Shown one piece after another: positions 1 through 64,000 of a stretch of 64,000 nucleotides of DNA (within the stretch, counting starts at the first letter, position 1; every line of letters starts with the position of its first letter). The position numbers and the translations under genes are program-made. The DNA is from Haliotis asinina (lineage: Eukaryota > Mollusca > Gastropoda > Lepetellida > Haliotidae), in NCBI RefSeq assembly GCF_037392515.1, contig NW_027133893.1, positions 186,001-250,000 of the forward strand, written 5' to 3'. The notes under the pieces are model-generated. The model worked only from the letters and a program-made list of their open reading frames with translations, was not told the origin of the DNA and ran no database searches.

Positions 1-3000
1 GTTAGGCTAAGGTCATAACCCTATCCTTCAAGTTGTTACTAATAATACTGGGTTAGGCTAAGGTCACAACCCTAACCCTTCAAGTTGTCACTAATAATAC
101 TGGGTTAGGCTATGGTCATACCCCTAACCCTTCAAGTTGTCACTAATAATACTGGTTTAGGCTAAGGTCCTAACCCTAACCCTTCAAGTTGTTACTAATA
201 ATACTGGGTTAGGCTAAGGTCATAACACTAACCCTGAAAGTTGTTACTTATGGTACTGGGTTAGGCTAAGGTCATACCCCTAACCCTTCAAGTTGTTACC
301 AATGGTACTGGGTTAGGCTAAGATCGTACCCCTAACCCTTCAAGTTGTCACTAATAATACTGGGTTAGGCTAAGGTCATAACCTAACCCTGCAAGTTGTT
401 ACTTATGGTACTGGGTTAGGCTCAGGTCATAACCCTAACCCTTCAAGTTGTTACTAATAATACGGGGTTAGGTTTAGGTCATAACCTATCCCTGCAAGTT
501 GTTACTTATGGTACTGGGTTAGGCTAAGGTCATACCCCTAACCCTTCAAGTTGTTACTAATAATACTGGGTTAGGCTAAGGTCATAACCTAACCCTGCAA
601 GTTGTTACTTATGGTCCTGGGTTAGGCCAAGGTCATAACCCTAACCCTTCAAGTTGTTACTAATAATACTGGGTTAGGTTTAGGTCATAACCTATCCCTG
701 CAAGTTGTTACTTATGGTACTGGGTTAGGCTAAGGTCATACCCCTAACCCTTCAAGTTGTCACTAAAAATACTGGGTTAGGCTAAGGTCATACCCCTAAC
801 CCTTCAAGTTGTTACTAATAAAACTGGGTTAGGTTAAGGTCATAACCTATCCCTGCAAGTTGTTACTTATGGTACTGGGTTAGGCTAAGATCATACCCTT
901 AACCCTTCAAGTTGTCACTAATAATACTGGGTTAGGCTATGGTCATACCCCTAACCCTTCAAGTTGTTACTAATAATACTGGGTTAGGTTAAGGTCATAA
1001 CCTATCCCTGCAAGTTGTTACTTATGGTACTGGGTTAGGCTAAGATCATACCCTTGACCCTTCAAGTTGTTACTAATAATACTGGGTTAGACTATGGTCA
1101 TAACCTATCCCTGCAAATTGTTACTTATGGTACTGGGTTAGGCTAAGGTCATACCCCTACCCTTCAAGTTGTTACTAATAATACTGGGTTAGGCTAAGGT
1201 CATAACCTATCCCTGCAAGTTGTTACTTATGGTACTGGGTTAGGCTAAGATCATACCCTTAACCCTTCAAGTTGTTACTAATAATACTGGGTTAGACTAT
1301 GGTCATAACCTATCCCTGCAAGTTGTTACTTATGGTACTGGGTTAGGCTAAGATCATACCCTCAACCCTTCAAGTTGTTACTAGTAATACTGGGTTAGGT
1401 TATGGTCATAACCTATCCCTGCAAGTTGTTACTTATGGTACTGGGTTAGGCTAAGATCATACCCTTTACCCTTCAAGTTGTTACTAATAATACTGGGTTA
1501 GACTATGGTCATAACCTATCCCTGCAAGTTGTTCCTTATGGTACTGGGTTAGGCTAAGGTCATACCCCTACCCTTCAAGTTGTTACTAATAATACTGGGT
1601 TAGGCTAAGGTCATAACCTATCCCTGCAAGTTGTTACTTATGGTACTGGGTTAGGCTAAGATCATACCCTTAACCCTTCAAGTTGTTACTAATAATACTG
1701 GGTTAGACTATGGTCATAACCTATCCCTGCAAGTTGTTACTTATGGTACTGGGTTAGGCTATGGTCATACCCCTAACCCTTCAAGTTGTTACTAATAATA
1801 CTGGGTTAGGCTAAGGTCATAACCTATCCCTGCAAGTTGTCACTAATAATACTGGGTTAGGCTAAGGTCATAACCCTATCCTTCAAGTTGTTACTAATAA
1901 TACTGGGTTAGGCTAAGGTCACAACCCTAACCCTTCAAGTTGTCACTAATAATACTGGGTTAGGCTATGGTCATACCCCTAACCCTTCAAGTTGTCACTA
2001 ATAATACTGGTTTAGGCTAAGGTCCTAACCCTAACCCTTCAAGTTGTTACTAATAATACTGGGTTAGGCTAAGGTCATAACACTAACCCTGAAAGTTGTT
2101 ACTTATGGTACTGGGTTAGGCTAAGGTCATACCCCTAACCCTTCAAGTTGTTACCAATGGTACTGGGTTAGGCTAAGATCGTACCCCTAACCCTTCAAGT
2201 TGTCACTAATAATACTGGGTTAGGCTAAGGTCATAACCTAACCCTGCAAGTTGTTACTTATGGTACTGGGTTAGGCTCAGGTCATAACCCTAACCCTTCA
2301 AGTTGTTACTAATAATACGGGGTTAGGTTTAGGTCATAACCTATCCCTGCAAGTTGTTACTTATGGTACTGGGTTAGGCTAAGGTCATACCCCTAACCCT
2401 TCAAGTTGTTACTAATAATACTGGGTTAGGCTAAGGTCATAACCTAACCCTGCAAGTTGTTACTTATGGTCCTGGGTTAGGCCAAGGTCATAACCCTAAC
2501 CCTTCAAGTTGTTACTAATAATACTGGGTTAGGTTTAGGTCATAACCTATCCCTGCAAGTTGTTACTTATGGTACTGGGTTAGGCTAAGGTCATACCCCT
2601 AACCCTTCAAGTTGTCACTAAAAATACTGGGTTAGGCTAAGGTCATACCCCTAACCCTTCAAGTTGTTACTAATAAAACTGGGTTAGGTTAAGGTCATAA
2701 CCTATCCCTGCAAGTTGTTACTTATGGTACTGGGTTAGGCTAAGATCATACCCTTAACCCTTCAAGTTGTCACTAATAATACTGGGTTAGGCTATGGTCA
2801 TACCCCTAACCCTTCAAGTTGTTACTAATAATACTGGGTTAGGTTAAGGTCATAACCTATCCCTGCAAGTTGTTACTTATGGTACTGGGTTAGGCTAAGA
2901 TCATACCCTTGACCCTTCAAGTTGTTACTAATAATACTGGGTTAGACTATGGTCATAACCTATCCCTGCAAATTGTTACTTATGGTACTGGGTTAGGCTA

Positions 3001-3165
3001 AGGTCATACCCCTACCCTTCAAGTTGTTACTAATAATACTGGGTTAGGCTAAGGTCATAACCTATCCCTGCAAGTTGTTACTTATGGTACTGGGTTAGGC
3101 TAAGATCATACCCTTAACCCTTCAAGTTGTTACTAATAATACTGGGTTAGACTATGGTCATAACC
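1..3165. repeat. Higher-order satellite duplication, period 1,855 bp
   Basis: The block starting at position 1 restarts at 1,856. Private variants recur at a constant offset of 1,855 bp, for example the GGTCACAAC variant (61 and 1,916) and the GGTCCTGGGTTAGGCC variant. The match holds in every stretch I compared up to about 1,310 / 3,165, where the copies diverge. This indicates recent block duplication rather than unit-by-unit expansion. Confidence 0.85.
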
Positions 3166-4010
3166 CTAACCCTGCAAGTTGTTACTTATGGTACTGGGTT
3201 AGGCTAAGGTCAAAACCTATCCCTGCAAGTTGTTGCTTATGGTACTGGGTTAGGCTAAGATCATACCCTTAACCCTTCAAGTTGTTACTAATAATACTGG
3301 GTTAGACTATGGTCAAAACCCTAACCCTTCAAGTTGTTACTTATGGTACTGGGTTAGGCTAAGGTCATACCCCTAACCCTTCAAGTTGTTACTAATAATA
3401 CTGGGTTAGGCTATGGTCATAACCCTACCCCTGCAAGTTGTTACTTATGGTACTGGGTTAGGCTAAGGTCATAACCCTAACCCTTCAAGTTGTTACTAAT
3501 AATACTGGGTTAGACATGGTCATAACCCTAACCCTTCAAGTTGTTACTAATAATACTGGGTTAGACTATGGTCATACCCCTAACCCTTCAAGTTGTTACT
3601 AATAATACTGGGTTAGGCTAAGGTCATAACCTATCCCTGCAAGTTGTTACTTATGGTACTGGGTTAGGCTAAGATCATACCCTTAACCCTTCAAGTTGTT
3701 ACTAATAATACTGGATTAGACTATGGTCATACCCCTAACCCTTCAAGTTGTTACTAATAATACTGGGTTAGACTATGGTCATAACCCTAACCCTTCAAGT
3801 TGTTACTTATGGTACTGGGTTAGGCCAAGGTCATACCCCTAACCCTGCAAGTTGTTACTTATGGTACTGGGTTAGGCTAAGGTCATAACCCTAGCCCTTC
3901 AAGTTGTTTCTAATAATACTGGATTAGACTATGGTCATACCCCTAACCCTTCAAGTTGTTACTAATAATACTGGGTTAGACTATGGTCATAACCCTACCC
4001 TTCAAGTTGT

Positions 4011-7000
4011 TAGTAATAATACTGGGTTAGGTTGTGGTCATAACCTATCCCTGCAAGTTGTTACTTATGGTACTGGGTTAGGCTAAGGTCATACCCCTAC
4101 CCTTCAAGTTGTTACTAATAATACTGGGTTAGGCTAAGGTCATAACCTATCCTTGCAAGTTGTTACTTATGGTCCTGGGTTAGGCTAAGATCATACCCTC
4201 AACCCTTCAAGTTGTTACTAGTAATACTGGGTTAGGTTATGGTCATAACCTATCCCTGCAAGTTGTTACTTATGGTACTGGGTTAGGCTAAGATCATACC
4301 CTTAACCCTTCAGGTTGTTACTAATAATACTGGGTTAGACAATGGTCATAACCTATCCCTGCAAGTTGTTACTTATGGTACTGGGTTAGGCTAAGGTCAT
4401 ACCCCTACCCTTCAAGTTGTTACTAATAATACTGGGTTAGGCTAAGGTCATAACCTATCCCTGCAAGTTGTTACTTATGGTACTGGGTTAGGCTAAGATC
4501 ATACCCTTAACCCTTCAAGTTGTTACTAATAATACTGGGTTAGACTATGGTCATAACCCTAACCCTGCAAGTTGTTACTTATGGTACTGGGTTAGGCTAA
4601 GGTCATAACCTATCCCTGCAAGTTGTTGCTTATGGTACTGGGTTAGGCTAAGATCATACCCTTAACCCTTCAAGTTGTTACTAATAATACTGGGTTAGAC
4701 TATGGTCCTAACCCTAACCCTGCAAGTTGTTACTTATGGTACTGGGTTAGGCCAAGGTCACACCCCTAACCCTTCAAGTTGTTACTAATAATACTGGGTT
4801 AGGCTAAGGTCATACCCCTACCCTTCAAGTTGTTACTAATAATACTGGGTTAGGCTAAGGTCATAACCTATCCCTGCAAGTTGTTACTTATGGTACTGGG
4901 TTAGGCTAAGATCATACCCTCAACCCTTCAAGTTGTTACTAGTAATACTGGGTTAGGTTATGGTCATAACCTATCCCTGCAAGTTGTTACTTATGGTACT
5001 GGGTTAGGCTAAGATCATACCCTTTACCCTTCAAGTTGTTGCTAATAATACTGGGTTAGACTATGGTCATAACCTATCCCTGCAAGTTGTTCCTTATGGT
5101 ACTGGGTTAGGCTAAGGTCATACCCCTACCCTTCAAGTTGTTACTAATAATACTGGGTTAGGCTAAGGTCATAACCTATCCCTGCAAGTTGTTACTTATG
5201 GTACTGGGTTAGGCTAAGATCATACCCTTAACCCTTCAAGTTGTTACTAATAATACTGGGTTAGACTATGGTCATAACCTATCCCTGCAAGTTGTTACTT
5301 ATGGTACTGGGTTAGGCTAAGATCATACCCTTAACCCTTCAAGTTGTTACTAATAATACTGGGTTAGACTATGGTCATAACCCTAGCCCTGCAAGTTGTT
5401 ACTTATGGTACTGGGTTAGGCTAAGGTCATACCCCTAACCCTTCAAGTTGTCACTAATAATACTGGGTTAGGCAAAGGTCATAACCCTATCCCTTCAAGT
5501 TGTTGCTAACAATACTGGGTTAGGCTAAGGTCACAACCCTAACCCTTCAAGTTGTCACTAATAATACTGGGTTAGGCTATGGTCATACCCCTAACCCTTC
5601 AAGTTGTTACTAATAATACTGGGTTAGACTATGGTCATAACCCTAACCCTTCAAGTTGTTACTTATGGTACTGGGTTAGGCCAAGGTCATACCCCTAACC
5701 CTTCAAGTTGTTACTAATAATACTGGGTTAGGTTTAGGTCATAACCCTAACCCTTCAAGTTGTTACTTATGGTACTGGGTTAGGCCAAGGTCATACCCCT
5801 AACCCTGCAAGTTGTTACTTATGGTACAGGGTTAGGCTAAGGTCATAACCCTAGCCCTTCAAGTTGTTTCTAATAATACTGGATTAGACTATGGTCATAC
5901 CCCTAACCCTTCAAGTTGTTACTAATAATACTGGGTTAGACTATGGTCATAACCCTAACCCTTCAAGTTGTTACTTATGGTACTGGGTTAGGCCAAGGTC
6001 ATACCCCTAACCCTTCAAGTTGTTACTATTAATACTGGGTTAGGCTAAGGTCATAACCCTACCCTTCAAGTTGTTAGTAATAATACTGGGTTAGGTTGTG
6101 GTCATAACCTATCCCTGCAAGTTGTTACTTATGGTACTGGGTTAGGCTAAGGTCATACCCCTACCCTTCAAGTTGTTACTAATAATACTGGGTTAGGCTA
6201 AGGTCATAACCTATCCTTGCAAGTTGTTACTTATGGTCCTGGGTTAGGCTAAGATCATACCCTCAACCCTTCAAGTTGTTACTAGTAATACTGGGTTAGG
6301 TTATGGTCATAACCTATCCCTGCAAGTTGTTACTTATGGTACTGGGTTAGGCTAAGATCATACCCTTAACCCTTCAAGTTGTTACTAATAATACTGGGTT
6401 AGACAATGGTCATAACCTATCCCTGCAAGTTGTTACTTATGGTACTGGGTTAGGCTAATGTCATACCCCTACCCTTCAAGTTGTTACTAACAATACTGGG
6501 TTAGGCTAAGGTCATAACCTATCCCTGCAAGTTGTTACTTATGGTACTGGGTTAGGCTAAGATCATACCCTTAACCCTTCAAGTTGTTACTAATAATACT
6601 GGGTTAGACTATGGTCATAACCCTAACCCTGCAAGTTGTTACTTATGGTACTGGGTTAGGCTAAGGTCATAACCTATCCCTGCAAGTTGTTGCTTATGGT
6701 ACTGGGTTAGGCTAAGATCATACCCTTAACCCTTCAAGTTGTTACTAATAATACTGGGTTAGACTATGGTCCTAACCCTAACCCTGCAAGTTGTTACTTA
6801 TGGTACTGGGTTAGGCCAAGGTCACACCCCTAACCCTTCAAGTTGTTACTAATAATACTGGGTTAGGCTAAGGTCATACCCCTACCCTTCAAGTTGTTAC
6901 TAATAATACTGGGTTAGGCTAAGGTCATAACCTATCCCTGCAAGTTGTTACTTATGGTACTGGGTTAGGCTAAGATCATACCCTCAACCCTTCAAGTTGT

Positions 7001-7390
7001 TACTAGTAATACTGGGTTAGGTTATGGTCATAACCTATCCCTGCAAGTTGTTACTTATGGTACTGGGTTAGGCTCAGATCATACCCTTTACCCTTCAAGT
7101 TGTTACTAATAATACTGGGTTAGACTATGGTCATAACCTATCCCTGCAAGTTGTTCCTTATGGTACTGGGTTAGGCTAAGGTCATACCCCTACCCTTCAA
7201 GTTGTTACTAATAATACTGGGTTAGGCTAAGGTCATAACCTATCCCTGCAAGTTGTTACTTATGGTACTGGGTTAGGCTAAGATCATACCCTTAACCCTT
7301 CAAGTTGTTACTAATAATACTGGGTTAGACTATGGTCATAACCTATCCCTGCAAGTTGTTACTTATGGTACTGGGTTAGGCTAAGGTCAT
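4011..7390. repeat. Higher-order satellite duplication, period 2,064 bp
   Basis: A second duplicated block has an offset of 2,064 bp. The rare variant TAGTAATAAT occurs at 4,011 and 6,075, GGTCCTGGG at 4,171 and 6,235, and GACAATGG at 4,338 and 6,402. A few single-base differences exist between the copies (for example GCTAATAATA near 5,041 against ACTAATAATA in the second copy), so this event looks somewhat older than the 1,855-bp one. Confidence 0.8.
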
Positions 7391-10300
7391 ACCCCTAACC
7401 CTTCAAGTTGTTACTAATAATACTGGGTTAGGCTAAGGTCATAACCTATCCCTGCAAGTTGTTACTTATGGTACTGGGTTAGGCTAAGATCATACCCTTA
7501 ACCCTTCAAGTTGTTACTAATAATACTGGGTTAGACTATGGTCATAACCCTAGCCCTGCAAGTTGTTACTTATGGTACTGGGTTAGGCTAAGGTCATACC
7601 CCTACCCTTCAAGTTGTTACTAATAATACTGGGTTAGGCTAAGGTCATAACCTATCCCTGCAAGTTGTTTCTTATGGTACTGGGTTAGGCTAAGATCATA
7701 CCCTTAACCCTTCAAGTTGTTACTAATAATACTGGGTTAGACTATGGTCATAACCCTAACCCTGCAAGTTGTTACTTATGGTACTGGGTTAGGCTAAGGT
7801 CATAACCTATCCCTGCAAGTTGTTGCTTATGGTACTGGGTTAGGCTAAGATCATACCCTTAACCCTTCAAGTTGTTACTAATAATACTGGGTTAGACTAT
7901 GGTCATAACCCTAACCCTGCAAGTTGTTACTTATGGTACTGGGTTAGGCTAGGGTCATAACCCTATCCCTTCAAGTTGTTACTAATAATACTGGGTTAGG
8001 CTAAGGTCATAACCCTATCCCTGTACGTTGCTACTTATGGTACTGGGTTAGGCTAAGGTCATACCCCTAACCCTTCAAGTTGTTACTAATAATACTGAGT
8101 TAAGGTAAGGTCATAACCCTACCCTTCAAGTTGTTACTAATAATACTGGGTTAGGCTAAGGTCATAACCCTAACCCTGAAAGTTGTTACTTATGGTACTG
8201 GGTTAGGCTAAGGTCATACCCCTACCCTTCAAGTTGTTGCTAATAATACTGGGTTAGGCTAAGGTCATACCCCTAACCCTGCAAGTTGTTACTAATAATA
8301 CTGGGTTAGACTAAGGTCATACCCCTAACCCTGCAAGTTGTTACTTGTGGTTCTGGGTTAGGCTAAGGTCATACCCCTAACCCTTCAAGTTGTTGCTAAT
8401 AATACTGGGTTAGGCTAAGGTCATACCCCTAACCCTTCAAGTTGTTACTAATAATACTGGGTTAGGTTTAGGTCATAACCCCAACCCTGCAAGTTGTTAC
8501 TTATGGTACTGGGTTAGGCTCAGGTCATAACCCTAACCCTTCAAGTTGTTACTAATAATACTGGGTTAGGTTTAGGTCATAACCTATCCCTGCAAGTTGT
8601 TAGTTATGGTACTGGGTTAGGCTAAGGTCATACCCCTAACCCTTCAAGTTGTTACTAATAATACTGGGTTAGGCTAGGGTCATAACCTAACCCTGCAAGT
8701 TGTTACTAATAATACTGGGTTAGGCTAAGGTCATAACCCTAACCCTTCAAGTTGTTACTAATAATACTGGGTTAGGTTTAGGTCATAACCTCTCCCTGCA
8801 AGTTGTTACTTATGGTACTGGGTTAGGCCAAGGTCATACCCCTAACCCTTCAAGTTGTCACTAAAAATACTGGGTTAGGCTAAGGTCATACCCCTAACCC
8901 TTCAAGTTGTTACTAATAATACTGGGTTAGGTTAAGGTCATAACCTATCCCTGCAAGTTGTTACTTATGGTACTGGGTTAGGCTAAGATCATACCCTTAA
9001 CCCTTCAAGTTGTCACTAATAATACTGGGTTAGGCTATGGTCATACCCCTAACCCTTCAAGTTGTTACTAATAATACTGGGTTAGGTTAAGGTCATAACC
9101 TATCCCTGCAAGTTGTTACTTATGGTACTGGGTTAGGCTAAGATCATACCCTTAACCCTTCAAGTTGTTACTAATAATACTGGGTTAGGCTATGGTCATA
9201 ACCTATCCCTGCAAGTTGTTACTTATGGTACTGGGTTAGGCTAAGATCATACCCTTAACCCTTCAAGTTGTTACTAATAATACTGGGTTAGGCTAAGGTC
9301 ATAACCTATCCCTGCAAGTTGTTTCTTATGGTACTGGGTTAGGCTAAGATCATACCCTTAACCCTTCAAGTTGTTACTAATAATACTGGGTTAGACTATG
9401 GTCCTAACCCTAACCCTGCAAGTTGTTACTTATGGTACTGGGTTAGGCTAAGGTCATAACCTATCCCTGCAAGTTGTTGCTTATGGTACTGGGTTAGGCT
9501 AAGATCATACCCTTAACCCTTCAAGTTGTTACTAATAATACTGGGTTAGACTATGGTCATAACCCTAACCCTGCAAGTTGTTACTTATGGTACTGGGTTA
9601 GGCTAAGGTCATAACCCTATCCCTGCAAGTTGTTACTTATGGTACTGGGTTAGGTTAAGGTCATACCCCTACCCTTCAAGTTGTTACTAATAATACTGGG
9701 TTAGGCTATGGTCATAACCCTAACCCTGTAAGTTTTTACTTATGGTACTGGGTTAGGCTAAGGTCATACCCCTAACCCTTCAAGTTGTTACTAATAATAC
9801 TGAGTTAGGGTAAGGTCATAACCCTACACTTCAAGTTGTTACTAATAATACTGGGTGAGGCTAAGGTCATAACCCTAACCCTGAAAGTTGTTACTTATGG
9901 TACTGGGTTAGGCTAAGGTCATACCCCTACCCTTCAAGTTGTTGCTAATAATACTGGGTTAGGCTAAGGTCATACCCCTAACCCTGCAAGTTGTTACTAA
10001 TAATACTGGGTTAGGCTAAGGTCATACCCCTAACCCTGCAAGTTGTTACTTGTGGTTCTGGGTTAGGCTAAGGTCATACCCCTAACCCTTCAAGTTGTTA
10101 CTAATAATACTGGGTTAGGCTAAGGTCATACCCCTAACCCTTCAAGTTGTTACTAATAATACTGGGTTATACTAAGGTCATAACCCTAACCCTGCAAGTT
10201 GTTTCTTATGGTACTGGGTTAGGCCAAGGTCATAACCCTATCCTAAGTTTTGTCTCCTCCTTTGCTTAGTTTCCAAGTTTGAAACCCTTGTTTTCATAGA

Positions 10301-11224
10301 CGATTCTGTCAAAATCACTTGGTGTCGCTAGGTTGTAATCCATGTTATGTGGTATAAACTTCCACGTTTTTTGTCACCATTCAGTTGATGCTCAGTTAAT
10401 GAATTTATAACAGGTATAATTAGTGGTGAGGCCACTTAGATTATATGACAAAGGCCCCCATTTGGCATTTCTTGTGTCTAGATCGATCAAAGGATTAACC
10501 GATTACACGCTGATTGATTAATTACTTTCATGGGGATTTAAATAGGGGATTTGTCAGAAGGTAGTGTTTATGTATGTACATTTACTAATGTATACTGAAT
10601 ACACTCTGTCGTGTCTGTGTCTATGTAAAAACAACACCCTTCTTTCAAAGGATTAACCACCAAGACATTGATTGATTGCTCATTATTGGCTAACTAAATT
10701 ACCTTTTTAAAAGAATGACGCACATTATGTAATTAGTTGCCAAGTGTGTTATCTTGGGTAAGCAATGAACTATACAGCAATGTGAAAAACCTGAAAGGAT
10801 ACATCACGTTTTCGTATATTAGACTGTTACAAGACACATCACTTGGGAAATCTGCAGATGAATTATAGATCATTCGTTTTTGTGGATAAATTCCTCAAAC
10901 ATTTGTTTTAATTTTAACATTTGCCTTTTATTTTATGAAGTTGTTATAGCTTTCAGAATCATTATTTTTGTCATGAAGTGTAATGATACTGACGCCATAC
11001 ACTAGGGCGTGCGTGCAAATTCTGATTCATATAGGCAAACTATAAAATGTCTAGACATTACATTCCTGTCATACATTCGCAGATCGCTTCTTTTTATTCA
11101 GTTTCAAAATGCATACAAGTATGGTTGTAAAGTAATTAGGATTGGGAGACCATATATAAGGACGTATATTGATAAGTGTCTACATACAGATGAGTGAACG
11201 TTTACAAACCAAGTAAATTTAGCA

Positions 11225-12100
11225 AGTGAAGAAATGTGTTTCACTTTATTTTCACATCGACCCCGACCTCGCTTATGTTATGTTCCAGGTTGTATCATGC
11301 AAACTCACATTGGTCATGATTCAAATACATATTTAAGTACTTGTAGCAAGTAGTTTGGATTATCTAACTTAATGAAAACAAACCATAATCTCATTAATTC
11401 AAACGGACTTTAGTCACGATTTTCAAAAATGGCTGCCCCCTGTCTGAGGATGAATGCTATTTAAAGTTGTTTTCACCAACTTACAAAATCAAAATTACTT
11501 TGTACTGGTAGTAAAATATGTATTTTATTAATGGACAGTAGGTGTTTGCATGACATTGCTTATAACATGACAGTTTCACTCTTGGAAGTGAGGTGGAGGT
11601 CAATAAAATATTACTTGCAAAATTAATGTCATTTGAACCCCAACCTTGATTCCGTGGAAGAAATCGTTACGTTACAAGTTGTGTCATGCAAAATCCTTTA
11701 GCTCATGATTCAAATACATATTTAACTAATAGTAAAAAGTACGTTCGATTTTCTACTTTGATGAAAAGAAACCATAATCTCAATAATTCTAACGGACTTT
11801 AGCCTGTGACTTCACGATTTTCAAAAATGGCGGCGCCCTGTCTGAGGCTAAATGTTATTCAAGTTTTTTTCACCGACTTACAAAATCAAAATTACTTTTC
11901 ACTGGTAGTAAAATATGTATTCTATTGATGGACATTAGGACTTTTACAGGACATTGCTTATAACATAACAATTTCACTCTTGGAAGCGACACGAGCATCT
12001 ATATAATATTACTTACGATAATATTGTCACTTCGACCACAACTTCGCTTCCGAGGAAGAAAGCGTTATATTAATGCAAAATCCTTTTGGTCAGTAATGTG
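11225..12100. repeat. Tandem duplication, ~398-bp unit, ~2.2 copies
   Basis: The landmark TCACGATTTTCAAAAATGG occurs at 11,414 and 11,812, followed in both by CCCTGTCTGAGG, then CAAAATCAAAATTACTTT, GGTAGTAAAATATGTATT and TTTCACTCTTGGAAG. A third partial copy precedes it. Copies differ by many substitutions. There is no coding potential in the unit. Confidence 0.85.
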
Positions 12101-12799
12101 TAGTAACCAGTCTTGATTTTATAAACTCGATGAAACTTGAACTCTATTTTCTATCCTGGAAACGTGGTAGGGGGCGAACCATCCGATTTAGTATATACTA
12201 CAGGCTCCCACAAAGCTCACTTCGCGCACACTAACAACCAATTTAAGCACACACTAAGGAGTCTGGTGGAAATCTGTGCATAGTGACACCATCATCCGAC
12301 CCCAAGGAGCAGTTGACAGCAACGCAACAATTCGGCATGTCTTTGGTGACGTCGAGAAATCAGCAAAATGACGAGCTTCCAACATATTTTCTATACAACT
12401 AACTGAAAATTGTTCCTTCTTTGACATCACTGTGGGACTCTGGGGACAGAGTTATGTAACCTGTCTGTGGTTTCGTTTGCGGGCAAGAGAGAAGCAGACG
12501 GCTTTTTAGCAACTTTTAAGCGCTTGGTATTAATTAACCACAAAATGGTGTTTCGTTTATGACTAACCAGAAGTCTTTCATATGTAGTGATAAAAAGAGT
12601 ACCAAAAATTGAGTTTAGTTGTTCTTTAACTTTTAAATTTGGGTTTTGTTTTTTGCTCTAGTATGTGACAACTATAACAGGTGATGGTGGACGAGATTGT
12701 TGACGGCATTGCGATGCTGTTTGCGTTGAAGCAGCAGTTTGCATTTCAAACACAGAACATTTCTCAGCATTCACACAGGTGAATTCAGTGTGGCATTCA

Positions 12800-14702
12800 G
12801 CTGATTTAACAGACTTAGTAGGCAGACTTAGCAGGCTGACATAGCAGGTAGGCATAGCAGAATGACTTAGAAGGCAGACTTAGCAGACTGACTTAGCAGT
12901 CAGACTTAGGAGACTGATTTGGCAGACAGACTTAGCAGACTAACTAAGCAGGCAGACTTAGCAGACTGACTTAGCAGGCTGACTTAGGGGGCTGATTTTG
13001 CAGGCAGACATAGAGGGCAGACTTAGAGGGCAGACTTAGTAGACAGACTTAGGAGACAGACATATGAGGCTGACTTAGTAGGCAGACTTAGCAGACTGAC
13101 TTTGCAGACTGACTTAGCAGGCAGACGTAGCAGACAGCCTTAGGAGGCTGCCTTTGCAGGGTGACTTAGCAGGCAAACGTAGCAGGCAGACTTAGGAGGC
13201 TGACTTAGCAGGCATGTTTAGCAGGCAGACTTTGCAAACAGACACAGCAGGCAGACTTACCAGAATGACTTAGCAGACAGACTTAGAAGGCACACTTAGT
13301 AGGCAGACGTAGCACACTGACTTAGGAGGCAGACTTAGCAGACTGACTTAGCAACCTGACTTAGCAGGCAGACGTAGCAGGCTGACTTTGTAGGCTGACT
13401 TAGCAGAATGACTTAGGTGGCAGACATAGGAGGCTGACTTAGTAGGCTGACTCAGCAGACTGACTTAGAAGGCACACTTAGTAGGCAGACGTAGCACACT
13501 GACTTAGGAGGCAGACTTAGCAGCCTGACTTAGCAGGCAGACTTAGCAGACTGATTTAGCAGGCAGACTTAGCAGACCGATTTAGCAGGTAGACTTAGCT
13601 GGCAGCCTTAGTAGGGTGACTTAGCAGACTGACTTAGCAGGCTGACTTAGTAGGTTAGACTTAGCAGCCTGACTTTGCAGACTGACTTTGCAGGCAGACG
13701 TAGCAGGCAGACTTAGCAGGCAGACGTAGGAGGCTGACTTTGCAAGCAGACATAGCAGAATAACTTTGCAGACTGACTTAGGTGGCAGACATAGGAGGCT
13801 GACTTAGTAGGCTGACTTAGCAGGCTGACGTAGCAGGCAGACATAGGAGGTTGACTTAGCAGGCAGACGTAGCAGGCAGACTTAGCAGACTGACTTTTCA
13901 GGCAGACTTAGTAGGCTGACTTTGGAGGCTGACTTAGCAGACTGACTTAGGTGGCAGATATAGCAGGCGGACTGAGTAGGCTGACTTAGCAGGCAGACTT
14001 AGCAGGCAGACGTAGCACACTGACTTAGCAGGTAGACAAAGCAGACTGACTTTGCAGGCAGACATAGGAGGCTGACTTAGCAGACTGACTTTGCACACTG
14101 ACAAACTTAGCAGGCAGACTTAGCAGACTGACTTAGTAGGCAGACATAGGAGGCTGACTTAGCAGACTGACTTTGCAGACTGACTTAGCGGGCAGACGTA
14201 GCAGGCAGCCTTACTAGGCTGACTTAGCAGACAGACTTAGCAGACAGACATAGGAGGCTGACTTAGCAGGCAGACTTAGGAGGCTGACTTAGCAGACTGA
14301 CTTTGCACACTGACAAACTTAGCAGGCGGACTTAGCAGACTGATTTGGCAGGCAGACTAACTAAGCAGGCAGACTTAGCAGAATAACTTTGCAGACTGAC
14401 TTAGGTGGCAGATATAGCAGACTGACTTAGTTGGCTGACTTAGCAGGCAGACTTAGCAGGCAGACTTAGCACATTGACTTAGCAGGTAGACAAAGCAGGC
14501 TGACTTTGCAGGCAGACATAGCAGAATAACTTTGCAGACTGACTTAGGTGGCAGACATAGGAGGCTGACTTAGTAGGCTGACTCAGCAGACAGACGTAGC
14601 AGGCAGACTTAAGAGGCAGACGTAGCACACTGACTTAGCAGGCAGACTTAGCAGGCTGACATAGTAGGCTGACTTAGTAGGCTGACTTAGCTGGCTGACT
14701 TA
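12800..14702. repeat. 13-bp minisatellite (GACTTAGCAGGCA-type)
   Basis: About 145 imperfect copies of a 13-bp unit based on GACTTAGCAGGCA / GACTTAGCAGACT lie inside the inverted-repeat-bounded segment. Small blocks are re-duplicated; for example the motif with GACAAACTTAGCAGG occurs near 14,100 and 14,310. Frequent in-frame TAG/TGA rules out a coding repeat on the plus strand. Confidence 0.95.
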
Positions 14703-14746
14703 TTGGTTTTCATGTTTCAGTTACTGCAGTTGCCAGACATTCCAAA

Positions 14747-14935
14747 ATTTAGATGGAGCAGAGTGGTCGCATTTAGGGTTGTCTGGACAATCTCAAGTGT
14801 CATGTGCAAGTTTCCCACAGCGATGACATTTTTTCGTGTTGGTACACGATTGGGAACGATGATTAAACTTTTGACACGAGTAACACCAAAGGGGGTTCGG
14901 TATGTCCTTATCTACACTGATATTGCAGTAGCCTG
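14747..14935 (-). pseudogene. Fragment of a LINE ORF1 zinc-knuckle region
   Basis: The minus-strand translation shows a PNPLWCYSCQKFNH block followed by C..C....H....C spacing and KCHRCGKLAHD, interrupted by TGA, then DCPDNPKCD. This is the tandem CCHC arrangement of gag-like ORF1 proteins of RNase H-bearing LINEs, and is close in style to the PNPLRCFKCQKFGHG motif in both LINE copies of this window. Only about 60 codons remain, with a stop, so it is a dead fragment. Confidence 0.6.
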
Positions 14936-15990
14936 CTTTGATGGATTACGGAACAGGGATCAGAAACGTTCAGCAGATAAGTGTTCAACTACACAAGCTG
15001 ACCATTCTGTCGGCTAATCATTAAACAAAGGGCATAATAATGGCCATCGTCAAGCTGTTATAGAGCATTATCAATAACGATAACTCATTATCCATTTTAC
15101 ATTTGAAGTGGGACAATGATCCATGGATAAACATCGTCTTTAATACAATGAATGCGACATTTCTTTCTAGGTTCTGTTATCAAGTCAGGAGTGCAAAGGC
15201 ATATAAGACCATGATTTTTAGGCTGTACACAAAGAGGAACATTGTCACATATCGACACATATCAGCAGTTCCATAGTGGCCTAACCCACCCTTCACAGCA
15301 AACTTATTTCATTGGTGTCTGTAGGTTCTGATAACACCATGTGGGGCCAAGGTCTGCAACATGACTTCACTGTGTCTGGAGAAGGGATGTTCAAAGAAGT
15401 GTGTGCAAGGTACGTGTCCACCATGTTCTTGATGTTGTGTATCAACAGAGTCCATTGAACCAACGCATTGAGTAACTGTCATAAAATAAAATTGCATAGA
15501 ACGCAAAAAAAATATTTGAAAAGTTATAAAAATGGAAATTATGTTAATTTAAATGTACACTGCACGTGCATCGTGCCACAGCTTACGACAAATATTTAAC
15601 ATTATGGGACGCAGGGAGATTTGCCCCTGTAGTCATCTACACACACTGCCTTTTGACAAATCCGCTAGAAGAACAAAAGTAATTAATCAATCAGTGTGTT
15701 ATCGGTTAATCCTTTGATCGATGTTTGTTTTTGTAACTCAGGTGATAAACCCTCTTGCATCACTTACATGCACATATTACATAACATACAATACATTTGC
15801 CATTACAGACCTTAATTTATAATGTTGAGTATTTACTCCAGACAGGAGAAATGCCAAATGGGAACCTTTGTTGAGTAACCGAAGTGGTGTTGCTACTAAT
15901 TATACCTGTTATAAATTCATGAATTGACCATCAAGAGAATGATGACAAATAACACGTGTAGGTTTACACCATCAAACGCGAGTTACAGCA

Positions 15991-16894
15991 AGGAAGATGT
16001 AATCTCTGTGTCGCATGCAGCCTGAAAACACTTATGGGCCGAAACTGTTTTGAGGATACCAACGGAATTTCGTTACATAAGGAATACACACAGGCATTTG
16101 CAGTGTACTTTGGTAAATAAGTGAAATAAGTTTTTTTTTACGTAAGACAATTTTCAGATTTCTCTACCAAAGCCAAGGTCATCGTTTTTTTGTTTACGAA
16201 TTCAAATAAATCAACTGTGTGTTTTATTATCATAAATAATAAACCATTGTAGCTACCATAGCTACCAAAATTTACGTATGCTATTTGCTATCACAGCTCA
16301 ACCAACACTCAAAACTACCTAAATATACAGCTTTGCAATCTTCCGTACTGAAACAAATGGCTTGCTACGTGCCTGTAGACATCATATTTTCATGTAACAT
16401 GATTAAATATCGAGGTTAAAAACACAGAAATAGGATCAAATTGGATCAGTAAGTATACCATCCAAGCATCTGAAAAGAACTACACTGCTGGGATATATGG
16501 TTACGAAACAAATGGCATGTGATGGGCATCCGGCCTCCTGACTGTTTAAGTGAAGAAATTTTGCTATATGGACAGGAGCCCAGTTCCTTTGTCCGTCACG
16601 GTCGAAGGAGTGGGCGCTGACCAATTTGCGGTCTGCTTTCGTAATTAGACCGTTAGCGAGAAGCATTATTCGCTCCGCATCAGTGCCCCTTTAAGGGGTC
16701 GATATACAATGTGCTTATGTGTGTTAATGAAGACAAAAAGGTAGTTGCTGGCGTTATCGTACAGTGAATAATAAGATGATACAGTGAAGTAGTATAGGTA
16801 AACATTTGGGATAAAGAGCTTTATAATAAGATCATACACCGAAGTAGTATAGGTAAACATCTGGGATATAGAGCGTTATTGATGACCAATTGAT
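15991..16894. other. Unique AT-rich sequence, no gene recognised
   Basis: Short open frames here have no family features and I regard them as chance. A 60-bp stretch with GAAGTAGTATAGGTAAACAT is duplicated in tandem at about 16,767-16,880. Confidence 0.5.
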
Positions 16895-17978
16895 GGTCAC
16901 ATGCAACGTAAAACACAAATTTGCAGATTCTCATACCTTGCGGTATGTTCTTACCAAAACAAATCATCAAAAATGCCAATTCAACTTATAAAGTTGAAAT
17001 AGACGCGATAAAAAAGCCTGCGAAATCGGAGTTCAAACGATTCACTCAATGTCCCCCAGCGCTGGGTGAAAAAGTAGTTTCAACAGCTGTGCTGCGCTGC
17101 GCCCATAACGCATGCGTAGTGAATAGGTTCGTGGAGCTTGAAACAGTATGCATGCCCAGATGTGTACACAAACAAGTAAATAATCCACTCGTTACATAAA
17201 AACTTCGTTGATTGTGGTAAGCAGCCTCTGTTACAGAGAAAGCTCAATGTCTGGTTCATGGACACCCATATCTCTGCCTGCCTGTCTGCTAAAGACAATA
17301 TGCTATAAACAGCTATACACATCATTGACCACATGCAATCTGAACTTAACTCATATCGGGCTCTACGCGATAAACAAAATAAATTGATTTATGACACATG
17401 CACCCGAGTTCTGTCTCTACCACATTATGTAATTAGGCAGGCGTGATACTTGTACACAGGACATGTTTTTATGTCTGTGGGTTGCAAACAAACTACATCC
17501 ATTTTCTCGGGTGACTGGATCTAACAGAATCGGGCGCAGACTCTTGTCAGCTTCAAATCCTGTTTTGTACTTGCACGAACGACGGTTTGTAGAATGACAC
17601 AGTAGTTCAACATCTCTACTAAGATGAATTTTTATTGGATCGAACAAAAATTCAGAGAACATGTATTTAAAAACATCACACCTCTATATACATTCTTTAT
17701 GGATAACAACTTCTACTCGAGTATATGATTTTGTTTGACAACGGTTTATGAATCCATACTGAAACGACGCATCACCCCCGCCACGGTATGACTGGGTTCG
17801 GTCTCCCAAGGGCTTCGTTTCGAGGGAAGTAAGCTCAACGTACAAAATATTGCACTTTTGAATCATGATTATACGCTTATAATGTTGTTTATTTGTTTTT
17901 TCACAAGCAGCAATGTATTTTACACGTCATGAATAAGTGATAAATGTGTTTTAATTATGTTTTGGGTTGCATGTGACC
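16895..17978. mobile_element. Non-autonomous DNA element with ~27-bp TIRs
   Basis: The left end is GGTCACATGCAACGTAAAAC. The reverse complement of the right end is GGTCACATGCAACCCAAAAC, with further similarity AYAA beyond. The 1.08-kb interior has several short open frames on both strands but no recognisable transposase. I recall similar GGTCACATGCAAC ends in other marine invertebrate repeats. A target-site duplication is not evident. Confidence 0.6.
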
Positions 17979-18600
17979 TTTAAGCTTCCAGTGGCCCTTA
18001 CAAACGGCGGTTGATGACAGGAACATCAAACGATGTCCCATTACATCAAAAACACGTTTCGAGATAGTAAATGAATCACTGAAAATCATACATCAGTCAT
18101 AGCAGGAAAAGACGAAAGACATTATAAGTTGGAGTAAGTAGGCAAGTAGTGTTGCTTAAAGATGGAATCGTTGTTTGGGCAAACAAAAAACTGGAACTCA
18201 AGTTGGTAGAGATTTCTCAGTATGCACAAGCATTCATGGCCCCCCAAACAAGCAAACAAAGAGTTAGCTGGATGACGAAAGACAGGGATGACTACAACAT
18301 CGGGTTTAAAGTGTGCGTCGGACAATACAGAACTTTCAATGGTAAAGACGGAAATCACATCACTTGGTTTCCAACCCTTGTAACAGTGTTACTAAATATT
18401 AAACCCCATAGGATAACAGCGTGTTGTAAGGTCCTCTGCGTGTAGTAGAAGAAGGAAAAATATATACTGAACCGCAAGAAAATGTCACTCTCTTTTTGAA
18501 AATAGTAATCAGTTTAATTTAAACACGGGTAAATAATATAATATTTCTGAGACAGGTTTTGAAATTGACATGTTTGATCATGAATACAGAAAGACGAATT
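17979..18600. other. Unique sequence, no gene recognised
   Basis: Two overlapping open frames on opposite strands (about 18,122-18,445, 78 and 98 codons) show no motifs, no splice context and no similarity I recognise. Confidence 0.4.
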
Positions 18601-18608
18601 TCAGACAA

Positions 18609-19250
18609 TTACAAGTCAAAATGGCGACAGGTGGCGCAAGAGTGCGAACTGAAAGTCAGTAATATGTGTGGCCTCCTTGAGGGTTGACAACAGCGTTGCA
18701 TGGTCTGTACATTGAGTGGATGAGATGGTTGATGAAGGCCTTGGGGACTTGACTCGACTCGGTGATACGCCTGAGAGACTTCAGTTGTCGGCCTTGGTCG
18801 CACATCATTGAGCATCCTCTGAATCACGACCCACAAGTGTTGTATCAGTTTTATGTGTGGACCGAGGGCAGACCATTGAAGAGTGTGTATACTGTGTTGA
18901 CCGAGAAAGTCTCTAGTTGCTCGGGCACACATCTTGTCCTGCTGGAACACCTGGTTTCCATGACGACCAAAATCTGGCATGAGGAAGGGTCTCTGTGCGC
19001 TTCATAAATGAAGCCAGCAGATTTTAGACCCTTTCCTTTACCACGACCAGTATTCTGGACCACCGGTAGGACCTAGTGACTGAGAGCAACACCACCCCAC
19101 ACTCAGCATCACCATGAGAGTCTTTCCACTCGACACGATCATTTGAAATACACTCCCTGTGTCGTCACCACACTCTCACTCTGCCATCGGCCGTTGAGAC
19201 GCAATACCAGAGAAGACTATAGTTCGTCACACCCGGTGATGCCAATTCTG
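18609..19250 (-). pseudogene. Decayed Tc1/mariner-type transposase
   Basis: The minus strand encodes, in broken frames, the C-terminal half of a Tc1-like DDE transposase: a FQQD block, then TRDFLGQHSIHTLQW, a degenerate block ending IQHLW (family IEHLW) and NDVRPRPTT. Further upstream STADGRVRVW matches the first catalytic-region block of the family. FQQD keeps the second catalytic Asp, but the expected third acidic residue is Gln in IQHLW. Frameshifts and stops split the frame. TIRs were not identified. Dead copy; the family call rests on the FQQD..LQW..HLW order. Confidence 0.8.
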
Positions 19251-19445
19251 ATAATGTGTGGCCAGCTGGAGAAGACCAAGACGACGTCAAACAGTCAGGA
19301 TCAAACCCTATAAGACCTGCAACATCAGACGTTTCTCTGCTCCTCACAATGTCAGCTGACAAGTCTGTGGTGATTTCCAGTGGTTGTGCATGCACTTTCC
19401 GTAGCCCTGTTGAATCGATTTTGCAGGTGATGATGGACAATCTGC

Positions 19446-20080
19446 CAACTTTGACTCAGTGTTGTCACAGGCAGTCTTCCACTGCAAGGACGGTTGACTG
19501 TGCTTCCAGTGACTTTGACTCAGTGTTGTCACAGGCAGCCTTCCACTGCAAGGACAGTTGGCTGTGCTTCCAGTGACTTTGACTCAGTGTTGTCACAGGC
19601 AGTCTTCCACTGCAAGGACAGTTGGTTGTGCTTCCAGTGACTTTGACTCAGTGTTGTCACAGGCAGTCTTCCACTGCAAGGACGGTTGGCTGTGCTTCCA
19701 GTGACTTTGATTCAGTGTTGTCACAGGCAGTCTTCCACTGCAAGAACGGTTGGCTGTGCTTCCAGTGACTTTGACTCAGTGTTGTCACAGGCAGCCTTCC
19801 ACTGCAAGGACAGTTGGCTGTGCTTCCAGTGACTTTGACTCAGTGTTGTCACAGGCAGTCTTCCACTGCAAGGACGGTTGGCTGTGCTTCCAGTGACTTT
19901 GACTCAGTGTTGTCACAGGCAGCCTTCCACTGCAAGGATGGTTGGCTGTGCTTCCAGTGACTTTGACTCAGTGTTGTCACAAGCAGTCTTCCACTGCAAG
20001 GACGGTTGGCTGTGCTTCCAGTGACTTTGACTCAGTGTTGTCACAGGCAGTCTTCCACTGCAAGGACGGTTGGCTTTGAC
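19446..20080. repeat. 64-bp tandem repeat, ~10 copies
   Basis: The unit starts TTGACTCAGTGTTGTCACAG, continues with CAGTCTTCCACTGCAAGGA and ends GTGCTTCCAGTGAC. The spacing between successive TTGACTCAG words is 64 bp (19,451 and 19,515). Copies are more than 90% alike by eye, differing mainly at AGTC/AGCC and ACGG/ACAG. The array abuts the Tc1 remnant. Confidence 0.95.
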
Positions 20081-21250
20081 CTTGACTCATTGCTGCAAGC
20101 AGTATATTGTTCGAATGAATGTGAGCAGTATAGGAAATATATTGCCTCTACGCAGCGTACGTTTTCCTGGAGTGAAGCGGTTGACATTCCAATCACCAAT
20201 ATGATGTATTAATCCACGTTACATGGTTCTATTTTGGAAAAGCAAAACATTCACTTTTTAGAACGTGAGTAATAAATAGGATACAAAACTCGTTCCCCTT
20301 TCATATTACGTTTATGTCCCTCGTGAAATAAACTTGATATGAAAGGGGAAGCCCGTTTAATATCCTATAAATATTTGATCCTGATGAGCTGCACCATGTG
20401 CTCATATGTGACCTGCCAAATGCAAACATCATTCATCATTGTGACAACACATTCACCATCACTGACGATCGCCATTCACACAATGCAAAGAAACCCATTG
20501 CTTGCATATACACAGAGAAAGCTGAGCACAACGGATGCAGATACAAATCATTCAGTAATATGAAAACGCTTTCATCAGTATCTCCGCTCTCCACTTACAA
20601 AAAACAAACAATAAACCCATTGCACATGCATACATCTAGACAACTGGGAACCATGTTTGAGAAACAATGGAACAATACTTAAAATACTATTTGATTTTAC
20701 ACAAGAGCTATAATAGAATACAACATGAACTTTCGACTTAAACATAAGTTATCAACTTTGTCTAGTTTACGACATTACCATATGTAACAAATTACCAAAT
20801 ACCATTTGTACAGTAATTAATTTAATGAAATTACAAAAAAGCGAATGCACTTGAACTTACGTGCATAGGATTATGGGAATGTTTAAATTAGCCAATGGGG
20901 AGCTATGGGTCAGGTGATAAACAATAATCCAAAATGAGACAATACTCTTGATCCAGCAGTTTTCTGAACCACAAATGAAATAGAAACGTTTCAGATGAAT
21001 GAAATGCATCTGAAATACTTGCCATACCTTAATAAATGTCAATATGATTCACATATGCATAAAACACAAACTTTAGAACACTTCCCCAAACCTTCAACAT
21101 TTTTAGTGACCTTTTTATGACGTATACAGTATTTTTATTCTTATTTTCCTTGTAAAGAATGAAACACTGTAACACCAATTTATATAAGATAGCTATAAAA
21201 CAGTGCAAAATAAACAAACCAAACTGATGTATGACAAACATGAAAATGTC
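20081..21250. other. Unique AT-rich sequence, no gene recognised
   Basis: No coding, RNA or repeat features that I can support. Short frames around 20,339-20,682 look random. Confidence 0.4.
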
Positions 21251-21490
21251 AATATTCCAACTATATGGCGGTGGTCCGTAAATTATTGAGTCCAGACCAG
21301 ACAATTCAGTGATCAACACCATGAGCATTGATCTGTGCAATTGGGAACCGATGACATGTGTCAACCAAGTCAGCGAGCCTGACTACTCTATCCCGTTAGT
21401 CGCCTCTTACGACAAGCACAGTCGCCTTTTATGTCAAGCATGGGTTGCTGAAGGTCTATTCTACCCCCAAGGGTCCCACGAGCCTTGCCA
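21251..21490 (+). mobile_element. Gastropod (abalone-type) SINE, 5'-truncated
   Basis: The stretch reads CAATATTCC..CTATATGGCGGTGG, then GTCCAGACCAG, GATCAACACCATGAGCAT, TGTGCAATTGGGAACCGAT, GACATGTGTCAACCAAGTC and CGTTAGTCGCCTCTTACGAC, ending near CTATTCTACCCCC. I recognise this order from an abundant interspersed repeat of abalone genomic sequences. The usual head (a GTGAGTGAG-rich start) is missing, so the copy is truncated at its 5' end. It is the strongest single clue to the host lineage. The lineage claim is from memory. Confidence 0.75.
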
Positions 21491-21808
21491 CTAGTGACCT
21501 GACTCGTGGATATCAGGTCAGTTGACTTTGTCAGTGTTACAGAATAGTGCAGCTTTTGAAACGGACAGACAAAAACCCGAGAGCTTTGAATGGATAGCAT
21601 ATACAACTGCTGATATTGTACGACAACTGCTGGCAGCTGATTGTCTACAGCAAACATTCTCAAGATACATGCATGGCGTAACACCTGACAACAGCACCTG
21701 AATTCAACACGTTCACTTATATTTTCCATTATTCAATATATATTTCTTCAATATCATTATTTCGTCTGATGATATCCGCATACGAAAGATAACAACACTT
21801 TCTTACAG

Positions 21809-23022
21809 CTCCCTCGTTCTGTGACATCCATATGGCCTCAAAGGTCGGGGACCTGGCAAAGGTGATGGTCATCTTATCTGAGGGACGGGTGGACATTGAT
21901 TGTAAAGAGTGGAAAAGTAGAACACCGGTGTTGTTGGCAGCTGGTCAAGGACATAAAGACGTAGTTCACCTGCTCGTGAGTAATGGAGCTAGTGTGTCAG
22001 TTGTAGATGACTTCGGTATCAATCTCCTTCACTCTGCCTGTCAGGGAGGAGATGTGGCGCTGGTGAAATATGTCCTTTCACTTCATAAACATGACATCAA
22101 TGGAAAGGTATTATGTGGGGGAACATCACTTATGCTGGCTGCAGAGAATGGACACAGGAACGTGGTGGAGTTACTTGTGGGTCAAGGGGCCAATGTGTCA
22201 CTCCACGATAACAAAGGTAACAACGTGCTCCATTTTGCCTGTCGTGGTGGAGATGTGGAGGTGGTGAAGTACGTCCTTGCACAGGACATGGTGGACATCA
22301 ACAGTAGAGGCTGGAAGAGAATGACACCCGCGATGATGGCAGCACAGAAAGGAAACAGGGAAGTGTTAGAGCTGCTTGTCAATAAAGGGGTCAAAGTGTC
22401 ACTCATGGATAAGAAAGGTAACAACATCCTCCACTTTGCTTGTCGTAAGGGACATGTGGAGGTGGTGGAGCACATCCTATCAGAGAACATGGTGGACATC
22501 AACAGTAAAAACAAACAAGGAATGATTCCAGTGTTTATGGCAGCAGAAAAGGGACACAAAGAAGTGGTTGAGTTACTGTTTAGGAGCGGAGGTGATATGT
22601 CACTAACATCTCGAGGTGGCAGTAACGTACTTCATTTTGCCTGTCGTGGGGGAAATGTGGATCTGGTGAAATTTGTCCTCTCACACAAAATGACAGACAT
22701 CAACAGCACAGGCCGGAGACACTTGACCCCTGTATTAACAGCAGCTGCTGAGGGACATAAGGAAGTTGTAGAATTGCTCGTCAGTGAAGGAGCCAAAGTG
22801 TCACTCCTGGATATAAGAGGTAACAGCATCCTTCACCTTGCATGTCGAGGTGGACATGTGGAGGTGGTGAAGTACGTCGTCTCACAGGACCTGGTGGACA
22901 TCAACAGTAGAAACAAGAAAGGAATGACACCGGTGATGATGGCAGCAGGGAGGGGACATCAGGAAGTGGTTGGTTTGCTCATGAGTAAAGGGGTCGACAG
23001 GTCACTCGAAGACAACAATTAG
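21809..23022 (+). CDS. Ankyrin-repeat protein, terminal exon
   Basis: The open frame continues upstream of the first ATG (21,832) to a clear splice acceptor, TTTCTTACAG, whose AG lies at 21,807-21,808. I therefore read it as the last (or a late) exon of a longer gene, not a single-exon gene. From the ATG it gives 396 codons made entirely of 12 ankyrin repeats of 33-34 residues. Odd-numbered repeats are of the LHFACRGGDVEVVKYVL..DIN type and even-numbered ones of the MMAA..GHKEVVELLVSKGA type, so the array is six repeats of a 67-residue dimer. Ankyrin repeats form a stacked protein-binding scaffold. The partner and compartment are unknown; no membrane segment or other domain is visible. Codon use is clean with no internal stops. 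Upstream exons were not found in the preceding kilobases. The stop is TAG. Confidence 0.85.
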
Positions 23023-23194
23023 TAACACAATACTTTGCCTCTCTTGAGAGATTGGCAGGCTGTGAAGAATATACATGTAGCCGAGCTACTTCACTCTTTG
23101 TGATGCTAAATTACTGCCAAATATCGTTTATGTATGAAACTATGTTGAAGAGTACAAATTCCCATCTGTATTTATCGAAAACATATGTAATATT

Positions 23195-23490
23195 GGGACA
23201 GCGACATATGTAATGTTGTTAGGGAAGCGACATATATAATGTTGTTAGTTATGCGACGTATGTAACGTTGTTAGGGAAGCGACATATGTAATGTTGTTAG
23301 TTATGCGACGTATGTATTGGTGTTAGTTATGCGACGTATGTAATGTTGTTAGTTATGCGACGTATGTAATGTTGTTAGGGAAGCGACGTATGTGATGTTG
23401 TTAGGGAAGTGACGTATGTGATGTTGTTAGGGAGGCGACATATGTAATGTTGTCAGGGAAGTGACGTATGTAATGTTGTTAGGCTAGCGA
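23195..23490. repeat. ~26-bp minisatellite
   Basis: About eleven copies of a unit of the form GCGACRTATGTAATGTTGTTA, with linker AGGGAA or GTTAT, lie directly downstream of the ankyrin exon. Two linker types alternate irregularly. Confidence 0.9.
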
Positions 23491-23901
23491 TGTATGCTAC
23501 AAAATAATGAACCAGAGTCACAGACTCGAATGAAGTATTATCTTCCGACGTCCTATACATCGCTGATCAAAGAAAATCCCAATATTTGTTGAGCAGCAGT
23601 GGAAGACTTAAAAATAACTCAACAATTTTCAAAGTACATGTAGTTTTACTTACAGAAATATGAATATGAAATATGATATTTCAATGTCTCTATATCCCCC
23701 AGTATGTCCTAATTTGACACTATACACGACACTATATAGACAACGGTCTGAACGGTCCTTATGTGACCACTGAACCACCATGTGGTTTAAATTGAAGTCC
23801 AAATTTGACTTCCAACAATTGTGCAATGATTTGGCACTGTATGTGAGACAGTCACCGACAGCGTGGCTGCCCTAACGAGAACATATCGAAACTCTCCCAG
23901 C

Positions 23902-24926
23902 TCAGTGGCCGTGTACACCGATGCAGGCGTCTGTAAAATGTAAACCATGTAAAAAGTGGTTAGGTGTCAGAGGAACGTCGTCATGTGGGTGAGCACTTTG
24001 ATAAGTCAAAGGCCGGGAGTTTATTAGACTTTCAGCACCAACAAACGCTGTCAACAGCTCCTCATGTGTTATATCTCCAGATCCCAGAATGGCATATACA
24101 GCTCGCTTGGCAGCCTTAATCATGGACTCAAAAACTCCACCAAAGCTGGGAGCACGAGGAGGATTAAACTTCCAGATCACTCCTCTATTAGCCAACGATG
24201 ACTTCAGCTTCTCTGTGTCCAGTTGACCAACAAGTTGTTTCAGTTCATTTGCAGCGCCAATGAAATTTGTACCATTATCTGAAAGGATTTCCTTGGGTAG
24301 CCCTCGTCTACTAGCCATCCTGTAGAACACATTAAAAAAGTCTGCTTTTTAGTCAAATATACTGCTCTTGTAGCTAAGCAAGTGAAGAGGCACAAATAGC
24401 ATTTTTGTCTCGACTTTCCACGCCCCTGAATCGTAAGAAATGACCCAGCATAGTCAACACCTGTTTGCTCAAAAGCTCTAAGCAAGTACCTAAAACGCAC
24501 CTTTAGAGTGGTGCCATTATCTGAGCTGTAGGTTTTGCCTTTCGTCGACGACAATGTGTATATTCACGCTCCCATTCTCGGAACAGCAATTATCAAACAA
24601 TGAGATGACAAAATAGCATGCATTTGATTTGTACCAATAATATGATTGCCATTCTCATGTTGTTTCTTAACAATCAACTTCGTCACCCAGTGTTTTCTGG
24701 GCAAAATAATTGTGAACTTTGTTTGGTACGGCAAATAGTCTGCATGTCTGAGTCTGCCATCAGACCTAAGGAGACCATCATCATCCAGAACAGGATGAAG
24801 ATTAATGACTTTGCTACTTTTGGAAATAGACTCTCCCTTTGCTATTGCCAAACATTCTTCAGAGAATGCATCTTTCTGTGCACATAGCAGAAATTCTAGC
24901 CCATACATCCAAGATACAGAGAACAA
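23902..24926 (-). pseudogene. BEL/Pao integrase, frameshifted
   Basis: From 24,926 down: a zinc-binding head with DDDGLLRSDGRLRHADYLPY and a following KKQHENGNHIIG, in which the usual HxxxxH..C pattern is degraded; then FEQTGVDYAGSF with the first catalytic Asp; then ILSDNGTNFIGAANEL with the second Asp; then PSFGGVFESMIKAAKRA with the catalytic Glu; then INSRPLTY and LTPNHFLHG. The D,D,E triad is present but spread over three frames (24,564-24,926; 24,240-24,554; 23,902-24,330). The C-terminal DUF5641-like tail is absent. Confidence 0.85.
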
Positions 24927-24987
24927 TTTTTGAACTGATGTTCCTCTGGTAAGAATATCGGCTGTTTAATTCTGACGGAACTTGTTT

Positions 24988-25593
24988 CTATTGGGAAGTG
25001 TCAGTATGTTCTTGAATGAATGCAACGCGGTTGGCTACAAATGGTTTAAAGTAACGACTGTGGTTCTGGATCCAACGTAATGCATTCATACCATTAGTCC
25101 ACAGTACTGAACAGGAAGTACTGATTTCAAGGGTATGAGAAACAGCCAACATCAACCGAACTCCCAAAACAGCTGCCATTAACTCCAGCCGAGGAATGGA
25201 GACACTCTTCAAAGGAGCCACCCGGCTTTTAGCGGCTACTAGGTGACTTGAGCTGTCACCGTTTTGGTAAGTGTTAACATAATACACGACTGCGCCATAC
25301 GCTTCCTCAGAGGCATAAACAAATACATGCATTTTTGCTGCTGAGACATCAGATTTCATTTGTAAGCATCTAGGAAATCTTAATCTATGTAACTGATTTC
25401 TCTCTTTGATCCATTGTGAGGCTTCATCTTTTAGATCATGATCAAGCACATCATCCCAGTCCATGCATGACAACCACAATTTTTGCATGATGATCTTTGC
25501 TCTTATGTGAAATGGAGCAACAAAACCAACCAAGGGGATCAAATAGTTTGGCAAGCTCTCTGAGAAAGCCTTTCTTGGTAAGTGGCAAGTCAT
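24988..25593 (-). pseudogene. BEL/Pao RNase H region
   Basis: A 201-codon minus-strand open frame contains AKIIMQKLW..DWDD, LRFPRCLQ, HVFVYASEEAYGAVVY and VAAKSRVAPLKSVSIPRLELMAAVLG, ending RYFKPFVANRVAFIQEHT. This matches the A17/RNase H part of Pao polyproteins. In the HVF.YASE block the first catalytic aspartate usually found (F.DAS) is Tyr, suggesting loss of activity. Confidence 0.85.
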
Positions 25594-25599
25594 CTTCTA

Positions 25600-26406
25600 T
25601 GATTGGACTACGGAAACTGAAATCATCATTCTGAGCTACCAAGACAAGACCTAATGTTTTTGCTGATGGTAATTTATCTTTAGCCAAGTTGACGTCAGAT
25701 ACTCTATCCCCAACAGGAATGTGTTTCAGGAATTTGATAACCATTTTCTGGATTGCATTTCAGCTCTTCCCCACAAAGCTGTCAGCTGTTTGTACAATTC
25801 GATACCATCATCCACTTCTGGGACTGAGTTCATACTATCATCCATGTAAGTGGATTTACAAACAGTCTTAGCAGCTTTTGGGAATAGATGCTCAAATGTC
25901 CTTGCATTTTCCCTAGAAATATATTGAGCAGGAAAGGAGAGGCATTCATGCCAAAGAGTACTCTCTAAAATTCATATATCTGTGGTATTTCGGATAATTC
26001 TAATGATCTCCACAAGAACCTAAAGTACGAACAGTCTCTGGCTGGAATTCCTATTTGCAAATACATTTCAGCAATGTCACAAACCAAAGTTATTTGGTGT
26101 TTGCGGAACCTCAAACAAGTCACCCGGAAGTTTAGGACCCTGGTGTATGATATCAATGAAATACCCTGACACTCACTGAAGCATCATAAACAACCCTGAC
26201 TTTGGTTGTACTTCTGTCTGGTTGTATCACAGGAAATTGTTGCAAGAGCCACTGACTGTCCTAAGTGTCTTCATTTGCAGAGATAATCCGGATGTATCCC
26301 TTTGCCAGTAGTCTGAAATAGTTTTATTCTAAACTTCAGCTACGGATGGGTTTTTCAAAAGTTTTTTTCTGTATTACAGAGACGTTTATAGGCCATGTTG
26401 TAACTG
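25600..26406 (-). pseudogene. BEL/Pao reverse transcriptase, broken
   Basis: Blocks in several minus-strand frames include LFGMNASPF at about 25,950, the catalytic-site motif TYMDDSMNSV at about 25,840, and ELYKQL..WGRAEMQSRKW following it. The YMDD box with both aspartates is kept, but frameshifts around 25,750, 25,970 and 26,200 destroy the reading frame, so no enzyme can be made. Confidence 0.8.
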
Positions 26407-26812
26407 TCAGGAAGCATCTGCTTTCCAAGTTATGCCAAACACGTATTGGTTATTTTCATATGTGACCGATTTCTGCACAAAGTCAACAACCGCTTGATCT
26501 TGCTTCGTCAAGATTGGTTCTGATGACTGAAACACTTCTACCTCCCAAACCTTATAAAGTATAGAGTTTAGTTCAATTTCGTTGTCATTTGAGAGGTAAG
26601 TTCTAGAAAGTCTTTGATGTCCTGACTGTTCAGGAACACATGCCATACATGTCCACCCAAGAGGTGCCAGCCTGGCTATTGGTTCTCCCTCAGATCCAGA
26701 AACGTCCTCATAAGATTGATGTAGTTCCAAATAATCCTTCCCAATAAGTAAATCAACAATGTGAGGGACTTTTTCACATGCATCGTGAGTAGTGTACAGG
26801 GTCACCCTGGCG
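26407..26812 (-). pseudogene. BEL/Pao protease C-terminus to RT linker
   Basis: The minus-strand frame contains HIVDLLIGKDYLELH, then GEPIARLAPLGWTCMACV, and ends with the acidic lead-in to RT (KQDQAVVDFVQKSVTYENNQY). In BEL/Pao this is the end of the DUF1758-type aspartic protease followed by the linker to RT. The catalytic DTG triad is upstream of the truncation and absent. The first ~15 codons of the open frame belong to the neighbouring promoter block and are not part of the element. Confidence 0.8.
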
Positions 26813-26820
26813 TCGTTTTC

Positions 26821-27065
26821 AAGATGGCGGCACTTCCGGTCACGTGACCCCCATGGTGACGTCATTCGATTGTTCTAGGATGACGTCATCAGTTGGTGTG
26901 TACGGACTGTGACGTCATTCGATTGTTTAATGATGACATCATCCGTTGGTGTGTACGAGGTGTGACGTGGTCCTTAGCAACGGGGATGTTGCTAAGCAAT
27001 GGTGGTTTGTGCGCGATCTCGCGTGATGTCGCGGGATCTCGCGAGAGGGAGCGTGTTTCAAGATG
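26821..27065. promoter_or_regulatory. Dense promoter-like block (YY1/ETS/E-box/CRE/TCTCGCGAGA)
   Basis: Consecutive matches to known animal promoter words are AAGATGGCGGC (YY1-like, 26,821), ACTTCCGG (ETS-like, 26,832), TCACGTGA (E-box, 26,840), TGACGTCA (CRE) at 26,857, 26,881 and 26,910, a variant TGACATCA at 26,934, TCTCGCGAGA (27,037) and AAGATGGTGGC (27,060). The CREs sit in a 53-bp unit duplicated in tandem (26,856-26,961), giving 24/29/24-bp spacing. The block is GC- and CpG-rich compared with its AT-rich surroundings. Which gene it drives is not clear. Confidence 0.6.
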
Positions 27066-27084
27066 GTGGCAGACGGACGGCACG

Positions 27085-27150
27085 GGACGGGACGAGGGAG
27101 GGAGGGAGGGAGGGAGGGAGGGAGGAGAGGGGAGGAGAGGAGAGGAGAGA
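27085..27150. repeat. GGGA/GGAGA microsatellite
   Basis: A purine-only run of GGGA and GGAGA repeats with strong strand asymmetry lies between the promoter-like block and the 3' end of the minus-strand zinc-ribbon gene. Confidence 0.95.
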
Positions 27151-27236
27151 GAGGACGACGGCAGCTCATAAAGAAAAGCTGGTTCGAGTGTTAAAAAGCA
27201 TGTTCGTCAAGTTTTCCTTTGGGGAGCGTTTGGGGT

Positions 27237-27252
27237 GGCCCTGAAAAGGGCC
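27237..27252 (-). terminator. Histone-type mRNA 3' stem-loop (minus strand)
   Basis: The minus strand reads GGCCCTTTTCAGGGCC followed by ACCCCAAAC. It has a perfect 6-bp stem, a TTTC loop and an ACC tail, fitting the metazoan histone 3' stem-loop consensus GGYYYUUHUHARRRCC-ACC. It starts 22 nt after the stop codon of the 27,275-27,808 gene. A purine stretch (AAAGGAAAAC) about 14 nt downstream is where a histone downstream element would lie. In animals this structure is bound by SLBP and replaces polyadenylation. Confidence 0.7.
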
Positions 27253-27274
27253 GTGAGGTGTGGATACCTCAAAG

Positions 27275-27808
27275 TCAACATCGGCAGACGAGTTTAAGTC
27301 CTCGGAAAACATATTTGCCGGGACAAATGTCATCGTGGAGGGATTGCGTTCCGTTGGGGACACCCCCACCACAATAGGGGCATATGTAAAACTTGGCAGT
27401 GGGGATGACATCGAATCGGTCGGATGGACGGGCTTTCAGACAGGTAGGGCACATGATGAATTGCAATTGGTTTGCTAATTTTCGTAATGCCGTCATTTCC
27501 GCGTTTGCTGTTTTCTGGGGTGTAGTGGCTGTTCTCGCGGTGGTTGATGGTGGTGGTCGTACTGTCGTGCAAGCTCCCGTCGTCCCGTCGTCGTCGTCGT
27601 CGGCGCCATCTTCAATCTTCATGACATGTTCTAGTTGTGGTCGGGGTGTGGTGGTGGTGGCGTTGGGAATGAGGGGCGTTGTCCCTTCTTTCTCTTCTTC
27701 TTCCTTCTTCATGTCGAGGAGGGTCGGGCTGCACCGGAGACATTGTTTTCGTCCACAGTTTCTTTGGTAAGGTGTTGGTCGGGCCATTTTCACTTTTCGC
27801 GTATCCAT
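27275..27808 (-). CDS. Cysteine-rich zinc-ribbon-like protein of unknown function
   Basis: 177 codons from the first ATG on the minus strand (an open frame five codons longer begins at a GTG). The N-terminus is basic and carries NCGRKQCLRC. Residues ~45-95 are low complexity, Glu/Asp- and Thr/Pro-rich. The C-terminal ~65 residues contain MCPTC, ICPYCGGG, a HDDIC and a final CRC, which could bind one or two zinc ions as a ribbon. I do not recognise the family and it is not a histone. It has its own TATA box (minus-strand TATATAAA, 27,863-27,870) about 55 bp upstream of the ATG, and a histone-like 3' stem-loop just after the stop. It is divergent from the gene at 28,020 and shares its promoter region. 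Its frame is intact, unlike most Polinton genes beside it. Assignment to the Polinton is positional only. Confidence 0.6.
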   Translation of the reverse strand: MDTRKVKMARPTPYQRNCGRKQCLRCSPTLLDMKKEEEEKEGTTPLIPNATTTTPRPQLEHVMKIEDGADDDDDGTTGACTTVRPPPSTTARTATTPQKTANAEMTALRKLANQLQFIMCPTCLKARPSDRFDVIPTAKFYICPYCGGGVPNGTQSLHDDICPGKYVFRGLKLVCRC

Positions 27809-27862
27809 ATCTTCGTCACACACGGAGTCGGCGATATGTGAGGGTGCCTAGTCATGGCAATG

Positions 27863-27993
27863 TTTATATATCCTCAGCGACGTCACATCACATTGCGCGT
27901 GAGGTCGTGACGCCATCATGGTGTGTGAGGTCGTGACGTGACGTCACGCTCGTGAGGTGTTGTCCTGTGATTGGCTGAGTTCTGCTATATAGG
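27863..27993. promoter_or_regulatory. Bidirectional TATA/CRE/CCAAT promoter
   Basis: Minus-strand TATATAAA lies at 27,863-27,870 and plus-strand TATATAGG at 27,986-27,993, facing outward. Between them are CGACGTCA (27,878), TGACGTCA (27,939) and an inverted CCAAT box, GATTGGCT, at about 27,969, only 12 bp from the plus TATA. This compact divergent arrangement resembles that of divergent histone gene pairs. Confidence 0.6.
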
Positions 27994-28019
27994 AGGAGGA
28001 GGACGGGGAGTGGACAACC

Positions 28020-28309
28020 ATGGAAGAAAACTGGGATTTAGAGTTGATTTCGTTGGAACCATCCTCACTACCAGCACCACCACCATCACTGCCAGCATGG
28101 CAATGCACCCAGTGCCATGGATGTTTATGGATGTCTATGCCAATGGGACCAATGCCTATAATGGCATGTTCTATTGCGTGTACTTTGGTACGGGACTCAA
28201 AGACACTTACATGCGACGCCTCACCCATGGAAGCAAGTGTCCCGTCAAGAAAACCCAGCTAGACATTCCCCCGTGTCAATGCACGATGCCGCCCCTGTGG
28301 TCGTTGTGA
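28020..28309 (+). CDS. Short plus-strand gene with histone-like 3' end, unknown product
   Basis: The reading frame is uncertain. An ATG in good context (ACCATGG) at 28,020 opens an 80-codon frame starting MEENWDLELISLE and containing WQCTQCHGC, ending at 28,262. A second frame, from an ATG at 28,097 to the TGA at 28,307-28,309, gives 70 codons with MFYCVYFGTGLKDTYMRRL and a Cys-rich end (CPVKK..PPCQC). The second frame's stop lies 18 nt before the stem-loop at 28,328. One frameshift could join the two, or only one may be used. The TATA box is at 27,986 and the CCAAT box at 27,969. I do not recognise the product. It is the only plus-strand gene in the Polinton region that has promoter and 3'-end signals. 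Confidence 0.45.
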
Positions 28310-28327
28310 TCACCACAACGAAAAAAC

Positions 28328-28343
28328 GGCCCTTTTCAGGACC
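28328..28343 (+). terminator. Histone-type mRNA 3' stem-loop (plus strand)
   Basis: GGCCCTTTTCAGGACC is followed by ACCCACATC. It fits GGYYYUUHUHARRRCC-ACC at every position, although one stem pair is C·A rather than Watson-Crick. AAAGAA occurs about 15 nt downstream, where a histone downstream element would be expected. It lies 18 nt after a TGA stop. It mirrors the element at 27,237 on the opposite strand. Confidence 0.6.
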
Positions 28344-28344
28344 A

Positions 28345-28631
28345 CCCACATCTCACTAAAGAATGCTTTCATACCATGGCAATCATAACAAGACATGTGT
28401 TGGTTTTTCAACGTTCTATTTCCCCCACTAACAAGAACCATGGTGACAAAAGAGTCAGGATTAGGGGCGTCCCTGATCTTTTGTTTACAAACGGTATGAA
28501 CTCGAACATGAAGAGAACATAACATCAGAACGATAAGGTTGTGTCCTTTGACAGGGCTGTGGATCCTGGACGTCGTCGTCGTCGTTGTTGTTGTCTGACA
28601 GGCGTGTGAGTTGAAACCAACGTTTTACATG
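28345..28631. other. Gap between divergent gene and protease, no gene recognised
   Basis: A 71-codon minus-strand frame (28,310-28,525) has no recognised motif and includes the antisense of the plus stem-loop. A GTC/GTT triplet run lies at about 28,573-28,597. Confidence 0.35.
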
Positions 28632-29085
28632 TTATTCAGTGACGAGGGTAGCATAGGGATCAAACTGTTCCATCACATCGTCGAACGTCCATCCACGGGC
28701 ACGATGACAAACAGGGTGAACCAGGGTTGAACTGACTGAACATTCCACCACTGTGCGAGCCATCCACTGTAGGTATGACATTCCAAAAGTCGGGATGCAG
28801 TCGGGTGGGGTCGAAGCCATACCTGTCAAAGTAGTCAAAGACACCAGGTGCTGGGCGATACACGCACACCCAGTGTTGTCCTGGGAGATGACTGGGGTCC
28901 GTGTTGACAATGTAGGCTTTAGGATAAGGTCCGTGTCGTTCGCTTAGCACGGTGATGGCAAAGTGATCTCGGGCAAAAGTCCCTTGGTAAAGGGTCGCAG
29001 CAGGGGGTCCTGATGGACGTAGGTGTTCAGATGTTTGGTCGTCAATCCATACATCGTTAGACCATAAGAGCGTTGCGGAACCCAT
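28632..29085 (-). pseudogene. Polinton adenovirus-type cysteine protease, frameshifted
   Basis: In viruses of this lineage the enzyme matures capsid proteins. The minus-strand frame from ATG 29,085 shows YIVNTDPSHLPGQHWVCVY with the catalytic His, then FDYFDRYGFDP with the acidic residue. The C-terminal CHRARGWTFDDVMEQFDP lies in another frame (stop at 28,632), so a frameshift lies at about 28,690-28,760. That interval should carry the catalytic Cys and I cannot place it confidently. The start overlaps the end of the major capsid gene by about 29 bp. About 150 codons in all, shorter than usual for the family. Confidence 0.8.
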
Positions 29086-30350
29086 CAATTTCCAATACGC
29101 TTTCGTATTCCTCGTAGCAGACGAAGGTGACCGGACGAGATAAGGGTTCTGCAAACTGGAGTTCGAGTCCCAACTTGCCCATGTGTCGTGAGTAGTTATG
29201 ACCTTCTTCTACTCCCAGATCCTCCGTCAAATCCACCACCCACAGTGTGAATCCGTTCCTGAACTCGTCTAGGGTGGGGTTGCAGGGATGTTCTTGCCAC
29301 AGGTGTCCCGTGTTGCGAAACAGGTTCATGTACAACTGTTTGAGCGAGCCACTGTTGTTCTGAAAGTCACTTTTGATTTCTGTGCCATGCACTCCCTGCC
29401 ATTGAGTTTCAGCTTGAGACTGGTCACGTTGTGCTTGAAATGAAAGGGGTTCTTTTCCTTGCTGCCGGCAAAAGCATCGTTGTCCACCAGTCCCAACACC
29501 ACACGTTTGGGCAGGTGTCCTCCCATCAGTTGATCTTTGTGGAAATCGTGCCCTCCTCCTGGAATGTTGTGAGCCGTGACTTGGACTCGGTCAAAGGATA
29601 TTTGGCCGTGACTCGTGGCGACGTGTTTCACGTGCTGTTCCTGTATGGCATTATCAATGTTGACTTGGCGGACGTAAAATTCGGCTTTGGTTAGTTCAAA
29701 TCGACATTCTACATCTCCAGCACTCATCAGGTAGAAATCACTCGGGCTCCGAATCAGTTCTAGTTTCATGGGGACGCCATCCAGCAGGTACAGGTCTTGG
29801 AGAAACAGGTCACAGTGGAGACGCCCTGTCAGTTCCACTTCTCGGGTGGGTAGAATGACCCGCCATCGTGCGGCGAGTCCTGCATTGGCATTCTGAGCGA
29901 CGACATTGAAGTCATCCATTTTTCCAGCTTCATCGGTGTACCATCCTGGACACTGGAGATGCGTCCCTTTGGCTGCCTTCCCATAACTCAGTAACGTTTC
30001 CAAATAGGCTCAGTAGGGATAGGTTCCCATGGAAGGGGTGATTTCCAACTGGTTGTGTCCCACTTGCACACGCACTTCTGGAAAGAGGGAATGCATCATG
30101 TTGTTCACTGTGGACATGACAAGTCGGTCATCCCCATCATGAGCGGCATCCGTGTCAATGGTATTCTTGATTTTGAGGCAGATGTGGAGGTAACACTGAT
30201 TCAAATCACAGGGTTAGCAATGTTAAACTGGAGGGGACTCGCCACCGAAAGGGGTGCCAGAGGACTGTATCGAATCCACTGACCCTCTTGAACTGACGTC
30301 ACCACAGGGGGAACTGAAAAGAGATCCAACTGTGGCACATTCACAAGCAT
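29057..30350 (-). pseudogene. Polinton major capsid protein (double jelly-roll), broken
   Basis: It forms the hexameric capsid building block in Polinton-type viruses. The start is ATG at 30,350. Early residues PQLDLFSVPP and EGQWIRYSP are the typical N-terminus. Middle blocks are FLQDLYLLDGVPMKLELIRS and LGLVDNDAFAG..KNPFHFKH. The C-terminus has NGFTLWVVDLTEDLG and YEEYESVLEIDGFRNA. There are three lesions: a frameshift at about 30,204 (ending in TGA at 30,201), an in-frame TGA at 30,010-30,012 after GTYPY, and a frameshift between about 29,330 and 29,392. About 430 codons of recognisable length, shorter than most family members. It cannot yield a capsid as it stands. Confidence 0.88.
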
Positions 30351-30369
30351 CCCGGCACATCATCTTGAC

Positions 30370-30545
30370 AAGTGTACCCAACAGGTCTGCCCAACAGGTC
30401 TGCCCAACAGGTCTTGACAGGTTCGTGTCTGGTGTTGAACTGACCCTTTTTCATGGGAATGATCCTTTTATGCCCAGTCCAATGACAAAGTCCAATGACA
30501 AAGTCCAATGACAAAGTCCAATGACACAGTTCAATGACACAAAGT
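30370..30545. repeat. Two short minisatellites between capsid genes
   Basis: A 13-bp unit CCAACAGGTCTGC occurs about three times (30,378-30,416). Another 13-bp unit, CAATGACAAAGTC, occurs about five times (30,480-30,540). They occupy the spacer between the major capsid start and the stop of the basic protein gene. Confidence 0.9.
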
Positions 30546-30556
30546 TCCATAACGAC

Positions 30557-30868
30557 TCAAGACAAAGCTTGACGTTTTTGTTGTTTCTTCTTCTTTGTGG
30601 GACCAGACGATTGATTTCGTTTTCTTTTGTGTGCTGGCAATGACTGTGACTGCAAGGTGGTCAGTAAGGCCTGTTTTCCATGATGTTTCAAACTGTCCCG
30701 TAGACGGCGTCCAGAATGAATATCTTACACTAAGCCTGGCAGCATCTTCACACTGGTTTTGAGAGCAGATTTTCCCACCATCTTCAGAATGGAGAGGGCT
30801 GAACGGCCCAAGCTTCCCAAGATGTTTCCGAGACCTCTCCCTCGTTGATGAATGCTGCCTTGGTACAC
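30557..30868 (-). pseudogene. Polinton small basic core/capsid-associated protein
   Basis: About 104 codons on the minus strand. The start region VYQGSIHQRGRGLG resembles the typical YxGxxxQRGxGLG opening of a small Polinton capsid-region protein, but the expected ATG is GTG (30,866-30,868). Then comes a hydrophobic/amphipathic segment ILGSLGRSALSILK and a Lys-rich tail with KRKRNQ and TKKKKQQKR. An in-frame TAA at 30,725-30,727 splits the frame about halfway. A role in membrane interaction or DNA condensation is an inference from composition only. Confidence 0.65.
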
Positions 30869-31708
30869 GGAATAGCACAGGACGTCCTATGTCGTCCATT
30901 AAATAGTTTTGAATAGCATCCGTGGTTCCCTGGCGCAATCCCATGTAGCGTACATGTTGGGGAGTTTTCATCACGACGCTGTCTTCTATCATCCAACGAG
31001 ATACGGGAACATACATCAGTAGGGGAGCCATGGTATCCCCGACGATTTGATCTTCCACCACATCCGAGTAGACGTACACCATATCAAAGCCAGCCAGATG
31101 GTCGGTTTCCTGTTCCTCTACGACAAGAGGGCGGTCAAACACACCCACTTGGACAGGGTAAGTGGAGACTTGACTTATTTCCTCTGCTTCGTTGACCATG
31201 GGGAGTTTCATGAATCCGAGCATGCGTACCAAGGAAGCAGGCAACACCAGTTGAGTGGTGTAGGCAGACCTGATGATATCGTGGTCCGGTTGGGTGGCTG
31301 CTTTGCAGGAAGAGTCCGAGATGGCCCTGCACATGTCTTTCGGAGTGGGAGCATAAAAGTTCACGTGTGTTTGGCCGCGCATTTCAAATCAGAGTTCTTC
31401 TTTGGGGTAGTTCACGGTGACGGTGTAACAGCCTCTGGCATCCGCCTGGTACACATCCATCATATGCTTTTCCAGCAATCATGCACAGGTACGCTGAAGC
31501 AGGATGTTCAGTCTCTGGACCAGGGGTACGACACATTGTACCACGTCATGGGAAAATGAAGCTCACTGACGCCCACTTCCCATTCTTGACGATTCTCTTG
31601 AATGGGAAAGGGGAGATTCACTTTGTTGTCGGGATGAACATCCATCGAAGCATCGCTTGGTAAGGTGACGTAAAAGTCCCGCTTGGAGGAAAACAAGGAC
31701 ATGGACAT
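30840..31708 (-). pseudogene. Polinton minor capsid (penton-type) protein, broken
   Basis: The start is ATG at 31,708 (MSMSLFSSKRDFYVTLPSD), continuing with WEVGVSELHFPMTWYNV, the usual N-terminal block. The central block VYVYSDVVEDQIVGDTMAPLL is highly typical of the PY/penton family. Lesions are a frameshift near 31,510, TGA at 31,479-31,481 and TGA at 31,389-31,391. The end, DDIGRPVLF, runs into the start of the basic protein gene, so the usual last strand is missing or shifted. In intact elements it would sit at the capsid vertices. Confidence 0.85.
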
Positions 31709-31716
31709 CTTTGCTC

Positions 31717-32052
31717 TTAGGGAACCAGACGGGACACGGAGGGAGTCGAAGATGCGGTAGCGGCAGCAGGAGCAGAAGAAGAAGTCACTGACGACGACGA
31801 TGATGACGATACCAACGTGGGTTGTGGGAGCAAGTGTCCCAATGAACTGGCCAACAACGCTGTCCACACCTGTTTCTCACCGTGGTCCAATGCCAACTGA
31901 ACCATGCTCATGACAACCACGCCATATATCAGCAACACTTGAGAGAAAAACACCACTTCACTGCGTGGTAAGTCCATGCCAAAGCAGCACCAACGTGAGG
32001 AGGAGGAAGACTTGTTGTTCTCCTTGGACCTGAGCCTCGGTTTGCTCTGCAT
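31717..32052 (-). CDS. Small Polinton membrane-type protein
   Basis: 111 codons from ATG 32,052, intact. The basic, Ser-rich start (KPRLRSKENNKSSSSSR) is followed by one strong hydrophobic segment (VFFSQVLLIYGVVVMSMVQLAL, residues ~34-55), then WTALLASSLGHLLPQP and a Ser/Thr/Ala-rich tail. I recall similar small one-span proteins in other mollusc Polintons, always between integrase and penton genes; the function is unknown. It ends 9 bp before the penton start, so the two genes are tightly packed. Confidence 0.6.
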   Translation of the reverse strand: MQSKPRLRSKENNKSSSSSRWCCFGMDLPRSEVVFFSQVLLIYGVVVMSMVQLALDHGEKQVWTALLASSLGHLLPQPTLVSSSSSSSVTSSSAPAAATASSTPSVSRLVP

Positions 32053-32103
32053 GATCGGGGCAGGGTGTATGACCCAACTGACAATGACAGAGGGATGCCA
32101 ACC

Positions 32104-33102
32104 TTATTTAAAGACCAAATGAGCCGCAGGGATCCATGAATCGAAGCTGGCCGGGTAGCCCGACCACCTCACTAACACTTCTTCACCCTTTGTCAAAGGT
32201 CCCTTTGGTCTTGTTCAAGCAAACACGGGCCTCAGGTAACAAGAGAGAACGTTGGTGTTGACGGTGCTTCTGCTTCGTTGTAAGGGTTGTTGGGATGCAC
32301 ATCCATGGGTCGTTGTCCGATCGTACGATGAAGCCGATGATTGTAGGCATGCATCAGCTGGGGTAAAGCCTTGAGGTAGTGACGTGTTCCATTTTGGGTG
32401 AAATAATTCCACATACGGTTTTTCAACGTTCTTTGAAAACGTTCCACCACCGAGACTTTGGTTTCTGGGTTTTGGCTGGTGTAGAAATGGATGTCCTGTT
32501 TCTTGAGGAAGGCCTGAAAAGGTTTATTGACAAATTCGGTCCCTGTGTCCGTCTGCAACATGGACGGCACACGTCCCTCAGCCTGTTTCAGGATTCGCTG
32601 AAAGGCTTCGATCAATGCGGTGCCAGTCTTGGACTTCATGGGTTGCACCCAAGCCATTTTGGAGAAAACATTGATGACACACAGCAGATACCGATAACCT
32701 TGGTTCTCTTTCTGATAGGCGAGGAGGTCGCTCAAATCGGCTTTGCCACAATTCATCCACGCCACCCACACGGTAATGATCGCTGGAAAAGGACCGCCGA
32801 ACGGGTTTGTGCAAGGTGTACGTGTCCTGAGTTTTCAACAATTGCCGAATCTGATGTTGTGTGAGTGGGAGTTTCCACTTCTGGGTCCTCCCTTTCTGGG
32901 TCCTCCCCTTCTGGGATCCCACTGCTTGCTGTTTTACTGCTGCTTGCCACAAACCACGCCACCCTCCATAGCTTGCCGGATGTGTGGGATCGTAATAGGT
33001 ATGGTGAAGCCATCGTTCCCAGGCAGGCGACAAAGAGGAGGAGGAGGAGGAGGATGACTTGCCGCTGCTGCTGTTGTTGTTGTTTCTCTTTGGACGTCTC
33101 AT
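32104..33102 (-). pseudogene. Polinton retrovirus-type integrase with chromodomain tail
   Basis: The N-terminal part (33,102 to about 32,735) has YYDPTHPASYGGWRGL and YTLHKPVRRSFSSDHY. The core (32,771-32,232) has ADLSDLLAY with the first Asp, MLQTDTGTEF with the second, and SVVERFQRTLKNRMW with the Glu. The last ~25 codons before the TAA at 32,104 are a chromodomain end (LVRWSGYPASFDSWIPAAHL). One frameshift lies at about 32,735 within DELWQ/ADLSD. A second break lies at 32,180-32,232, where the domain between KTKGTFDKG and the chromodomain end is mostly missing. The D,D,E triad is intact but split from the N-terminus. Confidence 0.88.
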
Positions 33103-33351
33103 GTTAACACTGTTGTTGATGTCACCCTCTGCTCTCTTTTGATTAAAAGTGAATCCATTGACGAACTCGGTTCAAAGGGGAAGAGGGAGTCTCTGCCTTG
33201 AGCACGTTGCAGCTTCTTTCTTCTTCTTCTTCTTCTTGGATTCCACGTTGGATTGGGGTGGTGTCAAAATCAAGGAAGTCCCTTCCGCCTAACGTTTCAT
33301 GGGAGTGGGAGGCGGGTGCTGCGTGGCCCCTTTCGTTTTCATCATCCAGGA

Positions 33352-34171
33352 TCAACGGAGAGAGTTGCCAATCAGTTGATGAGGGACGTTGCTGGAAGCG
33401 AGATACTGAGCCAGAACGTTCCAACCCTGTGGAGGATCTGCTTTGGTACGTTGTCGCACCAGATCATTGATGAGATCCATCATGTGAGTCTCAGGCATGG
33501 GTTCCCCTTCCACCACGAATTGGTCGTTTTCATTTCAACCCAAGTCAGGATGGGCTTGAACCATGCCATCAACTGCTTGTCCTTGCCTTGCAGCATTTTA
33601 GGAATCGTTTGCAGCACTTCATTCAGAATGATGTCGGAGAAGGAGGAGTGTTCTGAAACAGAAGAATCAAAGAACATCATGAGTCAGTGACTCTGTAACT
33701 GGCTTCGCGCTCTTCTGGCTTAGGGGGTCTAAGACAGCTCTCTTAGTCTTAAGACTTGTAGACCTAAGACTTATAGGCGACCTCTACACAGGCCAGAGTG
33801 TAACTCAGTAAGTAAACCATACTTACGGGAAGGTAGGAGGGGCGGAGTCCCTCCTTCCCAAGGGGTGTTGTTCCTTCCTCCCTGGTGGTGGTGGTTCCAT
33901 TCAATGGTTGCGTGCGTCGTGCTGTTGTTGCTGCTGTTGCTGCTTTGTCTGGAAACGCCAACAACTGTTGCAACAAGGTGTTCTACTGCTGCTCTCTGTC
34001 CCTGAAGGGAATCGTGTCATCACGAACGAGGGTATCCATATCGTGAAGCATGTGTAACCGTTTCGGTTCCAACAGGTTGTACTTGAGCAAATGACGTTGT
34101 CGTTTTTCGTCTTGCAGACTTTGCTATACTTCTTCTGGAACCATTACCATTTTTCGTGCATGCTTCATCAT
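33352..34171 (-). pseudogene. Polinton small conserved protein(s), broken
   Basis: The minus-strand start MMKHARKMVMVPEEV (ATG 34,171) is followed by TAG, then LKYNLLEPKRLHMLHDMDTL, a second TAG and LLQQLLAFPDKAA. Further on, in a different frame, is INDLVRQRTKADPPQGWNVL..YLASSNVPHQLIGNSLR to TGA 33,352. The PEE-start and the PPGW..F block occur together in a small capsid-region protein of other Polintons as I remember them. No function is known to me. There are at least two stops and one frameshift. Confidence 0.5.
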
Positions 34172-34213
34172 GGTGCAGAGGCAACTAACCCCAATCCGAG
34201 AGGAGCCTCGTAT

Positions 34214-34535
34214 TTATGATCGCCCCAACAGACCAGACACCAAAGGACCCACCACCGATGCCAAGGCAGACAAGAGACCCAATCCCCTGCCTTTCTGCAG
34301 TAGCAGTTTTTTGGCCACAGACACTTTCTTTTTCATCAACGTATGCATGAGTGGTCCATGCTTTTGTAAACGATGTCGTTGCTGTGATGTCATGGGAATG
34401 TTACCTCCATACAAAGTCACCACACATCAGTTGAGACGGAGCATGTTTCAAAATAGCCTGTCGCATGGCTGGTGTTGCTGTCGGACTACACACATGACAC
34501 AGCGCTTCTTTGTGACGTTTCAAACGGGCATACAT
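34214..34535 (-). pseudogene. Polinton small protein with hydrophobic C-terminus
   Basis: From ATG 34,535: YARLKRHKEALCHV, PAMRQAILKHAPSQLMCG. After a frameshift at about 34,420 comes GGNIPMTSQQRHRLQKH and a Gly/Leu-rich C-terminus GLGLLSALASVVGPLVSG. The Arg/Lys-rich middle followed by an amphipathic tail is a recurring small Polinton protein, often compared with membrane-active minor capsid proteins. That comparison is an inference. Confidence 0.55.
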
Positions 34536-34598
34536 GATGTTCCTGCTGCTACTGCTGCTACCATGGAACTGACGAGGATACAGATGGGATACCTCAAT

Positions 34599-35597
34599 TT
34601 ATGGTAGCGTTGGTGGAGGAAGTGGGAGTAATGCCGCTGTCTTCTTGTTCTTCTTCTGGCTTTGTAACACCATGTGGGTCAAGGCTGCCCCTGGGTCTGT
34701 TTTCTCGTTGCCTTTCTTAGTCTGTTTCCTGGAGTGACGACGCCCCTGAGGTTTCCTTTGATGTTTCCTTTGAGGTTTCCTTTGAGGTTTCCTTTGAGGT
34801 TTCCTTTGGCCACGAGTCGGGTGTTGTTGCTTCTGTTGTGCCTCCTGCAGGTAGGACTGCCAGTTCAGCAAGATGCGTGTCAGCACACCTGCCAACGTCC
34901 CACTGCCACTGCGTTTCATCAGGTAACTCAGACGTTCATCCACAGGCAAACGTGGATTGGTAGTCTTGGTCAACACGTCTTGGTGCCTCAACAGACAGGT
35001 CTTGTGTTGCGTTTTCAAAGGAACATGCGCTGCTCGCATATTTCTCACGGCGATGGCAAACCATTGCAACAGCTGATGACGTCCTTTGATAGCCACACTC
35101 TCTGCCAAAGGCAAGCGTTTCACAAGGCGGATGGGTTTGACTCTTCTGCATGCCACCAGTTTGGAGCGTGTCGGTTTGGAGCTAGGAGCACGAGGTTGTT
35201 GAATCATGGCCGGAGACGTCAAGGGTTGAAAGGGTTGAATCATGGCATGAGACGACGACGAGAAAGAAGGGGTTACATCAAAAGAAGGAGGAGGCGACAA
35301 GGTGGCGGCATGTGAAGCACGATGCGTATAGACAGGGACAAACGTGTTTGCTGCCGCCATGGTGGGAGTGGCGGGGTACAATGCTTTTAAGGAAGGTCTT
35401 CTTGGTTTGGCAGAGGAGGAGGAAGCAGGAAGAGGAGGTGTCCTTAGACTTTCGTACAACCGTTGAACACCCGAGCGATGTCGCTCAGTGGGATCACGTC
35501 CCAAGGTGGTCGGGAGAGTTTTACAAGTGGGTTTAAACAAGCCTGTGGCAACAACAGCATGTTTGCGGGGCTGGGCCTGTTTTCGTCTGTCTCCCAT
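34599..35597 (-). CDS. Basic 332-aa protein in Polinton, function unknown
   Basis: Intact frame from ATG 35,597 (MGDRRKQAQPRK). The N-terminal ~150 residues are Pro/Ser/Thr-rich and probably disordered. The central part (residues ~165-255) is the most protein-like, with VAIKGRHQLLQWFAIAVRNM and DERLSYLMKRSGSGTLAGVL. The C-terminus is a tandem of RKPQ units followed by Lys-rich sequence. Very high basic charge suggests nucleic acid or capsid binding. It lies directly downstream of the ATPase gene (50 bp). I do not recognise the family. It is one of the few unbroken frames in the element. Confidence 0.55.
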   Translation of the reverse strand: MGDRRKQAQPRKHAVVATGLFKPTCKTLPTTLGRDPTERHRSGVQRLYESLRTPPLPASSSSAKPRRPSLKALYPATPTMAAANTFVPVYTHRASHAATLSPPPSFDVTPSFSSSSHAMIQPFQPLTSPAMIQQPRAPSSKPTRSKLVACRRVKPIRLVKRLPLAESVAIKGRHQLLQWFAIAVRNMRAAHVPLKTQHKTCLLRHQDVLTKTTNPRLPVDERLSYLMKRSGSGTLAGVLTRILLNWQSYLQEAQQKQQHPTRGQRKPQRKPQRKPQRKHQRKPQGRRHSRKQTKKGNEKTDPGAALTHMVLQSQKKNKKTAALLPLPPPTLP

Positions 35598-35646
35598 GGC
35601 AGGTCAGGGTCGACTGAAGGTAAGAGCAGATGGTCACTGCTATTTA

Positions 35647-36438
35647 TCACTTGGGAACATAAAGGGTGGTGGGGATGCGAAAGAGATGCTCTTTGGCCGT
35701 GGTGGGTTTCAAGTCCAGAAACAGATAGGAATAAGGAGCCAAGGTGGCATCCTCGTAAGCTTCTCGAAGGAAAGCCGTCTGTCCTGGAAAGATTTGTCGA
35801 GTGATCCATTTGAGAGGCATCCCTCGGGTTTTTAAACAGCACTAGGTAGTGAGCATTTAAACTAATGGTGCGATGATGAGGTGTCGAGGCAAAGAGGTTT
35901 TGCGTCAGGTACAGCATGGACGTGTTGCGATGATGACTTTTCTTGGTAAACCATTGCAACACTTCTGCCTCTTCCTCTTTGCTATGGTCGCCCAGCAAAT
36001 CGTCAATGATCAACCAGTGGGGTGCAGGCAAACCCAAACCATCTCTGGCATCTCTGGTGGCAGCATTCGTAGTAGATCATTCAAGTCTTGAAGTTCAGGA
36101 GGCAACTCATCGTGGGGTGTTGTGTCGGGGCTAGCATGAGAGGAGACTTGAGACTTGTCGGGGCTAACATCAACAGTTTGCTGATAGTTGTTCCACAGCA
36201 CATCAGTAGTCATCTGTTTCTTGACACTCTGTGGGTCTGCTGCCTTGGTGGTGGTAAGGGCTTCCTCCTTCTTCGTCTTCTTCTTCAGGATCGTGGTAGG
36301 GGTACCCTTGAGAGGGGTACCTTTGGGAGGGGTACCCTTGAGACAAGTACTCTTCAGAGAGGTGCCCTTGCGAGAGATACTCTTGGACACCTTCTTAGGG
36401 GATGCCTTGACGGGAACCTCTTCCTCCTCCTCCTCCAA
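35647..36438 (-). pseudogene. Polinton FtsK/HerA-type packaging ATPase, no P-loop seen
   Basis: The Walker B block HWLIIDDLLGDHSKEEEAEV and the sensor/arginine region MLYLTQNLF..HHRTISLNAHYLVLFKNPRD are typical of the DNA-packaging ATPase. The end, YLFLDLKPTT..LYVPK, lies in a second frame to TGA 35,647, so a frameshift sits at about 35,825. Another lies at about 36,030. Upstream, DVLWNNYQQTV may correspond to the block just after the P-loop. In place of a GxxGxGK[ST] P-loop I see a Lys/Thr-rich repeat (KGTPPKGTPLKGTP). ATP binding is therefore unlikely. Confidence 0.8.
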
Positions 36439-36439
36439 C

Positions 36440-36740
36440 TTCTATTTCTTTTGTTTTGGAGACGCCGTGGCAGGGGTGTCCTTAGGAGGAGCCAGTGTCT
36501 TCTTGGTGGGTGTTTTCTTCTTCTTGCTGACCACCACCTCCTCCGTCTTTGTCCTCCTCGTCATCGTGGCAGGGTGGTCGTCTTGGAAGATGGTGGTGGT
36601 GGTATCACCACCCATTTAGGAGGGCCGGCCTTGGGTGTCTTGACTTCTGTCTCTTTGGAGGATTCCGACTTACGAACGGTATAAGTGACACAGATGAGGT
36701 CCTCATTGATGATGAGTACGTCCTTCACATGATAACGTGA
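36440..36740 (-). other. Lys/Pro/Thr-rich low-complexity coding remnant
   Basis: The minus strand encodes Lys-rich low-complexity runs (for example VVVSKKKKTPTKKTLAPPKD), with stops, continuing into the ATPase frame. VLIINEDLICVTYTVRKSE at about 36,690 is the only ordered-looking part. It may be the degraded N-terminus of the ATPase or a separate basic protein. Confidence 0.35.
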
Positions 36741-37485
36741 AGCGCCTGTAACATGGAATGGAAAAAAATATTAACATCAACGTTTCGGCAGTTGCATTGT
36801 GCAAGAATGATGTCCTCGGGCCTACAAATGCTCTGTGCGGTCGCGTTCTTTGTTGAGTTAAGTAAGTGAAACCATACTTACTGTGCTGGCATGGAGACGC
36901 TGGCATGCTGACTGCGCTGGTATGACAGAAGAGTGAGTGAGTGAGTTAATATTTAACGTCACATCAGCAATATCTCAGCCATATTGTAACGAGAACATTT
37001 AACAAAGAGAAGGATTATATGTATATTATAAAATCTGTCGGCAAAGGACAGTAAAACAACTAGAATATCACAATTTGAAATAAAACTAGCGTGGAAAGGT
37101 AAAACTAATATCACTATTCGGACAATACAACATAAAATCAGGCTATAGATTGCCAACAACTGAAGGTAGATCACCATACTAGGGATCATGGGGACTTACA
37201 GTACCTTTGCTACCTGCATGGACCCTAGTTGGATTTACATCATCCCCTCAGCTGTTAACAATTTAGTCCCATCTAGCCAAAAATTAAAAGTACACATATG
37301 CTACGATTAAAAACAGTGGAAGTCTAAACGTACAGGAAATGTGTAGGGACTTACGTACCCTCTCAGGAGGACAATAATTTTACGGTACTTCAACCCCCTT
37401 TGAGGGTACAGCCACTAACAATTCAAGTTACTAATCTAAACTACCATGAATTAAAATGCAGCTATCTAGCTACAGTACATAATAA

Positions 37486-40400
37486 TCAAAATTCAGTAAT
37501 GAAATCAATTTCTTTTAAAAAGCAAAGAATTAGGTGAGAACTTGCGGTGTTAAAAAGGTCCTTAATTGTTTTTACATTGAAATAATTATCCCTTACGATG
37601 GGGAATTTAACACAGTCAAGCAGGATATGCTCGATCGTGGTTCTCTCATCACAAAGGATGCAAAACGGAGGATCCTCACCTTTCAATAGGTATGAATGAG
37701 TATATCTAGTATGGCCAATACGACATCGTCTTAAAATAACCTCTTCAAATCTGGACTGACAGCCGAAGTAGGTGTAACCAATATACGGTTTTACTTCACG
37801 CAATATATTTATACCTACTTGGGTGTCCCACTTCTTCTGCATCAGATCACGGATGTAGGTAATCACGCTTTGTAATCAGGGTATGGAAGAAGAAGTGGTG
37901 TCACAGATTTGTTGAGTGCTGCTTTTGCAGCAAGAGCAGCCATCACATTTCCAGAAATACATACGTGACTGGGTAACCAACAAAAGACGATGTCGTATTG
38001 GCCAGTAGCAAGGGTATTATACGGTTCAATAATTTCAATTAAAAGTGGATGTTTACAAGAAATATTTTTAATAGCCTGAAGGCAGGAAAAGGAGTCGGAA
38101 TATATTACATATTGTTTACGTTTAGGGTGTCTTTCAATATATTTAAGAGCTGTTAGCATGGCGTTGGCTTCTGCTGTAAAAATAAAACTATTATCTGGTA
38201 ATCTAGAAGATATTGTTCTGGATCCAATGACAGTAGCACAAGCAAGTGCGCCACCATCCTTGGACCCATCTGTAAATAAGGCTTTGTAGTTGTTATATGT
38301 ATGTTTCAATTGATTATATTTTTGTTTATACTGTAATTCATTCGTTTCTGATCTTTTAAATGTAGTTAATGTGTAGGTCAACCTGTGGCATAACCAGCTG
38401 CCAAGGGGGAGAAGAAAGAAGACCGAAAGGAGCTATATTGTCCAGCTGAATACCAGCAGCAGCAATTAACGGCTTTATTCTGAGCCCAAGAGGTGGAGCA
38501 AGAGAAGACTTTTTGCTATACAAATGGTCATAAAGAGGATTGAAGACACAGTTATAGGCAGGGTTAGACTCGTTAGAGTACAGTTTTGTGATCTATTGTA
38601 AAGATAATTTGATACGGCGTTGTGCAAGAGATGGTTCATTGGCCTCAACGTAAAGAGGTGGAACAAGAGAAGATTTCTTATTGTATAAATCCTCATACAG
38701 GGGATTGAAAACACAGTTATATGCAGGGTTTGACTCATTTGAATATAGTTTTGTTACATACTGTAAAGCTAATTTTATACGTCGCTGCTCAAGAGATGGT
38801 TCATCGGCCTCGACATACAGGCTGTCAACAGGTGAAGTTCTGAAGGAGCCAAGACAAAATCTTAGACCTTGATGATGGACTGAATCTAATAGTTTTAAGT
38901 TGCTTTTGCAGGCTCCACCATAGACAATGGAGCCATAGGCAAGTTTTGAACGCACGAGAGATCGATATAGATGGAGAAAGGTAGCTTGATCCCCTCCCCA
39001 TTTAGAATTTGAAACCACTTTCGACAAGTCAAGTGCTTTTAGGCATTTAGTTTTAAGTGATTTAATATGCGGTAAAAACGTTAAGTGTGAGTCAAAAATG
39101 AGACCCAAGAACTTAGTTTCCTTCACAACTTTAATTGGTGTGCCATCTAGAGATAGGTCAGGGTCTTTATGTGGTTTATATTTACGACAAATATGTATAC
39201 AGTTAGTTGTCGATTTGGAAAATTTAAAGCCGTTTTCCATTTATTAATCTTGTTTAAACACAACTGTATTTGCCGTTCAGTGGTATTCATATTTTTCCCA
39301 CGACAAGAAATATTAAAATCACCCACAAATAACGATCCATGAATTGAGTCGTTTAAAACTTTTGATAAACTGTTTATCATTATACTAAAAAGTGTGACTG
39401 ACAAAATACTGCCTTGTGGAACACCCTGATCCTGATTATAATGATCAGACAGGGCTTATAAATTCAGGCAAACGACCTCGCAAACCTAAATCATGTAAAT
39501 CTCTCAGAATGCCATACTTCTTCCAAGTAGTGTCATATGCTTTTTCAAGATAAAAAAAGATAGACACAGCGTGTTGTTTGTGAATGAGTGCGTTTTTAAG
39601 AAATGATTCCAGTCGCAATAAGTGATCGACAGTACTTCTGTTTTTCCGGAAACCACATTGTATATCTGTGATAAGGTTATTTGTTTCCAAGTACCAAACA
39701 AGTCGATTATTTATCATGCGTTCCATGGTCTTGCAAACACAGCTAGTTAGTGAAATAGGTCGATAATTGGATGGATCCGTATGATCACGTCCAAGTTTAA
39801 GTATTGGTACTACTATGGCGTTACACAATGAGGGAGGAAAGTTACCCGATGTCCAAATATCATCAAAAATATTTAGAAGAGTTTCTAGGCAGGATTCTGG
39901 TAAATGCTTCAGGAGTTGATAATGTATGTTATCAGCTCCTGTAGCAGTATCATGAGCTTAATCAAGAGCAGTATGGAGTTCATGAATCGAAAAAGTTTCA
40001 TTATAATCTTCCCCATTATCTGAGTTAAAATTAATAGTTTTCTTTTCTTGTTGTTTTTGATACTGCTGGAATTTAGGTAAATAGTTAGAAGAGGAAGAAT
40101 GTTTAGCGAGGGTTTCGCCCAGTTTATTTGCGTTATCTGATTTATCAGTAAGTAACTGATTTCCATGTTTAAGATGATGGACAGTAGATTTAATACCTTT
40201 GCGTTTAATGTTCTGCACCATGTTCCATACCTTGGACATGGGTGTCCTCGAATTTATTTTGGACACATAATTTTGCCAAGATTGGCGTTTGTTCTGTTTA
40301 AAAGTACGCCGTGCTTTAGCATTTAGAATTTTAAATTTTATTTAAATTATGCACTATAGGATGGCGACGGAAATAATGTTCTGCTTTTTTCCTTGCCTTC

Positions 40401-40818
40401 CTAGCTTGTTTGCACTCATCGTTGAACCATGGTTTTCTTATGTGTGGAACTACAGAGGACTTTGGTATACACTCATCAGCTATGGAATTCAGTTCATCAG
40501 AAAAGCATTTAATAGCATTGGGAACGTCAGTAAAACGCCCAGGTTGACGTTTTTCAGCACACAGTGTTTCATATAAAGCCCAGTTAGCCTTTTTAAAATT
40601 TCGCCTTGATGATGGAGGAACATCAGATGGAGTTACAGATTTTAAGACAGTAGGAAAATGGTCACTTCCACAGTGGTCATCGTGGGCTGACCATTCGAAT
40701 TCATTTAGTAGTTCAGAATTTGTGAGTGACAAGTCGAGAGCAGAGTAGGTCCCTGTACCCGGGTGTAAATATGTATTGGAACCATCATTATAAATACATA
40801 AATCATTGTCACGGTGAA
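37486..40818 (-). pseudogene. LINE ORF2, 3' two-thirds (endonuclease end to C-terminus)
   Basis: In order from 40,818 down: end of the endonuclease (GSDHFPTVL); a linker; RT blocks IVPILKLGRDHTDPSNYRPI, NNLITDIQCGFRKNRST and SLFVGDFNISCRGKN (VGDF where the plus copy has VDDF, so one catalytic Asp is lost); RNase H with LFTDGSKDGG, TAEANAML, YSDSFSC; and a C-terminal CRIGHTRYTHSYLL..PPFCILC..TIEHILLDC zinc-type motif. At least seven frame breaks. A partial duplication of the YVEADEPSLEQRRIKL..QY segment occurs at 38,560-38,830. Confidence 0.85.
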
Positions 40819-41508
40819 TGTTACGGTGAAGAATTTGTCGTGACAAACTATTTACGAAATTCCCTTGTAAACCAGCAAAACAGAACAAAGACAAGTTGTT
40901 TACGTTCAAATTATATATTGTTAAACCACGAGAGCGAGATATACAGAGTCACAAGTCAATATATATCAATGCTGATTACAAATACATTTCAAGAGAGACA
41001 AAATCTAAGTCAGTGGGTCACAAAAATACAATATATCAAACTCACCAAAGTCTTGATGTGAGAGGGAACAGCTATGGCAAAATGTAAACAAAGCGATCGA
41101 TACAACAGCAGATAATGTAGACAGGATTTCAAGCGTGTTGGTAGTATATCCAAGCGTGGCAGAGATGTAAATCCAGCAGATATGAATGACTATCAGTGAG
41201 AGTGTCCCCCTCCACATGGCAACCAGCCTATTTATACATAAACTAAGTCACTTCCCGAAAGTTCGGGCTCAAACTAACATCGTCAACACTGTAGAATGGT
41301 CTCGAACGAAACAGTTTCCCAGAAGCGAAACATTGAAAACTAAGAGCAGGTAAATTCCGGAATGCCAGAATGCTGAAAGTGTTGACCAGATATTATAGCG
41401 AAATGTGACCCATAATATTTACTATTCAAAACACTAAACATTGTGACCCAATAATAATTAACACTGAATTAATAACAAAATACACAGGAAATACTCACTC
41501 GTAACACT
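40819..41508 (-). repeat. LTR of the Gmr1-type element
   Basis: 690 bp, with ends TGTTAC and GTAACA forming a 6-bp inverted repeat. The polypurine tract lies immediately outside at 41,509, which fixes minus orientation and makes this the 3' LTR. A TATAAATA box (plus-strand 41,229-41,236) lies about 275 bp into the LTR in the right orientation to start transcription. The first 42 bp recur at 43,441-43,482. Confidence 0.8.
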
Positions 41509-41522
41509 CTCCCCCTTGAGGA
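41509..41522 (-). other. Polypurine tract
   Basis: The minus-strand CTCAAGGGGGAGAG directly abuts the TGTTAC start of the LTR, as expected for the plus-strand primer site of an LTR retroelement. Confidence 0.8.
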
Positions 41523-41675
41523 AAAGGAAGTTTCGCAGAAACTTTCTGTTACAACCACAGCAATAATAACATAATAACATGACATGTAATAATATGAGTA
41601 ATATGCAAACCTCTTACAAAATTACAATGACAAAATGCAGATACATACACACAGCATCATCAGGTCATCAAACAT

Positions 41676-42033
41676 TTATACCCTGGAAAGTGCATCAGCA
41701 CAAACATTGTCTTTGCCTTTAATGTGTTTGATCACAAGATTGAACCCTTGCATGGTCAAACTCCACCTCATAAGTCTCTGATTTTTGTTCTTCATTTTGT
41801 GAAGAAAAGTCAAGGGATTGTGACCAGTAAAAACTTCAATTGGCAAAGTGGTGTAAAGCTAACAAAAGACCTAATGTCTCTTTCTCAATGGTTGAATAAT
41901 TTCTTTGGTGCTTGTCAAATTTCTTTGAAAAATAACAGACTGGATGTTCAATCCCTGAATCATCCTCTTGAATCAGGACAGCACCTGCACCAACACCACT
42001 TGCATCAGTTTGCAACTTGAATGAGTGCGTGGG
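41676..42033 (-). pseudogene. RNase H, last domain of the Gmr1-type pol
   Basis: The minus-strand sequence begins LQTDASGVGAGAVLIQ and continues PVCYFSKKFDKHQRNYSTIEKE and LALHHF. After a frameshift come FTGHNPLTFLHKMK, LVIKHIKGKDNVCADALSRV and a TAA. The first catalytic Asp and the Glu of YSTIEKE are present. About 150 nt of non-coding DNA separates the stop from the polypurine tract, leaving no room for an integrase downstream. Confidence 0.8.
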
Positions 42034-43440
42034 CCACTAAAACACTTAAAAGAACAATGGCTCAATGACAGACCTGAGATCAATCTGTTAGACTATGTGT
42101 CTACATTTAGGGACAGATTATCAAAAGCAAGTGCGTTGGCCAGAAGAAACTTAAAAGTTTCTCAAGGAAAAATGAAGCTAAACTATGACAAAAAGTCAAA
42201 AGAGAGAAATTTCACTTGTGATGAGAAAGTGTTAGTTTTGCTTCCCATACCTGGTCAGCCACTGAGAGCAAGATATCAAGGGCCATATGTTATTGACAAA
42301 AAGGTTAGCACCACAGACGATGTTGTCTTGACACCTGGTCGTCGTAAACAAAAGAGACTGTGTCATGTCAACATGATTAAGAAATATCATGACAGGTTAG
42401 AAACTGAACATGTTAATTGTATTGCCACACTCTCCCCAGTTTCTGATTGTACTAAAGACAATTGTGAGAATGTTGACAACATTGATGATTGTGTTAGCAA
42501 TGTGAAGTTTGATGATCTTAGTGATAATGTTTCACCAAAGTTGAGAAATTCTGATGTGTTAGCTCACCTTGATGAGAAACTATCACATTTGTCCCCTGAA
42601 CAGAAAGTTCAGATGTCAGATTTGATTTATGAGTTCTCTCACTTATTTCCTGATGTGCCTGGTCGAACTGATGTTGTTAGCCATGATGTAGATGTAGGTG
42701 ATGCTGTGCCTGTAAAACGACACCCTTATCGGATGAATCCAGTGAAGCGTGAAATTCTACAGAAGGAGGTGAAATACATGCTGGACAATGACATTATTGA
42801 ACCCAGTGACAGTCCATGGAGTTCACCATGCGTTCTTGTGCCGAAGAGTGGAGGTGGTTGGCGCTGCTGTGCTGACATGAAAGCTGTCAATGCACTCTCA
42901 CGAACTGACTTGTATCCTATTCCGAGAGTGGACGATTGCATTGATCGCATTGGTCAAGCCAAGTATATAAGTAAGTTTGATTTACTGAAGGGCTTCTGGC
43001 AGATTCCACTCACAGACTGTGCAAAGAAAATATCGGCATTCGCTACACCAGATGGACTGTATCAATACAAAGTGATGCTGTTTGGTCTGAAGAACGCTCC
43101 AGCGACGTTCCAGAGACTCGTCAACAATGTCATATCAGGCCTTGATCGTGTTGAAGCTTACATGGATGATGTCATCGATTACGACATTACGACATGGAGT
43201 GGGATGACCATCTGAAAAGGACGCGTGCTTTCTTCGAAAGACTGTCGGAGGCGAAGTTAACTGTGAATCTCTCCAAGTGTGAATTCGGAAAGGCAAAAGT
43301 GGATTTTTTAGGGCATGTTGTAGGGCACGGAGAGGTACAACCAGTTCATGCTAAAGTTGAGGCAATTGTACATTTTCCAGTACCTCAATCTAAGACAGAA
43401 CTCATGAGATTCTTGGGTATGGCTGGCTATTACAGAAAGT
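42025..43440 (+). pseudogene. Integrase C-terminus fused ahead of reverse transcriptase
   Basis: One plus-strand open frame (42,025-43,215) starts in the integrase C-terminal region (LNYDKKSKERNFTCDEKVL, ARYQGPYVIDKK, CHVNMIKKYHDR). It crosses an acidic linker and enters RT: VKRHPYRMNPVKREILQKEV, SPWSSPCVLVPKSGGGWR, DLYPIPRVDDCID, FDLLKGFWQIPL and YMDDVI. A frameshift at about 43,190, at an 8-bp direct repeat ATTACGAC, is followed by the rest of RT (VNLSKCEFGKAKVDFLGHVV..GMAGYYRK) to about 43,440. The N-terminal integrase core is missing because of the inversion junction at about 42,030. Confidence 0.82.
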
Positions 43441-43482
43441 TTGAATTAATAACAAAATACACAGGAAATACACACTCGTAAC
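43441..43482 (-). repeat. 42-bp LTR start fragment
   Basis: It matches the first 42 bp of the LTR at 41,467-41,508 with one or two differences and has the same orientation. It is fused directly to the end of the inverted RT segment and marks the right edge of the insertion in the LINE endonuclease. Confidence 0.8.
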
Positions 43483-43930
43483 AAGAACAAAAATCCTCCA
43501 ACAACTTACCTTTAGTGTTTGTAGTTACACTACCCCAGAGTAGGTTGTGCCCATTTAAATCTCCCATTATAATACAGAGCTTCGGGAGCTGGTCATATAG
43601 AGCTTGAAGATCAGTTTTAGTGAACGTCGAAGACGGCGAAATATAAAGACAGCATAGCGTAAACGCTACATGTAAACTAATTCTCACAGCAACAGCCTGC
43701 ATATTAGTATTAAGTGAAACTGGGCTTTGAATAACGTTTTGTGTGACTAGAACGGATGATCCGCCAGTGGCCCTATCACCCGGAGGTGCAAAACAATGAT
43801 GTGCATTAAATTGACGAAGGTCAAATGTATCTGTTTGTTTTAAGTATGTCTCTTGGAGACATATCGCTGAAGGTGTAAAATCTTGGACTCATAGCTGTAA
43901 TTCATGTAAATTAGTCCTCAGTCCTCTGCA
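43483..43930 (-). pseudogene. LINE ORF2, endonuclease N-terminal half
   Basis: The minus strand encodes the APE-type endonuclease start: YTVELQRTED (counterpart of IIQWNCRGLK in the plus copy), a GGSSVLV block, VAVRISLHVAFTLCCLYISPSS, then DLQALYDQLPKLCIIMGDLNGHNLLWG, with the GDxNGHN active-site motif. It is cut at GKLLEDF by the LTR element. Frameshifts and stops are present near 43,890. Confidence 0.8.
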
Positions 43931-45689
43931 GTTCCACTGTATAATATGATTGGAATAAACTATCCTTTGGGGGATTTATTGGGGATCTACCCCGCACTCT
44001 CTTGGAGGGCGACAAGCTATGTGCCCTAGAATGGACGTTTTCAGAAACGTCCATGTCTTCAAGAGATCCGTATTTATTGAACAATTGAATTTTGTTCTGT
44101 GACCCTTTAGGAGCTCTGCCACATTTGTTGTTTTGAAGCATCAGGCTTTGGCTTTGGTTTACTTTTCACCGTTTGTTGACTATCAGCTATCGATTGAGAC
44201 TTTGAGTGTGACTGAGATGATGATTTGTGATCAGAAGAAGACTTTGATGTACTAGGAAGTGATTCTTCAGTCTGTGACGATATATCAAGTCTTTGAAGGG
44301 CATTTAGAAGTGAAATGCATAAGAATGAAGATTTTATGGATATCGACTTCTTTATATGAGAACACAACGTTTCGGAGTTAATGCTTACTCCTTCATCAGG
44401 TGATTGAGAATGGGGTACAGAGCTATATTTATATGTACAGGTAAAACAATAACTAAGTAACAAGTGGAATGAACAAGTAAGGACGATGTACAAGCTTGGG
44501 GATAAGGATGGAAGCCAGTGGTGATACATTACGCATGATTGGAGGATGTTTTCATAACACATGATGATATAGCAGGGTACAAAAGCTGTGGAGAATCGCA
44601 ATTTACCCAAGTCAAGGTAGTTTGGCAGCCTGTGGTTGATGTTGTTTTAGAGCTAGACCCCGATGATGTTTTGGCTACTGCAGCATGACTGTCTTGAAGA
44701 TCAGATCTCTTTACCAGTTTTTTGGCCTCGGAAAAAGAGATATGTTGAGTGAATTTTATTTCATTGATCTCCATTTGCTCTTTCCAAACAGGACAGTGTT
44801 TTGAAAATGATGAGTGTTCCCCGTTACAGTGACATTACTGTCACAATCTTCTTTTGTGTGTGTCTTTTCACTGCAGTGAGCACACACAACAGATAATGTG
44901 CAAGTATTTACACCGTGCCCAAACTTTTGACATTTGAAACACCTAAGAGGGTTAGGAATGTATGTCTCAACATTGAGGTTACAATAACCTGCCTTTAGTG
45001 ATTTTGGTGCAGTAGGTAGAGAAAAGGAAAACAGATAGGTGTTAGTTTGAATGGTTGTGCCATTTTGTCGGGATGAGAAACGTTTTACATTAAGTACACC
45101 CTGATCCTTCATTTCAGAGACGATATCTAGTTCTGACATGTCGGCCAGCATTCGCTAACGATCTCTCACAATCCCCTTGCTCATATTGAGGGTCTTGTGA
45201 GCTGAGACAGTAACGGAAATGCCAACAAAAGTTAATTGACTGTTGTCTTTTGGCACATTCGATCAACAGTGCACCAGAACGCAATCTTCTAATACTCTTC
45301 ACATCGCCGGCAATGCCTTGGATACCTTTAGACACAGCAAAAGGGTTCAATTTTAATGATGTCAAATCATTTGTCTCCATGACAACAAATCGTGGCCAGT
45401 AATCAATTGGTTTGGACAGTCTGAGGTCATTTTCAAGAGGACGTTTAGTCTTTTTGTTTGGGGTTTTGTAAGGAATGGTTTGTGTTTTAGATTTCATCAT
45501 CCAAGCTCCCCACCCACCACGGAGTATCACAAGGACAATGCTAAAAACAAGTGGGTCTCCAACTTGCAGCACCAAGGATACTCGGATGATATACTCCAGT
45601 AGAAGAGTTACAATAAACAAATCCACCAGATTGGCCCATGAGCCACCGCCTTCTGGCATGAGACTCCAGGCAAAAGTGCATAACATCAT
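43931..45689 (-). pseudogene. LINE ORF1 (gag-like, CCHC), decayed
   Basis: From 45,689 down: WPRFVVMETNDLTSLKLNPFAVSKGIQGIAGDVKSIRRLRSGALLIEC (RNA-binding N-terminal part, compared as short blocks with the plus copy), DQGVLNVKRFSSRQNGT and NPLRCFKCQKFGHGVNTC with further CCHC-like Cys/His. Then a Ser/Lys-rich tail ends GSLEDMDVSENVHS..LSPSKRVRGRSP. Frameshifts occur at about 45,130 and 44,770, and an unrelated insert with a hammerhead-like core occupies about 44,320-44,590. Confidence 0.8.
44370..44399 (-). ncRNA. Hammerhead-ribozyme-like core in an insert
   Basis: The minus strand reads CTGATGA, then a perfect 5-bp stem GGAGT/ACTCC closing an AAGCATTA loop, then GAAAC. These are the two conserved hammerhead strands around stem II. 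CAC before CTGATGA can pair with GTG shortly after GAAAC. I cannot identify a convincing cleavage triplet or a full third stem. Such motifs are known in Penelope-like elements and related repeats. It lies in an approximately 270-bp insert (about 44,320-44,590) within the decayed LINE ORF1. Confidence 0.4.
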
Positions 45690-46106
45690 AGTTTAAACTG
45701 TAAACATCTTATGGGAACAATTGTGCCAAGACCAAAGGTTAACATTTTCAAATCAAATTTGGGTGATGATAAATAAATAAAAATCCACACACAGGGCTTG
45801 GCGTGACCAGTCGATTGATAGAATCGGGCCGATTCTACCACCCGTCTAGGTGAAGTAAGGGCCGATGTGGTGTGTTGAGCAATAGGGGCAAAATGGGTCA
45901 GCCTCCTACTGCCCTCAACCACCAGACTACCGTCCTCCACTGACACGGGACGCAACCCACGGCAAACAGGTTGCCCAATTTGGTCGCCTCTTACGACCAG
46001 CAATGGGGTGCTGTGGACACATTCTGTCCCGGGTCCACACGGGAGAAGAGCACTTAGCATTACCCAGCACCCACCACTGGGTGGTGGAGGTGGCTCTTCA
46101 CGGGTG

Positions 46107-47060
46107 CCAGGACCACAGATCAACTGTGCGACTGTCATACCACTTCAACGCAATCACACCTGTACTGAACGCCACTTTAGCGTCCATACAAATATGTCTC
46201 TGTCGGCACGTTCAGCTTTTGGTGTGTAGAAAAACTGGGTTAAATTCTATCCTAAGTACGGGGCATGGGGGTGCATAGATGTATATTTCATCATTACATA
46301 CCACGTATAGAGTAGTTGTGTATCGGTTGGTCTTGTAGCACATTGCTTCACTTGCCTCTGTCACAGGATAACTTTCGGGGTCACTGTTCAGCGCTAGATA
46401 CATTGGGAAGGCCACGTGGTTGGTGCTAAATATGTTGGGTAGGCTCTAACTAGCGGAGACATTCGTGATCAGTAGGTGAACTTTGACCCATGTCAGAGGT
46501 CGTTCTATCGGGTAAAATTGCCCTTCAGATCCTGTTTCAGGGTCACCCCCCCCCCCCCCCCCCGCCCCCCGTTTAAAGAGTGGATCATTAAACTGTAGAC
46601 TAGGCCATGTATTGTTAGGTTTCTTCTATTAGTGTAAGGTAGGGTTGGGCGAAAATTAGGAGTAGGAGGATTTATAGCTTTTGGGTAACGTTTGTATAAG
46701 AACAGGGTTGGTTTAGGGGTCGCTTAAAAGTACAAGTTTAACTGATCTAGAATCAACCAGTTGATGCGATAGTGTGTCATTTATCAGTTGTTAAGTTTTT
46801 GTTTGTATTTTCTACGTATTCTGTTTTGTAATAAATTATTGTCAGTTGTTTACTTGTTTCTGATATTTTCCCTACTTGCCCGATTAACAAACTGGTTCCT
46901 GAGTTTGAAAGTAGAGAACATATCAGCCTGAAACCCTACATTTTAAAAATACACGCAGCGAAGGTTGATTAACATCTAGTTCCTATCTAATTATTTCTCA
47001 AACTCAGCTGTCACTGGGCGAAGGTAACGCACATCAAAACCACGCCTATTACAGATGCAT
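46107..47060. other. Inter-element spacer with poly-C tract
   Basis: No gene recognised. A C18-type homopolymer, interrupted by one G, lies at 46,547-46,570. A single copy of the 47-bp repeat word (AAATATGTCTCTGTCGGCAC) lies at 46,190, some 900 bp from the tandem array of the same word. Confidence 0.5.
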
Positions 47061-47066
47061 TGGAAT

Positions 47067-47325
47067 AACAAATATGTCTCTGTCAGCACGTTCATCTTTT
47101 GATGTATTGTTATAACAAATATGTCTCTGTCAGCACGTTCATCTTTTGATGTATTGTTATAACAAATATGTCTCTGTCAGCACGTTCATCTTTTGATGTA
47201 TTGTTATAACAAATATGTCTCTGTCAGCACGTTCATCTTTTGATGTATTGTTATAACAAATATGTCTCTGTCAGCACGTTCATCTTTTGATGCATTGTTA
47301 TAACAAATATGTCCCTGTCATGACA
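47067..47325. repeat. 47-bp tandem repeat, ~5.5 copies
   Basis: The unit is AACAAATATGTCTCTGTCAG followed by CACGTTCATCTTTTGATGTA and TTGTTAT. Copies are almost identical; the last has GTCCCTGTCATG. High identity suggests recent amplification. Confidence 0.95.
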
Positions 47326-47329
47326 CTCG

Positions 47330-48121
47330 AGAAGCAGGAACAATTTTTGTTTATTAAAATGTTAAAACCTGCATTGAGAATGCAACACCAATCACAATCC
47401 ACTGCTTGTTTGACTGGCATTCTTACAATACATCATTACAGACACAGATTTGTTGTTGATGTATAGAGGGGACTAAGTTCCATGTTTATTCCAATGCCGC
47501 TATCAAGATAATGGTTACTACAAGCAAATAAAAGGAAGCATATATGTATAGTATCAAGCACCAAACTAACAACAGGTAATTTAGCAAGGAGCACATCGTC
47601 AGATGGGGCCAACAGAAAGCGTGAAATAAATCAACTCCACTATGACAAAGTTAAAACCCACTCCATTGTCCAGATGATGGACTCAATCAACATTCAGTAG
47701 GCTTGTTTATCGTGAATGATGTACATGAAACTGCTGCTCTATGCAATAAACAAGGAGTTGTTAGTGGTATGTTTTGTTGTGTAGTATCCCCATACTGTTT
47801 ACTGCAGTATACCTGAGATTATAAGTGCTTCAGTTTGTAAATGACCAATCTTTTGATGTTGATTCAAGTTCAGCTTTAGTACACTTCTATGTAACAAATT
47901 GATCTCAGATTAAAACATCTCATTCCAAATTCATGTAATCCTATTTCAGGTACTAAGAAATGATGATATTTTACATATTAGATAAAAAAATCTGTCAGTA
48001 CTAGTTTGACATGTTTGGTCGCAGGTTAACTAACATAGTGATTATATACTGGACAAAATAAGTTAGGGATATTGGTATTTTTATGATTGATAGAGGCAGT
48101 CTTACCTGACTTAAATCACTC
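47330..48121. other. Unique AT-rich sequence, no gene recognised
   Basis: No coding or RNA feature supported. Its right end holds the target site of the plus-strand LINE. Confidence 0.4.
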
Positions 48122-48777
48122 ATTAATTAACAAAACGGCACCCGTGGCGAGCCACCTCCTCGTGGTGGGTGCTGGGTAACGCTAAGTGCTCGCCAACCCC
48201 CCGTTGTGGACCCGGGGGTATATTTGGTCCACCAACCCGTTTGCCGTGGGTTGCGGCCCTGTGTCGGTGGAGAAGGGGATCCTGGTGGTTGAGGGCATAG
48301 GAGCAGGACCAGTGTTCCTATTGCTCAACACACCACTTTGGCCCTGACTTCACCTAGACGGGTGGTAGAATGGGCCCGGTTCTATCAATCGGCTGGTCAC
48401 GCCAGGCCCTGTGCATGGGGATTATTTTTGCACATTTTCATTGTACTGTTGGGTCTTGGGTCTTGTTCAAAGTCAGATTTTATTTCTCTGCATCGAGGAA
48501 ATTGCCTAGAGTCCTATGCCAGAAGGCGGTGGCTCATGGGCCAATCTGGTGATGTTGACCGCTGAATTCTATATGTCTTTGGATTATTGTTATGGGCCGA
48601 ACCAGCCTGACAACTAATCTTTTGGACAAATATAGCTATTCATGTCATATTTACTGGAGTATACCACCCCTGTATCCCTGGTGTTAGCATCCTGGAGATC
48701 CGGTGCAAATTGACACCGTCCTTGTTGACACTCCATGGTGGGTGGGGAGCAGGGGTGCTGAATTCGTATGTTATACC

Positions 48778-49949
48778 ATGTCTCAATACAATTCACCTGG
48801 TTCCTGCAAAGCAACTAAACGCAGACATGTAGATGTGCTCTCGTCTGATGAGGAGGTAGCTCCAGATATTTCTGATTCTTGGCCACGGTTTATCACAATT
48901 GAATCAGTTGACGGAAGTCATTTAAAACTAAACCCGTTTGCTATCTCACTGGGCATTAGAGGTATCTGTGGAGATGTTAAGAATGTCACACGACTACGGA
49001 CTGGTGCCTTACTAGTGGAGTGTTTGAGGAAACAACAATCAGTCAATCTGTTGGGTTTACAACAATTTGTTAATACTCCCGTTGTTGTTTCAGTGCACAA
49101 GACACTGAACACGAGCAGAGGCATTGTGAGAGATGTTGCTCGCTGTCTTTCTGATATGAGCGAGGAGGAAATTGCTGTTGAATTAAAATCTCAAGGAGTC
49201 ACACATGTAAAACGTTTTTCCAGAAAAGCACAAGATGGTGTCTTTGTTAGAACCAACACCTATCTTTTCACTTTTTCTCAACCTGTAATACCTAAATCAC
49301 TAAAGGCTGGATATTTCAACATCGGGGTGGAGGTTTATGTACCAAATCCACTCCGATGTTTTAAGTGTCAAAAGTTTGGTCATGGTGCTAAGTTCTGCCG
49401 TAGCAAGATGGTAGTATGCTGCCGTTGCACTGGAGCCCATGATAGCTCTGAGTGCACAAATGACCTCAAATGTGCTAACTGCAATGGTGATCACATGGCG
49501 TCTTCTAAATCCTGTCCATCGTTTGAATTTGAAGCCCAAATCTTAAGAATTAAGCACACAAACAACAAAAAAAACTAGTACCATCTCCTGCTCAAACATA
49601 TGTAAAAACATATTCCGCAGCAATTGCATCCTCCACTCGAGTTTGTAAGATATCTCAGAAAAGTAATATGAAATCAACCACTTCACAAACAGACAATCCT
49701 ACTCGTGATGTACCATCTCACTCCATGGAAAGTACACATACCGATGATGCAACTTTAACTAGAAAAGAGAAAAAGAAAGTACAGAAAAGACGAAAGGCGC
49801 TCACTAACGTGGAGACGCCCACTCAAATTCTTGCATCTGTTGAGGTTCATAACTCGTATGAACCTCTGGAGATAGACGTTCCTCCTTCACAACCAGTTCA
49901 TAGGAGTGAACACTCCTCCCAATCACGATCTCCAGTTAAGCCTCCATGA
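48778..49949 (+). pseudogene. LINE ORF1, gag-like RNA-binding protein, one frameshift
   Basis: Starts ATG 48,778 (MSQYNSPGSC). Residues ~35-185 form an RNA-binding part (PRFITIESVDGSHLKLNPFA, VTRLRTGALLVECLRKQQS, GVTHVKRFSRKAQDG). Residues ~185-250 hold CCHC-type knuckles (LRCFKCQKFGHGAKFC, CCRCTGAHDSSEC, CANCNGDH..SKSC). The frame stops at 49,578 just after an A-rich run (AACAAAAAAAACT), and the tail continues in another frame from about 49,600 to TGA 49,949. Slippage at the A run, or a fixed indel, explains the break. The tail's stop overlaps the ORF2 start as ATGA. Confidence 0.85.
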
Positions 49950-52900
49950 ACACTTCCAATACTATTATTCAATGGAATTGTAGGGGACTGAAGAACAATT
50001 TTAATGATATGCATTTACTTATACAAGATTTTAAGCCTTCGGCATTTTGTTTACAAGAAACATATTTTAAAGAAAACGATCACATCGATATACGACAGTA
50101 TACTCCGTATCACTGCTTTTCTCCTCCTGGGCCGAAAGCAACTGGGGGTTCTTCAGTATTAGTGAGACAGGGCACCATTCACAGTCCTGTTCCTCTAAAT
50201 ACCCATCTTCAATCCGTTGCTGTCCGTGTAACGATGCACATTGTTTTTACATTGTGCTCTCTCTATCTTCCTCCTTCCTTTTCTGTGCAGCCTGGCGATC
50301 TGCAGGCACTTTATGACCAACTTCCTAAGCCCTGTATCATCATGGGCGATATGAATGGACACAATCCCTTGTGGGGAGGTACACATACAAACAGCAAAGG
50401 TAACATACTAGAACATTTTATTTCTGCCAACAATATCCAACACTTATTTACATCCTGGTACAGGAACATATTCTTCCCTTGACTTATCAATTACTGACTC
50501 TACTCTGCTGGGTGAGTTTGAATGGTCAGTCCATGACGACTTGTGTGGAAGTGACCATTTTCCAACTATTCTTAAAGCTATATGTCCATCTGACGTCCCT
50601 CCTTTGTCACGAAGGAACTTTACCAAAGCTGACTGGCTTTTGTTTGAATCACTTTCATCTAACAGATTGAAGCCTGAACTGTTTATGGGAGTTCCTGACC
50701 CCGTCCAACTCTTTTCTGATGAACTGAACAAAATAGCCGATGACTGCATTCCAAAGTCCTCTACAATTCTACACATACGAAAACCATGGTTCAACAACGA
50801 CTGCAAACAGGCTAGGAAGGCACGGAAAAAGGCTGAGCATTATTTCCGTCGCCACCCTATGGTCCATAATTTGAACAAATTCAAAATATTAAATGCAAAT
50901 GCACGACGTATCTTCAAACAAAACAAACGTCAATCTTGGCGAAACTATGTGTCGAAAATCAATTCGCGTACGCCGATATCAAAAGTATGGAACATGATCC
51001 AGAGAATCAAGGGCAAGGGCTCACAATCTAGCATTAAACATCTTAAAGACGGAGACCAAATATTAACTAGTAAATCTGACATTGCAAATAAACTTGGAGA
51101 AACTTTGGCCAGACACTCTTCCTCGTCGAATTATGTACCCCGGTTTCAAAAGTATAAAAACCAACAAGAAAGGACACCTATCAATTTCACTTCAGATAAT
51201 GGGGAAGATTACAATGAAGTATTTTCGATCCATGAGCTTCGTACTGCTCTTGACCAGGCTCATGATACTGCTACAGGAGCTGATAACGTGCATTATCAAC
51301 TCCTGAAGCACTTACCAGAATCATGTTTAGAAACGCTCTTAAACATTTTTGATGATATTTGGACGTCTGGAAACTTTCCCTCGTCTTGGCGAGATGCTAT
51401 AATTGTTCCCATTCCCAAACCTGGACGTGATCATACTGATCCATCGAATTATAGACCAATTTCACTAACTAGCTGCGTTTGCAAGACCATGGAACGCATG
51501 ATAAATAATCGACTTGTTTGGTACTTGGAAACCAATAACCTAATAACAGATATACAGTGTGGTTTCCGTAAAAACAGAAGTACTATCGATCATTTGGTGC
51601 GTTTGGAGTCTTTTGTTAAGAATGCCATAATTAATAAACAACACGCAGTGTCAATCTTTTTCGATTTAGAAAAAGCATATGACACAACATGGAAACATGG
51701 GATTTTAAAAGATTTACATGATTTTGGATTACGAGGCCGTTTGCCTCAGTTTATTTCGAACTTTTTAAATGACAGACAGTTTCAAGTTCGAGTGGGTTCT
51801 ACCCTGTCTGACCATTATAGTCAGGATCAAGGTGTTCCGCAGGGTAGTATATTGTCTGTCACATTGTTTAGCATTAAGATCAATAGTTTATCCAAGGTTT
51901 TAAACGATTCAGTTGATGGATCACTTTTTGTGGATGATTTTAATATTTCTTGTCGTGGTAAAAATATGCATACCATTGAACGGCAACTGCAGTTATGTTT
52001 AAACAAAATAAATAAATGGTGTTTAGAAAATGGCTTTAAATTTTCAAAGTCCAAAACTAACTGCATACATTTTTGCCGCAAATACAAACCGCATAAAGAC
52101 CCTGAACTGTATTTAAACAATACACTTATCAAAGTTGTAAAGGAGGCCAAGTTTTTGGGTCTTATTTTCGACTCCCACTTGACGTTTTTGCCGCATATTA
52201 AATCATTTAAGGCCAACTGTCTGAAGGCACTAGATTTGTTAAAAGTTGTTTCAAATTCTAAATGGGGAGGAGATCAAACTACCCTGCTTAACTTATATAG
52301 ATCACTTATCCGTTCGAAACTAGATTACGGATCCATCATATATGGTGGAGCTTGTGAAAGCAACTTAACACTCCTAGACTCTATCCACCACCAAGGTCTA
52401 AGACTTTGTCTTGGGTCCTTTAGAACTTCTCCCGTTGACAGTCTCTACGTTGAGGCTGATGAACCATCTCTTGAGCAGCGCCGTATAAAGTTAACTTTAC
52501 AGTACATTACTAAATTATACTCTAATGAATCTAACCCTGCCTATAACTGTGTTTTCAATCCCCTTTATGAGGATTTATACAACAAAAAGTCTTCTCTTGT
52601 CCCGCCCCTAGGACATAGGATTAAACCATTTCTTTCTTCGGCCGGCATTGAGCTGGAAAACATAGCTCCATCCCGTCTTCTTTCTTCTCCTCCTTGGCAG
52701 TTGGTTAGACCTCAAGTCGACCTAACATTAACTTCATTTAAAAAATCAGAAACTAATGAATTACAATATAAACAAGAATATAATCAATTAAAAATTAAAT
52801 ATAGCAATTACAAACCCTTATTTACAGATGGTTCCAAAGACGGTGGTGCAGTAGCTTGTGCCACTGTCATTGGATCAAGAACAATATCTTCTCGAATTCC

Positions 52901-53607
52901 AAATAACAGTTCTATTTTTACTGCAGAAGCGAACGCCATATTAACAGCTCTCAAATATATTCAAAGACACCCTAAACATAACCAATATATTATCTTTTCC
53001 GACTCTCTTTCTTGCCTTCAGGCCATCAAAAATATTTCTTGTAAACATCCACTTTTAATAGAAATAATTGAATTAATTAATAATCTTGCTACTGGCCAAT
53101 ACGACATCGTCTTTTGTTGGTTACCAAGCCATGTAGGCATTTCTGGCAATACAATGACTGATCTTGCTGCCAAGGCAGCACTCAAGAAACCCGTGACTCC
53201 ACTTCTTATCCCATACTCTGATTATAAAGCTACAATCAGATCGTACATCCGAGACCTGATGCAAAAGAGGTGGGACACCCAAGTGGGTATGAATAAATTA
53301 CATGCAGTAAAACCTTATATTGGTTATACCCACTTGGGTTGTCAGTCCAGATTTGAGGAGGTCATTATGTCGTATTGGCCATACACGATATACTCATGAA
53401 TACCTTTTGAAAGGTGAGGATCCTCCGTTCTGCATCCCTTGTGATGAAAGAATCACAGTCAAGCATATCCTGCTTGACTGTGTAGAGTATTCCATCACAA
53501 GGGATCAGTATTTTAACTCACGAACTATGCAGGATCTTTTTACTCATACCAGCTCTCATTTAATTATTGCCTTCTTAAAAGAATTAGATTTGTTATCAGA
53601 ATTGTAA
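49946..53607 (+). pseudogene. LINE ORF2: APE endonuclease, RT, RNase H; two frame breaks
   Basis: ATG 49,946. Endonuclease: IIQWNCRGLK, FCLQETYFK, GGSSVLVRQG and IIMGDMNGHNPLW. An approximately 28-bp deletion at about 50,446 breaks the frame; the rest reads on to 53,399. RT has IVPIPKPGRDHTDPSNYRPI, ITDIQCGFRKNRST, FFDLEKAYDT, QGVPQGSILS and SLFVDDFNIS. RNase H has all four acidic positions (LFTDGSKDGG, TAEANAIL, IFSDSLSC, GNTMTDLAAK). A second frameshift at about 53,370 separates the C-terminal CRIGHTRYTHEYLL..CIPCDE..VKHILLDC zinc-type motif (to 53,607). Normal length is about 1,220 codons. The enzyme copies its RNA at a nicked target site. Confidence 0.9.
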
Positions 53608-54156
53608 ATAGATAAATATTTTATTATTGGTAGTCTAGATTAATAACTGAGATTGTTAGTGGCTGTGCCCTCGAGGGGGGTTAAAGTATTGTAAAATTAT
53701 TGTCCTCCTGAGAGGGTACGTAAGTCCAAAACATTCTATGTAAATTTAGTACGACCAAACTTTTAATCGTAGTATATTTGTTGTTTTTAATAATGGCTAA
53801 CTTTCAGTATAATCGCCAACGGCTGAGGGGATGGTGTAAATCCATCTGGGGTCCACGCAGGTAGCAAAGGTACTGTAAGTCCCCATGGCCCCTAGTATGG
53901 TGATCCACCTTCAGTTGTTGGCGATCTGCAGCCCGTGTTTTATGTTGTATTGTCCGAATAGTGGTAATTGTTTTAACTCTCCACACTAGTTTTAATTGTA
54001 AATGTGATGCTCTAGTAGTTTTACTGTCCTTTGACGACAGGATTTTATAATGTATACATATTTCATTTCAGTATCAAAATGTTCTCGTCACGATATGGCT
54101 GAAATATTGCCAATGTGACGTTAAGTATTAACTCACTCAATTAATTAACAAAACGG

Positions 54157-54900
54157 AAGGCTTTGTTGATTGGTGAGTCTTAACTACCTTGACTCACTCA
54201 TCAATTAACACTCGATTAGGTCCTGTGGCATACAAATAACAATTATTTACTTATATAACCCACCAGTTATCTCCCCTCGTGGACATTTGCAACATTTGAC
54301 ATTTTTTTAAATCTCATTTTTCTCAAATTGGAAATGTGTTGGAAACCTATTTCCAAAACTGTAAATGTCTTATAAACATCACCTTTGCAAGACATTTGCA
54401 TGCTTGTATAGCTGGACTTTTTAGGCAGTGGTAGATATGATGTTCTGAAGGAAAATCTCAGCTGACTCAGATACTCTGCACATTTCCCGCATCCTTTCCA
54501 CAACTGTAAAAATCAGCTTTCAGCATATATCTGTGTTCGGAAGAGAACTTGAAGGTGCAGATGTGGGCAACATGTCCTTTCTTAAAAAAAGACACGGTAA
54601 TGTTCGTAACAGATTATTCATGTTGCTTGCCAGTTTTACAGTCACGGCCGTCCTCGCTACACTTCTTAAAATATGTGCTCAAGGGGGAAGGGAGATAACT
54701 CTATCATAATAGTACTTTGCGTTAGAAACAATAAAGACAAACAGCGGGGATTGCGTTATTCGAAAAAAAACAAAAGATTTTTATACATACCCACCCCCAT
54801 GACAGAGTCAAAAGTGTGAGTACATATGATTACTTGTTACAAGAAAGTTTACTTATTACTTGAAATGTCTTTGTGATAATTTGGAAAGTACTTTAAAGTT
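54157..54900. other. AT-rich sequence, no gene recognised
   Basis: A 78-codon minus-strand frame at 54,267-54,503 shows no motif. Nothing else supportable. Confidence 0.4.
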
Positions 54901-54904
54901 ATTT

Positions 54905-55190
54905 ATCACAAACTGGTGTAGATTCTTCCAGGAGACACACTTTTGAAGCTGGCCTGGTGTATACTCCATGAGAGGTCTTTACTGTCACTGACCGGACACA
55001 CCCATTATCTCCAGGGCAAATCTTCAATACACACGCCATGTCCCACTGGCCCCGTGGTTTGTTCAGCTCCATCAGCATGATAAGTCACCTTCAGCGATGT
55101 TTGGAGACTCTTTGTTCCATTATTTGTCAAATCGTCAACATTGGCAGGTATTTTCTCCTCCCAACGCTTAACAAAATATTCTTTACACTG
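54905..55190 (-). pseudogene. Orphan BEL/Pao C-terminal domain (DUF5641-like)
   Basis: The minus strand encodes LNKPRGQWDMACVLKICPGDNGCVRSVTVKT followed by a GVYTRPASKVCLLEES block (given here in parts), the conserved end of BEL/Pao polyproteins beyond the integrase. Frame breaks occur upstream (around VDDLTNNGTKS). No other part of a BEL/Pao element is adjacent. It may be the relic of a second insertion; the BEL/Pao pol at 23.9 kb lacks exactly this domain. Confidence 0.65.
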
Positions 55191-55828
55191 ATGACTTCAA
55201 CAAACATGCATTGAAGCTTATAACACAAAATTGGCTTCTAGATCACTGGTGTACATTCATAACCAGCTATAATATTCTGAAAGGTCTGCATTTCCAAATA
55301 CTCACAGCAATCAGCACTATCTTACTATAGAAAAAAGCCAACGTATCCTAAAGTATTTGAACCTATTTCCGTGTTAAATATATGGCAAACTGTTGTGGCA
55401 CATTCAAGTTTGGTTTACACACACTAGTTATTCCAAAACTAGAAACAAATACGATAGAACGAAAATGTGCCTCTAACAATTACCTCCATTTCTATGGTCA
55501 TTTGAATGTATTTTATTGTGTGTGTAATCTAAGCCGGACAAACTGAATCTTTCAGGCTGCCCTTACAAGCACCGTGAACGTTGACACCTTATGCTACTCA
55601 GATAGCATAACTCAAAGTTTCTTAGTCATAACGATTTCTTTTTATAACTACCGTCAGACAGAGATCGTGTCTTAACATGAATGAGTGGAACATATTACAT
55701 AAAACCTCAAATTAACGTTAATTACACATTACTCTTTCCATGAGAGATATTCACTGAGAATGTATAAAATAAACACTTCATACACTGCTATATATGTTAT
55801 TGCTATATATGTTATTGTCTTCCGTCAT
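55191..55828. other. AT-rich sequence, no gene recognised
   Basis: No supportable feature. Confidence 0.4.
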
Positions 55829-56235
55829 TCTAATCAAAGAGTGTGGCTTACCCCTTTACCTATGCTCGTGCTTACACCTTTACCTATGCTCGTGTGTGCA
55901 CATTCCGGTGGCATTCAAAACAATCTAAATATCGTGGCACTCAGAACAATCTAAATGTCTTATGTCATTCTAATCAAAGAGTGTGGCTTACACCTTTACC
56001 TATGCTCGTGCTTACACTTTTACCTATGCTCGTATGTGCACATTCCGGTGGCATTCAAAACAATCTAAATATCGTGGCACTCAGAACAATCTAAATGTCT
56101 TATGTCATTCTAATCAAAGAGTGTGGCTTACCCCTTTACCTATGCTCGTATGTGCACATTCCGGTGGCACTCAAAACAATCTAAATATCGTGGCACTCAA
56201 AACAATCTAAATATCGTGGCACTCAAAACGATTTC
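55829..56235. repeat. 140-bp tandem repeat, ~2.9 copies
   Basis: The word TCATTCTAATCAAAGAGTGTGG recurs at 140-bp spacing (starts near 55,827, 55,967 and 56,107). Each unit includes CCTTTACCTATGCTCG (one or two times), TGTGCACATTCCGGTGGCA and one or more AACAATCTAAATATCGTGGC words. The third copy is shortened and the AATCTAAAT word is further repeated at its end. Open frames across it are by-products of the repeat. Confidence 0.95.
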
Positions 56236-57987
56236 AATGTTGCTGGAATTTACGTACTCCTCGTTCTCATCTATATTGGAAATCAGCTTGAGATGTATTC
56301 ATTGGCAATAAATCTGGTCTATTCCTTTATCTTGAGTTCTTCACATATCCAACTTTGGATTATCCTCGAAACCCGTGAATCGAAAATACAATAGGGTTAT
56401 TCTTCGCTTAGGTCGTCGTCCGTTGACAAACTTCTGTTTGGCGCCTCTCGCACGCTCAGCGCACCAGCCTACATGACACATACCACTAGCAGCAAAGGCA
56501 TGATGCCGGGAAGAGATCGTCTCCATTTGGCATGTCCCAGATTGGTGCAAGTTAGAAGTGGAAACATATTCTTTTAGATAAGAAAATTATAAGCCAACGA
56601 GTTTTCATAGATATATACACATACTACGACCAGATATATAATCGGAACTACATATGTAATAATTCAGTCTTATGGTTAGCGTTGTCCATTTTTGAAGTCG
56701 AAACAGATGCAGAAGAAAGAAGGGCGTGGCCATGTTGTTACGCAAAAGTCGGATCCATGTATAGCGCAATCGAGCTACTTCATAACAGTTTATAATTTCT
56801 AATCTTACGATGAAATAATGGCTGGAAGTACAATATTTAGGCATCGACTTCTGAATTTTAATATACATGTCGTAGTATTGTGGTGTGAATCACGAGAAAC
56901 CAATATTGTTCATACACGTTCCTTCATCGATTATAATGCGGAAGGATAGTTTATGCACATATTCCCGGTCATAAAATTAATTTCATTAGTCAAATTTGAC
57001 CTAATTTCTTCCTGGTCATATCGCACATGATGAACAAGAAGTAACAGTGGGATGTGTTCACGAAGATGAGATCATTGACTTTTTTCAACGGGTAGATCGG
57101 CATACGGGTTCGGAAAGCAGTCACACAAATATATCAATATCAAAATACTTTTCTACATTTATTTTTATTTTTGTCCCCAAGTGAATTGTAATTGCTTTTA
57201 CTGTTATATGTTTTTGTTTCACCGTAAACATTGCGAAAGACATACTTATAATAAGTATCCGCACACTTGCTGATCATGATAATCACGTGAGAAATTCAAT
57301 GACTGAGACGATTTTGACCCCATACTTCCAAGTTTTACTTTATGAAGTAAATATGAGTAAGAAAGGAATTTAGAAAACCACGGTACCAGATGGTTACGCA
57401 GCTATTAACAGAAGGTAAGTTTTACCTCGAACTGTCTATGCTACTTAGACTCGTGTTAGACAGAATTGTTGAGACTTCTGTCGTATAATGTTTGTTGTGT
57501 TTATTGTAAAACAAGAAGAAGAGGCATCCAGGCACAAAAACTTGTAATACCACAAGAGACAAATTTACACAGTTTAATGGACAACTTTTACAAAGGGGTC
57601 ACGGGAAAAATTAACCATGCGTATTATATTGTCAGATGTGCACAGGGTTAATTTTGTTTAGCTTTTTCTGAGTATATGACGTCAGTTGTGTATTACTTGT
57701 TTGTGTATCTCTGCAACAATAATTAGTAATTTAAATCAGTGAACAGTTCAGTTAATAATTGTTTTTCTTAAGACTCAGTGTTCTAATTGCTTTATTAAAG
57801 CACAATTCATATTAACATGTCTCTCACTCAGTGAAGTGTTATATTTTAGTTGATTAATGCACACAAACGTAAGAACAAGGATCAATAAGATATCTATCAT
57901 GTATATTCATAAAAGATAAATTAACTTCTGGTAAAAATAATTCATCTGCCTCTTAAATGTTTGACACACACATGTCACAGCAAAAAT
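56236..57987. other. AT-rich sequence, no gene recognised
   Basis: Short frames at 56,341-56,550 and 56,605-56,868 (minus) and at 57,466-57,651 (plus) lack motifs and splice context. Nothing else supportable. Confidence 0.4.
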
Positions 57988-58290
57988 AACTTGGTTTCCG
58001 TTCTTGCGGAAACCTGATGGATACTGGGTAATGTAGGTTTCCGCTAGGTTTCAGTTTCAGGAAACGCGCAATGAGAGTTTCCGCATAGTTGCCACAACTG
58101 AAACTAACAAGTCTTAGTTTCCGTCATGTTTCCGTCAACTGAAACTGTAGTTGGAAGTTTCCATTTAGTTTCAGTTTACTGAAACCTTTATAGCTGGAGT
58201 GAGTAAGTTTCTGGTCTTGCGGAAACCTTGTGGATCTTGGGTAATGTAGGTTTCCGCTAGGTTTCTGTACAAGGAAGATGACAATGAGAG
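57988..58290. repeat. GTTTCCGC/GCGGAAAC-rich repeat block
   Basis: Many copies of GTTTCCGC, GCGGAAACC, GTTTCAGTTT and ACTGAAAC occur in both orientations, including two near-copies of TTGCGGAAACC followed by TGGRT..TGGGTAATGTAGG (about 58,008 and 58,218). The same GCGGAAACCTGATGGA word recurs at 63.8-64.0 kb. The local inverted repeats could form small hairpins. Confidence 0.75.
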
Positions 58291-58477
58291 TTCGCTTAGT
58301 TTAGAAAGCTGAAATATGTTGTATTATCTTGTTATATTTATTACATATTTATTTGAACAAAAAACAAACGCTGGGAATATTATGATCCAATTGTTTCATT
58401 TCTTTGAAAAGCTCACATTTTAATGCAACAGGGCAGTTGCAGTAGTACACAATTCGCTGTATTAAGAAACTGGGGCG

Positions 58478-59293
58478 GTCAGAGAAGAGTAACAGAATTC
58501 TCTGCACACAAGCATTGCTCAGGAAGTAGGCACACTGAATGAAGACGTGCTAGCCAGTACACAAAGTGCTTTGTTCTTCTGTAGATGTTTGTTGGTGTAT
58601 GCGAGTCCTGGTTAATATCTGGCGAAACATCTGAATCCGAATCAATCAGGCTCTCACATTGTGGTGGTAATAGCTCGCAAACCTTGAATGTGCTGTTAAT
58701 ATCTTGGTCACTGTCAGTGTCTGGAAAGGAAAAGGACATTCAGTTTGAATCATCAATTCAACTGAGAGACAATTCAATGAATGAAACACAGCCATATATA
58801 TGATAATGCAGATAACATGTATTACAAATATTAAATACGTATTACCATTTGCTCACTTTCAGTTATTACAGTTACATGTATGATACATACATTAAATATA
58901 TTAAACATGGATAGCAAAGTGACAGTGCAAACTCGATTTTTAGTGAAATCTAAAACTTCTTTGATGACTAACCTGATGAAACATTTGTCATTCACCCGAA
59001 AAATCTTTACAAACTAACAAACATCTTGTTACGGAGATGGAGATAACGTGTTTTTCTTGAAACAGACGTCTAGCAGTGAGGACAGAAAAGCCGTATTTCT
59101 CCTGGAATTTAAAATATATGTATATATTATGCTTGAATCCATGTACAGTTACACTTTGAGTGAGGTCAAAAAGGTTTGTTGTATGTATTAACATAGTGTC
59201 AGCTTCATTATAAAGCTATATGAATAATATTGTTATAAAAGAGATTCCCTTACCGGGCATCATTCTCCGAGTTTGTTGGTCCACAATCCATAT
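58478..59293 (-). other. Candidate minus-strand exons, identity unknown
   Basis: On the minus strand an exon-like 59,253-59,293 (acceptor TTTACAG, ATGGATTGTGG start, donor GTAAGG) is followed by a possible exon at about 59,105 with acceptor AAATTCCAG. A longer exon-like frame from about 58,720 to 58,478 has acceptor CTTTCCAG and encodes DTDSDQDIN, LPPQCESLIDSDSDVSPD and a Cys-rich end LHSVCLLPEQCLCAENS. The phases I tried do not join cleanly, so the model is weak. The acidic Asp/Ser runs resemble those of the plus-strand gene at 60.6-63.2 kb only in style. Confidence 0.3.
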
Positions 59294-60559
59294 CTGTAAA
59301 TCAAATAACTGACACAACGATTCTTTCAGAAATATGAAACTTGAGGAGTGATGATAATGTCAATGCATTGTAGGGCTAACACATGCAACATGTACTGATG
59401 GACAAGGTTTTAATGGTTATAAAACAAATATCAAACCAGGAAACTGATTAACTGGTACAACTGGATACACAGAACTGACACAGGACATAAGATACTAGAT
59501 AATTTGATGAACTAATAAATGTATGATGTGACTTGGTTGAAATATTTCTGGAGCACAGATTATATGAATAGATATAACGAAGACATATATGCGGAATATC
59601 TCTGGGTACCCATGTTAAAACAAATATTGTAGAAACCAACCATATTTCAGAAACGTATTTCTCGTGATTTTAGGCTGTTTTTCTTGACAATTACTTGTCG
59701 CAATGTCCACAAAGAACTGTGTCCCTGCAGCAGAAAGTGCCACGAATAGTCTACAGAAATTATGCATGTACAAATCATAGCCAAAGGGTCAGTGGGATTG
59801 TGCTTCATTCTTCATTCACATTGACAAATGAATTAAGGTTTCAAAGAAATTGTGACACATCACAAATTATATTAGTAATAGTAGTAAAGTTAACTTAAAG
59901 GGTAGATAGGGATAGTAGATCTGGGTGTATAACTGAAAAGAACAAACAATGTTAATATTTCTAACCCCCGTGCATGTTGTGAGCACAGTGCGTAAATTAC
60001 TTACATGGTATGTGGTGGTGGTGGTGGTGGGGGGGGGGGGGGGTCCATCCAGCAGAAATATATCCGGATACTACCTTCTCCAGACAGGATTTTAGAAAAT
60101 AACTTATTTGCCACAATAAAGTTTCCCATGAGTGCTAAATCAGTAGGACTCATGACGCTCGGGCATGTTAAAGTAAGGTGAACATGTTTTCACAATTAAT
60201 CACTGTTAATAATAACAAGGTCTACATATTGATGCTTGACACTGAGAAAAAGCAATCAGTGACGCTAATGCGATGAAAAGACTGCTAAAACCATAACTGC
60301 TCACTGTTGTCACTTTGAGTACTTACATTCAATCCGCTGAATTCCACTTTTCACACTCCCCTTTGATGTCGGCAATGTAAACAAATAAACGAATGGCGAC
60401 AGGATCACGTCCACGCGAGACTATCTAATTGTTAACAAAACAACTCACAACAGGGTGTACCTTCCTCTTTTGTTGTAGAACGAGGAAATCTACTGTCAAA
60501 TGGTCACATTAGATTTATTTTAAAAAACACAATGACAAAACTGTCTATTTCCCGTGAGT
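59294..60559. other. Sequence without recognised gene; poly-G tract
   Basis: A GGT run leading into G15 lies at about 60,016-60,043. No coding feature is supported. Confidence 0.4.
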
Positions 60560-60665
60560 GTTAGCGAGACGCCATCTTGTTTGGCGGGTAGGAACAAATT
60601 TGTTTTCCTAGCAATTATTTTTCAAAACTTTAAGCATAAGATGGCTGCGTCGTGTAAACTTTGCC
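60560..60665. promoter_or_regulatory. Possible core promoter with YY1-like words
   Basis: GACGCCATCTTG at 60,569 and AAGATGGCTGCG at 60,639 are YY1-type words in opposite orientations. TTTGGCGGGTAG between them is E2F-like. They lie just upstream of and at the candidate first exon, and between plus and minus candidate genes. Confidence 0.4.
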
Positions 60666-63230
60666 ATGGCCACCTCACTTTCCCCAAAAGCACTCGATGA
60701 AAGAATTCGCGACTTGGAGAAGAAAGCAGAGAACGGATGCGAGCAACTCGGAGTACCTCGGATGTGTCAGGTAAGACCGAGGGTATTTTATTGTAAATAA
60801 CGTTTAAAGAAATATTGCGTTAATGACAGAAATCCGGATAGATTATAAAGTTTATCCCGCGAATGTATATTTTCGCTGGTATTATTTTTAAATGTTATCG
60901 TTAAATCTAAGTAAAATAGGCCTGAAAAATAAGTTTGTTTATATTCCATTTCAATAGATCGACATGGTATAGAATACACCAAGCTTGTATTTGTAAGTAA
61001 CTATCTTAGTACTAACCACAAGTATTTATTTAAGTTTAAAGGGGTAGACTTTTGATTTTAGTGCTCCTGTTAATAGTTTGCAAATTTTAGCGTTGCAACT
61101 CGGTTAGCACTTGTACAAAAGGTGTGTGTGTGTGGGGGGGGGGGGGGATGAATTACGATCTGCATCAAAAAGATCCGCCATGTGTAGTGGTTCACTCATG
61201 GGTTTACTGGGTATTGCAAGATGTATTTCACCAATTCAGATATATTTTAAAGAATGATAAAAATGATGGGCTTTTACAATGGCAACATTTCGGTGTAATT
61301 TATTAAATGCAATCCTGGATCATTAGTGAAATGAAATTGTTTACCCCCAAATTCGCTCAGAGGGGTCAGATGTGTTTCTGAACTATTTGAGGCAAACACT
61401 AAATTCATATAAGAAACTGTTAGCTCTGCATAGGATACATTTAAAATTTCATGTAATTTTTCAATAATTTAATACATACGTGTTGAGCATAATCATATAT
61501 ATATATACCTGTTATATTTAACGTATTTGATTTAATCTTTTAGGCTGTTGTGAGAAAAATCTGGACATGACCCTTGTCTATCGAAGGTATGTGCTCATGT
61601 TACTAGGTAAATTCACTTTGAATATTTCATTAATTCACTTCCCTACGTACGTTTTCTCAAAATGAAAAATACATGAAAGTATCATTTGCAAATGGATTTG
61701 AATAGCCGGTAAACTAAATCAGTTTAACGTTACACCTGTGTGAAATTGCCATCAAACTGACCCCTTGATTTTACAATGCTTAATTGCTGCAAGGTTATGT
61801 CATGTGATATAACTAAACTTCTTTTATCATGATCTTTATGTCAGTTGTTCACTTACCGGTTGCATAACTTTGTACAAACAGGATGTACATAGAATTTGCA
61901 CGAAATAACACAAAGGATGGTTAGCCTTTTTGGAAGTTATTTTAAATCATTTAACTACAAAATGGTAAACTTTCAGAACAATATATGTATTCAAAGTTAT
62001 AAATCTGCAGTTTACTTGGTTGTATAATTTTCACTGACGATCGTTAATTTTAATAGACATTGTGTTGAATGCATGATTGAATGAAGTGCAAGAAAAATGA
62101 CGTTTGCTTTTTATGTCAGTAAAGCCGATGACGAGGACTCTATGAATATAGTAGTCAAAGAAACAAGTGACTATATCACGACCAAGGATGGTCAATAGGA
62201 TCTTGTGAAGGTAATTTTCACTCACCTGCCTGTCATTATAAATAGTTAATGATTTAAATAATAGTGTAAAGACAGATTTATGGATGTTAACTTCAGTAAC
62301 CAAGCCAGCATGGCATATATAAATACCTTTGCCTAACAGATGAACTAAAATGTGTGAAACATGCTGTATAGTACTTTAAACATTTATTTTCAGAAGCGCT
62401 TTGTAGAGTGTGGCGGAACAGGCGTGATGATCTCAGTAGACAAGAAACCGGAAAGAAAGTGTCACACAGAACAGCAGCAAAAAAAACAAAAACAAAACGA
62501 ATGAAATCCGTAAGTATATCTATTCGAATAATAACATGTAACAATTCTTCTCATTACAATGTGTGACAGATTCTAAGTTCCGGAAATATACATTTAAAAT
62601 GTTTATGGATTATTGCTTTTTACATTCTTAAGATGTGTAACACATGATTCAGATCATAATTTCATAAATCGTAACATGAGAATGAAGTCAGTTAATGATG
62701 ATATATAAACATGTTACTACACTTCAGAGCAACAGATTGTGTGTTGATAAGAAAATAGGATATGTCATTAAATGTGATGAACTGCTTAACTTGTGTTGGG
62801 GTGATTAATGAAGTAAATAATTTTTCACGACACTTCCTTTTTAATAATTTGCAATCCATCTTGGCATTATGGTTTATCTGTTGATTGATTTTTGTTTAAT
62901 TTTCAGAAAATTGCACTGCGCATGAAAAGCCTGAAAACTATTGACTGGCCAGATCGACGAAAGGAAAGGGTTTCAACTATACTTACCTTGGAAATGACTT
63001 CACCAGTTGTGAGTGATGAAGAAGATGCCAATTCATTGCTCTCTTACCCCTTTACCTGGGAATCTAAACTCAAGATGTCTGCACTGGACTCAGCCACAAT
63101 TTTCAACGCCACCACCAAAGCTAAGGCCAACATGAAGACCAGGATGCGGCATCCAACCACAATGACAGAGATATCCGCTCAAGGATGCCCAAGTGGGCTA
63201 GTAAATAGCTAATCGATCACATGAACGTAA
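60640..63230 (+). pseudogene. Multi-exon gene of unknown family, probably decayed
   Basis: Exon-like pieces with good splice signals are 60,640-60,770 (donor CAG/GTAAGA), 61,544-61,586, 62,120-62,210, 62,394-62,509 and 62,907 to about 63,230. Exons 4 and 5 join in phase: EALCRVWRNRRDDL, KVSHRTAAKKTKTKRMKS, then KIALRMKSLKTIDW, PVVSDEEDANSLLSYPFTWE. A shifted frame then ends RSRMPKWASK at a TAG. The acidic SDEED, then PFTWES, then a terminal P-K-W-A is a C-terminal pattern I have seen in many uncharacterised invertebrate proteins. Exon 1 in the joining frame has an in-frame TGA (about 60,697), exon 3 changes frame, and exon 5 is frameshifted near its end. An alternative ATG at 60,666 gives DERIRDLEKKAENGCEQLGV but stops in exon 2. 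It is either a pseudogene or I have mis-set exon edges. Confidence 0.4.
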
Positions 63231-63652
63231 TTTTATCTGTGATCAATTAAATTTGAATTATTCTCAATGTAAAACTTTAATAGTTTTGATATTCTGATTG
63301 TATTTCAATTAATACAATTTTATTCAATCTTAATTTTTATCTATTTTCCAAGAGACCTTTGTTTACTTTAAATACATTTTTTGTACTTTCAATGTAACCT
63401 AAGTTCTTTATTGCATTTTATTTCATTGTTGTATTGTATTGCATGGTGTGTGTTATTATATGTTTAGCATTGACTGACTGGGGTGTGTTTTTCTGTGTCA
63501 GCGTGAGGAGGTGCAGGAGGAGTCAAGGGATGCAACTGTTATAGCATGTTTTTAGAAATATTTTTGTCATAAGTGACAAATATTGATCTGTTATCTAGTG
63601 CTATATCTTTTTATTATTTATCAGATATATGTTTGATCCATATTTGTCTAAA

Positions 63653-63658
63653 AATAAA
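63653..63658 (+). terminator. Polyadenylation signal AATAAA
   Basis: AATAAA is followed about 15 nt later by a T-rich stretch. It is the first good signal downstream of the last exon at 62,907-63,230. Confidence 0.45.
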
Positions 63659-63799
63659 GCAGTGAATCTTATTGTATCTTTTGTTTTTCTTTATGTATAC
63701 GTGATGATTGTACACAAACTCCTTATATTGTCTTTGCCAACCAGGAGTAACAAGAATGTTATATGCAATGACACACATTGAATGACTCCTGTGAACCCG

Positions 63800-64000
63800 A
63801 GTAAATGAAATGCTGTGGAAAGTTTTCTGGCAACAGAAACTCTGCGGAAACCTGATGGAGTCTTGTTAACTGAAACTCTGCGGAAACCTGATGGAGTCTT
63901 GGTGACTGAAACTCTGCGGAAACCTGATGGATCTCTAACTTAACTGAAACTCAACGGAAACTTGTTGGAGCATGGGTAACGGATACCGTGCGGAAACCCT
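63800..64000. repeat. ~36-bp tandem repeat (GCGGAAACCTGATGGA-type)
   Basis: Units of about 36 bp contain ACTGAAACTCTGCGGAAACC then TGATGGAGTCTTGG. They become more diverged toward the window end, where the array is cut. The core word is shared with the block at 58.0-58.3 kb. Confidence 0.85.

Follow-up and report, generated by a model that had tools for sequence, protein, structure and literature searches.

A Polinton in the genome of Haliotis asinina bears the hairpin of histone mRNA 3' ends on at least three small-protein genes of its own, here called A, B and C, and the arrangement is kept in about two dozen copies of the element. To our knowledge, the histone stem-loop is generally regarded as private to replication-dependent histone genes in animals, and we know of no report of such mRNA 3' ends in a Polinton/Maverick. 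A, B and C encode small cysteine-rich proteins; judged from sequence, their transcripts would very probably be processed by the host SLBP and U7 and probably be tied to S phase, and those of the protease gene of the same element would be polyadenylated.

A divergent gene pair at the left end of a Polinton

The window is the whole stretch of DNA that was analysed, 64 kb in length. A strict stem-loop pattern, GGYYYTTHTHARRRCC, has exactly two matches in it on both strands together, where 60 first-order Markov sequences give an expectation of 0.033 per 64 kb for both strands; this expectation holds for one chosen motif, and many other motifs could have caught a reader's eye. The same two sites are the only ones in the window matched by RF00032 (Histone3) among Rfam matches up to E 10, with 28.0 bits (E 8.6e-4) for gene A and 29.8 bits (E 1.7e-4) for gene B, both under the gathering score of 34.

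On the minus strand, the original prediction had placed a stem-loop followed by ACC 22 nt past a stop codon, and this is borne out. GGCCCTTTTCAGGGCC+ACC is found at 27237-27252, 22 nt after the stop codon at 27275-27277, which closes an open reading frame at 27278-27847. Gene A itself (27275..27808, minus strand, stop codon included) has an open frame for a protein of 177 aa. The stem-loop claimed on the plus strand is likewise in its stated place, with GGCCCTTTTCAGGACC+ACC at 28328-28343 lying 18 nt after a stop (TGA, 28307-28309), but in the window copy its third pair is a C.A mismatch, the fold is poor, and the frame of the gene is broken. This gene B (28021..28309, plus strand) specifies a small cysteine-rich, zinc-finger-like protein. 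The frame that opens with ATGGAAGAAAAC at 28021 runs into a stop near 28261, and it is a different frame that ends at 28309, so start and stop do not belong together and B is broken in this copy.

The divergent promoter between the two genes (27848..28020) contains all of the predicted sites, namely outward TATA boxes, CRE-type sites and a CCAAT box. These are a TATA box for the minus strand at about 27863, ACGTCA at 27880, TGACGTCA at 27939, ATTGG (CCAAT reversed) at 27970 and TATATA for the plus strand at 27986. All 20 of the loci L055-L074 from the genome search described below have ATTGG and TATA near -52/-36 of gene B, although in L063 the two stand at -58/-42. An outward TATA box for gene A is present in 19 of these 20, and the promoters carry at least two CRE-like sites. 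The terminal repeat of the window copy also holds a cluster of three full CRE palindromes (TGACGTCA), at 26857, 26881 and 26910.

That the gene pair stands at the edge of a Polinton proved right as well, the left end of the element being at 26788. The element is a Polinton, an identity based on AGTAGT termini, 6-bp target duplications and an rve integrase together with sub-threshold protease and double-jelly-roll matches. The left terminal inverted repeat (26788..27254) starts with AGTAGT and has its inner border at the gene A stem-loop. It aligns with the left repeat of another copy, L009, from the first base, with 87% over the first 384 alignment columns; in L009, which has matching ends and a target duplication, the repeat covers 98-552 and the stem-loop 535-550. 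Of four copies compared at both ends, three (L009/L010, L012/L013 and L014/L015) have repeats starting with AGTAGT and 6-bp duplications, which are GACGCA, CATGAC and CACATT with the flanks read by eye. For the fourth and diverged pair (L016/L017), the end alignment stopped short of ends of the AGTAGT and duplication type. From one outer end to the other, a whole copy on C1 is 18.5 kb long.

A retroviral-type integrase ORF is located at 32235..32834 on the minus strand (Pfam rve, E 5e-11). The protease-like gene (28663..29208, minus strand) is convergent with B, and in copy L055 its best Pfam match, weak and sub-threshold, is to Peptidase_C5 (E 0.049). The ORF at 29329..30009 (minus strand) is one that we take to be capsid-protein-like, partly from general resemblance; the best match in L055 is to a DJR-like domain and is again weak and sub-threshold (E 0.1). 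A sequence search of PDB gave no match for the capsid-like ORF of the window or the protease of L055, searches of PHROGs and PDB returned nothing useful, and a protein search with a penton-like ORF found nothing. A structure prediction for the capsid-like ORF from its single sequence had a mean pLDDT of 30 and was too poor for use.

The window copy is old and damaged, and retrotransposon sequence breaks into it at about 36.9 kb and beyond; a search of the window for the right terminal repeat and for gene C found neither. To the right of the Polinton genes, the region 36938-54139 holds inverted LINE-like copies with other sequence between them (family names by eye). Directly adjoining the left end are the remains of a retrotransposon at 23905-26787 on the minus strand, recognised by ORF reading and presumably BEL/Pao-like. 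The Polinton therefore seems to have been inserted into them.

Retention and base pairing of the stem-loops among copies

The window's own genome, 1.14 Gb in 159 contigs, was searched for the A/B module, which resulted in 50 matches (57 candidates, 40 scored). Thirty loci were fetched (L049-L078), L049 being the window itself, and retention was counted wherever the gene end was readable. Gene A has its stem-loop, at a distance of 21-22 nt from the stop, in 24 of 28 such loci, with all six pairs in 23 of the 24; it has been lost in L051, L052, L053 and L078, which are near relatives of the window copy. The gene B stem-loop is present in 28 of 29 loci, at 18-24 nt from the stop in 27 and at 44 nt in one, and all six pairs are formed in 26. 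L078 is without the stem-loop of B as well as that of A. An Rfam scan of 20 loci (13 with A/B and 7 right-end or other loci) gave a Histone3 match above the gathering score in 18, with up to 41 bits. The copies are related, so the copy number is not the number of independent tests. Absence of the stem-loops from relatives, named in the original prediction as counting against it, was checked and the opposite was found, most copies retaining them.

Chance could be invoked on a genome scale, where the reversed pattern still has 74 forward and 79 reverse matches, as compared with 217 and 383 for the pattern itself. Chance hairpins are nevertheless of negligible probability in view of where the stem-loops lie, how they pair, what flanks them and how often they recur; the copies rule them out.

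The stem of gene B is conserved by base pairing and not merely by its letters. At pair 3, 16 rows have C-G and 15 have T-A, and the two odd rows with C.A or T.G are the window copy and L050, in a set of 33 rows from which five loci were excluded beforehand and which was filtered for the downstream element in a similar way to the set used for the other pairs. On a tree made free of the stem-loop, the C-G label at this pair requires at least three changes, two of which are forced by well-supported branches. The other five pairs are constant except in one row of 32, in a filtered set that demanded the downstream element, is thereby biased to intact copies, and holds one place twice (L040, L051). 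The stem of gene A is nearly invariant and thus gives no covariation test.

Compensatory changes in the stem argue against a hitch-hiking relic, that is, a histone 3' end captured once by chance and carried along without use. Capture does seem to happen in this genome, since another dispersed repeat family bears a histone H4-like 3' end. However, the stem-loops are present in diverged subfamilies: gene A of L016 and L047, with the stem-loop 20 nt after the stop, differs from that of L055 by a dN of 0.45-0.46 and a dS over 1.5. Three genes are concerned, moreover, with no alternative poly(A) signal, and we hold a relic of this kind to be very improbable.

Genes A and B are under purifying selection. 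For representative pairs with a dS over 0.08, A has dN/dS values of 0.23-0.72 and B of 0.08-0.65, the maximum coming in both cases from a pair with the damaged window copy. An open frame of 105 aa is found for B in 14 of the 28 loci listed. Near its C-terminus, A has the arrangement C-x2-C ... C-x2-C ... H-x3-C, a pattern that by eye is common to A and B. Pfam returned a weak zf-4CXXC_R1 match for A (E 0.002, under the cut-off), no match for A of L055 and none for B, and the search of a large protein set found no relative of A. The structure predicted for A from its single sequence was too poor for use (mean pLDDT 44).

Three things go beyond the original prediction: a third gene, the siting of two of the stem-loops in terminal repeats, and a likeness to the 3' ends of the host's own histone genes. 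Among the matches listed, on C1-C4, a minus/plus pair of stem-loops about 1.1 kb apart is accompanied by a further plus-strand one about 16.5 kb on. Gene C, found at the other (right) end of the element and reading outwards, encodes 172 aa with zinc-knuckle-like motifs (Pfam zf-CCHC, E 0.014, under the cut-off). It ends 20-23 nt before the stem-loop in L008, L010, L013, L015 and L017, and 59 nt before it in L019. A same-strand gene C follows B at a distance of 8-60 kb in 21 of the 30 A/B modules, and at 15.0-16.1 kb in 13 of those 21. The inner end of the terminal repeat, present twice, is the stem-loop and downstream element of A in one copy and those of C in the other; the stem-loop of B is separate.

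Four loci (L003, L004, L019 and L039) appear to be diverged relatives of the element, also with a histone-type hairpin. A different kind of ORF is situated 91 nt ahead of the hairpin in L003, and a protein that is C-like by eye ends 76 nt ahead of it in L039.

Downstream elements and poly(A) signals

PF00125 has 87 matches in the genome, many of them in two kinds of tandem cluster. The two kinds (C27/C103 and C11/C40) are present in one assembly, the first with a unit of 3,580 bp and the second with one of about 4.9-5.0 kb. One unit per cluster kind was used, giving seven complete core-histone ORFs (four in L079 and three in L080; an eighth is cut off), and by a relaxed pattern all seven end 26-35 nt before GGTCCTTTTCAGGACC. 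This relaxed search is preferred to a list of nine host stem-loops from exact matching, which is circular for the hairpin sequence. Five of the nine have AAAGAATGCTT 13 nt after the stem and one differs from it at one base; two H2B ones depart more from this downstream core, and one is cut off.

The downstream element of gene B (28358..28368, plus strand) is AAAGAATGCTT, identical to the core of the host histones, and the exact 11-mer is found in 28 of 28 loci at 14 nt after the stem. When the B downstream stretch of one copy was letter-shuffled 20,000 times, 11 of 11 bases were obtained in no shuffle and 10 of 11 in five. Gene A is followed by a downstream element-like stretch (27209..27220, minus strand), which agrees with the host core at 10 of its 11 bases in 21 of 24 loci, at 9 in two loci and at 8 in the window copy.

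Searches for the U7 snRNA itself did not find it, and the candidates were rejected. RF00066 gave no match anywhere, controls included. A first pattern gave one match (control 0) at a rough estimate of about 0.4 chance matches and with the pairing to the downstream element built into the pattern; this candidate is unrecognised by Rfam and, by eye, the usual U7 hairpin is absent. A second pattern gave two matches, against six for its control.

AATAAA or ATTAAA occurs within 500 nt after gene B in 0 of 26 loci (L049-L074), and within 480 nt after gene C in 0 of 6. After gene A, ATTAAA alone is found, in 2 of 23 loci within 600 nt, a stretch which runs past the end of the element; the three loci of L049-L074 without the A stem-loop were left unscored. 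On the strand converging on B, AATAAA is present 91-104 nt beyond the B stem-loop in 24 of 26 loci (L049-L074); in L055, the protease-like ORF has its stop codon about 65 nt before this signal. It is absent from the window copy, which has AATAGA at about 28420, and from L072. Since no poly(A) signal follows B and AATAAA stands on the opposite strand, a single element appears to employ two types of 3' end, each on its own genes. The absence of a signal is not absolute even in histones, as AATAAA stands within 300 nt in two of the eight host histone 3' flanks that could be read.

Histone-style 3' ends, as originally proposed for the gene pair, are supported by these results, in that the stem-loop, the stop distance, the 3' flank and the downstream element are retained in most copies. 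Further support comes from the compensatory changes and from the lack of a poly(A) signal after B as against the conserved convergent AATAAA.

The palindrome could instead work as DNA, being a site for replication, packaging or a terminal-repeat protein and not an RNA signal. Two of the three sites are at the inner border of the terminal repeats, and the switch from C-G to T-A preserves a DNA palindrome too. However, the loop TTTC is non-palindromic, the orientation is fixed relative to the coding strand, and the spacing from the stops is about 20 nt with a histone-like downstream element on the 3' side. The site of B lies outside the terminal repeat, and the poly(A) signal missing after B is present on the convergent strand. 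A role as DNA is thus improbable.

Proposed processing and timing, and comparison with known systems

In the preferred reading, the host SLBP would bind the hairpins of A, B and C, and the host U7 snRNP would pair with the downstream element. Cleavage would then give A, B and C mRNAs free of a poly(A) tail, which may be stable and translated mainly in S phase. The products are small, cysteine-rich and unlike the capsid-like ORFs, which suggests regulatory or accessory and probably early proteins, made when the host DNA synthesis machinery is available. The protease gene and probably other structural genes would give ordinary poly(A) mRNAs. The A and C signals lie within the terminal repeats, so the same repeat would end both outward transcripts before they leave the element. 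Both the RNA 3' ends proposed for A, B and C and their expression in S phase are inferred; the S-phase coupling follows, if it holds, from established knowledge of the histone pathway.

With somewhat more reserve, we also favour a wider reading. With three small regulatory genes on host SLBP/U7 and the structural genes on poly(A), the 3'-end machinery may split an S-phase or early class from a later one, and the two terminal-repeat signals may provide the element's own cell-cycle link.

Alternatively, the histone-type ends could be real and processed but serve as compact terminators only, without coupling to S phase, for example by stopping outward transcripts at the terminal repeats or by parting B from the convergent protease gene. 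Two of the three signals are indeed in terminal repeats, that of B faces a convergent gene, and the sequence is silent on timing. Yet SLBP/U7 processing is tied to S phase in the animals studied, and CRE-like, CCAAT and TATA sites, which are found in many histone promoters, are kept in the shared promoter. For a cnidarian, the stem-loop, the downstream element, the lack of a poly(A) signal and S-phase expression have been given as hallmarks of the histone pathway (PMC5011920). A function as terminators only is therefore rather unlikely, and we retain the coupling of A, B and C to S phase as the better explanation.

Searches of full-text literature, which excluded most subscription journals and all preprints, brought up no account of a Polinton, virus or transposon with histone-type 3' ends. 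IMG/VR, where the records of this genome are possibly absent, gave no loci for the exact stem-loop+ACC or its degenerate form, nor for the protease, capsid, penton-like and integrase queries. No relative from another species came out of these scans or of the protein searches with gene A and the penton-like ORF.

A dispersed repeat family that is not a Polinton ends in an H4-like 3' end, GGTCCTTTTCAGGACC followed by a stretch like AAAAGAATGCTTGATAACTTGA. The same protein ends 23-24 nt before the stem-loop in L029, L035, L041 and L042, and the family is also found at L007, L022, L028, L030, L031, L033, L034, L036, L037 and L038. On reading of the loci, the dispersed GGTCCTTTTCAGGACC matches (L007, L028 and others) were rejected as Polintons; the family may be a host gene family, a retroposon or a captured histone 3' end. 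In L048, an ORF at 500-1432 on the minus strand has a SET domain (Pfam SET, E 7.8e-11) and ends 13 nt before GGCCCTTTTCAGGGCC. Eight GGCCTTTTTCAAGGCC matches on C4, at 13-27 Mb, may resemble it, and the one that was read (L027) is SET-like by eye. The SET-domain ORF is possibly another non-histone user of the hairpin. Should the H4-like family and the SET ORFs prove similar, the histone 3' end would be a reusable module in this genome and not a histone monopoly.

A stem-loop kept on three non-histone genes of a transposon or virus lineage, together with the host downstream element, would show that the histone pathway can be borrowed. It would also point to a way in which a Polinton, with no poly(A) tail on its mRNAs, couples gene expression to host DNA synthesis. 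The many copies in one genome constitute a natural test set; poly(A)-selected RNA-seq would miss such transcripts.

The stem-loops of A and B satisfy GGYYYUUHUHARRRCC with an AC(C)-type flank shortly after the stop. The element thus shares with animal replication-dependent histone genes the same 16-nt hairpin, the UUUC loop, the AC(C)-type 3' flank and the position soon after the stop. It also shares a downstream element identical or nearly so to that of the host, the lack of AATAAA (B and C), and a divergent gene pair with a shared promoter. Unlike histone genes, A, B and C encode non-histone proteins and are located inside a transposon, with the signals of A and C inside terminal inverted repeats. 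The AGT-type termini, the 6-bp target duplications and the length of 18.5 kb are those of a Polinton/Maverick (adintovirus-like), as are the rve integrase and the protease-like and capsid-like ORFs. Adenoviruses are alike in having a linear genome with terminal repeats and a related protease, and in the CRE/ATF and CCAAT sites and early transcription units towards the genome ends, but differ in that their transcripts are polyadenylated.
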